Positions 1 through 64,000 of a DNA stretch of 64,000 nt are shown in pieces. The notes under the pieces were generated by a model. That model was not told the DNA's origin and searched no databases. It worked only from the letters and a program-made list of their open reading frames with translations. Position 1 is the stretch's first letter, and each line of letters begins with the position of its first letter. Source of the stretch: Craterostigma plantagineum. Lineage: Eukaryota > Streptophyta > Magnoliopsida > Lamiales > Linderniaceae. Made by a program: the position numbers and the translations under genes. Location of the stretch: NCBI GenBank assembly GCA_027422505.1, contig JAPQWV010000017.1, positions 19,345,501 through 19,409,500 of the forward strand. The letters run 5' to 3'.

Positions 1-20
1 ACTCGGGCGCAACTTATCAT

Positions 21-3011
21 ATGACCTCTCGAAGAGACTGGTTCAACCACTACGAACCTATCTTAGGAGGATCTGTGTACAGTTGCGAAGATAATGCCTC
101 AAAAATCGTAGGCGTTGGAACCGTGAGGTTGAAGTTGCACGACGGTACAGTTCGCACTATTCAAGGAGTGCGGCACGTGGAAGATCTAAAGAAGAATTTA
201 TTGTCTGTAGGACAGCTCGATGATCTTGGCTGTGAAATCAAAGTTCGAGGAGGAATAATGAAAATATTTCGGGGAGCACTTGTAGTCATGAAAGGCGAAA
301 AGGTTGCTGCAAATTTGTATATGCTGTTGGGAGAGACGGTGCAAGAAGGGGAAGCGTCTGTAGCTTCGGGAAATTCAAGCGAAAGATCGACTATGTTGTG
401 GCATCAAAAGCTCGGACATATGTCGGAACAGGAATGAAAATTCTTGCAGGTCAGAATCTACTTCCGGGTCTCACGAAGGTGTCACTCCCGTTCTGTGAGC
501 ATTGCGTAGCAAACAAGCAGCATCGGCTACAATTCAACACATCAAATTCTAGAAGCAACGATATTCTAGAATTGGTTCACTCTGATGTATGGCAGTCACC
601 GGTTTCATCCCGAGGAGGGGGGAAGTACTTCGTGTCTCCCATCGACGATTACTCCCGGAGATGTTGGGTGTATATCATCAAGAGTAAGGGAGATGTGCTC
701 GTTACCTTCAAAAATTTCAAGGCTCGGGTCGAACTTGATACAGGAAAGAAAATCAAGTGTTTGAGGACGGATAATGGAGGAGAATACACTGGCAAGGAAT
801 TTGATAGCTTTTGCAAGAGGGAAGGCATCAAAAGGCACTTCACTATGGCGTACACTCCACAACAAAATGGAGTGGCAGAGCGGATGAACAGGACTCTGTT
901 GGAAAGAACAAGAGCCATGTTGGGAGCTGCAGGTCTGGATAAGTCATACTGGGCAGAAGCAGTCAACACCGCCTGCTACGTGATCAATCGATTGCCTTCG
1001 ACAGCAATTGATCAGAAGACGCCGATGGAGATGCGGACCGGAAAGCCAGCGGATTATTCCAAACTCCATGTATTTGGAAGTCCTGTGTACGTGATGTACA
1101 ACGCCCAAGAAACTACGAAGCTGGATCCGAAGTCCAGAAAGTGTTTGTTCTTGGGGTATGCTGATAGTGTGAAGGGGTATCGTCTGTGGGATCCCACTGC
1201 CCACAAGGTTGTCATCAGCAGGGAGGTTATCTTCTTAGAATCGGAGGAAATGATAGCACTACAAAGGAAAGCCCGAAATCTACGACGATTCAGGTGAAAG
1301 GGAAGTCTATTGAACAAGATTCTTCTGAAGCAGCACCGCAGCACGAGGAAGGGCCAAGCGAATCTTCAGAACCGGAACTTAGAAGGGGCACACGAAAAAG
1401 AATCGCACCATCCTGGCATGAAGATTACGATATGGACAGCAACGTTGCATACTGTCTTCTAACTGATGACGGAGAGCCATCAACTCTTCAAGAAGCACTG
1501 AACAGTTCAGATGCAGATCAGTGGTTGGCGGCAATGCAAGAAGAAATGGAACCTCTACGGAAAAATAAGACTTAGGAGTTGGTGCCACTACCTCAGGGAA
1601 GAAAGCAATCGGCAATAAATGGGTCTTTAAGATCAAGCGAAACAGCGATAATCAAGTAGAGCGGTTTCGTGCACGACTGGTGGTTAAAGGCTACGCTCAG
1701 AAAGAAGGCATTGACTTCAATGAAATATTCTCACCGGTGGTTCGATTGACGACTGTTCGGGTACTTCTGGCGATGTGTGCTACATTCGACCTACATCTAG
1801 AGCAGCTAGATGTGAAGACGGCTTTTCTTCATGGAGATCTTGAAGAAGAGATTTATGCTCCAACCGGAAGGTTTTGAAGACAAAGAAAAGCGGAACTTGG
1901 TTTGCAGGTTGAACAAATCTCTATACGTTCTCAAACAGGCGCCGAGATGTTGGTATAAGAGATTTGATTCCTTCGTCATGAGCCTTGGATACAACAGATT
2001 GAATGCAGACCCTTGTGCATGAGGTTTGGTGAAAATGATTTTATCATATTACTGTTGTATGTTGACGACATGTTGGTAGCAGGCCCCAACAAAGATCGTG
2101 TTGAAGAACTCAAGGCACAGTTGGCTAGGGAATTTGAAATGAAAGACTTGGGACCAGCAAACAAGGTTCTAGGGATGCAAATTTACCGAGACAAAAATAA
2201 TAAGAAGATTTGGCTTTCACAGAAGAATTATATGAGAAAGGTCTTGCGACGCTTCAATATGCAAGATTGTAAGCCAATTTCTACCCCATTTCTCGTTAAT
2301 TTTAAATTAAGTCCTAGCAGTGAAGAAGGGAGGATGGATATGTCTCAAGTACCGTATGCATCAGCGGTGGGAAGTCTTATGTTCGCGATGATTTGTACAC
2401 GACCAGACATTGCACATGCAGTGGGAGTAGTAAGTCGGTACATGGCGAATCCGGGCAAAGAGCATTGGAGCGCGGTGAAGAGGATCCTACGATATATCAA
2501 AGGAACCTCAGATGTTGCATTATGTTACGGAGGAGCAGACTTTACTGTCAGATGGTATGTTGACTCTGATTATGCAGGTGATCTTGATAAGAGCAAATCT
2601 ACCACGGGATATGTGTTCACTCTTACTGGCGGAGCCGTAAGTTGGGTATCGAAACTTCAGTCCGTTGTCGCGACATCAACAACTGAAGCTGAATATGTTG
2701 CAGCTACACAGGCAAGTAAAGAAGTGGTATGGTTGAAAATGATCATTGAGGAACTCGGGCACGAACAGAAGAATATTCCTCTGTTCTGTGACAGTCAGAG
2801 TGCCTTTCATCTCGCAAGGAATCCAGCGTTTCATTCCAGGTCAAAACACATACGAGTCCAGTATCACTTCGTTCGTGAGAAAGTGGAAGAGGGCACGGTA
2901 GATATGCTGAAGATTCATACGAAAGATAACCTAGCAGATTATTTAATGAAGGATGTCAACACTGACAAGTTCATTTGGTGTCGTTCCTCTAGTGGCCTAG
3001 CGGAGACGTAA
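21..3011 (+). pseudogene. Copia-1 pol remnant (integrase, RT, RNase H)
   Basis: Recognisable pol motifs are spread over at least five reading segments. GAG-pre-integrase ends with MLWHQKLGHM (about 390-420). Integrase has the HHCC finger (CEHC) and the core pieces HSDVW, TDNGGEY and TPQQNGVAERMNRT. RT has KGYAQKEGIDFNE, LDVKTAFLHGDL and YVDDMLV. RNase H has WYVDSDYAGD and STTEAEYVAA. The frame changes near 430, 1290 and 1860, there is an in-frame stop near 1575, and a short deletion near 2020 joins RT segments. No full polyprotein can be made, so it is non-autonomous. Family assignment is from motif order and is firm; lineage within Copia was not decided. Confidence 0.9.
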
Positions 3012-3086
3012 GCAACATGAATGGCAAGGGAGAAAGAATGGTGTGAAGATCTGATTGATTTTCAATCTAATCTTCAAGTGGAAGAT

Positions 3087-3537
3087 TGTCGACATATTGT
3101 TGCTTTTGCAAAGTCAAAAAGGAGCAAATGGTTTTTCTATTCTCACGTGGTCAAAGGTGAAGGTGTGCGCATTATTATTCTTTCGTTCATATTAAGGATC
3201 AGGCCATCTTATTGCCTATAAATAGAGGATCACGAAGTGCAAGAGAAATCATCCCAGAACAGAGAGAAAAGAAGAGAGAAAATAGAGAGAAATAAAAATA
3301 GAGAGTTTGTCGGTATTTTCTCCGACTATAAAGAGAGGGGTTGAGGGTTTTCTCCTTTATAGATTGAGAGGTGTAACTCCTATAGTTTTCTCTATAGTGA
3401 ATTCTTCTTCCTTACCCGTGGTTTTTATCCCGATTTGTTTGGGGGTTTTCCACGTTAAATCTCGGTGTCCACATTTTATCTTTAATTGCTCAAATATTAG
3501 CCGCAATATTATTACCGGGTCCGCTGCCACGCCAACA
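3087..3537 (+). repeat. 3' LTR of Copia-1
   Basis: About 451 bp, beginning TGTCGACA and ending GCCAACA. Much of it (about 3380-3537) closely matches both LTRs of Copia-2 (14176-14646, 15999-16466), including the block around GGTTTTTATCCCGATTTG. A TATA-like run lies near 3220 (CTATAAATAGAG). No downstream host gene in the sense direction follows directly. Confidence 0.88.
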
Positions 3538-3577
3538 CCTAGCCCATGAGGCTGATGTTTTTGAACTTATTTTCTAC

Positions 3578-4078
3578 CTGTCGATGCAAATTATTAAGCT
3601 CCATCACATCATGATCGACAATGCTAACACAGACCTGCAATTCGAACCCACCATTTCACCAAATCAACAACTAATCGAACCCAAGAACTCGATCAATCCA
3701 CACCAAGGAAAAAGGTAAGGGAGAGAAAGAATAAAAAAACGAACCAAATCCGCAACCCGCAAGGTAGAGCAACGACGGCGACCCCAATCCTCCAGCTCCA
3801 ATCACCAACACTGACGAGTTCAACAGCCTCGCCTGCACGTCGACGCCGAACGAAAGCAGCAGCAGGTGGTGGCTGGAATGCTCTCGGGGAAAAGCTCGCC
3901 GGAGAAGAGGTTTCTCAGCCGACGGCGAGGGAGACGACGCTTCTTGCACTTGAATAGCTTCAAGATGAGCTTGGAGAGCCCATATGCACGCCTCGATTCG
4001 CGACTTCTCCTCTCTCAGCGCTTCAATTTCGCGGAGAACGTCAGATGACGTCGTTTCTAGCGCACCGTTGGTATCCAT
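3578..4078 (-). pseudogene. MOCS3/CNX5 (molybdopterin-synthase sulfurylase) 5' remnant
   Basis: MOCS3 (plant CNX5) adenylates and sulfurates the small subunit of molybdopterin synthase and Urm1, in the cytosol. Exon 1 (4078-3745) has the family's coiled N-terminus (REIEALREEKSRIEA) and the ThiF/E1 nucleotide-binding loop SSVLVIGAGGLGSP. After a GT-AG intron, exon 2 (3634-3578) reads IVDHDVMELNNLHRQ, the E1 segment that contacts ATP. Signs of decay: between residues 58 and 70 the expected (R)YSRHLLLP is shifted through another frame and shortened, and exon 2 enters one base out of frame. The third and later exons are absent; Copia-1 lies in intron 2. They may lie left of the window or be lost. 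Confidence 0.78.
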
Positions 4079-4576
4079 TAGACGAGCCCCGAGAGTGTAA
4101 AGTCTTGCTCGACTTACATGGTCGCCCCGAGTGTAAAGCTCGTGCAGAGATTATGCTTATATTGAGGATTTGTGGAAGCTTGAGCTCCTTCGATTGAATG
4201 GAGAAGAACTACAGTGATGTTTAGGGCGATGATGCTAATTTGGGATTTTGAGAAATTGAAATTCAGTTCTATCTATTAAGTTGCACTCTAATGAGCTAAT
4301 TTAGCCCAAAACACATCGGGCTTTTCAGCCCACGGCTCACTAACCCGCTGGGCCTGGTGGGTCGGGCCAATTGGTCCAAACTTCACCTCTATATTGGACC
4401 ATTTATCTCGAAATCAAGATAAGATAGGATCAAACCCTTTCTTTTTACCCTCGTTGAGGGTCAAAGTTTTCGATCGGTGATTCGAATTTTGGGTTGGTAA
4501 TAACATTTGTTTGTTTACAACGTAAAAGATTGGAGAAAGATCCGAGTCAGATGGAGACAGCGCCACTTTGAACCTT

Positions 4577-4613
4577 ACGTGGCAAGCCAGGGTTTACAGT
4601 GTATGTTACGTGG
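4577..4613 (+). promoter_or_regulatory. ABRE-like ACGTGG motifs upstream of RCI2 gene
   Basis: ACGTGGC at 4577-4583 and ACGTGG at 4608-4613 lie about 165-200 bp before the RCI2 start codon, the second followed by CCAAT. ACGTGGC is the core of abscisic-acid response elements bound by bZIP (ABF) factors. RCI2 genes are classically induced by cold, salt and ABA, so placement fits. Function is inferred from motif and position only. Confidence 0.5.
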
Positions 4614-4777
4614 TCCAATTTTAGATCTTTAGCTCTTCAACAGCTGACACCTTGCCTTAATACTCTCTGTCGACCCAATATTTATTTTAAAAAGAAAAAA
4701 AAAGAACCCCATAATAATATCAGCCCCTTGCAAAACTGAGCTGCTGAAAAAACAAAATCAATATTATTACTCGATAA

Positions 4778-5041
4778 ATGGGCTCAGAAACATTTCTTGA
4801 AGTGGTGCTGGCCATCTTGCTGCCGCCGGTTGGGGTCTTCCTCAGATATGGCTGTGGAGTAATATATCTATTCTATCTTCTATTATTTTTAAATTTCATT
4901 GACGTTTATTATGACACAGTGATCTTATTTATTGTGTTTCGTATAATGTCCATCCAGGTTGAATTTTGGATCGATTTGCTGCTTACAATCTTGGGATACA
5001 TTCCTGGGATCATATACGCCATTTATGTTTTAGTTGGATAG
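4778..5041 (+). CDS. RCI2/LTI6/PMP3-type small membrane protein (two exons)
   Basis: Plant RCI2 (yeast Pmp3) proteins are tiny hydrophobic plasma-membrane proteins that limit Na+ uptake and membrane hyperpolarisation under cold and salt. Exon 1 is 4778-4858, intron 4859-4957 (GTAATA...CCATCCAG), exon 2 4958-5041, giving 54 residues, the usual family length. Signature pieces are ILLPPVGVFLRYGCG in the first membrane helix and loop, then EFWIDLLLTILGYIPGIIYA in the second. The join restores the family's CGVEFW exactly. The start is the only Met before the conserved block. It sits between the MOCS3 remnant and the last exon of the CNOT9 pseudogene and appears intact, the only clearly functional-looking gene in the first 19 kb. 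Confidence 0.95.
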   Translation: MGSETFLEVVLAILLPPVGVFLRYGCGVIYLFYLLLFLNFIDVYYDTVILFIVFRIMSIQVEFWIDLLLTILGYIPGIIYAIYVLVG

Positions 5042-5322
5042 TAAGCGCAAAGGTTCTGTTTTTTTCTTGATAAGTGTCTGAAGTAACAATAATTCTGTAA
5101 TGATCTCCTTATGTAATGAACTTAAAGCTTTCATATTATCTGTTCTTAATCTACTGCTCTATTGCTGGAGTTATGTTATATTACATTGTCAGAGGAAACT
5201 AAACCACTAAACCATTAATATAAATGAAGTTAATAAAAAAAATGATCAATCGCTTCTCCAAAGCAAATAATGAACTATACAGATGGCCTAAAGATCACAC
5301 TTGAAGATCATATAATCAAAAC

Positions 5323-5424
5323 CTATTGCTCATGAAAATAAATAGGCGGCTGAATCGCAAAGTGAGTCCTTTGCTGCAAGTTGTGCAGCAGCTGTTGCAG
5401 CCATTCTCTCATCGTTGGATCGTC
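5323..5424 (-). pseudogene. CNOT9 pseudogene last exon
   Basis: After TTTTTCTTAG, 33 codons then TAG. It begins DDPTMREWLQQLLHNL, matching the family C-terminus EDPTTRRWLQQLLHNV, followed by a variable tail. It lies immediately left of the retroelement array, on its far side from exon 6. Confidence 0.85.
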
Positions 5425-5471
5425 CTAAGAAAAAAAAAGACATTTATAGTTACTATTGTTAACTGCTTCAC

Positions 5472-6679
5472 CTACATGTCTTTTTGGCGCGCTTTTTCCT
5501 TCTTATCGCGCTCCATCTCTTTTGGGCTGACCTCATTAGGTTCCCCGATCTTTTGTTTACTGACTTCTTCGCCAATCTTTTGCAGGGCCTTCATCATGGC
5601 TGCATGCGCATCCATCTCATCGCGCTCATGAGTCTCTCCTCGTACGACTTCTTCAGCCTGCTGGGTTATTTCTTCAACATACTCACCGCCTTTTTCGGAC
5701 ACTGTCTCGTGTGTCTATATGGCTTTCACGTTCGCTTTGTAGGCATTTTCGTTAGCCTTTTCCGACGATGCATGCATGGTGGCGTCGGCCTTGCTTTTCA
5801 TCTCATCGGCATTTTCCGATGTCTTCGCGTCGATCTCCACGACTTTCTCAGGTGGTTGTCGTGGCGGCGTCTCTTCAATCGCCTTTTCTTTCTCGAGCTT
5901 TGGGGACTCCTCCTCGTAGGGAGGTTTCGTTGGTGGAGTGGTGGTGGATACTTCACGAGTGATATTTTCTTTTATCAATTCAATGGCTGCTTCAGCCTTT
6001 TTCTCTTCCTTCACGGCCTTTTCGGCCTTTGGAGATTTTTTCTCCTTTTCATCGCCATCGACTTTCATCTTTGATGATTCGCCTTCTTCTTTTCCCGTCT
6101 CGGATTTTAGTGGTGTTTCGACTTTTTTCTTTTCAGCCACCGGCTCGGCGTGATCTTTATCACGCTTGGTCTCGGCGTCACCATCTTCTTGTATGTGTTC
6201 GCCTTCAACGTTCTTGTCGTCCTCCTTCGTCGTTGCAAGTTCGCCCAGTTTTTGTGGCTGAACTCGGTTGGTGTAATCAGCGTCTTTGTACGCTTTCTCC
6301 AACAGATCCCAGACTTCTTTGGCTTTTCTCGTTGTGCCTATCGCTCCAAAACCGGTAAAATTTAACGCTTTGTAGATGAGAAGGACCGCGAGACCATTTT
6401 CTCTAACGGCAGCTCCAACGTCTTCCGTTGCGACTTTGTATACTTCGTCGTATCTGATGAATATCCATTTTCGACTATCTCCCATAAGCCTTGCGATTTG
6501 AATAGAGCTTTCATTTCGACGCTCCACCTTGCGTAGTTATTTTCGATGAGTTGCGGGATTAACATGTGGGCAAATAATATCCGCTTCCACACCATTGGCA
6601 CCATCGGCTCTGCGGACTCTGGCGACATCATCGGCTCTTGCTCCATCGGCGTTGGCGACACCATCGGCTCTGATACCAT
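5472..6679 (-). pseudogene. Chimeric Gag/HSP70 ORF, copy A (broken, truncated)
   Basis: Starts like copy B, then loses one base near 6411 (LGAAVREN becomes out of frame), picks up a stop near 5715 and another directly after RQKDM near 5474. It ends at about 5462, so the HSP70-like part and 3' end are missing. Amino-acid identity to copy B over the shared part is high. Confidence 0.85.
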
Positions 6680-6681
6680 TT

Positions 6682-7149
6682 TGTTGTTTTATTTTTTTTA
6701 TATATGAGATCGAATGAGGAGGAACGATTTCTTTTCAGACAGAGGAACAACACCTTTTTCCTATTTCTTACATGCACACACACGTTAAGCTTTTCTCTTT
6801 TTCTCCACTCGCCACACACGGCACTTTCTGCCTTTTCTCTCCACTCTTCACATGCACGCAACTCACTCCCCTTACATCTCTTCAAGGTCTAATACCGATA
6901 TATATATAGATACAAACTAAGAGTTAGTCAAGCATCTAATTCATCATAGTAGATTTAGGCGGCTGGGGATATTGCTTTTTTCGTCTTCTTCATATTTTTC
7001 TTCCCCAAAGATCCTCTTTTCTTGCTACTATCTTGACTATTGCATGCAGCCTCTCACGCTTCATGCTTCTTTCTTCTTATCTTGTTACTGTTCATTTTCA
7101 TGCTTTTGTTATTTTCTTTTGTGTGGGTCAGCTTGGAGATTAGTCAACA
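6682..7149 (-). repeat. LTR 1 of chimeric array
   Basis: About 468 bp with TGTTGAC...ACAACA ends on the minus strand. It is very similar over its length to LTRs at 8972-9443 and 11195-11700. It separates internal B (to the left in minus reading order is its purine tract AAGGGGAAAT) from internal A. Confidence 0.88.
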
Positions 7150-7181
7150 AATTTCCCCTTAATCTCAATGCTTTTTATATT

Positions 7182-8969
7182 TTATCGCTCTTTAAATTTG
7201 ACCCGCTTTCGTCTGTCGTACGTCGCGGCTCTCCGTTTTCCGTCAATAATTGCCTTCGAACACTTCGCTGCAATACTTACTTCTCGGCCTGCCTTATACG
7301 CTTTTTCACCGTCACTACGTTCTTTCGTTGTCCCTCTGCTTTTCGGATTTTGCTCGACCATCAACTTTCCTTCTTGGACCAGCTTCGTCTTTTGGCTAGT
7401 TTCTTCTAACGTGTTCTTCTTTTCAAACAGCTCTTCGTCACCATTATCGGGATTGTCGAATCCTTCATGCTCCTTTTCGTCCATGGTGGCAACCATGTAC
7501 TCCTCTGTCTCGTTGTTCACGAGCGCATCGTTGTTATTAGTGACCTCCTCCTCGACTTTTCTGCAGTTTTCGTCGCTTTCTGCTTCTTTCAGATTTTGGT
7601 TATCGTCTACCGCCTCGAGGGTCTCCTTGTTCATCGTCGTAATTTCGTCATTCTCGTCCGCTTCTAATTTTTCGGCAAGCTTGTACTTGTCGTTGCTTCG
7701 GGTTTTCAATTCGTTCATGTAGGCCTCAAGGTTGTCTCTCGCCTTGATCCACTGCTTCACCTCCATGTCTTTTTGGCGCGCTTTTTCCTTCTTATCGCGC
7801 TCCATCTCTTTTGGGCTGACCTCATTAGGTTCCCCGATCTTTTGTTTACTGACTTCTTCGCCAGTCTTTTGCAGGGCCTTCATCATAGCTGCATGCGCAT
7901 CCATCTCATCGCGCTCATGCGTCTCTCCTCGTACGACTTTTTCAGCCTGCTGGGTTATTTCTTCAACAGCCTCACCGCCTTTTTCGGACACTGTCTCGTG
8001 CGTCTCTATGGCTTTCACGTTCGCTTTGTAGGCATTTTCGTTAGCCTTTTCCGACGATGCATGCATGGTGGCGTCGGCCTTGCTTTTCATCTCATCGGCA
8101 TTTTTCGATGTCTTCGCGTCGATCTCCACGACTTTCTCAGGTGGTTGTCGTGGCGGCGTCTCTTCAATCGCCTCTTCTTTCTCGAGCTTTGGGGACTCCT
8201 CCTCGTAGGGAGGTTTCGTCGGTGGAGTGGTGGTGGATACTTCACGAGTGATATCTTCTTTTATCAATTCAATGGCTGCTTCAGCCTTTTTCTCTTCTTT
8301 CACGGCCTCTTCGGCCTTTGGAGATTTTTTCTCCGTTTCATCGCCATCGGCTTTCATCGTTGATGATTCGCCTTCTTCTTTTCCCGTCTCGGGTTTTAGT
8401 GGTGGTTCGACTTTTTTCTTTTCAGCCACCGACTCGGCGTGATCTTTATCACGCTTAGTCTCGGCGTCACCATCTTCTTGTACGTGTTCGCCTTCAACGT
8501 TCTTGTCGTCCTCCTTCGTCGTTGCAAGTTCGCCCAGTTTTTGTGGCTGAACTCGGTTGGTGTAATCAGCGTCTTTGTACGCTTTCTCCAACAGATCCCA
8601 GACTTCCTTGGCTTTTCTCGTTGCGCCTATCGCTCCAAAACCGGTAAAATCTAACGCTTTGTAGATGAGAAGGACCGCGAGACCATTTTCTCTAACGGCA
8701 GCTCCCAACGTCCTCCTTTGCGACTTTGTATACTTCGTCGTATCTGATGAATATCCATTTTCGACTATCTCCCATAAGCCTTGCGATTTGAATAGAGCTT
8801 TCATTTCGACGCTCCACCTTGCGTACTTATTTTTGGTGAGTTGCGGGATTAACATGTGGGCAAATAATATCCGCTTCCACACCATTGGCACCATCGGCTC
8901 TGTTGACTCTGGCGACATCATCGGCTCTTGCTCCATCGGCGTTGGCGACACCATCGGCTCTGATACCAT
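7182..8969 (-). CDS. Gag-like/HSP70-lid chimeric protein, intact copy (595 aa)
   Basis: Unnamed protein of the chimeric LTR element. Residues about 36-125 resemble the Copia Gag DUF4219/UBN2 region (YARWSVEMKALFKSQGLWEI, then LLIYKALD and AKEVWDLLEKAYK). Residues about 130-395 are Lys/Glu-rich and repetitive, LEA- or coiled-coil-like. Residues about 395-475 align without gaps to the C-terminal helical lid of BiP/HSC70 (IKARDNLEAYMNELK, DKYKLAEKLEADE, LEAVDDNQN). The tail is acidic, then basic. There is no zinc knuckle, signal peptide or enzyme motif. The start codon lies in the primer site and nothing upstream is in frame. This is the only one of three copies with an open frame. Function is unknown; it may be a Gag-like particle protein that has captured a host chaperone fragment. 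Confidence 0.8.
   Translation of the reverse strand: MVSEPMVSPTPMEQEPMMSPESTEPMVPMVWKRILFAHMLIPQLTKNKYARWSVEMKALFKSQGLWEIVENGYSSDTTKYTKSQRRTLGAAVRENGLAVLLIYKALDFTGFGAIGATRKAKEVWDLLEKAYKDADYTNRVQPQKLGELATTKEDDKNVEGEHVQEDGDAETKRDKDHAESVAEKKKVEPPLKPETGKEEGESSTMKADGDETEKKSPKAEEAVKEEKKAEAAIELIKEDITREVSTTTPPTKPPYEEESPKLEKEEAIEETPPRQPPEKVVEIDAKTSKNADEMKSKADATMHASSEKANENAYKANVKAIETHETVSEKGGEAVEEITQQAEKVVRGETHERDEMDAHAAMMKALQKTGEEVSKQKIGEPNEVSPKEMERDKKEKARQKDMEVKQWIKARDNLEAYMNELKTRSNDKYKLAEKLEADENDEITTMNKETLEAVDDNQNLKEAESDENCRKVEEEVTNNNDALVNNETEEYMVATMDEKEHEGFDNPDNGDEELFEKKNTLEETSQKTKLVQEGKLMVEQNPKSRGTTKERSDGEKAYKAGREVSIAAKCSKAIIDGKRRAATYDRRKRVKFKER
8957..8968 (-). promoter_or_regulatory. tRNA-iMet primer-binding site of internal B overlapping start codon
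   Basis: TGGTATCAGAGC on the minus strand is the usual Copia primer site. The ORF's ATG at 8969-8967 overlaps its first two bases, so the site encodes the first residues (MVSEP). The same arrangement occurs at 6667-6678 (A) and 11180-11191 (C). Confidence 0.85.
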
Positions 8970-8971
8970 TT

Positions 8972-9443
8972 TGTTGTTTTATTTTTTTTATATATGAGAT
9001 CGAATGATGAGGAACGATTTCTTTTCAGACAGAGGAACAACACCTTTTTCCTATTTCTTACATGCACACACACGTTAAGCTTTTCTCTTTTTCTCCACTC
9101 ACCACACACGGCACTTTCTGCCTTTTCTCTCCACTCTTCACATGCACGCAACTCACTCCCCTTACGTCTCTTCAAGGTCTAATACCGATATATATATAGA
9201 TACAAACTAAGAGATAGTCAAGCATCTAATTCATCATAGTAGATTTAGGAGGCTGGGGATAGATTGCTTTTTTCGTCTTCTTCATATTTTTCTTCCCCAA
9301 AGATCCTATTTTCTTGCTACTATCTTGACTATTGCATGTGCAGCCTTTCACGCTTCATGCTTCTTTCTTCTTATCTTATTACTGTTCATTTTCATGCTTT
9401 TGTTATTTTCTTTTGTGTGAGTCAGCTTGGAGATTAGTCAACA
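8972..9443 (-). repeat. LTR 2 of chimeric array
   Basis: About 472 bp with the same termini. It is the 3' LTR of internal C and the 5' LTR of internal B. The tract AAGGGGGGAA just before it on the minus strand is the internal C polypurine tract. Confidence 0.88.
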
Positions 9444-9469
9444 AATTCCCCCCTTAATCTCAAAGCTTT

Positions 9470-11190
9470 TTATATTTCATCGCTCTTTAAATTTGACCCG
9501 TTTTCGTCTGTCGTACGTCGCGGCTCTCCATTTTCCGTCAATAATTGCCTTCTTATACGCTTTTTCACCGTCACTACGTTCTTTCGTTGTCCTCTGCTTT
9601 TCGAATTTTGCTCGACCGTCAACTTTCCTTCTTGGACCAGCTTCATCTTTTGGCTAGTTTCTTCTAACGTGTTCTTCTTTTCGAACAGCTCTTCGTCACC
9701 ATTATCGGGATTGTCGAATCCTTCATGCTCCTTTTCGTCCATGGGGCAACCATGTACTCTTCTGTCTCGTTGTTCACGAGCGCATCGTTGTTATTAGTGA
9801 CCTCCTCCTCGACTTTTCTGCAGTTTTCGTCGCTTTCTGCTTCTTTCAGATTTTGGTTATCGTCTACCGCCTCGAGGGTCTCATTGTTCATCGTCGTGAT
9901 TCGTCATTCTCGTCCGCTTCGGCAAGCTTGTACTTGTCGTTGCTTCGGGTTTTCAATTCGTTCATGTAGGCCTCAAGGTTGTCTCTCGCCTTGATCCACT
10001 GCTTCATCTCCATGTCTTTTTATCGCGCTCCATCTCTTTTGGGCTGACATCATTAGGTTCCCCGATCTTTTGTTTACTGACTTCTTCGCCAGTCTTTTGC
10101 AGGGCCTTCATCATGGCTGCATGCGCGTCCATCTCATCGCGCTCATGCGTCTCTCCTCGTACGACTTTTTCAGCCTGCTGGGTAATTTCTTCAACAGCCT
10201 CACCGCCTTTTTCAGACACTGTCTCGTGTGTCTCTATGGCTTTCACGTTCGCTTTGTAGGCATTTTCGTTAGCCTTTTCCGACGATGCATGCATGGTGGC
10301 GTCGGCCTTGCTTTTCATCTCATCGGCATTTTTCGATGTCTTCGCGTCGATCTCCACGACTTTCTCAGGTGGTTGTCGTGGCGGCGTCTCTTCAATCGCC
10401 TCTTCTTTCTCGAGCTTTGGGGACTCCTCCTCGTAGGGAGGTTCCGTTGGTGGAGTGGTGGTGGATACTTCACGAGTGATATTTTCTTTTATCAATTCAA
10501 TGGCTGCTTCAGCCTTTTTCTCTTTTTTCACGGCCTTTTCGGCCTTTGGAGATTTTTTCTCCTTTTCATCGCCATCGGCTTTCATCTTTGATGATTCACC
10601 TTCTTCTTTTCCCGTCTCGGGTTTTAGTAGTGTTTCGACTTTTTTCTTTTCAGCCACCGGCTCGGCGTGATCTTTATCACGCATGGTCTCGGCGTCACCA
10701 TCTTCTTGTACGTGTTCGCCTTCAACGTTCTTGTCGTCCTCCTTCGTCGTTGCAAGTTCGCCCAGTTTTCGGGCTGAACTCGTTTGGTTTAATCAGCGTC
10801 TTTGTACGCTTTCTCCAACAGATCCCAGACTTCCTTGGCTTTTCTCGTTGTGCCTATCGCTCCAAAACCGCTAAAATCTAACGCTTTGTAGATGAGAAGG
10901 ACCGCGAGACCATATTCTCTGACGGCAGCTCCCAACGTCTTCCGTTGCGACTTTGTATACTTCGTCGTGTCTGATGAATATCCATTTTCGACTATCTCCC
11001 ATAAGCCTTGCGATTTGAATAGAGCTTTCATGACGCTCCACCTTGCGTACTTATTTCGGTGAGTTGCGGGATTAACATGTGGGCAAATAATATCCGCTTC
11101 CACACCATTGGCACCATCGGCTCTGTTGACTCTGGCGACATCATCGACTCTTGCTCCATCGGCGTTGGCGACACCATCGGCTCTGATACC
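9470..11190 (-). pseudogene. Chimeric Gag/HSP70 ORF, copy C (broken)
   Basis: Same layout as copy B, with several breaks: a small deletion in the Gag part near 11035, a change near 10770, a deletion near 10020 that gives MERDKKTWR then stop, a deletion in the HSP70-like part near 9910, a one-base loss near 9745, and a shortened C-terminus near 9560-9600. Cannot make the full protein. Confidence 0.85.
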
Positions 11191-11194
11191 ATTT

Positions 11195-11407
11195 TGTTGT
11201 TTTATTTTTTTTATACATGAGATCGAACGAGGAGGAACGATTTCTTTTCAGACAGAGGAACAACACCTTTTTCCTATTCCTTACATGCACACACACGTTA
11301 AGCTTTTCTCTTTTTCTCCACTCACCACACACGGCACTTTCTGCCTTTTCTCTCCACTCTTCACATGCACGTAACTCACTCCCCTTACATCTCTTCAAGG
11401 TCTAATA

Positions 11408-11463
<56 letters not shown>

Positions 11464-11700
11464 GATACAAACTAAGAGATAGTCAAGCATCTAATTCATC
11501 ATAGTAGATTTAGGCGGCTGGGGATAGATTGCTTTTTTCGTCTTCTTCATATTTTTCTTCCCCTCTTTTCTTGCTACTATCTTGACTATAGCATGTGCAG
11601 CCTCTCACGCTTCATGCTTCTTTCTTCTTATCTTATTACTGTTCATTTTCATGCTTTTGTTATTTTCTTTTGTGTGAGTCAGCTTGGAGATTAGTCAACA
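11195..11700 (-). repeat. LTR 3 of chimeric array
   Basis: About 506 bp, longer than its sisters because an AT dinucleotide run at 11410-11454 has expanded. Its outer end abuts the sixth codon of CNOT9 exon 6. Confidence 0.88.
11410..11454. repeat. (AT)n microsatellite in LTR 3
   Basis: About 45 bp of uninterrupted AT, where LTR 1 and LTR 2 carry only a short ATATATATA. It shows expansion after the LTRs diverged. Confidence 0.95.
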
Positions 11701-11718
11701 GACTTCTGATTCTTCAAC
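11701..11718 (-). pseudogene. CNOT9 pseudogene exon 6, first six codons
   Basis: After CCAG the codons V E E S E V match the family's VDDTEV; the seventh codon is replaced by TGTTGAC, the first bases of an LTR. Thus the chimeric LTR array entered this exon. The rest of the exon is missing. Confidence 0.8.
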
Positions 11719-12021
11719 CTGGAGAACCATGGGAAAATTGTAAGCATCAAACTACTGTCTCTGCATGAAAAAGTTCTGTGCGAAAAAAAACAAACGAAAA
11801 CATGAGAAGAAAGTTATTGGGTGGGGTCACTATATAGAAGATAGGTTCCACAGTACGGAATGATTGTTTAACCACATAAGCCAAGTATTAAACCAAGGGA
11901 GGTACACTACTAGTGAATGACTAGAGAGTGAGTGGTCAGTTCATAAACTAAGTTGAGCTGAACTAAAGAAGTTCAATGTTTTCCCTGATACTACAGTATT
12001 CTTATAAGTTCAACGTTTTAC

Positions 12022-12128
12022 CTTGACAAGAGCTGATATGACTCCCAAACTCTGTACCCTTAAGTATTCGAACGGCCTTGATTGGTCGGTCGATCACATG
12101 AAAGGGTACAGATAGGATGGGATTTGCG
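12022..12128 (-). pseudogene. CNOT9 pseudogene exon 5, nonsense codon
   Basis: Reads QIPSYLYPFM, TGA, then [20 protein letters not shown] and ALVK before a GTAAAA donor; the family has [35 protein letters not shown]. The acceptor AG is not preserved (ATGCGG instead), so the right-hand limit is approximate. Confidence 0.87.
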
Positions 12129-12563
12129 CCGCATAAGAGAAACAGCCATTAAATGTAAGAAAGGGGTAAATGGTTTAATGGAAATGGGAGGACAAGTTGA
12201 CAGCAGCTTCATGTATGATAATCAGAAAAGTTAATCCCATAAATTATTAACCTGAGTTATACAAATGACAGAAGCAAACCATTGAACAAAAGCCACTGGC
12301 ATATCAAACTACTGTGATAAGGATATCAATTCTGGTGAAACTCTGTCAAGCAAATTTCAAACCAAAAACTGATGATAGCTCATGTGCAGATAAAGATTCC
12401 TTGATATTATCAGTCAAGCTCAAGCAGCAAGCAAATGTCATTCTATACAATTGGGAAAGATGATAATTTAGAACACCCCTTGTCAACCAAGCCATCATAA
12501 ATACAAGATCACTTAATCTCATTTCAAAGTTAACGAAAATTCACATGCCAGCAAGGAAATTAC
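12129..12563. other. Intron 4 of CNOT9 pseudogene, no other feature seen
   Basis: AT-rich sequence with no ORF over 60 codons and no repeat that I recognise. It is simply the spacer between exons 4 and 5. Confidence 0.6.
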
Positions 12564-12606
12564 CATGGAGGAATGGTCATCTCGTGTCTTGGTGAGAGGC
12601 CACACA
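12564..12606 (-). pseudogene. CNOT9 pseudogene exon 4, nonsense codon
   Basis: Forty-three bases between CTGCAG and GTAATT. It reads CVASHQDTR, then TGA where the family has Met, then PFLH, matching CVASHPDTRMLFLN. The length and phase are those expected. Confidence 0.85.
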
Positions 12607-14175
12607 CTGCAGTAATACAAGAAGGAATTATTAACATAAAATCAACTGAAACATAGCTATATCATACTATTTCATTCAACTTCTAAGCAACCAATCCCTA
12701 TCATAGAAGAGAGCAGATGCTACAATGTAGGTATGTTCCAATCTTAAAAAAATTAAACATGAAGATCTAGTGGAGGAGGCACACACAATCAAGAATTGAA
12801 ACTACAAATACCCCAGACATTGTAAAACTCTTTTATCCTGAATAATAAAATTATCCACTTATATCTAAACACATGATAAATACTGCCCAGGTCGGCGTTA
12901 CACCAAAATTTGCAAAGATTTCCACGAGATCTGACGACTTAGGGTATAAAGATTACCATGCGATACATCTCTCTAACAACTTAACTTTGTCGTAATCTTT
13001 ACGCAAATGGACACGGACAAATGAACTCCCAAGATTTGACTAATACATACATATCGCTCAAGGCTTCTCAAGATATCTAATTCAATGGGGAAGCAAGATG
13101 TAAGTAAATGAGATAAAACATATGTCGGTCGTGGTATTTATAGCCAAGTCTACGACACGGAACATTCAACCATGACCTAGAAACTTCTACGTTAGTTTTC
13201 AACGGCCCAACAATGCAGCATTGGAAACCCATCTTGGTGTAGTTCGAGAGAACGGCCTTTTCTCAAGTTCCAACGCGAGGTGTCTTTCAGGAAACACATT
13301 GCAGTCGGATTCCAAATGCTTGAGACCAAATATGTTGCCATATAGAAAATGTGCTTTCACAATGACTGATTGGCAAAGAGAATATTTTGCGTATCAATGT
13401 TACTCCAACTTTTCGTGATTGATCTAAGGAAATCTTAAGCTTGTTCACTACGATGTATAAATAAACCTTACAAGTTATGATTAATGATTTAATTGAAGCT
13501 CTCACATAGTAAACACCTTGTTACCAGTTGCAAAGCAATATATCTCTTCGGAAACATGATAAAGAAGTGGAGTTACAATGCACATGATATCTTGTGCTAT
13601 TATATACAATCCGTGCTTTCATTACGTCTGGCCGAGAATTCCATATAACAATGTTCGGTCCATTTATCTACTACAAATTTCCAAATTGAAACTTCACTCA
13701 GAATCATCATGCCTCTGTTACAACTCAAACTTAAAAGTTCTTATGGGGCATGCATACTCCGTTAGTCCATCTACTTTACATCAACTTGTTGCGATTACCC
13801 CCGAATATGAGTATTAATTTAGTTGTTATTTTTGTATTATGACTATTATTTACTACATGAAAGCCCATATAGGCATGTATTGATGAAGCTTATCATTACT
13901 ATAAGTGGAGCATTGTGATACCAACTATTCACATAGCGATGCAAATGTAAATAAATATACAGAGCGAATCTCAAAGCTTCCTACCATAAACAAAATTGTC
14001 ATTTAGGGCACAACCTCATTTATCAAGCGTAAAGATAATTAAGTCTAAAAACTAAACTTTGGGGAGTTGGGCAGAGTGACTTAGGAGTTAGGTCATATGT
14101 CGGTCAACTCTTTTCCATCCGTATATCAACTTTTCTCGAGGGAAACACATCTTTTTGGCCTCGGATTAGAGTTTT
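12607..14175. other. Left part of CNOT9 intron 3, no gene seen
   Basis: AT-rich non-coding sequence up to the Copia-2 left end. Short ORFs at 13221-13418 and 13578-13817 have no recognisable motif. Confidence 0.55.
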
Positions 14176-14646
14176 TGTCGACATAAAAAGCCACATGGGG
14201 CTTTTGAATGGTCAAAAGGAATGAAAGTGAAAAAGAAGAAATCGGTGCCGAATGAATATTTGGTGTGATGAAGACTTTTTTATTATTCGTTCACATGCCA
14301 TCCCAATTGCCTATAAAAGACCATCCAACAAACAGATGAAATGGCATTCCACAGAAGAAATCCAAAGGGATCCGTGAAGAGAGAATAAATAGAGGGAAAA
14401 TAATAGAGGGTTTGTCAGATATTCTCTCCGACTATAAAGAGAGATGTTGAGGGTTTACTCCTTTATATATTGAGAGGTTGTAACTCCTATATTTTCCCTT
14501 ATAGTGAATTCTTCTTCTTTGCCCGTGATTTTTACCCCGATTTGTTTGGGAGTTTTCCACGTTAAATCTCGGTGTCCACATTTTATCTTTAATTGTTCAA
14601 ATATTAGCCGCGGTAATACTCGACCGTGTCCTCTGCCACGCCAACA
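14176..14646 (+). repeat. 5' LTR of Copia-2
   Basis: 471 bp, begins TGTCGACATAAAAAGCC, ends GCCACGCCAACA. Differs at scattered positions from the 3' LTR. A TATA-like run sits near 14310 (CTATAAAAGA). Confidence 0.94.
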
Positions 14647-14842
14647 ATTGGTATCAGAGCCGAGCTTGCATTTCATATATCTATTTATCGTATGCTCAGT
14701 GGTTGCAACTAACGTGGACCCTCCACATCAGAAAATAATAGATATTACACTGCCCTTTTACGGTGATGAAAAAGCCGGAATGAGTTAAATAATTATCTGC
14801 TGCAACCCCATCGGAGGTATCGCTCACGACTGAGCAGAAATT

Positions 14843-15890
14843 ATGGCGGCGAAATTCGATATTGAAAAGTTCAACGGGAAAAATTTCTCACTGTGAAAAT
14901 TAAAGATAAAGGCAATCTTACGGAAGGACGGCTGTTTGGAGGCTATCGATAGAAAACCAGCCACGCTGAAAAGATAAAAAAAATGTTTGAGGACGGATAA
15001 TGGAGGAGAATATACTGGTAAGAAAATTGATAGCTTTTGCAAGAAATGATAGCACCACAAGGAACGTTCAGAGACTACGACGACTGTACGGGTACTCCTG
15101 GCGATGTGTGCTACATTAGACCCATCTAGAGCAACTAGATGTGAAGACTTTTCTTCATGGAGATCTTGAAGAAGAGATTTATATGCACCAGCCGGAAGGT
15201 TTTGAAGACAAAGAAAAACGGAACTCGATTTGCAGGCGCCGAGGTGTTGGTATAAAAGATTTGATTCCTTCATCATGAGCCTTGGATACAACAGATTGAA
15301 TGCAGACCCTTGTGCATATTTCAAGAGGTTTGGTGAAAATGATTTTATCATATTACTGTTGTATGTTGACGACATGTTGGTAGCATGCCCCAACAAAGAT
15401 CGTATTGAAGAACTCAAGGCACAGCTGGCTGTGGAATTTGAAATGAAGGACTTTGGACCAGCAAACAAGATTCTAGTATCGGGACAGAAATAACAAGATT
15501 TGGCTTTCGCAGAAGAATTATCTGAGGAAGGTCTTGCGACGCTTCAATATGCAAGATTGTAAGCCAATTTCTACCCCACTTCTTGTTAATTTCAAATTAT
15601 CCTCAAGTATGAGTAGTAGCAATGCAGGGAGGATGGAGATGTCTCGAGTACCGTATGCATCAGCGGTGGGAAGTCTTACATTCGCGATGATTTGTACACG
15701 ATCAGACATTGCACATGCAGTGGCAGTAGTTAGTCGGTACATGGCAAATTCGGACAAAGAGCATTGGAGCGCGGTGAAGAGGATCCTACGATATATCAAA
15801 GGAACCTCAAATATTGCATTATGTTACGGAGTAACAGACTTTACTATCAGATGGAATGTTGACTCGGTCAAGACTAACAAGTTCGTTTAG
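14843..15890 (+). pseudogene. Copia-2 gag-pol remnant with large deletions
   Basis: Starts MAAKFDIEKFNGKNFS, typical of Copia Gag, then TGA where Trp is expected. It jumps near 14990 to an integrase piece (CLRTDNGGEYTGKK), near 15040-15080 to RT pieces (LLYVDDMLVA), and ends inside RNase H near 15870. Protease, zinc knuckle and most of integrase are missing, so this copy could only have moved with help. Confidence 0.88.
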
Positions 15891-15998
15891 TGTCGTTCCT
15901 TGAGTGGCCTAGCGGAGACGTAAGCAACATGAAAGGCAAGGGAGAAAGAATTGTGTGAAGATCCGATTGATCCTCAATCAAATCTTCAAGTGGGAGAT

Positions 15999-16466
15999 TG
16001 TCGACATAAAAAGCCACATGGGGCTTTTGAATGGTCAAAAGGAATGCAAGTGGAAAAGAAGAAATCGGCGCCGAATGAATATTTGGTGTGATAAAGACTT
16101 TTTTATTATTCGTTCACATGCCATCGCAATTGCCTATAAAAGGCCATCCAACGAACAGATGAAACGGCATCCCACAGAAGAAATCCAAAGGGATCAGTGA
16201 AGAGAGAATAAATAGAGGGAAAATAATAGAGAGTTTGTCGGATATTTTCTCCTACTTTAAAGAGAGATGTTGAGGGTTTTCTCCATTATAAATTGAGATG
16301 TTGTAACTCCCATATTTCTCCTATAGTGAATTCTTCTTCTTTGCCCGTGGTTTTTATCCCGATTTGTTTGGGGGTTTTCCACGTTAAATCTCGGTGTCCA
16401 CATTTTATCTTTAATTGTTCAAATATTAGCCGCGTATTACTCGACCGGCCCGCTGCCACGCCAACA
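15999..16466 (+). repeat. 3' LTR of Copia-2
   Basis: 468 bp with the same ends as the 5' LTR, followed directly by the second GTTTT of the target duplication. Confidence 0.94.
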
Positions 16467-17304
16467 GTTTTAGCATTTATGAAGATTTGTTTAGTTCGAG
16501 TTGATCAACCCAATTTCTATATAACTTTGTATCTAACATATCAAAAAATGTGTAATTGAGCAAAAGAAACTCTTCCATGGTTTAGGGACGAACGAGTAAC
16601 ATGTATATCTGACAAGTATATTTATGTTTATTCATTTGTATGTAAGTTTTAACTACATAGACATGACGTGTTTCATCGTGTCATTTTTTCACATTCCCAT
16701 AATTAGTTTCTGAATAAACCAACTTGATGGAGCTTTCCTTTATGTTGGTTATATGGTTGATTCAACTCATCCAGTGTTATCAATGGCGAATGGTAGGACA
16801 TGGCGTGAAGCCAAACCGCCATGGCGGATTTTTAACAATACTTACAACTCATAGCTTGATTAATCTCATATGATACTTGGAACAAAGGACACGAACCACA
16901 AGACATTATCATGTTACTTGATGCTCGTACAACTTTCTGGCTTCCATTTGTTTTTTTAATGAAGGAAAGGGGCGTAAAGTACTATCATAACCTTTTAAGT
17001 GCTATCTCAAGTCTTATTGTAATGATAAAATGGCTACCATACCATGTTGTCTTAATGTCTACAAACTGAATGGAACACCACACATATGCTTAGAGAAATA
17101 TCTTTCTCATCCGTCTTTGCAGAGATATTGGGAGGGATCGAGCCACATAATCATGTGTGGAGAGCAAGAACATGGAAAGACAACTACCGAGTAGTGACTT
17201 GTAAAAATTAAACAAAAAAAATAACTAAAACTAACATCAGAACCACCTGCAAAGAGAAGTATAAGAGATAGGACAAGAAATTAAGATAGGGAATAGGTAG
17301 GTAC
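16467..17304. other. Right part of CNOT9 intron 3, no gene seen
   Basis: AT-rich spacer between Copia-2 and exon 3. Nothing recognisable on either strand. Confidence 0.6.
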
Positions 17305-17395
17305 CTGAAGGAGAAGAAGGCAATTGCATATTCTGTTTGACTGTTCGAAGAGTTAAGGTTGGCGGAGATAGAAGTGGGTAAATGGACAGAATTTC
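17305..17395 (-). pseudogene. CNOT9 pseudogene exon 3, frameshifted
   Basis: Begins EILSIYPLLSPP in frame and ends with SNRICNCLLLLQ in another frame, matching EIVSIYP..SPPNLTPAQSNRVCNALALLQ. The exon is 91 bases where 90 are expected, so one base was gained around the TPAQ codons. Confidence 0.85.
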
Positions 17396-17511
17396 CTGGA
17401 TCGTATTCCCAAGTAAATACGAAAAATGAATATACCTCTCAGGTGTTGGAAAGAAGGTTTAAACTTAAGAAAGCCAAGATATAAAAAAAAAAAACAAATC
17501 GTTGAGCAAAC

Positions 17512-17583
17512 CATCAGAAGAGCAGCTATCGTCCCTGCGGTATTCCATAACAATAGGGCTAAACCTTGAAATGTTTCTCTCAT
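17512..17583 (-). pseudogene. CNOT9 pseudogene exon 2
   Basis: Seventy-two bases between AG and GT, 24 codons, including RETFQGLALLLWNTAGTIAA, the family's FQ(D)LAPLLW(H/N)SFGTIAALL segment. Open reading frame is retained. Confidence 0.88.
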
Positions 17584-17883
17584 CTGCAAAAACAAGAACC
17601 ATAAGCAAGACCTAAAATGGACAAACAGCAAACCAACTAACCAAACAACAGCTAACCGAGAGAGAAAATAGACGAGAAAAAACACAACATCACTATGCAC
17701 AACACCACCAAGAGAAGACGTAATCCATTTAATATAACTAAACTCAAAGCAACCGTTGGGAGCATCATAGTCCGAAGTCATTTAAAACAGTTTTTTTTTT
17801 CTCTTTTTTGGCAACTTTTCGGTTACACGAGAAATTGTTTATAATTTATTTACTACGATAATGGTTCGTGAGACAAAATTATA

Positions 17884-18105
17884 CTTCATCCGTCCCGCTA
17901 ATTTTATCACACTTTACCATTTCGGGCGTCCCAATAATTTTATCACATTTCCTTATTTAGCAAAATATAATAATATCAATATTCTGAAAAGACGTGCCAA
18001 AATATACGCTTTTTTACCTTTTCATTGTATTATATTATTATAATAATGCCACCTTAATTTGCGTGCCCAGCAACTTATGTGATAAAGTTGTTGGGACGGA
18101 TGGAG
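17884..18105. mobile_element. Stowaway MITE (Tc1/mariner)
   Basis: 222 bp with inverted ends CTTCATCCGTCCC and GGGACGGATGGAG, the classic Stowaway terminus, flanked by TA on both sides (17882-17883, 18106-18107). It has no coding capacity and lies in intron 1 of the CNOT9 pseudogene. Confidence 0.93.
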
Positions 18106-18402
18106 TAATTAAAAAAGTAATAAATGAAATTGGAGAGAAAGAAATTAGAATAGCGAAATCAATATCAACGGACTCATAAATTGTGGAGGATTTCCAATTA
18201 ATGGGAAAACCAAAACAATGACTCTAAACAAAAATGGATATGTTTAACGTAGCAGAAACAAAAGAGAATCATCAAAAAACACGAAACCAAAACCGAGCAA
18301 GCGAGCAGATCACACACAAACGCGAAACTCAAATGTCTACATCCACCACCCAAGTCAGCCAGCATGAGGTAAAACTTGAGAAATAGTGAGCAGAATGAAA
18401 AC

Positions 18403-18561
18403 CTTTGAGAGCTCAAGCATCGCATTTGCACGCAAATCACACAAATCCAAAACAAGCTGCTCCGCCGACCGGCCGTTGTTAGTGTTGCCTGAAGACGACG
18501 AGCTGCTTCCGACCTCAAATAGAGCGGCTCCGAGGTTGAACGAAGGACGTAATCCAGCCAT
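18403..18561 (-). pseudogene. CNOT9 pseudogene exon 1
   Basis: Fifty-three codons from ATG, open throughout, ending ANAMLELSK before a GT donor. It contains QLVLDLCDLRANAMLELSK, matching the conserved first helix of CNOT9 but two residues shorter after LCD. The Ser-rich leader before it is variable in the family. A G-box CACGTG at 18695-18700 lies upstream. Confidence 0.85.
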
Positions 18562-19679
18562 TTCTCAGCAATAACGTCTAATTCAAGTCTCGTTTGTGGA
18601 GATGGGGATTTTTTTGTCGTGCTTACGCAGGGTGTCATAATTACGGGGGGTTTTATACAAGGTGGCTTTTGTAGGTTCGATGCGGATCGGCGTACACGTG
18701 TCGGCCATTCTCTCGCGACACCTTTGATACGTGAACTAGCTTGGGACGCTGGCGGTGAGCGCCACGCGCTGCCGCCGAGTTGTAGGGTTTTGGTTTGGGA
18801 AAGGAGGGTACTTGGGAATTTTGAACGATCTATGCTAATATCGGAAATGAGCTTTGCCGTAAGGCTCAAGCATGTGGGGTTGAAATTGCTCTTGCCGTGA
18901 CGTAAGCGCAACACAGTCTAAAGGAAGATCCATTAAAAGCCAATTAAATTTAATTCTCATGATTGCAACTATATCTATATAGAATAATGATTCGTGAGTA
19001 AAAAAATGAGAATATATCTAAATTTTCATAATTGTGATGTAGCCCCACTCAATCAACTATATGCCTGCGCCACACACGTAAGAATGTGACTAATTACCAA
19101 CCGAAGATGTCTCACTCTCCATCCAAACAACGACAGTCAAAGTTCGCTGGAGACAGACATCTGGTTTGAATTTCACATGGCTAACTAAACTGTTAGATCA
19201 CCTCTTTGAGACAAAATTTAGATAAAATTTTACTAAATTAAAATAATGTAGTTTTATCTGAATTCAGTCTCTAAAAAACTTTTCCTTTTGTTCGTTCAAA
19301 TTGGCAAATTTGTCACCCTCTCAAGTTCACCAATCCTGTTTCGATCTTATCGATTACAAGTCTACGGCTTTATTCCAGTTCGACATACTAGATTTTGGTA
19401 AGCTTGCTTGAAGCTTCTAAGTGAAGGCTCAATTGACCTGCCTAACCTTGTATGTAATGAAATATTGATCGTACTTTACGTACATAGTAGTGTCTGCACA
19501 TAATTAGACTCCATATAAGAGCTGATTCGTAGGAAACTTTATTACAATCAGAAAAATCAATTATTTCCGATAGGTGCGACACTTGGGTCACCACAAAGAG
19601 AAACACAAAGTTCTTTGCGAAGCGCGGGTACTTAGTCGAAATAATAACTAATACATTTATTATTAGTCTTTTTCTTTTT
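18562..19679. other. Former CNOT9 promoter region and intergenic DNA
   Basis: Upstream of CNOT9 exon 1 is a relatively GC-rich stretch with a G-box CACGTG (18695-18700). From 18915 to 19679 I see only AT-rich intergenic sequence that includes the GDSL gene's 3' flank. Confidence 0.5.
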
Positions 19680-22232
19680 TCAAGCCATGGAATCCATAGC
19701 CATGGCGGCACTAAGGTTCATAGGGTGCATGTAGGTGTTCGAGCCCCTTAAGATTTGCTCGACGATCTGTCTGTTTGCTCTCTCCGTAGGATGGAATGGG
19801 TCCCAAAACACGTACAAGTCTCTGTTCGGGCATAAGTTCGACAAAGGCGTGCAAAGGCCCAACCCATTGTAGGGACCTTGTCCACAACAAGCTACTTTCG
19901 AGGTCACGAACCCTGTACAAAAATTTGATTTTGGTCTATTGATTTTTGCAAAATTCGATATTTCATCATCTAACTTGTCCATGTCTAAAATTAGTCCAGA
20001 ATGTTACTGCACCATTTATCGTAAGTAGCAGCTATTCTAAATTTTCGGACGAATTTGTTACGGCTTATAGCAAGAAAATATTATTGTTTCATTAAGACTG
20101 TTAATTAGAATTGGGTGAAAAACTATTCATGATATATGGCAGTAAAACTAGAAAAATGACTATGCATGATAAATGGCGTGTTTATACTAGATTAATTCCG
20201 GACATTGGCTCAAATTAGAGGATAAAACGAGACTTTTTCGTGTAAGTTATAGGACTAAAGTTTTAGTTACTCCAAACAATCAAGACTTGTGAAGTGATAT
20301 TTTACACATGCGTATGAAGCAATGAGAGCTAATTTTAATTACCGAAAGCCGTAGGATTCGAAATGAAGTTCAAGTGCATTTGGCGGGTGTTGGCCGCAAG
20401 AAAGACGCTCGACCCAATTTCTTGATTGAGTTCATTGATCATTTGTATGAGTTGCGGGTTGTAAAGCAACGCGGCCTTCGTCAGTTCTTCAGCGCATTCG
20501 CCATTTCGACTGTGTTGAGCCAGCTCGGCGGGCACACACCCTAACGGCCCCGTCCCAGTCACAATAACACGCCGAGCTCCCAACGAATAAAGTCTCTACA
20601 TATTCGTCGAGATAAGTTTGAAATTAATCTCGAGAAATCGTATAAATTTATATGTCCATATCAAAATTATTACCTCAAGAACTTTTTTGTATTCGGACAC
20701 GACGAAGGGCACGTATTCATGGAGAGAATATTGGAGCGATCGAGGGGAATAAGGAACTAAATAATAGTTGTTGACGAAATCGTTTCCACCGAGTGTAACT
20801 AGAACCAATGAGTCTCTTACGAGGCTCTTCGCATTCTCTTCTCCGACGAGCGCGCCTACTCGTTTTTGGTATTCTTCGAAATAGTTTAGTTGCTGGTAGA
20901 TTCTGATGATATTAACCTGCCATGGGTAAATGAGTCGTCAGGCCTTTAAATTTTATCTTTATGTAGAAATTTATAGCACTTTCTTAGTTGATAGTGCGCT
21001 TCAGAACTTAATGTGGAAAAGAAAAGAAAATATTTTATGGTACGATGAGTGAAGCTTAAACAATGATCCAATGGGTATCATTACTTTTTCCTTTCCTTTA
21101 CCACATTGGATTCCGCATACCAAACGCAAGGATTCCATGTGGAAAAGAAAATAAAATGTGTTACGATACGATACACGAAGCGTAATGTACAATGATCAGA
21201 CGTGTATCATTACCATTTTCTTTTCTTTTCTGCATTGGATTCCGCATACCAAACGCACTTTTATGGCTAGTCGTCGTACGATACGTAAATTTGAATCGAT
21301 TCACAACTACTTTAGGAAGACTAAAAAATGTTGATATCGACTTGCGAGAATTTGCGTTCGGCTAGACGAGTCCCAATTTTGCATTCTTGGGTAACGTAAC
21401 TTAAATTATAACAATTGCACGGTAGATTTTCGATTGTCATGTCATGTCAGCCACGAAAAATTAGAAAAATCGGTACCTAATCGGAAAATCCAAAAATTGA
21501 ATAGGTAATTGTCAAAAGCAATTCATTCTCAAAGTAATTGCAAGTCGACAAGCCGCCCTCGAAGCCCATAATTTGAGCTCGAACTTAATGTGAAAAAGAT
21601 AATAATAGAAAAAAAGCTCGCGAGCTTTTGTCGTTCATGAGCGAGCTCAAGCCCAATTTCAGTGAAGCTGGCTCGACTCATCATTAACCCGTAATTCAAA
21701 TCACAAAATTAATCTGTGGTACGATAAAGTAATATTAACTTTTAAGTTAGATATGTATTAGAATTTGCTTACAAATTGAATTCCAGTGTCATTTAGTACT
21801 CCAACCCCAGCAGATGCGAAGTTGGCCCCTACTAATAATTTCTCCCCCCTTAACTCTGGACTTAGGTATGGCAATGTTGCTTCCCAACCCATCTTTTCAC
21901 CTATCAAACACACACACGTTAAAAAAAGATGAAACAAAATTCTAATAAATCGTTGATAAATTTAATATAATGATTATTATTTTACTAATAATATCTGGGA
22001 TGTTGAGGCCGTTTGAGAAGCGACCCGTGGGCCTATGGGTCGGATAGTCCAAGCCATAAGGCGGGGCGTCGGCTCGGGCGGTAGTCGCAAGATAGTTGTT
22101 GTTCCCATTGTCGACCAGCGAGTCGCCGAAGATGAAGAAGGCCTTCTTACATTCTACGTGGGAGATTAAATTTCGCAATGATGATACCATGATAATTAAA
22201 ATGGCAAAGCAACGCTTATTAGGTTTGGCCAT
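19680..22232 (-). CDS. GDSL esterase/lipase, LTL1-like (five exons, 367 aa)
   Basis: Secreted plant GDSL hydrolase; relatives such as LTL1 act on lipids or cuticular esters and respond to salt. Exons: 22232-21986, 21900-21773, 20916-20674, 20595-20343, 19912-19680. All four introns are GT-AG and the total is 1104 bases with no stop. Block [17 protein letters not shown] holds the nucleophilic Ser, block [12 protein letters not shown] the oxyanion Gly, block [13 protein letters not shown] the Asn, block [11 protein letters not shown] the Asp and His. The first 30 residues form a hydrophobic signal-like segment after MAKPNKR. I chose this Met because two upstream in-frame Mets (22337, 22304) lie at or before the TATA box. 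Length equals the family norm. A 50-bp copy of its exon 4 boundary occurs at 35677. Confidence 0.94.
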
Positions 22233-22323
22233 TTTTTTGCTGAAGCAACGAAGGAGAAGGAAGATGAATATGAATGCGTAAGGAGATATTCTGTGCTTTT
22301 GCATGAAGTTATGAGATGATTTT

Positions 22324-22332
22324 GCCTTTATA
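22324..22332 (-). promoter_or_regulatory. TATA box of GDSL gene
   Basis: TATAAAGG on the minus strand, about 95 bp before the chosen ATG. It predicts a transcription start near 22298, after the two upstream Mets. Confidence 0.55.
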
Positions 22333-24228
22333 TGCATATAATATGTTATATATTTGGTGTTTGTAAATGAATGAGTGTACGATGGAGAAGTTTATAACTA
22401 GAGAACAAAAAAGTGGTTGCTCACCTAGGGAATTTATTATTGAAAGATGACTAAACACCTAAAGGTTTTACGATAGATGAGTTCCATCCAACTATTTAAT
22501 GGTTTATATGATGTGAGTTAACTGAGGCTGTGAAGTTCAGTGTTCAAAGTTCCATGACAGTTACAATTTTGGATGCATGCATTTGATAATTCTAGACTAA
22601 TTTCACTAACTTCATATGTTCAGAACAAATTGGAATCTTCGACTTCTAATTCTTGCCAACAAAATAACTCACTGACAGTTATCCACGTCAGCATGTGAGC
22701 AGAATTTCCGACTTATTTTGGCGGAAAAATGATTGAGGACTTACACTTGTTAGAGCATACGAACTTGGTGTCCTAGTTTTGGAATTGTTAATATTAACCT
22801 AAACTGAAAATAGTATACTGATCCGATATAATTTGTCCTAGTTGAACTATACTATCACTACAAAAAGCTCATTTACCTATGACATGTCGGTAAAGGCCAT
22901 CAGTCGGTAAATAGTACATTGTTCAATGTATTAGCTTTTTCCACAAAAATGTCGAGAATTTAAGTAATTTCAAAATTTTTTATTGTCATTAGTTAAAATT
23001 GCAAAAATAATGATATAAGTTTTTAGTGAAGTGTATCGAAACAAAATGACGTGTTGAAAAATTTTGTCCAAGTTTTTATAACGAAATATTGATCGACGGT
23101 CGACACCGGAATAATTATAAATACGAACTGTATATCCAATGAAAAGAAAAAGCATGCAAGTTTTGGTCACAGATTAACACATTATTTTCGTCGTAGGTTG
23201 AGAAGCATCTTGTTTCTTCTCGTTATATTTAGTTGAATGATTTCAATGATATTGTCATCTTATGAAATCAATACTCTTTTTTTTTTCAGGTCCATTTTAA
23301 ACGGTTTCTCACCAACTCTTTTGGCGGTGTCTTAATTAATGGCCAAAATCATCTACCGACGAAATCAAATGGCTTCATGAAAAGCTCAACTACTTTGAAG
23401 CTGGGAAAAACCCAATCAAATGAACGCCATCAATCATAAGTAACAATCAATGGCATTTATCACATTATTAGCTGGATGTATTTGTACATGTTTATTAAAA
23501 CATATAGTGCAAGAAATAATATGGCATTGGAGATTTAATTAAGACTACTCAAATGTCGGGACAAATCATATATAAGGCCTCTAGAGTTAGTAATTGCGGT
23601 TGATCAGTCTTAGCTCTCTCAACAATAGGCTTTTGGGCAGAAAATCCGTGATTTCCTATCCTCATTTGGTGGGGATGAGGTCTATAGTCTTTGCTTCTCA
23701 TAACAATAGATGACACTCAATTACAAGGATGATAGTGCATGATTTTATATAAATAAAATTTGTTAAGTAAATAATGATTGGAAGCGTTTGAATTATTTCC
23801 ATTGATTATTATGTGCTCACGCACACAAATATATAACGCTACAAGAGTGTCCGTTGATATAAAAGATATATAGAAAAAAAGAAGGAAAGGGTGAGCAGTT
23901 TTTCCTAGGGATGCAAAAAAAAAAAACCTTTATTTCTTCAAAAAAGATAAAAAAAAGGCCCAGTAATTCCAAATCATTAAAAACGGGAACGCCAATATTT
24001 CAAGAATTTCTTTTGAAAATAATAGAATTCAAAAAGATGAACAATGCATGGGAGAAATGCTGTCTATTTTAGTGAATTTGAGAATAAAACGTATACGAGT
24101 TAGGACATGCAGAGTGCACGTTCGGAAAGCTTTTATTCCGGAACCCAAAATTCCATACAAGGGGGCTGCGCCACCTTGCCGGGTCCTAGGGGCAACGCTC
24201 CCAGTGTTGATATATTTTCGAACGTATT
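22333..24228. other. Intergenic, AT-rich, no gene
   Basis: No ORF with recognisable content. It contains one CACTA-like end (22856) and low-complexity A/T runs. Confidence 0.6.
22856..22910 (+). mobile_element. Possible CACTA transposon terminus
   Basis: CACTACAAAAAGCTC followed by repeated GTCGGTAAA sub-terminal units resembles one end of a CACTA (En/Spm) element. I found no matching inverted end within a few kb, so it may be a fragment. Confidence 0.35.
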
Positions 24229-24229
24229 G

Positions 24230-24375
24230 GTTGAACCGCGAATTTGTCTGGTACTTGTATGACTGTAGAATCGCAAGGCTGTTAGTTTGTATTACTGCAA
24301 GGCTGTTCGACTTTATGAGTGAGGCTGTACGACTGTAACACTGCGATGTTGTACGACAGCAAGTCAGCAATGCTT
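24230..24375. repeat. Degenerate TGTACGACTG repeats
   Basis: Several spaced copies of (T)GTAYGACTGTA and GCAAGGCTGT appear within about 150 bp. A related, larger array lies at 51596-51990. Confidence 0.5.
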
Positions 24376-24542
24376 GTATGACTGTACTGGCAACAGTAAC
24401 GTGTAACTGTTCCAGGAATTCAAGACTGCACGGCCGACATCCCCACGCTTAACTCCCCAAACCTTTTTGCCCGAAAGCGTATGTATTCACCCGAAAGGGT
24501 TCGTTAAAGGTAATATCTGTTAATAAGCAGACACCTTCTTTA

Positions 24543-24807
24543 TGCCCCGTTTGGATTCCGGATTTCGATTTGAAATCCGAATTTCGCCCAAGTCTTCCGT
24601 TTGACAATCGCATCGATTTGGATTTCGATTTCACAAATCTAGTAGGAAATCCAAACTCTTATAATTCGTCGGATTTGAAATTCCATGCCAAATGGTCCGT
24701 TTTCGAAATCCAAAGCTGAGCACGTAATGAGCTTTTCGTAACTTATAATAATAATAATAACAATAATAGTATAATAATAAATAATAATGAAAAAACATAA
24801 TAATAAC

Positions 24808-24842
<35 letters not shown>

Positions 24843-25276
24843 GGACGTGGACGATGAGTCGAGCCGATTTGCGAGTTCGATGGGCCGACTCGAGCTCGTC
24901 ATGGTATCACGAATGAGCCGGTTCGAGCTCGACGAGCTCTTGTCAAGGTCGAGCTCGTCACGGGTTCGTGAATGAACCAGCTCGAGCTCGAGCTACTCAT
25001 GGGCGCTCGAAAGCTCGCAAGCCGGCTCACGAGCTTCGTTTTTATATTATTCATGATTTTTATTTTATTTTATTTAGTATTTTTAAAATTATTTTAGAAA
25101 AAGTTAGAAATCAAGTTCGACGAGCTTCACGAGCTCGAGTCGAGCTCTGTTTTGAAATCCGAATTTCGAAATCCTAACGTTTGCCAAACAGCGAATTTGG
25201 ATTTGAAATTACGATTTTGAAATTCAAAATTTAAAATCAAGCAATTTCGTTAAAATACACGAATCCAAACGCACTC
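24543..25276. mobile_element. Tourist/PIF-Harbinger-like element with AAT microsatellite
   Basis: Left end TGCCCCGTTTGGATTC and right end GAATCCAAACGCACTC are inverted, with TTA on both sides (24540-24542, 25277-25279). The body holds GATTTCGATTTGAAATC-type inverted arms, an (AAT)n run at about 24745-24840 and GAGCTCGACGAGCTC repeats. It has no transposase. Confidence 0.6.
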
Positions 25277-25708
25277 TTAAGGAGTTATGTCTATATACGA
25301 AAAGACAACTTGACATGTGTTATAAATACATGCAAAACAATTTCGACAGAGGCACTTCGAATCAACAAAATGCAAGATATTAATCTCCAGTACGATTCTG
25401 GGGAATATCCGGCCATTTTACAAAGAAACCCTAATTATCATTCCAACAAAAAAGGGTTAAGGTGAAACCAGAGTTTTATATTATGTATAATTATTATATG
25501 CTTCCCAGAAAATAATAAAATGGAGACTAGAAGATAAGGAAAAAAAAGTTACATTTTCATGTTTTTTGTTCACCCTATGAATGAATATATATATACTCAG
25601 CTGAGGAAAAAAAATGTTCATATGAACTTGAGAAAAATGTCTCCATCCATGCTCATCCTCCTTAAGCCACAGGTCAAACCATAATCAACATATATCCGTA
25701 CCGACGGC

Positions 25709-28135
25709 TCAACGATCATCATCAGACTCCGAGTCCGTCGCGCAACTTCTCCTCGAAGATCCAAAGCTTCTCCGCTTCTTAACGCTTTTATGGCTCTTTT
25801 TACTGTATCGTCCATCGAATGACCCTTCCTCTCCTTCACTGCTCGAGCTATCGTAATTTTCCCCAAGAACGCCCTCGTTCTTCCTCGAGCTCGAACGCCT
25901 ACAATAACTTTCTCTCGAGCTCGAGCGACTTTCGATCCTTTTCTTTCCCTTCAAACACTTTTCATGGTCCGAACTGCACGAGCCATCATCATCGTCTTCG
26001 TTATACTCATAGTCAGAGTTGTCAGACGAGCTCTCTCTATCTTCTTCGCCTTCGCTCGGACAGCTAATTTGCCGTTCGACGTTGTTATTACAATGGTTGG
26101 AGAAATTGCTGAGCCTCATCGAATTGTTGTTGTTATTGTCGCAGTACTGTCTGCTCGAGTCGACCCGAGAGGAAAGTATGGAGAGGAGGCGTGTGGGTAT
26201 GGGCGCTTCGGGCGGGGCGGTTACTAAGAAGGAGAGGGCTGCTGAGATGTCGCTGATGAAGGGCCGAGCTTGTGGCTCGTCCTGGAGGCACATTGCAGCA
26301 ACTCCGATGGCTTGGTTTAGGCTAGTCACTGGGAAGTCCTTTCGGAGGAGGGTATCTGCCATGTCGGGAAATCTCGATGGATCTCGAAAAATCGGCTGTG
26401 CCTGTCGATAATATAAGCAACAATTGTTGTCAAACCACTCTTTTGTTAACATAAAATCAGCACAAATGAAAGACATTTCACGAAATTCGCTTTCCTCGCT
26501 TTTCTCCCTGCAACTTATCTCTGCCCAGAATTAGTCCAGTATATTTCCAAGTAACTAAAATTTATCATAACTTTCAAGAAATTCGTTCCTCGTACGCTAA
26601 TCTGTCTCTGTCGAGTCCATGTGTTTACCAATATTTACCTCAATAGTGCTTTTTCGAAAAATTTCAACCTACATAAATAGCCCTTCCACTTTGTGCAAAT
26701 TTCATTGAAGTTCTTGTTCAAGCAAAATCATATTTCCCTTATCTTTCACGAAAACATACTGGGCAAGTTTCGAACAAGGAAAAATTAGAGGGCGAAAAAT
26801 GAATTTCGCGAAAGATATACGACTCTTTTTGGATATGTATAACGCAGAGGAAGAAAATCAAATTACGTAAAAGTTACCCTACCAAATTAAATTTACTCCG
26901 TAAGACTTACCCAACTGACGAGATTTTGCTCGTCCATAGACTTCGAAGAATCGAACGCCCGTCGCCCAGTTATAAGCTCCAACAACACGACCCCAAAACT
27001 ATACACGTCAGACTTGGACGTCAGCTCGCCGTTTATTTCGTACTCGGGAGCGCAATATCCATAAGCCGTCATAACCCTCGGCATCTTATTATCGCCGCTC
27101 TGCACGAGCTTGGCGAGCCCATACTCCGATAGCCTGGCATTGTGCTCCTCGTCCAAGAGTACGTTCGAGGACTTCAAATCTCGGTATATGATAGGCGGGT
27201 CGGCCCTCTCGTGAAGGTACTCGAGCCCTTGCGCTATGCCCAGTGCCACTTCCATCCTCGTCGTCCAGTTCATTGGCTTCTTCCCGGCGGGAAGTTCTGC
27301 GCATATTTGTAATACAAAAAGAAGTGTTTGTTTTTTTGCAAAGTAAATGAGCATCTTGAAAGAAGACATTATGCACTTACCGAAAAGGTGGCTTTTCAAA
27401 GAACCCGAGGACATGTATTCGTAAACCAATATGCGCTGCTCGCCGTCCGCGCAATACCCTATTAATTTAACGAGATTCGGGTGGTTTATTTCAGCCAACG
27501 AAGAAACGGCGAGCTGAAACTCTTTCGCTCCTTGAGTCCCATTCCTATGTAGTTGCCTCACGGTAACGATCTGCACGTGGATGTAATAACGGAAAAATGG
27601 AGAAAAAAACGCTCAAAACAAACCGAATTTCGTTCGTGCGCTTAATTTTTACATTTAATAAAGAAAACCTGTCCGCTTGGCGTAAGAGTTCCTCTGAAGA
27701 CTCGCCCGAATCCGCCTTCCCCTAATAAGCATTCTTGCCTGAAATTCTTCGTCGCGCTGGCGAGTTCGCGGAATGTGAAGCCCTTTACTGTACTAATGTT
27801 TTCGCCGCCGTCCTTCGAATGATCATGCGCAGAGCTGTTATGGTTCGAATCTACCGATGGGGTTTGGCCGAGGTTGTTGTCGGCTGTAATAACGATACAA
27901 AAGAGAGGAATCTATAAGCAACATTTTTCTACTGCATTTGCCCTATTATTGCATTCTATTTTTTACGACGAATATATGCTAATATATGCGAATAGATAAT
28001 AACAAAAATAATACAGCGAGGTGGTGGTGGAGCGACGGGTTTAGGTGGCTCGGCGACGGGCACCAAGGTGGCATTGTTGTCGTTATTATTGCTTTCTTGT
28101 TGTTGCCTGTTTTGAAAACATGGGAAGCAGTTCAT
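25709..28135 (-). CDS. RLCK-VII/PBL family receptor-like cytoplasmic kinase, probable pseudokinase
   Basis: PBL proteins are membrane-anchored kinases working below immune receptors. Exons: 28135-28015, 27883-27669, 27570-27381, 27296-26911, 26401-25709; all introns GT-AG, 534 residues. The start MNCFPCF has the Cys-rich lipid-anchor motif of the family. Kinase domain from [14 protein letters not shown], Gly loop [11 protein letters not shown]. Three key residues differ: beta-3 Lys is Arg (VTVRQ, R117), the alpha-C Glu is Ala (A133), and DFG is EYG (E233). The catalytic loop YRDLKSSN is kept. The C-terminus (about residues 365-534) is unusual: long, Ser/acidic then basic, likely disordered. 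It looks expressed and open. Whether it still binds ATP cannot be told; a signalling scaffold is one possibility. Confidence 0.92.
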
Positions 28136-29289
28136 GTCTTCAGGCTAATATATCGTTCGAAAACTAAGAATCGAAGCGTGTGACTGTAATAAGACGGAGA
28201 AAAAGGGATCGGAATTTTGTGTCATGCATGCGGGCGACGTTCGCCGTTTATCGTCGGAAAATAAAACTAAAAATCTGCGAAAGGTCGATTTTCGGTTAAT
28301 TATGATATCTTTGTGTGTATCGTCGTCGGTGCATGTATGTCGCGATATCAAAGCTTCTGCGTGCATGGAGAAAAATGAAGAGGAAGGGTCCTTCAGGAGA
28401 ACGAAAGACCCTTGATGATTGTAGTGTTGATGGTGGATTTGTTAAAAATGATCGTTGAAGAATTGAATCTGAAAAAAAAAACTAAAAAAAAGTAATTCCG
28501 AAATTGATGGTCATGGACATGCTGTTTTTTAGTGGGAAGACTTTTTGTTTTAATTTATTATTTCTTTCTAATAGTTCACTTTGACTCCAGGAAAAATGGG
28601 GAGATTTCAATGGAGTGAGGACATCAATAATATTCGGACATATATATATATATCTATGTTTTTTTCGAAAGGATATATATATATATATATATATATATCT
28701 AATTTAGTACGGCCTCATTTGTTAAACATAATATAGTATTACATGTTATTGTTAAGCAACATATTACATTCCATTAACGATAATTTTGCTATTGTAGTTT
28801 TTATATTCACATATGACATTAATAATTCGGACAGATGAAATTTCTCATTTAGCCTAAAACGCTGATTTTTTTTTTCTAACACTTTTTTTCGTACACTGGG
28901 TTTTCATGAGGATTCATCCGTACCAACGATCTCATTATTGAGCTTCGAATGTTAATTTCACCTAAAACCTTAAACTTATGGAGCGTATCATACATTTAGT
29001 TCTACTTTATTTCCCAACAATTATGATCATCAATAGGTGGATTTGATCGATATTTGGATTTTAAACCATAGTATTACCCTAAAGGACCATATTGAATCCT
29101 ATTATGCCTCCAATATATAGAAGTTCTTACTATAAGAAATTCATAACCATCAACATAGTTGATTTTTGCAGGAACATTATTAGGATCTCTCTTTCCACTT
29201 CTGGCAATAAAGACCTTGATCATTTATCACCCGATCCGAAAGTACTAAACATGGCCCGTCATCTCTAATCAACCATGTGATAGATGATT
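28136..29289. other. PBL upstream region and intergenic DNA
   Basis: Likely promoter and leader of the kinase gene near 28136-28420, then AT-rich DNA with an (AT)n run. No gene seen. Confidence 0.5.
28641..28700. repeat. (AT)n microsatellite, interrupted
   Basis: Two AT runs split by about 20 bp (CTATGTTTTTTTCGAAAGG). Confidence 0.9.
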
Positions 29290-29299
29290 CATAAACTCA

Positions 29300-29815
29300 A
29301 AGCTATCCGAATAAATAAAGGGAAGAGGCTATTCTATCTAGAATAAGAAACGCGAATTGCTTGATGAAACTACACTGAAGTCGTCGAAGCAGTGAAGCTG
29401 AAATCGTCGAGCGAGCTAAGGAAAGTTAACGCTGATGAAATCGCGGCCAGCAAGGGCGACTCATTTAAGCTGACCTGGAAACCGTTAAGTCGGTTGGTCA
29501 CGAGCTTTGTGCGCCTATGCCAGCTATGAATAAAAGGGATTTTCATCAGTGTTTTCCGAGAGAGTTTTGGAGCTGATAACTTCTCTGAGAGTGAGAGTTA
29601 GTGAAAGCTGTAAACACAAAAGCGATTGAGTGCTGTGAGCTCTGTAATCTCGTTTGAGAATCATCAATAAAAGAGTTGATCCTTGGCCGTGGACGTAGGC
29701 TAAAACCAGTAGCCGAACAACGTATATCGCTTTGTTCAATTTAAATTTTCTGTTTCTGTAAACTCGATTCAAGAGCGGAATTGAAAAATTGATCGACGAG
29801 ATCATCTGTTGGGAA
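29300..29815 (+). repeat. LTR-like remnant (Copia-type)
   Basis: The stretch ending CCTTGGCCGTGGACGTAGG...GCCGAACAACGTATATC and an AATAAA signal at 29667 looks like the R-U5 part of a plant Copia LTR. No clear TG start, internal region or second LTR was found, so it may be a solo or truncated LTR. Confidence 0.4.
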
Positions 29816-30277
29816 CTTGATTGATACGAGATTCACGACAAACCACAAGCAATAAAAAATGGCACATTCTTCGCAATCTCCTACCGAGAACTCCGTAAAC
29901 GCCCGAACCCTTTGGCGTCGACATTCGCAATAGAATTTGGTCATGCCCCAAATGTTAATTTTAAAATGAAAAGTAAAATTCGAACCAGGTGAAAGATATT
30001 GTGTTCCAAGATCGTCCTCAGAGGAGTAACAGTCGACGGAAAGGTTAGATGAAGTCATGTCATATTTTATTACAACTATTACTTTCTCGAGCTGTAATAT
30101 CTGCCGAGCATGGTCGGCTTGTAATGCCATGGCTAGGTACAGATTAGGGTTAACAATGCTATCACAGCAATTCTTTTTGTGAGAGTCTTCATTGTTAGAT
30201 GGCGTACTATGATCTGTGTCATCAATATATGTATAGATTATATACGAGGTGATCGAAAGAGAGTTGGTAATGGTCAA
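29741..30277 (-). CDS. Plant self-incompatibility S1-type (SPH) protein, partial
   Basis: SPH proteins are small secreted Cys-rich proteins, named for poppy stigma S. The middle of this 178-codon ORF matches the family: LSVDCYSSEDDLGTQYLSPG, then FHFKINIWGMTKFYCEC and DCEECAIFYCLW, giving the spaced cysteines. Typical members start with a signal peptide; the N-terminal 50 residues here (MTITNSLSITSY...) show none that I can recognise, so the true start may differ or the leader may be lost. The last 30 codons (after about 29830) fall in LTR-like sequence and replace the normal tail. It may be a damaged gene. Copia-3 begins 15 bp upstream of its start. Confidence 0.55.
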   Translation of the reverse strand: MTITNSLSITSYIIYTYIDDTDHSTPSNNEDSHKKNCCDSIVNPNLYLAMALQADHARQILQLEKVIVVIKYDMTSSNLSVDCYSSEDDLGTQYLSPGSNFTFHFKINIWGMTKFYCECRRQRVRAFTEFSVGDCEECAIFYCLWFVVNLVSIKFPTDDLVDQFFNSALESSLQKQKI

Positions 30278-30292
30278 CGTATAATCTCAATA

Positions 30293-30904
30293 TGTTGGGT
30301 TTGGGCTCCCAACTTTGTGTCCGAAAGCCCAAATTTGCAGCCCATTAGCAGCATCATTATATCAGATCTTCACCTACCACCAAAGGTAGAAGTATCGATC
30401 GATTCATACACTCAAGAAAAAAGAAAAATTTCTGCAACTTTTCTATCCAGCGACAGATTCGGATTTCTCCCATTTGGAGGGGCAAACATTGTCCGATTGG
30501 CCTGAAATTTCAGGAGAAGGTAGAAGACTCATTGATCTTCATTCTCCCCGAAGGGATTTTCATTTCGAGGTCTGGTTTGTAAGTTACGAATTTCTGAAGT
30601 CTGCTGCGATTTTCTGTGACGAATTTGATGTTGTGATCTTGTTTTGAGTTGTGCTTTTGGAGCTTTGATTTGCTGTCATAGCTTGTTTGTGGTTGTGTTG
30701 TGGGTGTAATCTTGCTGTACTTGAAGTGGTGATAGTGGATTTTGGATCGTTTGATCCCGTGGTTTTTACCCCGTCGATTTGAAGGGGATTTTCCACGTTA
30801 TATCGCCGTATTATTTTTCTGTTATTTCGTGTTGATAATTCTTGGGCTGTCGATACGCATTCGCTGCCATAATATTCCGTTATTGGTGCCGTCCGATCCT
30901 AACA
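30293..30904 (+). repeat. 5' LTR of Copia-3
   Basis: 612 bp. Matches 34876-35482 closely with small indels. Confidence 0.9.
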
Positions 30905-30945
30905 GAGTGGTATCGAAGCTGTTGGTATTCTTTGATCAGTGCAGG

Positions 30946-33900
30946 ATGGAGGCGAATTTGAATAGAATGGTTTGTTTGAACGGCACGAATTATCACAAGT
31001 GGAAAGGCAAGATGAAGGATCTTTTATTTGTGAAGAAATTGCATCTTCCGGTTTTCGCTACAGAAAAGCCCGATTCAAAACCTGATGAAGAATGGGAATT
31101 TGAGCATCTTCAAGTCTGTGGCTTTATTTGGCAATGGGTTGAAGACAATGTATTGAACCATATTGTGAATGAGACACATGCCAATACGTTGTGGGAAAAG
31201 CTCGAGACGTTGTATGCTTCCAAAACAGGTAACAATAAATTATTTCTTTTGAAGCAAGCGATGAATTAGCGATATCAAGAAAACACGTCCATTTCTGACC
31301 ACATCAATGAGTTTCAAGGGTGTTGATAAGTTGTTTAGCATGGGCGTTAAGTTTGAATCGGAGGTTCTCGGTTTATGGCTGTTAAATAGTCTCCCTGATT
31401 CTTGAGAAAGTTTTAGGGTTTCATTGACGAATTCGGCCCCCAATGGTTTGGTAACTTTAGAGTACGTCAAGAGCGGCGTTTTGAATGAGGAGGTGAGAAG
31501 AAAAACGCAAGGTACTTCGTCACACTCCGAGGTGTTGGTTACTGAAAATAGGGGAAGAAGTAGACTTGTGGGCCAGAGCAGCAACCGAGGCAAGAGCAGA
31601 GGAAGAAGCAAGTCAAGATCGAAATATAAGGATCTTGAGTGTCATACTGCGGGAAGAAAGGACATATCAAGAGATATTGCTATAAGTTGAAGAAAGAGCA
31701 GTCAAAGAAGAATGTTGACGACGGTGATGATCGCGTGAATACCACCACTACTCCAGATAACCTTGTTATTGTCTATGACAACGAGGGAATCAATCTTGTG
31801 AAAGGCGAGACTAGTTGGGTTTTGGACAGCGGTGCGGCTTATCATGTTACGGCTAATTGGGAATTCTTTGCATCATATACTCCGGGCAATTTTGGAGTGT
31901 TGAAGATGGGTAATGATGGTTTAGTGAAGGTGATAGGAGTCGGCACTATTTGTTTGGACACAGGATTGGGTTCGAAGTTGGTATTGAAGGAGGTCAGACA
32001 TGCTCCTGATGTTCGATTGCACCTCATTTCTACTGGAAAGCTTGATGATGAGGGTTATTCTTGCCACTTTGGTAATGGACATTGGAAGATCACTCGAGGC
32101 TCTTTGATCGTGACTCGTGGTAAGAAATTTCTAATTTGTATTGGTTTAACACTAATGTTTCTACTAGTGGTGTAATGCAGTCGATAGCGGGAATTCTTCT
32201 AGTCTTTGGCATCGGAGATTGAGTCACATCAGCGAGAAAAGAGCTCGATTGTTTGGCCAAGAAGAATTTACTTCCCGTCTTGAAAGGCGCTAAGTTAGAC
32301 AGATGTGCGCATTGCTTAGCTGGAAAGCAGAAACGGGTTTCTTTTCATCATCATCCACCTCACAAGAAGGATGCTTTGCTTGAGTTAGTTCACTCAGATG
32401 TTTGTGGTCCTTTGAAGGTGAAGTCGTTTGGAGGTGCTTCTTACTTTATGACATTTATTGATGATCACTCGCGTAAATTATGGGTTCGTACTTTGAAGTC
32501 AAGGATCAGGTACTTGACGCTTTTATTGAGTTTCATGTTTCTGTTGAGCGCGAGACAGGGAAGAAGTTGAAGTGCATCAGAACTGACAACGGATGTGAAT
32601 ATCGCGGATCATTTGATTCTTATTGTCGACGATATGGTATTCGGCATCAAAAAACACCTCCTAAGACTCCTCAGTTGAATGGACTAGCTGAACGGATGAA
32701 CAGAACATTGATGGAGAGAGTGCGTACTGTCAGAAGCAAAGTTGCCTCAGCATTTTTGGGGTGAGGCCTTATATACGGTTACTATTATTAATTTGACTCC
32801 TTCGGTTGCCTTGCAGGGTGATGTTCCTAACAAAGTCTGGTATGGTAATGATGTCTCATATGATCACTTGAGAGTTTTCGGGAGCAAGTGTTTTGTGCAT
32901 GTCCCAAGAGATGAAAGGTCGAAGTTGGATGCCAAAACAAGACAATGCATTTTTCTTGGCTATGGCGATGACGAATTTGGCTACAGATGTTACGATCCTG
33001 TTGATAAGAAGCTTATCAGAAGCCGTGATGTTATCTTTATGGAGGATCAGACTATTGAGGATATCGAGAAGTCAGAAAAGCCTGTTATTCAGAATGATCA
33101 CTTGATTGATTTGGATCACCTACTTACACCAAATCCAGGTGAAGCTGAGAATCAACCCGATGATCATGTTGCTGATGATGTTGCTCAAGAGGAGACACAT
33201 GTTGACTTGTCAGAAACTTCTGTTAGAAGATCTACGAGGGAGAGGCGACCTTCTACTCGTTATTCATCCGATGAGTTCGTACTTCTTACTAGTGAAGGTG
33301 AGCCAGAGAGTTACGATGAAGCCATTCAAAGTCCAAATAAAGATAAGTGGATTGCTTCTATGAAAGACGAGATGGATTCTATACGATTAAATGATATGTA
33401 TGAACTGGTGGAGCTTCCTAAAGGTAAAAGGGCCTTGAAGAACAGATGGATTTACAAGGTGAAGCATGAAGAGCACTCACTTTCTCCCAGATTTAAATCC
33501 AAGTTGGTTGTCAAAGGCTTCAGTCAGAAGTGGGGGATTGATTTTAGTGAGATTTTTTCGCAAGTTGTGAAGATGACTTCTATCCGTGTTGTTTTGGGTT
33601 TGGCAGCGAGTCTTGATTTTGAGATTGAACAGATGGATGTCAAGACTGCTTTTCTTCACGCTGACCTTGATGAAGAAATTTATATGGAGCAACCTGAGGG
33701 CTTCGTTCAGAAAGGAAATGAGAATTACGTCTGCAAATTGAAAAAGAGCTTGTATGGCTTGAAACAAGCTCCGAGGCAATGGTATAATAAGTTTGAGTCG
33801 GTGATGATTTAAGAAGGGTATAAGAATGATACTGACCATTGTGTTTTTATGCAGAGATTCCCCGATGACGATATCATCATTTTGTTACTTTATGTTGATG

Positions 33901-34858
33901 ATATGCTTATTATAGGTTCTTCGCCATCTTGAATTTACAAGTTAAAGAAGGACTTGAGCAAGCATTTCTCGATGAAGGATTTGGGGCCAGCTCAATGTAT
34001 TTTTGGGATGAATATCACACGTGATCGAAAAGAGAAGTTGTGGCTATCTCAGGAAAAGTACATCGAAAAGGTACTGCAACGCTTTAGCATGGAGAGAGCT
34101 AAACCGGTGAGTACTCCACTTGCTACTTTTATTAGATTGAGCATGACACAGTGCCCTACAGACGAGAAAGAAAAAGAAGTTATGGACTGAGTTCCCTATT
34201 CATCTGCCGTTGGTAGTCTTATGTACGCTATGGTGTGTACTCGACCAGATTTAGCTCATGCAGTTGGAGTTGTAAGTAGATTCATGTCAAATCCAGGAAA
34301 AGAGCATTGGAACACGGTGAAATGGATTTTGAGATATCTCCGAGGTACGTCCAACATGAGATTGTGTTTCGGTTCTGACGAGCCTATTCTTGTTGGTTAT
34401 ACAGATTTAGATCTGGGCGGCGATGTGGATACGAGGAAATCTACTTCGGGCTATTTGATTACTTTTGCTGGGGAGCTGTTTCTTGGCAGTCCAGACTTCA
34501 AAAGTGTATTGCTTTGTCTACGACAGAAGCAGAGTTTATTGCCGTTACAGAGACTTGCAAAGAGCTTCTTTGGATGAAGAACTTCATGAGTGAGCTTGGT
34601 TTTGATCAGCAAAGGTATGTTTTATTCTGTGACAGCCAGAGTGCGATTCATCTCAGTAGGAATCCGACGTTTCATGGGAAGTCGAAACATATTGATATGC
34701 GATATCATTGGATTCGTGAGATTTTGGATACCAAGCAGCTTGAAGTTGAGAAGATTCACACCGATGATAATGGCGCTGATATGATGACTAAGTCATTGGT
34801 TAGATCGAAGTTCGAAGCTTGTTGTACGATCGCCGGTTTGGCGATTTCCTCCACATAG
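30946..34858 (+). pseudogene. Copia-3 gag-pol, frameshifted
   Basis: Gag starts [20 protein letters not shown] and has a stop near 31269. A CCHC knuckle (CGKKGHIKRYCYK) and the protease WVLDSGAAYHV (near 31818) follow, then integrase pieces (HSDVCGPL, TDNGCEYR, LNGLAERMNRT), RT (MDVKTAFLHADL, KQAPRQWYNK, LLYVDDMLI) and RNase H (VGYTDLDLGGDVD, STTEAEFIAV, DMMTKSL). At least seven stops or frame changes (for example near 31269, 31390, 32170, 32510, 33812, 34188, 34490). Non-functional. Confidence 0.9.
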
Positions 34859-34875
34859 TTGGGAGGGGGGAGATT

Positions 34876-35482
34876 TGTTGGGTTTGGGCTCCCAACTTTG
34901 TGTCCGGAAGCCCAAATTTTGCAGCCCATTAGCAGCATCATTATCTCAGATCTTCACCTACCACCAAAGGTAGAAGTATCGATCGATTCATACACCCAAG
35001 AAAAAAAATTTCTGCAACTTTTCTATCCAGCGACAGATTAGGATTTCTCACATTTGGAGGGCAAACGTTGTCCGATTGGCCTGAAATTTCAGGAGAAGGT
35101 AGAAGACTCATTCATCTCATTCTCCCCAAAGGGATTTGCATTTCGAGGTCTGGTTTATGAATTTCTGAAGTCTGCTGCCCATTTTCTGTGACGAATTTGA
35201 TGTTGTGATCTTGTTTTGAGTTGTGGTGCTTTTGGAGCTTTCATTTGGTGTCATAGCTCGTTTGTGGTTGTGTTGTGGGTGTAATCTTGCTGTACTTGAA
35301 GTGGTGATAGTGGATTTTGGATCGTTTGATCCCGTGGTTTTTACCCCGTCGATTTGAAGGGGGTTTTTCACGTTATATCGCCGTGTTATTTTTCTGTTAT
35401 TTCGTTGCGTTGATAATTCTTGGGCTGTCGATACGCATTCGCTGCCATAATATTCCGTTATTGGTGCCGTCCGAGCCTAACA
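34876..35482 (+). repeat. 3' LTR of Copia-3
   Basis: 607 bp with the same termini as the 5' LTR. Confidence 0.9.
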
Positions 35483-35872
35483 CAAACTTGGTTTATGTAA
35501 CATGCATGATAAAAGAGCCGAAAGAAAGGAAGAAAAAGATCCTATCCTAAAACAAAAACAAAAATCAAGTTGGGAATCATAGATTTAGATAAACTGACCA
35601 AATTACAGTTGTCCTGTTGCAAGGGAAAAAATACCTTATAAGCATTGCAATACATATATAATTAAATTTTTAATCTCACGCCGAGCTCCCAACGAATAAA
35701 GTCTCTATAACTTCGTCGATATAAGTTAGCAATTGTATTTGGATCAAGGAAGTTGGTGAGGAAAAGAAAACTAATGAAAAAACGATTTATCTTGTTTTCC
35801 TTTCCTTTTCCTCACCATTTGGTGGGGAAATTGATTTTTCATGATTTAGCGTTAAAATTAGTTCAAGTTTTC
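35483..35872. other. Short spacer between Copia-3 and Copia-4
   Basis: About 390 bp with no ORF; contains the GDSL-derived fragment at 35677-35727. Confidence 0.55.
35677..35727 (+). repeat. 50-bp copy of GDSL gene exon 4/intron 3 boundary
   Basis: The run CACGCCGAGCTCCCAACGAA followed by TAAAGTCTCTA and a TTCGTCGA-TATAAGTT tail is nearly the same as 20568-20618, which spans the exon 4 acceptor of the GDSL gene. Orientation is the same as at the source. It retains intron sequence, so it was copied at DNA level. Confidence 0.8.
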
Positions 35873-36663
35873 TGTTGATGTTGAGCGTTCAACTGAAACA
35901 ATGTTGGGTAACATTCTAGTCAACATCTGTTGGCCGAGAATGTTCCCTTTCTCAGTTTTATCTTTCATGCCCAAAACCTATTTTAATTATGACGTGGCAT
36001 TTTTCCAGTGTTGTGCAGGACTCATTCAAGGAATGGAACGGATCAAACCGCGTGGAAGAAGTGTAGATGAGCAAGAGCAAAAATCGGAAAAGAGCATACT
36101 AAAAATAGGCGACTTGGAGCTCAAGTGAAGACCGAGCAATCCGAGCTGACCAAGTCGATCTACAACGGTCACTAACTGTTCAAATACACTTAGTGGACGT
36201 TAGTGGACGTTGTGGGAGGTTGCCAAGCCGTTTGGACAAGTCGTTCAAGAGTGAAGGATATATAAGTCGAAGACTTAACCATTTAGAAGTAAGACGAACA
36301 CCGAGCAAAAATCAGAGCTTTTCTGAGCGAGAGTTATCTCTTGAAAGAGTGTTTCTTTTCTAAGTCTAGCTTTTAGAGGTCGTGTGATCTTGTGGGTTTA
36401 GAATTCTTTTTGATTCGTTCCGTTTGCTAGACTAGGTTTGACTATCTTTTTGATAGTTTGTGTAATCCATATTTCTAGTGGATTTTTACGCCGAGAGGCA
36501 CGCAGCAAGTTATTTGACTTGCTGCACAAAAACTTCATTTGTGTTCGTTTCGTTTTCCGCTGTGCATACAAAAGAGTGAGAGTGAGTGTTAGCCTAACAT
36601 CGAGTCCAACATCAGTATATAACTTAGTGTTTTTTACATCCATTGTGTACGGGACCACCTTCA
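35873..36663 (+). repeat. 5' LTR of Copia-4
   Basis: About 791 bp, from TGTTGATGTTGAGCG to CCACCTTCA. A TATA box TATATAAG is at 36259-36266. The left limit is inferred, since no second LTR is available to compare. Confidence 0.65.
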
Positions 36664-36666
36664 AAG

Positions 36667-36678
36667 TGGTATCAGAGC
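36667..36678 (+). promoter_or_regulatory. tRNA-iMet primer-binding site of Copia-4
   Basis: TGGTATCAGAGC, three bases after the LTR end, complementary to the 3' end of initiator tRNA-Met. Confidence 0.88.
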
Positions 36679-36716
36679 CTACGCTTGACATTACTAAGCG
36701 CTGAAGATCATCTACA

Positions 36717-39700
36717 ATGGACGTTACAAGCTCAAACCACCTCGCCAAAGTTCCTGTGTTAGACGGCTCCAATTATGCCTATTGGAAGGTCCGTGTTCGG
36801 CAGTGCATCAAGTCCATCGATGTGCGAGCTTGGGAAGCAGTGCTGCATGGTTATACGACTCCAAAGACTCCACAAGACGCTGATGGCGAAGTCGTGGATA
36901 AGCCGTTCGAGCAATGGACGATCGCTGAGAAGAACGCGGCCGAATACAATGACAAGGCACTCAACGCCATCTTCTCGTCCGTGGACATGTTTATGTTCAA
37001 AATCATCCAAAATTGCTCTACTGCTCAAGATGCGTGGGATCTTCTCCAGAAGTACTGTGAAGGCGACGCTAGTGTGCGTGAAACCAAGCTTCGCCTCCTC
37101 CTCAGTCAGTTCGAGAACATCAGAATGAAGGAAGACGAAGATATCAGCACGTACTTTGGAAAGCTGTTGACGATCTCAAGCGAGTGCGCCAGCCTAGGAG
37201 ATCCTATGACAAATAAGGTATTAAACTCTAAAGCTCTTCGTACACTAACCGAAAAATTCAATGTGAAGGTATCGGCAATCGAGGAATCATACAACCTAGC
37301 AAACATGAACTTCACCGTCTTGATGAACATTCTGAAAAACTTCGAAACCAATCTCGAAGTCCAAAGGAGGGCTGCACGAGGAAAGAGTGTTGCACTGATC
37401 AGCCAGCCATCGAAGGAACAGATTGAGTTCGATCCCAACAATGAAGAGGACATGGCCATGGTTGTGAAGAGATTTGCGAAGTACTTTAAAAAGAAGAATG
37501 TTGTGCAGAATGTTGGCCCAACATTCAGAAAAGGCCAGAATGCACAAATTGAAACCTCTTCTGCCCCTCCGTTCGTAAAGCGCAAGCCATTTGCTAAGTC
37601 TGATGGAAAGAAAAAGAATATCAACTATGAGGCAATTAGATGCTTTGAATGCCAAGGTTGGGGCCATTTTGCCAACGAATGTGCTAACACACTTCGCAAG
37701 CTTGGTAAGTCTATGTGGATCGACTTGTCAGACGATGAAGATGAAGATGAAGAGCCTAAGCAATCGTCAGTGACCATACAGTCCTTTTCTGATGATGAAG
37801 AAGATGAAGATAATCAAATCGGACTTACTGCGGTAACTGATGTTGAGCCAACATCTGACTCAACATCTGTAAAACACATTATTTTTGATTATGATGATTC
37901 AAACTGTCTTGATGGTCTTTTGAGTTGTGATTCAGAACCAGAAACAGAGAGTTGTGAAGAAGCCTTTAAGCAGTTGTCCACGAAATACGACTTGGAGAGG
38001 GCAAATAACCTTCAACTCCAAGCTGCGGTGAAACTATTGGTCGAAGAAAATAAGAAAAATGAAAAGATCATTGAAGGCTTGATGGATGGCATGAACAAGT
38101 TGGAAGCCGCACTGACAAGAAAAGAGAGGGAACTCGACACGCTTCAAAAACATGTCAATAAAGCCGAGGAAACGTTCACTAAATTGAACAAGGGTAAGTC
38201 CACCCTTGATGATATATTGTCTCTTGGTATTTATGATAAGCAAGGCCTAGGATTTAGTGCTCAGCTTGCATGTGATAGCTCAAAACCCGTGTCTCATAAT
38301 CAGCCTAAGATAGTTTTTGTTAAAGCTAAATCTGTGAATGACGATGTTGAAATCGTAAAGCCTAAAAATAGTCCCGAGTATGTGACCCAGAAAAATCATG
38401 ATAAATCATATGTGTGTGATCATTGTAAGAAGTTAGGTCATTTGAAGTCATACTGCTGGAAATTGAAGAGAGAGATTTCTGCAAAGAAATCGATGTCGGC
38501 TGAAGTGTCACCCAACATATCGGTCAACATTGAGAAATCAGTATTGAAAGATATGTCTGGTACAGGCTCAGCTGGCTCATCTTCGAATTCCGGTGATCAG
38601 AATGCCGTTAAACCTCCTAAGAAAGCTTGGATCAAGAAATCAGGTCATAAATGTTTAGTTGTATACACCTCTTTGCGAGCTAACGTGACAGGTTCATGGT
38701 ACTTTGATAGCGGGTGTTCCCGACATATGACGGGTACCAAAGAATATCTCAGTGATTACATGCCCTTAAGGAGTGGATCTGTGACGTTTGGAGGTGGTTC
38801 GAAAAGTAGAATTCTTGGTCGAGGCAGATTAAATGTGCCCGACTTTCCCAAGCTTAGCAACGTGCTGCATGTAGACGGGCTTATAGCGAATTTGATCAGC
38901 ATAAGCCAGCTGTGTGATGATGATCTCGAGGTAAGGTTTAATAAGGAGTGTTGTGAAGTTTATAACCGAAATTCTGTTCGAGTAATGGCAGGTAAGAGAT
39001 CTAGCGACAATTGCTACCTAGTGGGGAACAAATCGGGTGTGAAGGATGTGTGTCAACTATCAAAAGCCGAAGACGATGTTGTGCTTTGGCATTACAAATT
39101 AGGTCATGTCAACTACAGAACATTGGAACAACTTATCAAACATGATGCAATAAGAGGCATTCCAAAACTTAAGGAGTTTGGTAAGGTCGTTTGTGAGTCG
39201 TGTTTGAAGGGTAAGCAAACACATGTTAGTCACACTGTTGACCAACAAGCTGCCCAACATTTTAAAACTGCTCACTGTTTTCAATTAATTCACATGGATT
39301 TGATGGGTCCTATGGAAGTAGAAAGCATAGGAGGTAAGAAATATGCGTATGTGCTCGTGGATGATTTTTCTAGATATGCGTGGATTTTCTTTCTTAGGGA
39401 CAAAGCGGAATCGTTCGTATTCTTTAAAAATTTCTGTGCTATGATAAGGAACAATTTCAGTGCTACTGTCTTTCGTATTAGGTCTGATCATGGTAGAGAG
39501 TTTGAGAATCAGTATTTTGATGAGTTCTGTGATAAGAAAGGCATAGTGCATGAGTATTCTTCCCCTAAGACGCCCCAACAAAATGGGGTGGCCGAAAGGA
39601 AGAATAGGACTTTACAAGAGATGGCTCGTGTTATGCTATTATCTAAGAATGTTTCTAAGCGTTTTTGGGCTGAAGCATTGCATACGGCATGTCACATTTC

Positions 39701-41819
39701 GAATCGTGTGTTCTTTAGGCATGGTACTAAGAAAACAGCGTATGAGTTGTTGAATGGTAAAAAGCCTACGGTTAAATACTTTCATGTTTTTGGATGTTTT
39801 TGTTACATGCTGAATGATCGTGAATATTTGACTAAGTTTGATTCGAAAAGTGATAAATGCATCTTTCTAGGTTACTCGTCAAATAGTCGTGCCTATCGTG
39901 TCTATAACTTGCGTTTGAAATCCGTTCAAGAATCCGTGAATGTTGTGTTCGATGATGCTGCTGATCTCAGCAATATGCCTTTTCAAGTTGATATTTCAGA
40001 TGTTACTCAAGCTGTCGATGGGACAGAGGAGACTGGTGGTAACAATGTTGAGCCAACATCTGACTCAACATCCGAGGCAGATCAGAACACTGAGACTGGT
40101 CCCAGTGACGTGCGACGTGATCCGCCAGCTAAGATCCAGAAAGACCATCCCACTGACCTCATTATTGGAGATATGAACGAAGGAAGAAAGACCAGAGACA
40201 AACCACGCAAAGACTACAAGTCCATGGTAAGAAACGTATGCATGAACACGGTATACGCTGAGGTACGCTTCAATTGCTTTGTTTCTGAGATAGAACCTAA
40301 GAATGTCCTTGAAGCACTCAAGGATAATTTTTGGATAAATGCGATGCAAGAGGAACTTTTGCAGTTCGAGAAAAACCAAGTCTGGATTTTAGTCCCACGG
40401 CCGAAGGACATTAATGTCATAGGTACGAAGTGGATCTTTAAAAATAAATCTGATGAACTTGGTAGGGTTGTTAGGAACAAAGCACGTTTAGTAGCTCAGG
40501 GTTATACGCAAGTAGAAGGGATAGACTTTGATGAGACGTTTGCGCCTGTTGCTAGGTTAGAATCGATTAGGCTGTTGTTAGCTATAGCATGTTGGCTTAA
40601 CATCACTTTACACCAAATGGATGTTAAGGGTGCGTTTTTGAATGGGTATATTGATAAGGAAATTTATGTCGAACAACCTAAAGGGTTCGAAGATCCCCAT
40701 TATCCTAACCATGTTTTTAAGCTGCAGAAAGCGTTATATGGATTGAAACAAGCGCCTCGAGCATGGTACGCACGGTTAGCAACATTCTTACTTGAGTTTG
40801 GGTTCACACGTGGTGAGGCAGACCGAACTCTTTTTGTTAAAAGGGTCGGGTCTGATGTTCTGATTGCTCAAGTATATGTTGATGACATTGTTTTTGGTTC
40901 AAGCTCACAAGTCTTATTAGATCAGTTTGTGCAAGCAATGAACACTACCTTTGAGATGTCGATGATAGGCGAATTAACATATTTTCTAGGTTTGCAGATT
41001 AAGCAAAGCAGCGACGGAATCTTTATGTCCCAAGAGAAGTATGCCAAGAACACTGTCAAGAAGTTTGGATTAGACACAGCAAAGGTAATGAAAACGCCCA
41101 TGGGTTCTGCTCAAAAGGTAAGTAAAGACGATGTTGGGCAGAATGTTGACCCAACATTGTATCGATCTATGATAGGCAGTTTATTGTACTTATCTGCGAG
41201 TAGACCTGATATCATGTATAGTGTTTGCGTATGTGCTAGATATCAATCTGAACCTAAGATTTCGCATCTAAATGCTGTTAAGCGAATACTTCGTTATGTG
41301 AGTGGATCGTGTAGCCTAGGACTATGGTTCTCCAAAGATACTAATTTGAGTCTTGTAGGCTATAGCGATGCTGACTGGGCAGGTGACGAAGATGATCGCA
41401 AGAGTACAAGTGGCGGCTGTTTCTTCCTAGGTAATAACTTAGTTGCATGGTATAGTAAGAAACAGAATTGTGTGTCGCTGTCTACTGCTGAGTCTGAATA
41501 TGTAGCTGCAGGTAGTTGTTGCACGCAATTATTATGGTTAAATAGCATGTTATGTGACTATGGGTTAGAGTGCGAATCTGTTCTTATGTATTGTGATAAC
41601 CTTAGTGCCATTAACATCTCTAGGAACCCCATTCAACACTCACGTACGAAGCATATCGATATTAGGCATCATTTTCTGAGAGATATGGTAGAAAAAGAGT
41701 TAGTGCATATTGAACATATAGATACTAAGAATCAGTTAGCAGACATATTCACAAAAGCATTGGATTCTGAAAGGTTTTCGGACCTGAAGAAATCCATAGG
41801 TTTGCACATGTTAGTTTAA
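36717..41819 (+). CDS. Copia-4 Gag-Pol polyprotein, intact (1700 aa)
   Basis: Single ORF. Gag residues 1-330, with UBN2-type segment (DAWDLLQKYCEG near 105) and CCHC knuckle CFECQGWGHFANEC near 308. A long linker with a coiled coil (about 405-500) and a second knuckle CDHCKKLGHLKSYC near 566. Protease WYFDSGCSRHMTG near 660. GAG-pre-integrase WHYKLGHVNYRT near 787. Integrase HMDLMGP near 858 and SDHGREFE, PQQNGVAERKNRT (about 921-965). RT from WIFKNKSDELG near 1237, with MDVKGAFLNGY and YVDDIVFGS near 1387. RNase H YSDADWAGD near 1548 and LSTAESEYVAA. No stop or frameshift, so this copy may be recent; but missing its 3' LTR it cannot complete replication itself. Confidence 0.95.
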   Translation: MDVTSSNHLAKVPVLDGSNYAYWKVRVRQCIKSIDVRAWEAVLHGYTTPKTPQDADGEVVDKPFEQWTIAEKNAAEYNDKALNAIFSSVDMFMFKIIQNCSTAQDAWDLLQKYCEGDASVRETKLRLLLSQFENIRMKEDEDISTYFGKLLTISSECASLGDPMTNKVLNSKALRTLTEKFNVKVSAIEESYNLANMNFTVLMNILKNFETNLEVQRRAARGKSVALISQPSKEQIEFDPNNEEDMAMVVKRFAKYFKKKNVVQNVGPTFRKGQNAQIETSSAPPFVKRKPFAKSDGKKKNINYEAIRCFECQGWGHFANECANTLRKLGKSMWIDLSDDEDEDEEPKQSSVTIQSFSDDEEDEDNQIGLTAVTDVEPTSDSTSVKHIIFDYDDSNCLDGLLSCDSEPETESCEEAFKQLSTKYDLERANNLQLQAAVKLLVEENKKNEKIIEGLMDGMNKLEAALTRKERELDTLQKHVNKAEETFTKLNKGKSTLDDILSLGIYDKQGLGFSAQLACDSSKPVSHNQPKIVFVKAKSVNDDVEIVKPKNSPEYVTQKNHDKSYVCDHCKKLGHLKSYCWKLKREISAKKSMSAEVSPNISVNIEKSVLKDMSGTGSAGSSSNSGDQNAVKPPKKAWIKKSGHKCLVVYTSLRANVTGSWYFDSGCSRHMTGTKEYLSDYMPLRSGSVTFGGGSKSRILGRGRLNVPDFPKLSNVLHVDGLIANLISISQLCDDDLEVRFNKECCEVYNRNSVRVMAGKRSSDNCYLVGNKSGVKDVCQLSKAEDDVVLWHYKLGHVNYRTLEQLIKHDAIRGIPKLKEFGKVVCESCLKGKQTHVSHTVDQQAAQHFKTAHCFQLIHMDLMGPMEVESIGGKKYAYVLVDDFSRYAWIFFLRDKAESFVFFKNFCAMIRNNFSATVFRIRSDHGREFENQYFDEFCDKKGIVHEYSSPKTPQQNGVAERKNRTLQEMARVMLLSKNVSKRFWAEALHTACHISNRVFFRHGTKKTAYELLNGKKPTVKYFHVFGCFCYMLNDREYLTKFDSKSDKCIFLGYSSNSRAYRVYNLRLKSVQESVNVVFDDAADLSNMPFQVDISDVTQAVDGTEETGGNNVEPTSDSTSEADQNTETGPSDVRRDPPAKIQKDHPTDLIIGDMNEGRKTRDKPRKDYKSMVRNVCMNTVYAEVRFNCFVSEIEPKNVLEALKDNFWINAMQEELLQFEKNQVWILVPRPKDINVIGTKWIFKNKSDELGRVVRNKARLVAQGYTQVEGIDFDETFAPVARLESIRLLLAIACWLNITLHQMDVKGAFLNGYIDKEIYVEQPKGFEDPHYPNHVFKLQKALYGLKQAPRAWYARLATFLLEFGFTRGEADRTLFVKRVGSDVLIAQVYVDDIVFGSSSQVLLDQFVQAMNTTFEMSMIGELTYFLGLQIKQSSDGIFMSQEKYAKNTVKKFGLDTAKVMKTPMGSAQKVSKDDVGQNVDPTLYRSMIGSLLYLSASRPDIMYSVCVCARYQSEPKISHLNAVKRILRYVSGSCSLGLWFSKDTNLSLVGYSDADWAGDEDDRKSTSGGCFFLGNNLVAWYSKKQNCVSLSTAESEYVAAGSCCTQLLWLNSMLCDYGLECESVLMYCDNLSAINISRNPIQHSRTKHIDIRHHFLRDMVEKELVHIEHIDTKNQLADIFTKALDSERFSDLKKSIGLHMLV

Positions 41820-42946
41820 ATGTTGGTCCAACATTTGGATCAGCATAGCATATGTCGAATTTGATGGTTACTGCTTTATTTTTGATTTGATATTCTGTTC
41901 GGTTTTTTCCTGTGAAATGACTTGATTCTTCTTGGTTGGTCCCAAAATGAACCCTACCCCTCTTTTAAAGGCTCTTGGTAATACGTTCCTAGGTACACGG
42001 CATTCGCTGTGACGATGTACTTATTGCGACTAAAAACCAATCCTTATCTCATGTAAGCATGCTCATAAACTCTCGGCTAGATATAGGTTTTTGGTAATAA
42101 ATTCCTTAGGTACACGGCATTCGCGGTGACGATGTATACTATGCGACAAAAGGCCTAACCTTGAGGCTGAGGGTATAAGGGCAGTGCATAAAGTTTTCGG
42201 ATATTTGAGGTGAAAGGGTAGAAATAATGGGAACTGATTTTGAGAAGAATCGAGCAGATAAGTCTAGGATTACGGAATCAGGATGTTGAGTCAAATGTTA
42301 GGGCAACATATGTGACTGTCGGTTCGATATTGCTACATTTTTTTTGTGCTTTTGCTTTTGTCCACGTCTGTCTTTAGTACTGTTGTTATGAGTCGTATGT
42401 GTCTAGTTATCTCTCAGAATTGCATTAGAAATTCTCGAAGAACAGCTCTTTACACTTGTCTCTATGTGTTCATCGACGTTGCTCAATCGGTTAGTATTTC
42501 TTGATTCTACCTTGACTTTTGACTTAGTGGTCTTTTTGGTAGAAACGTGGTCTGAAATGCTCCTATTTACTCGCATGACTTAGTCTCAAATTTGCTTCTA
42601 TGTGTTCGTATAATCGGATTTGTCATATACTATTTTTAGCTTCATGTTTTGAAAAATCATGACTTAGTTTAAACTTATCCAATCTATGCGGTATTTCTCT
42701 CCTTATGCTCAACGGTTATTTTTGTGTCCATTAACTCCATGATTAGCGAAAATAACTGAAGTGACCGTTGTATGTGTATCGATGTTAAGTGGTGGATTAA
42801 CTGATTATATCTAACTGGTCATCTCACTCCACTTACATCACTTTGATCTCTTCCACACACAAAGAATCGTCTCTCTCCATCTCAGTTCATTAGGGTTTTT
42901 AGTTTGCTCCAGATTTTCGACTTAGATTTTTTTTTCAGTTGAAATC
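41820..42946 (+). other. Copia-4 spacer between pol and env-like ORF
   Basis: About 1.1 kb without an ORF. It holds two ATGTTG...CAACAT palindromes (41818-41836, 42295-42309) and a direct repeat (41976-42030 and 42091-42147) built on GGTACACGGCATTCGC. The spacer may carry splice or packaging signals for the second ORF; that is inference. Confidence 0.65.
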
Positions 42947-43982
42947 ATGTCTAATTCTCCTCCTCAACCGAATGTTGACCCAACATTCGATCCTAACCCT
43001 GTTTTTCCAGTCCCTCTGCAAGTGATTCCAGGTCCGATGGAGATCGTGGTCTACACGGGGCCTTTCCAGCCACTCCGACCACCCAGACCATCACCTCAGG
43101 CAGCCCAAGAACGAGCGGCGCCACCGCAGTCTTCATCAGCTGAACCCCCAACGGCGAACCCTAGTCAGACCGCGGCAAAGGTGACAAGTCAAGACGACGA
43201 CGAGGATGTGCCACTGGGAACTCGTCTCCGTTCACTCAAGAAACGGCGCCGGGACAGGGCTGAGGATGGTCTGCCGACCTCGTCAGGTGCAAACCCAGCT
43301 CCTCCAGACCCAATGTTGGCCGACCCACCAGTGGGTGAACCATCTCAGGTGGAAGAAACCCCTGTTTCCTCAGACCCATTTTTTTCGGCCACAATCGCTT
43401 CCAGACAGACTATTCCGCCCCCAATCTTCAATTTCGCCGACGTACCACTCGGCGCATCTACGACCCAACCTCGGCCGGTCCAGGCGAGTCTGGTCGGAGG
43501 CGCAATTAATGTCACGGCACCAATTTTCAACCCATCGCAGCCGTCTGGTCCTTTAAGCACAATTCCGGGGACGGCAACTGCCCAACAGTTGGAGAAATCT
43601 AGGCCAGGTACGTCCAAGAAAAAGAAGAGCAAAGCCAAGGTCAAACAGACAGCACCGGTGCCTAAGAAGCGACGAAGTGGGCGTATCAGACGTGCCATGA
43701 ACCCTACCTCGAACAGAGACGATCCCATCACTCTTTCCAGCGGCTCGGACTCAATTGATACAATTGTCGACTCTACAACGTACGACAGCGTCGACTCGGA
43801 GATCTCAGACGAGGACTTCAAACCCTCAGGGGGAGAAACGCCGACCTCTGTCTCGGAGTCCTTCACAGCCTCAGACAAACCAGCGAGTAACGACGAGGAC
43901 GAGGCCGGCTTTGCTGAGACCTTAGCAACTTTGAAGAGTCGAATGGAGAAGCGTGCTGGGAAGAGACCAATGGAGAGTGAGA
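42947..43982 (+). CDS. Copia-4 second (env-like) ORF, 3' truncated
   Basis: About 345 codons from MSNSPPQPNVDPTFDPNP up to a microsatellite. Pro/Ser/Thr-rich and disordered-looking, with basic runs (LKKRRRDR, KKKKSKAKVK, KKRRSGRIRR) and acidic ones. Some Sireviruses carry such an extra ORF called env-like from position and coiled coil or membrane prediction; none of these domains is visible in what remains. The ORF runs on to 44206 only through translated TTA repeats, so its natural end is missing. Role unknown. Confidence 0.65.
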
Positions 43983-44232
43983 TTCCGTTATTATTATTAT
44001 TAATATTATATTTATTATTATTATTATTAATATTATCATTATATTTATTATTATTATTATCATTATATTTATTATTATTATTATTATTAATATTATCATT
44101 AGCTTTATTTATAATTATTAATTTAATTATTAATTATTATCGTTATATTTATTATTATTATCATCATTATATTTATTATTATTATTATCATTATATTTAT
44201 TATTAATATTATCATTTTATTTATTATAACAC
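43983..44232. repeat. (TTA)n-type microsatellite
   Basis: About 250 bp of imperfect TTATTATTA/ATATTTATTATT repeats, at the junction of Copia-4 and the MULE. Confidence 0.95.
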
Positions 44233-44263
44233 AGAAGCGGAAAACAACATCGGAATATTATTA

Positions 44264-46920
44264 TCAACGCCGCGAGCATTGTCTAGCACGGGTTTCGCCC
44301 CTATCCATCTCATTCCTGATGCGATTTCGACTATATCTACCGGGACCAGTTCTCTCTCGGCGAGATTCGTTATGAATAAGAGTCCAATCTTCGGCAGTCC
44401 AGTAACGTTCGTCGTGCAATGGTTCGAAGGTACCTTCGTATGTCTTGTAATACTCCAACTTACTGTAATACTGCGCCACTAAATTACCGGAGTGAATTTG
44501 CCATTTACGACAAGCCGCTTGTGCATGAGAACATGGGATGTTATACCTGCTCCAATTTCCACACGTGCATGTTCGATCATTGATCCTTACCACATATGTG
44601 CGCTGATGAATTCCAGATGTTATGACTTCTGCTGTATGTTGTCGGACATCAAAACGATATACTGTGTGATCCCAAGATTCTGCCGTCCAACTTTGAAACA
44701 ATCTCGTTGCATAACGTGACCAATTCGATTCATTATTCGCAATTAGGGACGATGCTTCTTGAAAGCGATCACGAAAATACTGTACGCACCTGTGAATTTG
44801 CAGAAATACAATAATAAGTCATAACAACAAATTAAAAAATGATAAGGTCGTGATTAGAGTCTACCCATGGAAAGTGAAATCGACGATTGCTCTTGCGGGT
44901 AGCATTCGAGCACCTTTTAATACCCCGTTGAGCCCTTCTGAAATATTAGTCGTCATGACACCACATCGATAAACGTCGTCGTGTGCTAGCGTCCATTGCT
45001 CGACCCCTACTTTTTCTAACCAAGGCTTTGCATGTTCATTAATTTGCGTAATCTGAGCCATAACGCGATCGAATTTATCCAATGTTGGCGCAGTACCGGC
45101 TCTATGACATAGATCCTTCAATTGTTGATCCTTGAATTTCTTGTAGAAGTTTGACTTTACATGACGAAGACAGAAGCGATGCACTCCATTTGGCGGACGA
45201 AAGAATTCAGTGGCTTCTACCGTTCCCGTAAGACCTGTGTACACCATGTACGCCACTAAAAGTAACTGATTTTACGAAAATAATGAATAAATTACATTAC
45301 TAAGATTAAATACCTGGATGACGATCCGAAATAAGACAAATCGATTGATTCTGTAGAACAAACATGTTCAAATTTGTAAGGAACCAAGTCCATGAGTGTG
45401 TACTTTCTTCCGTGACAATGGCAAAGGCCAGGGGAAAGACGTTTGGTTGGCATCCAGCGACGTAGCAGTAATTTGTGTCTATATTTGGAGTATAAATGCG
45501 TACTATCGACACAAACAACTCTTCGACAATGCTTGAAACCATCGATGCTCGGTTTAAAAGCCCAAAAGACATACCCGAGCACGAAGTCTCCAGGTCTCCC
45601 TGTCTCCAGATTCAGCCACCTTACGATTGTCCCTGGATTGTAATGCTGCAACGCTTTCATAAATGTTGGGAGTTTGGTAACAGACTCTTCCCACGTACCG
45701 TAAACATTTTCCATAGCTCTTTTCAGACCATGCCAAGCTTGAATATATGAGATATCATAGCCATATCTATCTTTCACGAGTTGTTGGACATTCTTTGGGA
45801 GGAATTGCGGATCGACTTTCACGGTTCCAACCAACAAATCAGCAATAAAATTTCGAGAGATATTACGGTGTGTGCTCGCCAGTTCAGTCATATAGCAATT
45901 GTGTGGTCCTTCAAATTTTGTAATAGACCAGTAGCCTTTTTTTGGCTTGAAGGATGCCCTCAGTCTCCAAGGGCAATCTCTCGTGTGATCACATTGAACA
46001 CTCCAACGTGTATTGCTGCTCTCGTTGACGTTATACTCGCGTCTAGCAACCCTGATCGAAAAATCGTCGACGGCACGTTGTAAATGTTTCTTAGTTTGAA
46101 AAATCATACCTCGACAAAATGTAGGGTTATCTCTGTCGTAAAACTCTCCGTAACCACCGTAGTCGTCACCACCAGGAGGTGGCATTTGGTACGTTTGGAA
46201 AAATGGGACGGACTGAAACAGCATTGGAGCAGTAGAGTCCAGCGGAGTGGTATCATCTGGGGCATCCTCGTCGTTGTTCTCGTCGTCGTCGTTGGGATCG
46301 GGTAACTCGGACAATGGATCCTCATCGTCTGCTTCCGAATCACTAACATCAACGTCTTCCTCAGGTTCAGGCACGAAGTCTGGCACGGGTTCTGACACGG
46401 ATTCTGGCATATTGAATGGAACACCAAGCGTCGGCATCTCCAGAGAAACATTGCTGAACCCTGTCGTAACTGAGACAATGTCGGGAAAATCCGGACATGT
46501 ATAACTGGAAGAACCAACTTCAAACGCAGGAAACTCGCACCGCTCCTCAAAATTGCGATGAAGCTCTTCGTTCAAATCAAAGTGTGAATTTTCAACCGCC
46601 TCAACAAAAACTTCAAGACAATTGTTCTCCGAATCGGGATGTATGAAAAATTGTAGATCGCTGTCGTTGGAGATTTGGAGTAGCTGATGAAAGTGGCGAG
46701 AATGTTGAAAGTATTCATTTTTCTCATAGACAACAAACGAACAACGACTACTATCAGCACCCGTAATTTCGAACAACAATGATATAAACTCAGAAAAATT
46801 GGTATTACGACGAATTCGCCTATATGCAATAGGACGAATACTATATTTGACGGTGGAATCGGATGATTGAATTATTTCACCGCCGAAATAAACTATGACT
46901 TGTATGCGACTCGACACCAT
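44264..46920 (-). pseudogene. MULE (MuDR-like) transposase, one frameshift
   Basis: Transposases of Mutator-like elements cut and insert DNA with a DDE catalytic triad. Exons: 46920-45314, 45255-44865, 44789-44264. The N-terminal part is a PB1/MuDR-type domain with an acidic linker, then a zinc-finger-like block (CDHTRDCPWRLRASF, GPHNC). The DDE domain has VVCVDSTHLYSKYRHKLL (first Asp), CLISDRHP (second Asp) and NISEGLNGVL (Glu). The C-terminal SWIM finger CTCGNWSRYNIPCSH is whole. One frame change near 45470 breaks exon 1, restored in an alternative frame (VFPLAFAIVTEESTHSWTWF), so it is recently inactivated or a sequencing error. No terminal inverted repeats were identified. It is in opposite orientation to Copia-4. 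Confidence 0.88.
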
Positions 46921-46986
46921 TGTGTAAACTGTTGTATGTTAGAATGATATGTTAACATGCGGTGAGGTGAGGTATTTATAGAGACG

Positions 46987-47229
46987 TAACTCGTCATCCC
47001 AGATGACGAGTTATTTCCCACTATCGTAACTCGTCATCTGGGATGACGAGTTACTCTAATTATTTCCGACAGCTGCATGCGCATGCAGGTTGGTCGGGAA
47101 TAATTCTTGTAACTCGTCAACTCTTTTACACTGTACAAGAGTCAACTTGACCAGTCAGCGGGCCAGCTCGAAGTAATTCGTCATCCTGGATGACGAGTTA
47201 CGTAACCCGTCATCTGGGATGACGAATTT
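46987..47229. repeat. Hairpin cluster: four 27-bp TAACTCGTCATC palindromes plus two others
   Basis: Near-perfect inverted repeats with TAACTCGTCATC arms and 3-bp loops at 46987-47013, 47027-47053, 47174-47200 and 47203-47229. Between the pairs are two more: arms ATTATTTCCGAC / GTCGGGAATAAT around GCATGCGCATGC (about 47058-47104), and ACTCTT / AAGAGT (about 47120-47142). It lies just before the MULE transposase start and may be its sub-terminal region. Confidence 0.85.
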
Positions 47230-47309
47230 CACTATTTTATTAATACTTTTCGTTTTTGGTTTATTTTGTTAATGGTTTATTTTTTTCCTTTATTTAATTA
47301 GAAAAACCT

Positions 47310-47440
47310 GCTTGAAGGTCTCTGAAAATGTTAATTGGATACTTATCCCGCCATTTGTTAGATCTTCGTGGCCTATGGTTGTAATAATATACCAAGGCCA
47401 TTCAGGATCATTCGGCATTCGGGGTGGATATATATCGTAT
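47310..47440 (-). pseudogene. Fragment of unrecognised plant gene family (WPWYI family)
   Basis: Minus-strand reading gives MPNDPEWPWYIITTIG and GGISIQLTFSETFKQVF, matching the segment at 59705-60062 (MPSDPEWPWYIVRTIG, RIPLTFLETFEHVL). I do not recognise the family. The later segment (ITDGHRVPVTLWYV, DDFVLFCPGD) loosely recalls a B3-type domain, but that is a guess. Confidence 0.45.
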
Positions 47441-47533
47441 ACTTCTGGAGACGATCATACTTTTTTGGCGCACCATTGGAGCTTCCTTCTTGAGCCCTTT
47501 GGGCTTCTTCGTCGGCCAGACCCGCCCACTTAA

Positions 47534-48018
47534 ATAAAAAAGATTATTACTTTCTAATTTTAAAATTTTTAATTTACTAATAGATGTTTATTATTAAGGT
47601 ATTTATTAAAAATTATGTATAAACAATGCAATTAATTATGTTATCAAATCTGATATTAATTAGATATAATTAATGAATTATAATTAAAGTATCTAATAAA
47701 TTTAATATTTAGTTTATATATATAAAATATATATATTAATTTGGCTGGCCCGCCAGCCGGATTGACACCTCTAATCAGGATAGGCTTTAGTCTTACAAAG
47801 ATTTGAAATTTCCAAATTTATTATAAAAAAATAATGTTAATTGTAATTTTCAATATGAAAATTTATGTAATATGCAATATTTCCTTACGTCACCAATCAA
47901 ATCATTTTCTCAATTGTAAAAAAATATTAACAAATAATATATTGCATTTATCAGATTTCTCTGGTAGAAGTAACCGAAAAGCTAAACTCAAATAAAATGC
48001 ACAAGCAATAATATCAAG
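47534..48018. other. AT-rich intergenic DNA, no gene
   Basis: Nothing recognisable beyond A/T runs and a short GC-rich GGCTGGCCCGCCAGCC inverted repeat at 47742. Confidence 0.55.
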
Positions 48019-48021
48019 TTA

Positions 48022-48694
48022 GGGGGGGGCTTGTTTCTGGTGATCCAACATCACGGTGATACTCGCATCACCGTAATGCAAGTATCACTGTAATGTGGAT
48101 TAAGGTGATATATCATCATTGTGTTTGTTTTAAGTGATATTTCATTTCACATATCAAGGTGATATTGGAATATTATGTTTGATTACTCACGGTGATGTGT
48201 GGGGTGATATTGCATAGTAACAATTTAACCCTATGTATATCGTATAGGTAATGTGAATAATATGTTTATGTTGAGATGATAATTTACGTAATAATGATCA
48301 ATGTTTTAGTATCGAGTTTACAATTTTTTTAAGCATTACTTATAAGTCTATTATATAATTATAATTATTAATTTATATTTTAAATTATTGAATATGTTTT
48401 TAAGATTTAAAATTGTTAGTTATATAATTTAAAAAATGAATAAGGGTATATAAGGAATAAATGTTAAAATATCATGGGTAATAAAAATTCTAAATATCAC
48501 CTCATCACCGTGATGTTGGATCACCTAGCTCTTTTGGGGTGATCCAAAAGTTGGAATATCACCTACTTTGATCACCTAAGTGATCCTTCATCACGGTGAT
48601 GACTCATCACCTACGAAAAACAAACACAATGATGAGGAGGTGATGTGAAGATCACGGTGATGTTTTGGAGGATCACCTCAAAACAAACACCCCC
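48022..48694. mobile_element. Tourist-like MITE (PIF/Harbinger)
   Basis: 673 bp, ends GGGGGGGGCTTGTTTCTGG... and ...AAAACAAACACCCCC, with TTA on both sides (48019-48021, 48695-48697). Several inverted TCACCGTGATG and GGTGATCC motifs occupy both arms, making a long imperfect hairpin. No transposase. Confidence 0.75.
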
Positions 48695-48717
48695 TTAATG
48701 TATTTTTTATTTAACTA

Positions 48718-49365
48718 GGTTTGACCCCGTGCGCTGCACGGGTTACTTTTAATAGATTTTTTAGTTTATTAGATCTATTGTTATCGAAATGACTCGAGAT
48801 CTCCGATCGGGCAATCTATTTTATAGTGGATCGAATACCTGCCTTTATTTTATAGTGAACACGAGAAAAAAACTGCCTCGCATTTATAAATTTTTTCTAT
48901 ATAATTATTATTTATTAAATATATATTTCTGCATAGTTATATAAATCTATGTAATATTTATATAAAAATATAAGGGGTGGGTCTCAGTGCGGGTTCGGGC
49001 CGGGGTTGGTTAAATCCGGACCAGCCCCGAGCCCGGCCGAATTTTGGCGGCTTCGAGTCTAGACCCGTCCCAGTCCCATTAACATCCCTAATTGTTATGT
49101 CATTTTATCAGTATTTAATGTAATAGTTTATAAACTTTGATCTTTTATTATCTTTAGATTTTACTCTCATGCGATGCAAGGGATCATTTTTTGTCCAGTA
49201 TAAAACACAATTTCGAGTTAATCTTTTATTAGTCAAGTTTTGTCACACAAATTAATTTTTTATTGTGTAATATAAATTTTTCATAATAAATCTTAACAAT
49301 AAAAACATATTCTACAGTCTCACAGTCAGTCCTACAATGTCTAAGTAATACAGTTTGCTAGCTGT
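48718..49365. other. AT-rich repeat-like DNA
   Basis: Begins with GGTTTGACCCCGTGCGCTGCACGGGTTA, a sequence type common in dispersed plant repeats; a degenerate copy of its 3' part appears near 49160. A GC-rich CCCGAGCCCGGCC patch at 49025. No gene. Confidence 0.35.
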
Positions 49366-49945
49366 TCATCGTACGCCTAACACGATAAATTGTATGGATG
49401 CCAAAACTATACAGTTATGTCTACTAATGAGGAAGATAAAATAATGCTTATCAAGTTTAGAACCATAGCTTTTGGTGGCTAAAGAAGAGAATTTCTTTTT
49501 GACGATGACCTCTTTCTCTTCGTCATCGTCGGTAGAATTCTGAAAATTAGCTTCAAAATCACCAGCATCAAAATGGTCGATTATTAGCAAAACTCCGCCT
49601 TCTTCAGATCCTTTCTCACGTTCACATATGTTCATTTTTTCTCGATTCTCATCGCATTTGAAGAGGCCTAAAATTTTGAAGTGACTGTCGTTCGGCACAT
49701 GAGATTGTTTAGCTGTCGTATCATTAGACCTTTTAAATGCCGATGGAGTATTCTAAGAAATCCACATGCATTGTTTTTAATGCCAACTTTTTACTGCATC
49801 CACATATAAAGTATATGAATACTTGCAAGAAAGAAAAATGGTAATAAAGTTGAAAAAAAGGAAAAGAAAAGGAACAATACAGGAATGAAGACAAATTACC
49901 AGTGTAAAGCTTGAAAGCTGTAGGCAAGCTTCTCTGCTTGATCAC
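49366..49945 (-). CDS. Possible two- or three-exon ORF, unrecognised
   Basis: Minus-strand pieces at about 49945-49910 (DQAEKLAYSFQALHW then a GTAATT donor), 49780-49735 and 49730-49366 (about 110 residues, acidic, then a hydrophobic tail NCIVLASIQFIVLG). No known motif; splice joints are guesses. It could be chance ORF content. Confidence 0.2.
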
Positions 49946-50415
49946 CCACCAAATCTAAGATTTATTCTGAGTGTACAAACCAGGATCGATTATAATCACT
50001 TTCCCCCTTTTATTCCTGCATATTTGGAAATCAAATTTAATAAATCACTTCTAGAAAAAAGAATGCTATGCATTCTTCAGGCAATACATCGATCCTTAAA
50101 TATAAATACAATTTTTCAAATATGTTATTTTATTATTGAGTAGATAATTTTTTGAATTTTGCTATTTTAACGGAGTAATTGTAATTAGTCAATTTACCCA
50201 AATTCACTTCAATCGATCTTCTTTTAGCTTGAGCTTCTTCACTGCCAGCGATACAAAATTGTCATCTTAGCTACAGAGTGTCAAGATAGGCCTATGTATT
50301 CCTTCGAAGTGGTGAGTCTCACAGTTTTACAATTATGAGGTCATCGCTGCAACATTAAATACTTGCAGTCTTATGTTTATGGAACAACATTATTGTAATT
50401 ACAAATTTGAGTTAA

Positions 50416-51129
50416 TTACAAATGTAGGCACTTTTTGCAAACTTCAATCTAAAAAATAAGCACTATGTGTAATGTATTAAAAGTAGGCATTCTTTTATTT
50501 TACTTTCTTTTTTGTGAATTAATTTTATTATTTGCACTTGCTACAAAAATAGGTATCATTTTAATTTATTTTTTGTATGAATTAATTTGACAATATACAT
50601 AACACAATTGAATACAAAGATAAACATAGGTGTACACAACTGAAAAAAAAAAAGCAACTATGATAATCACCACTAATTTTCTCCATTTTGATAATTTTGT
50701 ACGGTATTTTTTGTCGACACGAAATCCGATTATAATTAAAAAATTTGTCATGAAAGGTAAAACCTGCACAGAACCAACTAAAAAAATATACCGGAGAAGC
50801 AAAAAAAAACTATATCGATAGGTTCCCAAATATTGCTTGCTTATTAAAATAGAATATTTTTATATTAATTATTTTGTCATAAAGAATAGTATATCTTACT
50901 ATTTAAAATAGTTAAAAAAATAAAAGTTTGATTTTCGGGGAACCGAAAAAATTATGTTATTAAAATTAGAAACCAAATATCAAATTGAAAAATCCTTTCG
51001 TAATCGAACTACGAAGAACATATTAAATTTAAGTAAAAAACTAAATCAGAAATAGATTTTATGAAAAGAAATTATAAAAAAATTGTGCCTAGTTTTGTAA
51101 TGGTTAACACAAAGTGCCTACATTTGTAA
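50416..51129. mobile_element. Fold-back MITE-like element, 19-bp perfect ends
   Basis: TTACAAATGTAGGCACTTT at 50416-50434 and its exact inverted complement at 51111-51129. The interior is AT-rich with no coding. No clear target duplication (flanks GAGTTAA and TCACTAT), so the class was not decided. Confidence 0.65.
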
Positions 51130-51169
51130 TCACTATTAAAAAAGTGCCTATAAACTTAAAACACCCCAC

Positions 51170-51990
51170 ACATTTGGCAAACAGTCATACAAACATGCAG
51201 TCGTACAAATTAGCAGTATCACACTGTTGCAGTCTTAGAAAGCCGCAGTCGCGCAAATTTACAGTCTTACAAATTTTCTACGTCGTCTTCTTTGATGCTC
51301 ATAATATGCTCATAAGAGAAATGTTAAATTTGTTTTCCTAAATCATGCATATCACTTTCAAAAGCTTTAGTATAAGATAACATAAATGGTGACTCTTGAA
51401 TTGGCTCCATGATAATATGTTGCAACATTACATTTCAGATATGTCTTCCCGAGCAAAAGTGTGCCATTCTTAGACTCAATATTTTATGTTATCATTCATG
51501 AGATAAGACATCAGCGTCATCCATAGGATGCAGATAAAATTCAAAGTCCGATACCAAAATTCTATGGAGATACATAAGTTTGTGTCGATCTTGTTGCGAA
51601 ACTTCTTAAGACTGCTTTAGTGTAAGACTGCTAACAACTGTAAGACTGCTTATTTGCGCGACTGCGCTGTAGAAGGCTGCAACAATTTGTATGACTGCAA
51701 ACTTCGTAGGACTCCTTCAGTGTAAGACTGTGAACTATAAGACTGCTTAATTGCGCTTTGACAATTTTGGAAGACTGCAGTAATTTGTAAGAGTGTATGA
51801 CTGCGAACTTCGTAAGACTGCTGTAACTTGTAAGAGTGTACGACTACGAACTTCGTATGATGCAGTAATTTGTAAGATTGTACGACTGCGAACTTCGTAA
51901 GACTACTTCAGTGTAAGGCTACGTACAAATGTAAGACTGCTAACTTGTGCGATTGCAATTTTGGAAGACTATAGTAATTTGTATGACTAT
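51170..51990. repeat. Degenerate GTAAGACTGC arrays in opposing orientation
   Basis: Left array (51180-51275) reads CAGTCATAC, CAGTCGTAC, CAGTCTTAC; the right array (51596-51990) is its inverted form, with a dozen or more GTAAGACTGC-like units at uneven spacing. About 320 bp of non-repeat DNA lies between. Units differ by substitutions, so it is old or fast-changing. Confidence 0.7.
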
Positions 51991-53820
51991 CTTAACCCGA
52001 AATCATTAAATTATATGTCCACATAAAAAACAATCTCCAAACAGATAAGATTTAACATTGACGTTAGCTGAAAAACACCTATGTTCAGAAGCCAACTAAG
52101 AAACTAAATCACAATACATTAAGCGGTAAAGAGGAAATAGTCGAACAACGGCCTAAAAACCCATCTGTTTCATTCCCATCCAACTCTAACATTGTAGTTT
52201 CTTGATTAAAATAAACGTTCACTAATGAATCGTTGTTCATACAATATGTATTTTGATATCTTTTGACGTACCCATGAGCACTCGCCTACCATTTTTTGTT
52301 GTTTAGAGCGCACAACTCTCGTACAGACCTTTATTCAAGCACTTGAAAGACCTTTCTCGATGACGGCACAAAGCAACATAACGTTGAGAAAACCATCCTT
52401 CAACCCACAGTTTCTCTGTCCCACGTCCCAAATTTCTAAGGAAACCACCAAAGAGGTTAATGAGATAAAAAAGTAATGACTCTTGTATGAAAAATGGAAC
52501 TTGTATGCAAACCAGACGAGTCTTGGAATGGGATTTCTCATAATCAAACAAAAGATCAGTCGAATCGAACAAAGCTCGCAAAACAAAAGGGAATACTGCT
52601 CCCAGAAGCTTGAGCAACTGAAGGTGATTTGACAGAAAAATACGACTACAACAGCATTACCCCGAAATCGCCAGGTTCACAAAAATATAAATAAATAAAA
52701 CAACATCGTCTTCTTCCTATCATAATGCAAGTAAAATTTTACACTTGACAAAAAAACGAATGCATCATTTTCACACAATCCTCATAGTCATCAAGATGAC
52801 AAATACCCAACACCTTTTCAAATTAAAAAAAAAATCGAGCAAGAGGTGGGCAACTCTAAATGCAAGTGAAGGTGAGCAAAAACTTGGAATCTTTTCCCAG
52901 TAGACAGAATTGAAAACAGTGGCCACGTCACTTATCCATACTTTCTCCAACTTACAGTAGGACTTCAAATTCATTCCCAATTTTTTGAAAAACATAATTC
53001 CCGTCGCATAAAAAATAAAATTTCTTCTGCATATCATGAAGGATTTCTACCTTGCACCACCAGTGTGGAGCACTTTGATCGACTTTGACTAACTTCAAGG
53101 CAATTCCTTTAGGACCCGATGTTTCCCAACTCCTCCCATGAAATTGATCCTTTGAACAAACAAAATAAACGTCTCGAAAGAAGATCATCTACATATCTCA
53201 GCTTCAGCGATTAAATGTGCAAAAAATGATGCAAAGAGAAAACTTCACTGAAAATATAACGATGATTAGTCTGAGAAGATGTATTTCTCGGAATAAAATA
53301 CAATTTCAAGCTCTATCCATAGAATCAAAGATAACAACAAAAAGCCCCATTTGTTGACTTCATCTGTACTTGAGAAACAAATATCTGATAAATAAATAGA
53401 AGAAAATAACGACACAGAAAAACCCATTAAAAACGTCATGCAGAAACAGCAATAATAACTTCGCTATTATCGTCATATCTTCAACCAAATCAATACTCTA
53501 TACTTAAAAAAAAAAAAGAACCTGGCAAAACTACCGTATGAAATGCAACAAACAGCTCATTAATCGATGCTAGCGAACAAAAAAGACGCAATCTTTAACC
53601 ACAAAAATATAAATAAATAACGTAACAATTATTACAAAACCAACCAGTTAAGCTTTTCTTCCGATTATGACAACTGTTGGAATCCACGAAAAAAGATGCT
53701 TTATTTGTGTTTGCGTTCAGCTTAACTTTATTATTTCTCAACATTCGAAAACAAAAAAATTAAGATACTGCAGTGAAGAAGGTAACTATACTTGAAAAAT
53801 CTACCAACATTAAGCTGCAA
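51991..53820. other. AT-rich region, no gene recognised
   Basis: Short minus-strand ORFs at 52303-52617 and 52771-53188, the second with coding-like KDQFHGRSWETSGPKGI before a possible GT donor, but no known family. Confidence 0.35.
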
Positions 53821-55529
53821 ACATAACTTGCTTCTATGGAAACAGATTCTCCTCATTTATCCAAACTCCAGCTTCCAAATGCTCCTGCTTCTTCTGTACC
53901 TGCGCCGACACCATTAAAGAACCTCGTTTCAATCTCACCTAATTTATATCCACATCTCACAAACCCTGATAATACCCCTCGAATTAATCAGATCACATAA
54001 AACAACATAACTAATGAATATTTAGTAATTCAAACAAACCATCAATATTTATAAAATGTCGACTGTTTACGATGATATTATCGTGGAACTCTTGAATAGT
54101 TTTACTTCTGCTTCTGATAAGGATCTTGTTGATTCATCCTCCACATGAGATACCTTAAAGCTCTGAAAATTGATTGATTCTGCTAAAACAAAGGCTGAAA
54201 ATGATGAATACAAATTTGTATTAAAGACGAAGAAGCCACTCACATTGGAATCATCTTGAGAAACTACTAATCAAAGCCCTTCCATTCTTAGAAAGGTTGC
54301 AAGAACTAACCGGCTTATTCCCAACTGAAGTAGTTCTAGCTAAACCATTCCTTAATGGTTTCGTCTCATTTGTGCTTGAATGTCTTTTTGAAGTTGCCAT
54401 ATTCTGACCCTTTTCGAAAGGATATTAAAGCAATAGTCGAAATCTTGTTGGATGTTGAAACCTATTTACAGAACCTAAGCAACAATAACTATACCAGTCT
54501 ATGAACTCAGCCCTTGAAGATCACATAACATATTCAAATGAATCGCACCGAAAAATATAAATTTCTTAAAAAGGGGCCAACTACTATGATAAACTGCCAT
54601 ATTCCCAAACCCAAGCCTCTCCATAATCCACCCAAAGACACAAAACATACAGAAAAGCGACAAATACGCCAAAGAAACGTATACCCCCAAATCAAGAACG
54701 CCGCCGCTTCACCTTGTCCCTGCCGCGACACTGGCGCAACTGATGTTGACCGCGATCTTCGGCAGTGAGGCGATAAAGAATTCCGTCTATCAATCTGAAA
54801 CTCGCTGCTGACGTCGAGCAGCTCTCTGCAGTTCGCCGATGGCGATAATGAAGGATATCATATTCCCTTGAAAAATTATCATAGACGCATAATTTTCAAT
54901 TTAAAAAGGAAACACCGATAGAAACAAAATAAAAGGGATAGAATGTATACCACGATCGAGCGTGCCCGAGGACATCAAGTTTGGCAAGACATTGACTCCT
55001 CGTCTTTTTGCGTAGCTAGAAGCGGCAATATTTCGGTAAGAAAATTGCGAATTTGACAAAACCTAACAGAGAGAAACATCAACTTGCCTTACGATCTCTT
55101 AGGCGACGGCGCCCGTATATCGTTCTGAGGTTGAATAAGCTCCGTCCCTAGCTCTGGATAAGAAAGTATCTCAAGGGGGAAAGATTGCTCATATACGATA
55201 TGCCAATGCAATACATTCTACAACATAGATCGATAACAAAAAAAAGAGCAGTTATGTTTCGACTTATCATCTCATATAATAAGCTAGTCGGATTCACCAG
55301 CTTGTCATAAGCCATAGAGTCGACGATGAACTTTTTAGTCGTTGGCAAATCCTGATAATGCCTCGTCGTATCTGCTCTTTTTATTTCACGCAAACACCGT
55401 AAGGAAAACGAAGAGAATAAGAGATCGACAAACTGTAATTTTCGACGGTCGCTAACCTATTGTCCACATACATATATATTCACAAACATGTAATGAGCAT
55501 CATGAATATGTAGTGAGGATTATGATGAC
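53821..55529. other. Intergenic with unassigned coding-like fragments (minus)
   Basis: Minus pieces that read as clean peptide without known homologue: MATSKRHSSTNETKPLRNGL and following (54402-54256, ends FSR stop) and SAQVQKKQEHLEAGVW near 53920-53870. A 75-bp stretch 54471-54536 is repeated at 56501-56566. They may be parts of one decayed gene; not established. Confidence 0.25.
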
Positions 55530-56229
55530 CAGGGGCGGATCTACGTTGTGGCCCGGGGGGGCCACGGCCTCCGCGAAAATTTTCGAAGTTTTTAGTACTA
55601 TATATGTATTATATTCATTAAATATATATGTTGATTTCGGATATTAAATATGACTAATATTACGAGTAGTACAGTGGATAGTAACGTGAATTTTCACTTG
55701 ATGGTCGTTCAAACCCACTTGAAATTTTTTCAATTTTTTTTGTTCAGTTGCTTCTTTTTTATTATTATTACTATTCTTTCTTTTAGTTCTTTTGTTCTTT
55801 TTTAGTTATTTCCGCATCTTTTAATTTATGCATTTTAGTTTATTAGTTTTATTATTATTTTATTATTATTCTTTTTAAATTTTTTTTTTTGTTTTATATT
55901 CTTATGGAGACTTTTGAGTTATTTTGACTTTGTTCTTTTCGTCTTAATTCTTTTTTTTAATTATTTTTATATACAAATTCATTTAATATACGATTTAATA
56001 TATGTATTCTTTTTTATCTTTTTCAATAACTTTTGATAGTTCATCGATACTATCTTTATCTAGCTAGTCAATAATGCAGATATATTTCAAGAAAAATGCT
56101 CCCAGATAACTAAGCTCATCTTCGAGTGTGCAGTGGAAGACCATAGTCGATTACGTGAAAATGACTCGAAAAAAAAATAATTTTAGCCCCCCCCCCCCCC
56201 CCAACTAAAAATTTCTGGATCCGCCCCTG
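55530..56229. mobile_element. hAT-type MITE with poly-C tract
   Basis: 700 bp, ends CAGGGGCGGATC and GATCCGCCCCTG, with a perfect 8-bp duplication ATGATGAC (55522-55529, 56230-56237). An uninterrupted run of about 18 C lies at 56186-56204. The interior is very T-rich and without ORFs. The ends and 8-bp duplication are those of hAT elements. Confidence 0.94.
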
Positions 56230-56957
56230 ATGATGACACATTTATTGAACCCTCTACTGTTTCCCTTTGTCGTTCACGTGACATAAAAAATAACCACAAG
56301 CCGATGTCAATTATCAACCTAACAAAACATACAATATCAATTCTTGGGCGGGAGACCCAAAATATCAAGTCAACGAACCAGAACTCTTGAAGAATAGCCC
56401 ACTTTCGCTCAATATCTGGAAACTAACACAAAAAAAAACTAATATAAAAAAGCAAATATTATCCATAAATTCCAGTCGTCTCTGCTGATTAAATCATATT
56501 ACAGAACCTACGCCACAATAACTATACCGTCTATGAAGTCAACCCTTGAAGATCACATAACATACATATCGACCTTTGAAAGGATAAAGAGATTGGGTGC
56601 CTCAAACACGAAGACAGCAGCAAAGATACCACCAGGCCGTGGGCGGTGCGTACTCATTCAACTTGACGGCTGCTTTGCCCACCTAAGAGAGATAAAGGAA
56701 GTATTTGATTACGTACAGTTATGGAAGGAACAAACAGTCTTATCAAACAATTAAGCATAGGCCTTCTTGATTTGTAAAACATTTACAAATCATATCAGCC
56801 TTAATAACCAACTTATAGACATTGCATCATCAACAACAACATCATAATCGTTATCACCATCGCCATCATGAGCTTTTGCATAGATCGGCGGGTCAAATTG
56901 AGGATAAAAGGAAAAGCATACTATAGATAAGGATTTCGTATAAACCAATCGCCGTAC

Positions 56958-57751
56958 CTTTTCCAGGAGCCGTACACCTTCTGCACATTCGTTCCTCTGT
57001 AACAAAGCTAGACCAAGCATATCATGTGCCTGCATAACACAACACGGTAAGAATGATTGAAGAAACTTCTCTTACATACATTTCAAATATTTTTTCGGCA
57101 GATGCAATCGTTGGGTGCTAGCCAAGAAAAAATAACGCAAATGTATAATCGATATTAGAACACTGCATCAACCATACACGTCTTGCAGTGTAGGGCTAAG
57201 CATTCAAATGGCAGTACCACATAAGAGACACCATGAAAGACACAATCCACATATACAATTAACATAAGAGCAAACATGTCAAAGAAATCGATGACAAGTT
57301 TCTACAAAGTGTAATACACCATACCTTAACAGAACGATGATCGAGCTGTATCGCTCGCCTGCACTCTTCTCTACCATTGTCCATTCGCTGCACCAAGGAA
57401 ACAAAGTCACAAAAGAAAAAAGAAACAAATCAAAACACCAAAACTTCTCCAAAAATCATGATAAGATCAAACAAAAAATTCAGAAGTCAAAATTTTTTAT
57501 TTTTTTGGGAAAGCTAGAAGCATCGTCAATGAACACTTTTTGCAGCTCTTACTTCCTCTTGCGATAGCACAGAGCACGATTTGTCCAGTACACCGCCACG
57601 TTGGGGACAACACAATAGGCTAAAAATCAATCAATTTTGTTCAATAAAAGAAAAAAAAAAATCAGCCCTTCAAACCCCAATTTTCACCTGAAGATTAAAC
57701 CAAGACCCAAACATAACTCAGTATAGGCATCAATAGCTACGTTGAAGAAGC
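56958..57751 (-). pseudogene. CHIP (STUB1-type E3 ubiquitin ligase) TPR pseudogene
   Basis: CHIP links HSP70/HSP90 clients to ubiquitin through TPR and U-box domains. Four minus-strand exons in order match its TPR region: 57751-57717 FFNVAIDAYTE, 57619-57553 VPNVAVYWTNRALCYRKR, 57387-57325 (ends CRRAIQLDHRSVK), 57029-56958 AHDMLGLALLQRNECAEGV. Internal joints are GT-AG. Exon 3 starts in one frame (NEWTMVE) and ends in another, one base short. The first helix, linker and U-box exons were not found, and the Copia/MITE-rich area follows. Truncated at both ends. Confidence 0.85.
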
Positions 57752-57850
57752 CTGTGTGTGTGCTATGGGTGCGTGCATTGTAGTGCCTCTCTGAATAGAA
57801 ATGAGAAGGCCAAAGAGTTTGGAGTTGAACGGACTGTTATTTTGCAAAAT

Positions 57851-58623
57851 TGTTTTGGCTGCCATATTAACTCAACACAATTAATACAAAGTATGTGTGG
57901 TTTATTTTATTGGTAACACGCCGGCCATTTTTTCCAAAAGAACAATCAAAGGCTTCCTGGAATGACACGTCAGCGAAATCCGGCGACTCCCAACCGGAAC
58001 CAACAAATATTATCGCCGAAATTCGTATCGCGCAATCTTATTGGTTGGGGGACTCCATTGCTGACTTGGCATGCCCAGGTCAGAAGCCATCCAACTTTTA
58101 TATATATAAATAATAGGTGGGGCAGCCTAGTTGTCGCCCAGCCAAAGTGTGTGGCCCACACAGGCTGGCCCGCACCTTGCGGGCCTTAAAAATTAAGGCA
58201 CAAGCCACCCCTTTGGCGGGACGTGGCAGGTTGCGGGCCTCGGGCCATATGCCGGCTCTATTTAGGATGACAAAAGTGTTGACTGCAGTTGTAGAGTTTT
58301 TATTTAAATTTTAAGGGCGAACGACGTTTTTAGTCCATGATGTTTGGGGCATGGGCGTTTCTGATCCACCATGTCCCGAGGTGACACTTTTAGTCCTCAA
58401 TGTTATCAATTTTGACCGATTTTGGTCCCTCGATTAATTTAATCGCTAATCTAGATGAAATTTGACACGTGAGAGCCTATGATCTCCTTTTACTCGACGT
58501 AAAACCTCATAGCGCATCTTCTCCTTCGACTTAAACGCACGTGAGCATCATTACGTATCACATTTAACTCATTTTCAAGGTTGTCGACCCTTTCCTAAAT
58601 GTGATGTATAATGATGTTCATGA
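57851..58623. repeat. Tandem duplication, copy 1
   Basis: Begins TGTTTTGGCTGCCATATTAA. Nearly identical to 58624-59372. It carries only the left half of the Mutator-type MITE (from about 58314), so the duplication happened after that MITE landed. Confidence 0.88.
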
Positions 58624-59372
58624 TGTTTTGGCTGCCATATTAACTCAACACAATTAATACAAAGTTGTGTGGTTTATTTTATTGATAACACTCCGGCCAT
58701 TTTTCCAAAAGAACAATCAAAGGCTTCCTGGAATGACACGTCAGCGAAATCCGGCGACTCCCAACCGGAACCAACAACTATTATCGCCGAAATTGGTATC
58801 GCGCAATCTTATTGGTTGGGGGGACTCCGTTGCTGACTTGGCATGCCCAGGACAGAGGCCATCCAACTTTTATATATATACTAGTTGTCGCCCAGCCAAA
58901 GTGTGTGGCCCGCACAGGCTGGCCCGCACCTTGCGGGCCTTAAAAATTAAGGCACAAGCCACCCCTTTGGCGGGACGGGGCAGGTTGCTGGCCTCGGGCC
59001 ATATGCCGGCTCTATTTAGGATGACAAAAGTGTTGACTGTAGTTGTAGAGTTTTTATTTAAATTTTAAGGGCGAACGACGTTTTTAGTCCCCGATATTTG
59101 GGGCATGGGCGTTTATGATCCCCCGTGTCCCGAGGTGACACTTTTAGTCCTCAATGTTAACAATTTTGAAGGATTTTGGTCCCTCGATTAATTTAATCGC
59201 TAATCTAGATGAAATTTTGACACAAGCCTATGATCTCCTTTTACTCGGCGTAAAACCACATAGCATCTTCTCCTTCGACTTAAACGCACGTGAGCATCAT
59301 TACGTATCACATTTAACTCATTTTCAAGGTTGTCGACCATTTCCTAAATGTGATGTATAATGATGTTCATGT
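58624..59372. repeat. Tandem duplication, copy 2
   Basis: Second copy, slightly shorter, with the left half of the complete MITE 59069-59582 included. Joint between copies shows TGTT microhomology. Confidence 0.88.
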
Positions 59373-59582
59373 GCTTTTAAGTAGAAGAAGAATATGTATT
59401 ATGAGGTTAAAGAGATCATGGGCTCTCACGTGTTAAATTTGGTCTAAACTAGTGATTAAATTAATCAAGGGACCAAAACTGTTCAAAATCGGTAACATTG
59501 GGGACTAAAAGTGTCGCCTCGGAACATGGGGGACCAGAAATGCCCATGGCCCAAACATCGGGACTAAAAATGTCGTTCTCCC
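59069..59582. mobile_element. Mutator-type MITE, 9-bp target duplication
   Basis: 514 bp. Long inverted ends from GGGCGAACGACGTTTTTAG to CTAAAAATGTCGTTCTCCC; arms of about 180 bp. Flanked by perfect AAATTTTAA (59060-59068, 59583-59591), the 9-bp length of Mutator-like elements. No ORF. Confidence 0.92.
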
Positions 59583-59704
59583 AAATTTTAATTATCAGTT
59601 GAATTGAATATCACTTCATATCTCTCTAGGATTTAAGGATTAATAAAACAACATAAATAACTTTAACTTCAAATCCCAAGGTTGTATAGGACAACTTTTA
59701 GTTG

Positions 59705-60062
59705 ATTAATTACAATAATTTAAACATAAACGCGACATGCTCCTTATCCCAGCGTATCGCAAGCCTGTTTCCAACTCTGAGCGCCTCCGTCTTCATATCA
59801 CCAGGGCAAAAGAGCACAAAGTCATCGTTTGGCAAGAAAGCATCGTCACCGTCATACTTTTTACGTTGCCTTCCTCAGTCACGTACCACAAGGTCACAGG
59901 AACCCTATGACCGTCAGTGATCATGACTGCCATGGGCATTTCCCAATATCTCAGTACATGCTCAAATGTTTCGAGAAATGTCAGTGGGATCCTTCCAAGG
60001 GCGTGATCGTTGCTCCCTATGGTTCGTACGATGTACCAAGGCCATTCTGGGTCACTTGGCAT
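59705..60062 (-). pseudogene. Unrecognised gene fragment (WPWYI family), longer copy
   Basis: Minus strand MPSDPEWPWYIVRTIG, ETFEHVLRYWEMPMAVMITD and GHRVPVTLWYVTEEGN, then, after a frame change near 59840, DDFVLFCPGDMKTEALRVGN and AIRWDKEHV. The sister fragment is at 47310-47440. Upstream is cut by a Copia LTR at 60104. I cannot name the family; a B3-like DNA-binding fold is a weak possibility. Confidence 0.5.
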
Positions 60063-60103
60063 TGGAGGTTGTTGAGCTCTTGAATCAATCGCTCGATAGT
60101 TTC

Positions 60104-60306
60104 TGTTGAGAGGAAAAATTATTTTCTATTTCTGTATATTACCAAATGTGTACAGTATACTCTACTATTTTATACAAGATAAAAGCGTGAAACAATATCT
60201 AGCAACTACTTACCTATTCACAACGAATTAACTAGCAGCAAATAGAATAATATAAAATATTAGCGTGTATCCCGTAAGGCTGTATCTTGAATATCTAACT
60301 TCAACA
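60104..60306 (-). repeat. 3' LTR of Copia-5
   Basis: 203 bp, TGTTGAAGTTAG to CCTCTCAACA on the minus strand, ending directly beside the WPWYI-family fragment. Confidence 0.8.
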
Positions 60307-61517
60307 TCCCCACCTCAAGCTTGGACTGGTGAAAGTCCTGAAGGCCAAGCTTGGACAGTAAACGTGAAAATGAGCCGCGGACAAAGACTTAGTGAACAAG
60401 TCGGCTGGTTGTTGAGCTGAAGGAATGTAATAAGGTGCAATCAAGCCAGCCTTATATTGATTGCGAACAATGTGGCAATCAATATCAAGGTGCTTGGTTC
60501 GTTCGTTGGCCGTAATGTGAAGAGCTGATTTATTATTGCAAGCAAAAGGAATAGGCTGAGAGTGATCGATCTGCAAATCCTTGAGCAAATAAGAAATCCA
60601 CATAAGCTCATAAACAATTGAACCTATACTACGATATTCAGCTTCACAAGAAGATCGAGAAGCCGTACTCTGCTTCTTAGTTTTCCAAGAAATCAGCGAA
60701 GAGCCAATGAAGATGCAATAACCGATGAGAGGGAACCTGGTTTCTAGGCAAGCGCCGCAGTCAGCATCACAGAAAGAGCGGACTTGTAATGAAGTATTAG
60801 ACGGATAAAACAAACCAAGTGAGGCACAACCCTTCAGATAGCGAAGCACATGCATCCCAGCTGTCCAATGAACTGCTCTTGGAGTCTGAAGAAACTGACT
60901 GAGCTGTTGTGTTGCATAAGAAATATCAGGCCTGGTGAAGCCAAGGTACAAAAGGCGGCCAACTAGTCTCCGATACGACTGTGGATCAGATAGAGTGGGG
61001 CTCGTACAATCATAAAGATTTAGACCCTTTGGAATAGAAGATGGGGCAGGCTTGCAACCAAGCAATTTCACACTTTGCAGAATGTCGAGGATGTATTTCC
61101 TTTGATTAAGGTATATCCCAGCAGCTGTTCAGCAATTTCCCCCAGAAAATACTTAGCATGATGCAGGTCTTTAATGGTGAATTCTTTATCAAGAAAGCAT
61201 TTTGTCTCGCTAATAAGCTCCTCACTAGAACCAGTTAGCAACACATCATCGACATAAACGAGCAAAACCAAAAAGGCAGGACCTGTAGTTTTGATGAAAA
61301 GGCAGTGGTCATGTTCTGACTGGATGAAATCATGGCCTTGTAGTTTGGACATAAATTCTTGATTCCACTGACGGGAGGCCTGTTTTAGACCGTAAGAGAC
61401 CTATGCAATTTACAGACGTGGTGAGGCAGAGCCTGATTATATCCTTGTGGCACCTTCATGTAAACTGTCTCGTCAAGATACCCATGCAAGAAAGCATTGT
61501 TGATATCAAGTTGATGA
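60301..61517 (-). pseudogene. Copia-5 RT-RNase H remnant
   Basis: Reads [28 protein letters not shown], then a frame change to [28 protein letters not shown], another change near 61071, then RRLVGRLLYLGFTRPDISYA and RNase H (ASRSSCEAEYRSIG, HLDIDCHIVR, ADLFTKSL). Two frame changes break it. RNase H is complete to its stop. Confidence 0.9.
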
Positions 61518-63710
61518 TGTTGGGGATATGCCCTCGGAATGCCATTCGAGGATGTAATGAATTGGGCATAAACATGAACCTGTTATTCACACTTTAATAT
61601 TTGGATATTGTATTCAAATATTTATTTATGGAATTAGGCATATTATTTATTTACCTATCCAGTCTTACTAGGCATCCGGTGAGAAGGTAAATAAATAAAA
61701 CCCATATATACGAGTTTAGTCACCGATTCTCATGGGATGAGAGAGGGGGCACCGATGAGCTATTATTCTCGTATATAAAATTAGTCCATAAGTCTTAGAC
61801 TTCAGTAGGGTGACTGAATGTCGATCATGACTTATTTGTTGATGACTCTAAAATGGTTGTGCCAATCATTCGCTTGGGAAGCGGGAGGTCGTAACATTGG
61901 TATGAGTTGAATCTGGGGATTAACTTGTATTTGGATACGACTCGTAATCGACGATCACATGGCTAATTACTCGTTGAGTGTTAAGGATCGATCGATTGAC
62001 TATAATAGTATACGTGGACCTTAGAGCGAAGGGTCATTGACAGAGTTGGCTTCGGGGTCCTGACTTGTCACTAGTTTGCTAGGCCCGCCTTGTTCGAGGT
62101 TGAACATGGGTCAGCGGCGACATGCGATCTTGACAACGAAGTGCAACTACTGGGCATTGATAGTCGTGAGGGATTCACAACCTCGCAAGTAATCGAGGTA
62201 TATGTCCTATGCATATTCGGGGACAAGGAATTACGGAATCTTTGCAAAGTATAAAAACTAACTCACGTGGGACGTGGAGTGTAGTTTAGTAATTTCTTCA
62301 TCACGAATTTGACATAGTGTCGGGTTAGTGAGTTTGACATTACCATGGCTTTCACTCGACCGGGACATATGTGAAGGGTCTATACGTATTACGACGATCT
62401 ATAGTCGGTTCGGAAAATACGAAGAACATACTCAACACGGGATTTATTCGGTACCACGGGATTGGCTAGGTGCTTACCGAATTCTTGGATTCCTCCCTTG
62501 CCGGGTTGAGACGAACCAAGAGAGTCGGGCTTAAAAAGGATCACTAGGATAGTATCTGATAAATTGAGATGTGTTATTACATAACGGTCTTGGAGACGTT
62601 AATAAAACATTAAATATTAGTTTTAGAAACTATATTTACTTGGAATAAGATTCTCGGAATGAAACGACAAAGAATGGACCGAAAACAAGGTTCACAACCA
62701 TGAGCAAGGTTCATCAAGGTCGTGAAGCCCGCCTGAAAAGTAGCAACAGATTCCAAAATTCATATCTCACAATCTAGACCTTGGATTGCGAATTCCTTTG
62801 GTCAAAATCAAGATTGGTGAGTCTTCTATCTGTGGCTAAAATTTCAGGTCAATCAGGCATCGTTTACACCTCGAACGGATGGAAAATCTGTCGCAAAGCT
62901 GTTGCATGTCACGGCCGTGACACATGCGTGCCGTGGCCGTGACGCACAGCAGAGGCTGAGTTTTGGCCTCGACATGGTCACGGCCGTGACCATTATGAGC
63001 CAGGCCGTGAAGGGTGTTGTCACGGCCGTGAATAGGCTTGTTTCAGGCCGTGACGGGCGTCGGTTTGGCCAAATTTAATCCAAATCAAGTCCAAATTCAT
63101 TCCTTGTTCTTATGTGAGACATATGGGACATTGTCTAGTCATTTGATGACTTTATACAAAGGAATCAAACAAGAAATGAGTCATGTAGGACATGATTTAA
63201 TTAGAAAATCATTTTCAATAGTTGAATGTTGATTTTAATGTCTTGGACTTGGAAATTTCGTTAAGTCCATTTCTTACTCCAAAGATTAGTTCTAAGAGAG
63301 AGTTGAGAAAAAACTTTGGTTGTTCTTTGAAAAACCTAAGTTTGTGAGTGAGTTTATAGTAAATCACACACATATGCACATCTCTTCTAAACATCTTCCC
63401 CTCCTCTCTAGCCATCCTTGGGAGGAGGTGGAATTTGGATATGTCCCGGGGTCGGCGTGACGATCTTGTCAAGGTGTTGGAGCTCGGAGAGGTCACGACG
63501 TTGCTCGGATCGAACTACGACAACCGGGATGGCAAGGCGAGAGCTAGGATCTTCGCTACAAGGGTAAGCTACGAAAATCCTTATTACGTGTCATGCATAT
63601 TTTCTTTACATAACCAAGCGATCTGGGGCTCCTTACGGGGATCCCGGGAAAAATTTTAAACTTCCGCTGCGCCCGGAGTTCGATCTCGGGACACCCGGGG
63701 TTCCCCAACA
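61518..63710 (+). repeat. 5' LTR of Copia-6
   Basis: TGTTGGGGATAT to GGTTCCCCAACA, with 8-bp inverted ends TGTTGGGG/CCCCAACA. Contains a palindrome cluster (62904-63031) and short ORFs without meaning. Confidence 0.85.
62904..63031. repeat. CACGGCCGTG palindrome cluster in Copia-6 LTR
   Basis: TCACGGCCGTGA occurs at 62909-62920, about 62978-62989 and 63020-63031, with a variant GCCGTGGCCGTGAC near 62930 and half sites AGGCCGTGA near 63003 and 63045. Two copies extend to 20 bp or more of symmetry. Confidence 0.9.
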
Positions 63711-63711
63711 G

Positions 63712-63722
63712 TGGTATCAGAG
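63712..63722 (+). promoter_or_regulatory. tRNA-iMet primer-binding site of Copia-6
   Basis: TGGTATCAGAG directly after the LTR, with the usual two-base gap. Confidence 0.85.
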
Positions 63723-64000
63723 ACATGCTTGGTTTTAAGAAACGACATAAATGAACCCGAAAAGATCTCGGTTGTGCAAATCACTTAGTCACTCGAGCGT
63801 CATAGCATGAGTTGTTCTCGGTTCGAGTTTGCAAACCGAGCGCTTGCATGGTCGGAACACCGTCTCGTTGCGAGCGGTCCGACGTATTGCAGCGCGGTGA
63901 GAAACCGTAGTGGTTGTCTCCCCGGGGATTATAACTTTACTCTTGGAGATGAGTTTAAGGGTGTACTTTACTAAGATTGCTTAGATCTAGAGGTTTAGAG

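Follow-up and report, generated by a model that had tools for sequence, protein, structure and literature searches.

A non-autonomous Copia-type LTR retrotransposon family of Craterostigma plantagineum whose single reading frame joins a partial Gag to likely captured chaperone segments

The window (the whole 64,000-nucleotide stretch of Craterostigma plantagineum DNA analyzed here) carries a tandem array at about 5464 to 11700 that consists of three LTRs and three internal regions (Table 1). Only one copy of the array's reading frame is open in the ORF list; its 595 codons occupy 1788 of the 1822 internal bases of the intact unit. The LTR copies have the ends 5'-TGTTG...CAACA-3', starting with TGTTGACTAATC and finishing with AACAACA. 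The primer site begins three bases past the LTR and is presumably complementary to the 3' end of the plant initiator Met-tRNA; a tRNA scan of the sequence found no tRNA. The original prediction had placed the ORF between LTRs, with a tRNA primer site, a purine tract, and no pol, and all of these features were found around or in the ORF.

The other two units are damaged. Internal region 3 differs from internal region 2 by 46 substitutions in 1750 aligned sites, plus indels, and in internal region 1 roughly 600 bp are missing from the end, and most of the BiP-like segment with them, as is the outer LTR. The outer edge of the upstream-most LTR is the sole preserved outer boundary of the array. 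Similarity to the other array units ends at 11700/11701, and the edge is an LTR terminus, as expected for an insertion; because the other end of the array is truncated, its target duplication cannot be seen. An expanded AT repeat lies inside this LTR, at 11411 to 11467. LTR divergence within the array is K 0.0195 to 0.024, which corresponds to 0.75 to 0.93 million years at a rate of 1.3e-8.

Table 1. Features of the tandem array, in positions of the window
Feature	Position	Strand	Remark
Upstream-most LTR, 506 bp	11195..11700	-	TGTTGACTAATC...AACAACA termini
Internal region 3: same ORF, disrupted by frameshifts and small deletions	9444..11194	-	
Middle LTR, 472 bp; 5' LTR of the intact unit	8972..9443	-	
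Primer binding site TGGTATCAGAGC, which overlaps the ORF's ATG	8957..8968	-	
Intact ORF of 595 aa, comprising a partial Gag, a charged linker, the BiP-lid-like segment, and a C-terminal part that has a basic tail	7182..8969	-	
Gag-like segment, residues 44-152	8514..8840	-	DUF4219 and first half of Copia gag domain
Lys/Glu-rich linker, residues 166-375	7845..8474	-	No Pfam or PDB match; near-neutral
BiP/HSP70 lid-like segment, residues 376-477	7539..7844	-	PDB, protein-database, shuffle, and profile matches
In-frame point after residue 512 where the HSP90-segment core is absent in the window copy	7433..7434	-	Family alignment
Basic C-terminal tail ATYDRRKRVKFKER, residues 582-595	7185..7226	-	
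Polypurine tract AAGGGGAAATT, adjoining the 3' LTR	7150..7160	-	
Downstream LTR, 468 bp; 3' LTR of the intact unit	6682..7149	-	K 0.0195 to middle LTR
Internal region 1, truncated, ORF broken	5464..6681	-	Start read by eye

The start of the window ORF proved to be of the DUF4219/UBN2 Gag type, as originally predicted. At E<=1, Pfam assigned Retrotran_gag_2 (E 7.7e-8) to residues 56 to 152, covering profile positions 1 to 92 of 172, together with DUF4219 (E 6.6e-5). Nothing further in Pfam, pol families included, matched the window ORF at this threshold, and there was no NCBIfam match. Across the 38 ORFs of the family described below, Pfam at E<=0.01 found DUF4219 in 37 and Retrotran_gag_2 in 10, and the same scans contained no pol family. 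Pattern searches of these ORFs detected a basic C-terminal tail in 30 of the 38 and a CCHC zinc knuckle in none. An hhalign comparison of the family profile with protein P0012 over the Gag region gave Prob 96.8, and a protein search with the Gag region returned a single match among 194 candidates, a protein of Arabis nemorensis. Viral contigs yielded 15 pattern matches and no relative. The window also holds a full-length Copia gag-pol ORF at 36717 to 41819, which belongs to another, distant Copia element. Its Gag and that of the window ORF are 27% identical over 115 positions (BLASTP E 8e-8 in a two-sequence comparison); we do not claim it as the partner of the Gag-only family.

Next to the Gag and linker, the window ORF carries a segment similar to the lid of BiP. 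The original prediction described a gapless alignment over about residues 395 to 475. Residues 395 to 471 do align without gaps to human BiP, whereas the alignment to Solanaceae BiPs includes a 2-residue gap. When the window ORF was compared with 177,635 PDB sequences by phmmer, all four matches at E<=1 were GRP78/BiP (best E, 3.8e-4). Residues 340 to 490, searched against 5.77 billion proteins, gave 11 matches at E<=10 among 434 candidates (best E, 3.2e-3). All 11 came from Solanaceae; ten were named BiP or luminal-binding, and the eleventh (P0007), named hypothetical, is 95% identical to the first match. The whole window ORF had no match at E<=1e-3 among 7,998 candidates from the same 5.77 billion proteins, possibly because the candidate list was taken up by matches to the charged linker. 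Smith-Waterman alignment to P0001 scored 152, compared with means of 66 to 69 and a maximum of 115 in four sets of 1000 shuffles, three of which preserve local composition. An equal match in unrelated coiled-coil proteins, which would have spoken against homology, was not seen among the PDB and protein-database matches.

Profile methods, on which the prediction had expected the HSP70 match to be decided, supported it in part. Pfam HSP70 did not match the whole window ORF at E<=1, reached E 0.88 on one of two isolated window fragments, and was found in none of the 38 family ORFs at E<=0.01. Comparison of the family with BiP, profile to profile, gave Prob 95.3, and a BiP profile matched all 38 ORFs past the linker, with whole-protein E values of 8.9e-14 to 0.0022 in a 38-sequence search. 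Ranked by best-stretch score among these ORFs, the window copy was seventeenth. The family profile had 48 PDB matches at E<=1. Tallied by name, 12 belong to the HSP70 family, led by GRP78 at 2.5e-8 over profile positions 371 to 477; 35 fall on the HSP90 part (first E, 2e-5, profile positions 507 to 613), one of them named only heat shock protein, putative; and a single phosducin at E 0.14 is the sole match outside HSP70 and HSP90. Neither the nucleotide-binding domain nor the substrate-binding beta domain of BiP aligns; the similarity covers the lid region and its edge. Judged by this alignment, the element ORF is not a member of the HSP70/BiP chaperone family. A folded lid is not supported by two AlphaFold2 models, in which the window segment was predicted as one long helix with low pTM (0.46 without BiP rows and 0.42 with them).

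Other copies of the element are dispersed in the host genome (1.71 Gb in 6262 contigs), where the ORF query found at least 148 matching stretches (best 74 of 12,934 candidates scored). Forty loci were compared; these were the best-scoring ORF matches, so that intact copies and open frames are overrepresented among them. LTR pairs, defined as direct repeats of >150 bp lying >=1.5 kb apart, were present at 36 of the 40, a few of them partial (L019, L029, and L046); 9 of the 36 pairs are identical and 20 are at least 99% identical. Searches within 12 bases of the repeat ends found perfect 5-bp target duplications at 25 of the 40 loci, a raw count that may contain chance matches and includes a few low-complexity cases (TTTTT and ATATA). 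The primer-site motif occurs at 39 of the 40, and the purine tract was examined in the window copy only. Thirty-five of the loci provided 37 open ORFs of 447 to 730 aa, each 62 to 79% identical to the window ORF, while five yielded no kept ORF. Two of 39 ORFs of >=400 aa had been dropped for lack of similarity to the query, and the 37 together with the window copy make up the set of 38. The overlap of ATG and primer site seen in the window recurs in the family, 29 of the 37 other ORFs starting at the primer site. Not all family ORFs are independent if L033 and L034, whose LTR edges are flanked by identical bases, are one insertion on two contigs, as they may be.

The middle LTR, used as a query, had at least 45 matches in the host genome (best 40 of 206 candidates scored), many of which cover only its first or last part, suggesting mosaic LTRs. 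In 25 of 703 ORF pairs, identity was >=95% in one segment and <=70% in another, a contrast expected from template switching or recombination. L028 and L034 also contain tandem arrays. From these sequences, the family is large, diverse, and apparently recently active.

In sister copies, the BiP-like segment is followed by a segment of HSP90, and the order within the family ORF is partial Gag, linker, BiP lid, spacer, HSP90 part, and basic tail. Pfam recognized HSP90 in L017 above its cut-off (E 4.9e-19), with the best stretch covering profile positions 220 to 351 of 518, and in L016 (E 1.9e-13); in all, 5 of the 38 ORFs had this match at E<=0.01. When ten ORFs were scanned singly against Pfam, two matched HSP90 and eight had no match at E<=0.5. 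L017 aligned to yeast HSP82 in the PDB in two successive stretches (E 3.8e-19), the second of which corresponds to the beginning of the C-terminal domain. Endoplasmin came after HSP82, at E 4.4e-17, and a cytosolic HSP90 is therefore only the likelier source; the segment is probably of the cytosolic type. Shuffle comparisons took 37 ORFs, because one of the 38 has too little sequence beyond the BiP segment. For the first HSP82 stretch, 25 of the 37 exceeded all of their 300 shuffles; for the second, three did. The family segments contain neither the N-terminal ATPase domain of HSP90 nor its middle and C-terminal domains in full, and the element ORF, as read from these alignments, is not a complete HSP90 family protein.

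The window copy was among the 12 of 37 ORFs without a detectable HSP90 core (z -0.2 against the HSP82 stretches). Six of the 38 ORFs, again including the window copy, lack the HSP90-core residues (often 43 aa) and have one common junction sequence; another of the six, L009, has an identical LTR pair. By this alignment, the window element most likely descends from copies in which both captured chaperone segments were present. Neither the tandem structure of the array nor the wider family in the genome had been part of the original prediction for this locus, nor had the HSP90 segment seen in sister copies.

Selection on the segments was assessed from pN/pS in 17 to 19 disjoint pairs per segment. 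Raw values were set aside because the method alone gives 0.77 to 0.83 under neutral simulation. Relative to a simulation that contains no CpG or other context effects, the observed pN/pS was 0.64 for Gag, 0.89 for the linker, 0.67 for the BiP-like segment, and 0.66 for the C-terminal part (HSP90 piece included). The transition bias of the simulation came from 33 of the 36 LTR pairs, with three tandem or overlapping-repeat loci excluded. Of 200 simulations, 11 fell at or below the observed value for the linker and none did so for the other three segments. Thus, the BiP-like and C-terminal segments are constrained about as strongly as Gag, and the linker is near neutral. Within the array, units 1 and 2 differ by 26 replacement and 9 silent changes (p 1 versus neutral) and units 3 and 2 by 26 replacement and 15 silent changes (p 0.16). 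These changes do not differ from neutral expectation, so that after insertion the array units decay like any transposon.

Family-conserved positions are not enriched where human and Solanaceae BiP agree (17/45 versus 15/45, p 0.83) and are marginally enriched where the family keeps the BiP residue (21/32 versus 25/58, p 0.049). Since BiP-core positions are not favored and the models consist of one helix, a repurposed helical arm is, in our view, more likely than a part that still works as in a chaperone. The odds are about even that the captured segments would form a helical, charged arm with a basic tail that replaces the second capsid half and the zinc knuckle and holds RNA or particle partners, rather than acting as a working chaperone. 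Complete-chaperone function itself was ruled out, since the required chaperone domains are missing.

Taken together, we interpret the window array as a non-autonomous Copia-type LTR retrotransposon whose sole ORF combines a partial Gag with a BiP-lid homologue likely captured from the host, the product being a modified Gag and the enzymes likely being supplied in trans (probability of about 0.8). Capture of a host gene by an LTR element had been proposed in the original prediction, and it is supported as the best reading because the homology is specific to BiP/HSP70, is located within an LTR element of canonical structure, and recurs in every one of the 38 open ORFs. With the HSP90 segment included, the alignments make it very likely that the family transduced two chaperone genes. 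In the mechanism that we envisage, RNA polymerase II would transcribe the element from its LTR, the RNA would be packaged in particles built with a partner's Gag, and reverse transcription would be primed by initiator Met-tRNA, given the assumed complementarity. Reverse transcriptase and integrase would be provided in trans by a full-length Copia element. Template switching onto abundant mRNA is a usual explanation for such fusions. The BiP and HSP90 segments may likewise have been acquired by template switching onto abundant chaperone mRNA, a route that fits the finding of fragments from two stress-related genes.

Two alternatives would deny either the homology or the mobility. Convergence of a Lys/Glu-rich helical stretch on the BiP lid would account for a segment that is charged, is modeled as a helix, and fails to reach the Pfam HSP70 threshold. 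However, apart from the one phosducin the segment matches BiP/HSP70 and not other coiled coils, locally shuffled controls never attain its score, 16 sister ORFs outscore the window copy, and a clear HSP90 segment adjoins the BiP-like one. Convergence is accordingly very improbable, and a chance coiled coil was ruled out by the PDB, protein-database, shuffle, and family-profile results. Three tandem units with one ORF each could also be taken for a host gene array, namely, a domesticated Gag fusion gene rather than a mobile element, and plants are known to have domesticated Gag in fusion with host proteins (PMC9784723). This reading is hardly credible given the LTR termini with primer site and purine tract, the dispersal of copies flanked by 5-bp duplications, and the LTR pairs that are identical; the LTR anatomy and the dispersed copies led us to discard it.

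The remaining alternatives concern what the captured segments do. They may be passengers caught by chance from abundant stress mRNAs, with the reading frame being maintained solely for the sake of Gag or of RNA translation. The array units, which do not differ from neutral, the 12 ORFs (window copy included) without a detectable HSP90 core, and a conservation that does not track BiP core positions are all consistent with passengers. We nevertheless consider them unlikely, because pN/pS of the BiP-like and C-terminal parts is as low as that of Gag and below every simulation, unlike that of the linker, and because the BiP-like segment is retained in each open ORF. Recruitment or mimicry of chaperones, in which the segments would bind HSP70/HSP90 partners or clients and aid Gag assembly or a coupling to heat stress, is a possibility that we take seriously while still doubting it. 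Purifying selection on the segments and the representation of two chaperone families in one ORF speak for it, as does the listing of the Hsp90 co-chaperones Cpr7 and Sse1 as host cofactors of yeast Ty1 (PMC3522557). Against it, no nucleotide-binding or substrate-binding domain aligns, the models show no folded lid, and the HSP90 core is absent from the six ORFs that share one junction, even from L009 with its identical LTRs. A bolder proposal, that the BiP-lid and HSP90 segments replaced the capsid half and nucleocapsid, tie particle assembly to HSP70-HSP90, and thereby favor the element under heat or other stress, is speculative and, in our judgment, improbable.

Host fragments captured by LTR elements are often regarded as short-lived passengers. 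The maize element Bs1 lacks pol and has a low copy number. It holds fragments of the plasma membrane H+-ATPase, xylan endohydrolase, and beta-1,3-glucanase genes (PMC13317346). The original prediction likened the window element to Bs1, and the likeness is closer than claimed: with HSP90 as a second host-like segment, this LTR element too combines pieces of several host genes. Judged by homology to chaperones from other species, the element ORF contains parts of more than one host gene, with the BiP-like segment in 38 of 38 and the HSP90 segment in 25 of 37. Here, in contrast to Bs1, the BiP and HSP90 segments share one ORF behind a Copia Gag-like segment, and the family is large and diverse, with many near-identical LTR pairs. 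Host gene sequences within LTR elements have also been reported from rice and sorghum, with 672 and 1,343 captured genes, respectively (PMC3726574); the terms "heat shock," "HSP," and "chaperone" have 0 occurrences in the main text of that paper. In the available sections of two reviews, a chaperone role is only proposed, for ENV-like proteins among the additional ORFs of plant LTR elements (PMC7264820), and HSP70/90 appear only as candidates to screen among plant host factors (PMC12786077). In keeping with the prediction that no element with a chaperone lid had been described, no LTR element with BiP/HSP70 or HSP90 sequence was found in the titles and abstract openings of open-licence PMC literature, among the matches listed.

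Gag is joined to a host protein domain in sunflower HadGAG1-3 as well, where domesticated Gag is fused to USP7, KELP/PC4, and NTF2 (PMC9784723). Those are host genes with 4 to 10 exons and no LTRs, whereas the fusion described here lies inside mobile elements. TR-GAG elements are non-autonomous, consist of two LTRs around one GAG ORF, and are in some cases mobile (PMC9784723). The family shares with them the LTR pair and primer site, the single Gag ORF, the absence of pol from the ORFs scanned, and the target-site duplication. It differs in that the Copia gag domain of the window copy is limited to its first half, in that a zinc knuckle is absent, and in that the rest of the ORF is made up of linker and chaperone-derived segments. 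On its sequence features, we classify it as a gene-transducing TR-GAG family. With its diversity, many young copies, segments of two chaperone families in the sole ORF, and constraint like that of Gag, the family can serve as a test case on two questions: whether host sequence, once transduced, can turn into a functional component of the retrotransposon particle, and how Gag-only elements persist when they lack pol and a full capsid or nucleocapsid.

The tandem arrangement of the family was found at other loci in the host genome. L034 and L028, two of the fetched loci that carry other copies, contain further LTR-internal-LTR-internal-LTR arrays; such arrays are therefore recurrent within this retrotransposon family. 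The entire L034 array has an identical 5 bp (ATATA, low-complexity) on both sides.

The LTRs themselves vary. An AT repeat is expanded within the outermost LTR of the window, and the other LTRs contain a short TATA-like run at the matching site. With the middle LTR (472 bp) as the query, matches to other copies in the host genome often covered just positions ∼1 to 313 or 308 to 472, and because of this partial coverage, the sequences suggest that LTR halves were swapped between subfamilies.

In the BiP-like segment of the 595-aa ORF, the tryptophan at residue 407 is invariant across the family in the alignment of family ORFs (A2), and the tryptophan at this position is not invariant among the BiP rows compared. 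Residue 407 may represent a constraint acquired after capture.

Copia sequences are also present elsewhere in the window. The Gag of the intact Copia ORF and the Gag-like part of the 595-aa ORF share 27% identity, and the intact ORF is possibly a full-length autonomous element.

Features in the window and at locus L034
Feature	Position	Strand	Remark
Copia gag-pol ORF, intact, 1700 aa	36717-41819	+	
Copia pol, degraded (integrase and reverse transcriptase/RNase H pieces)	398-3011	+	identified by eye
Tandem array in L034	∼1809 to 7037	reverse strand of L034	
Expanded AT repeat, ∼28 units, in outermost LTR	11411-11467		
ORF, 542 aa	45292-46920	-	
Gene pieces, putative receptor-like cytoplasmic kinase	25709-27576	-	

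Among the other features in the window, the 542-aa ORF resembles a transposase of the MuDR type and may encode one, and the kinase pieces, by resemblance, may belong to a gene of the PBS1-like type.
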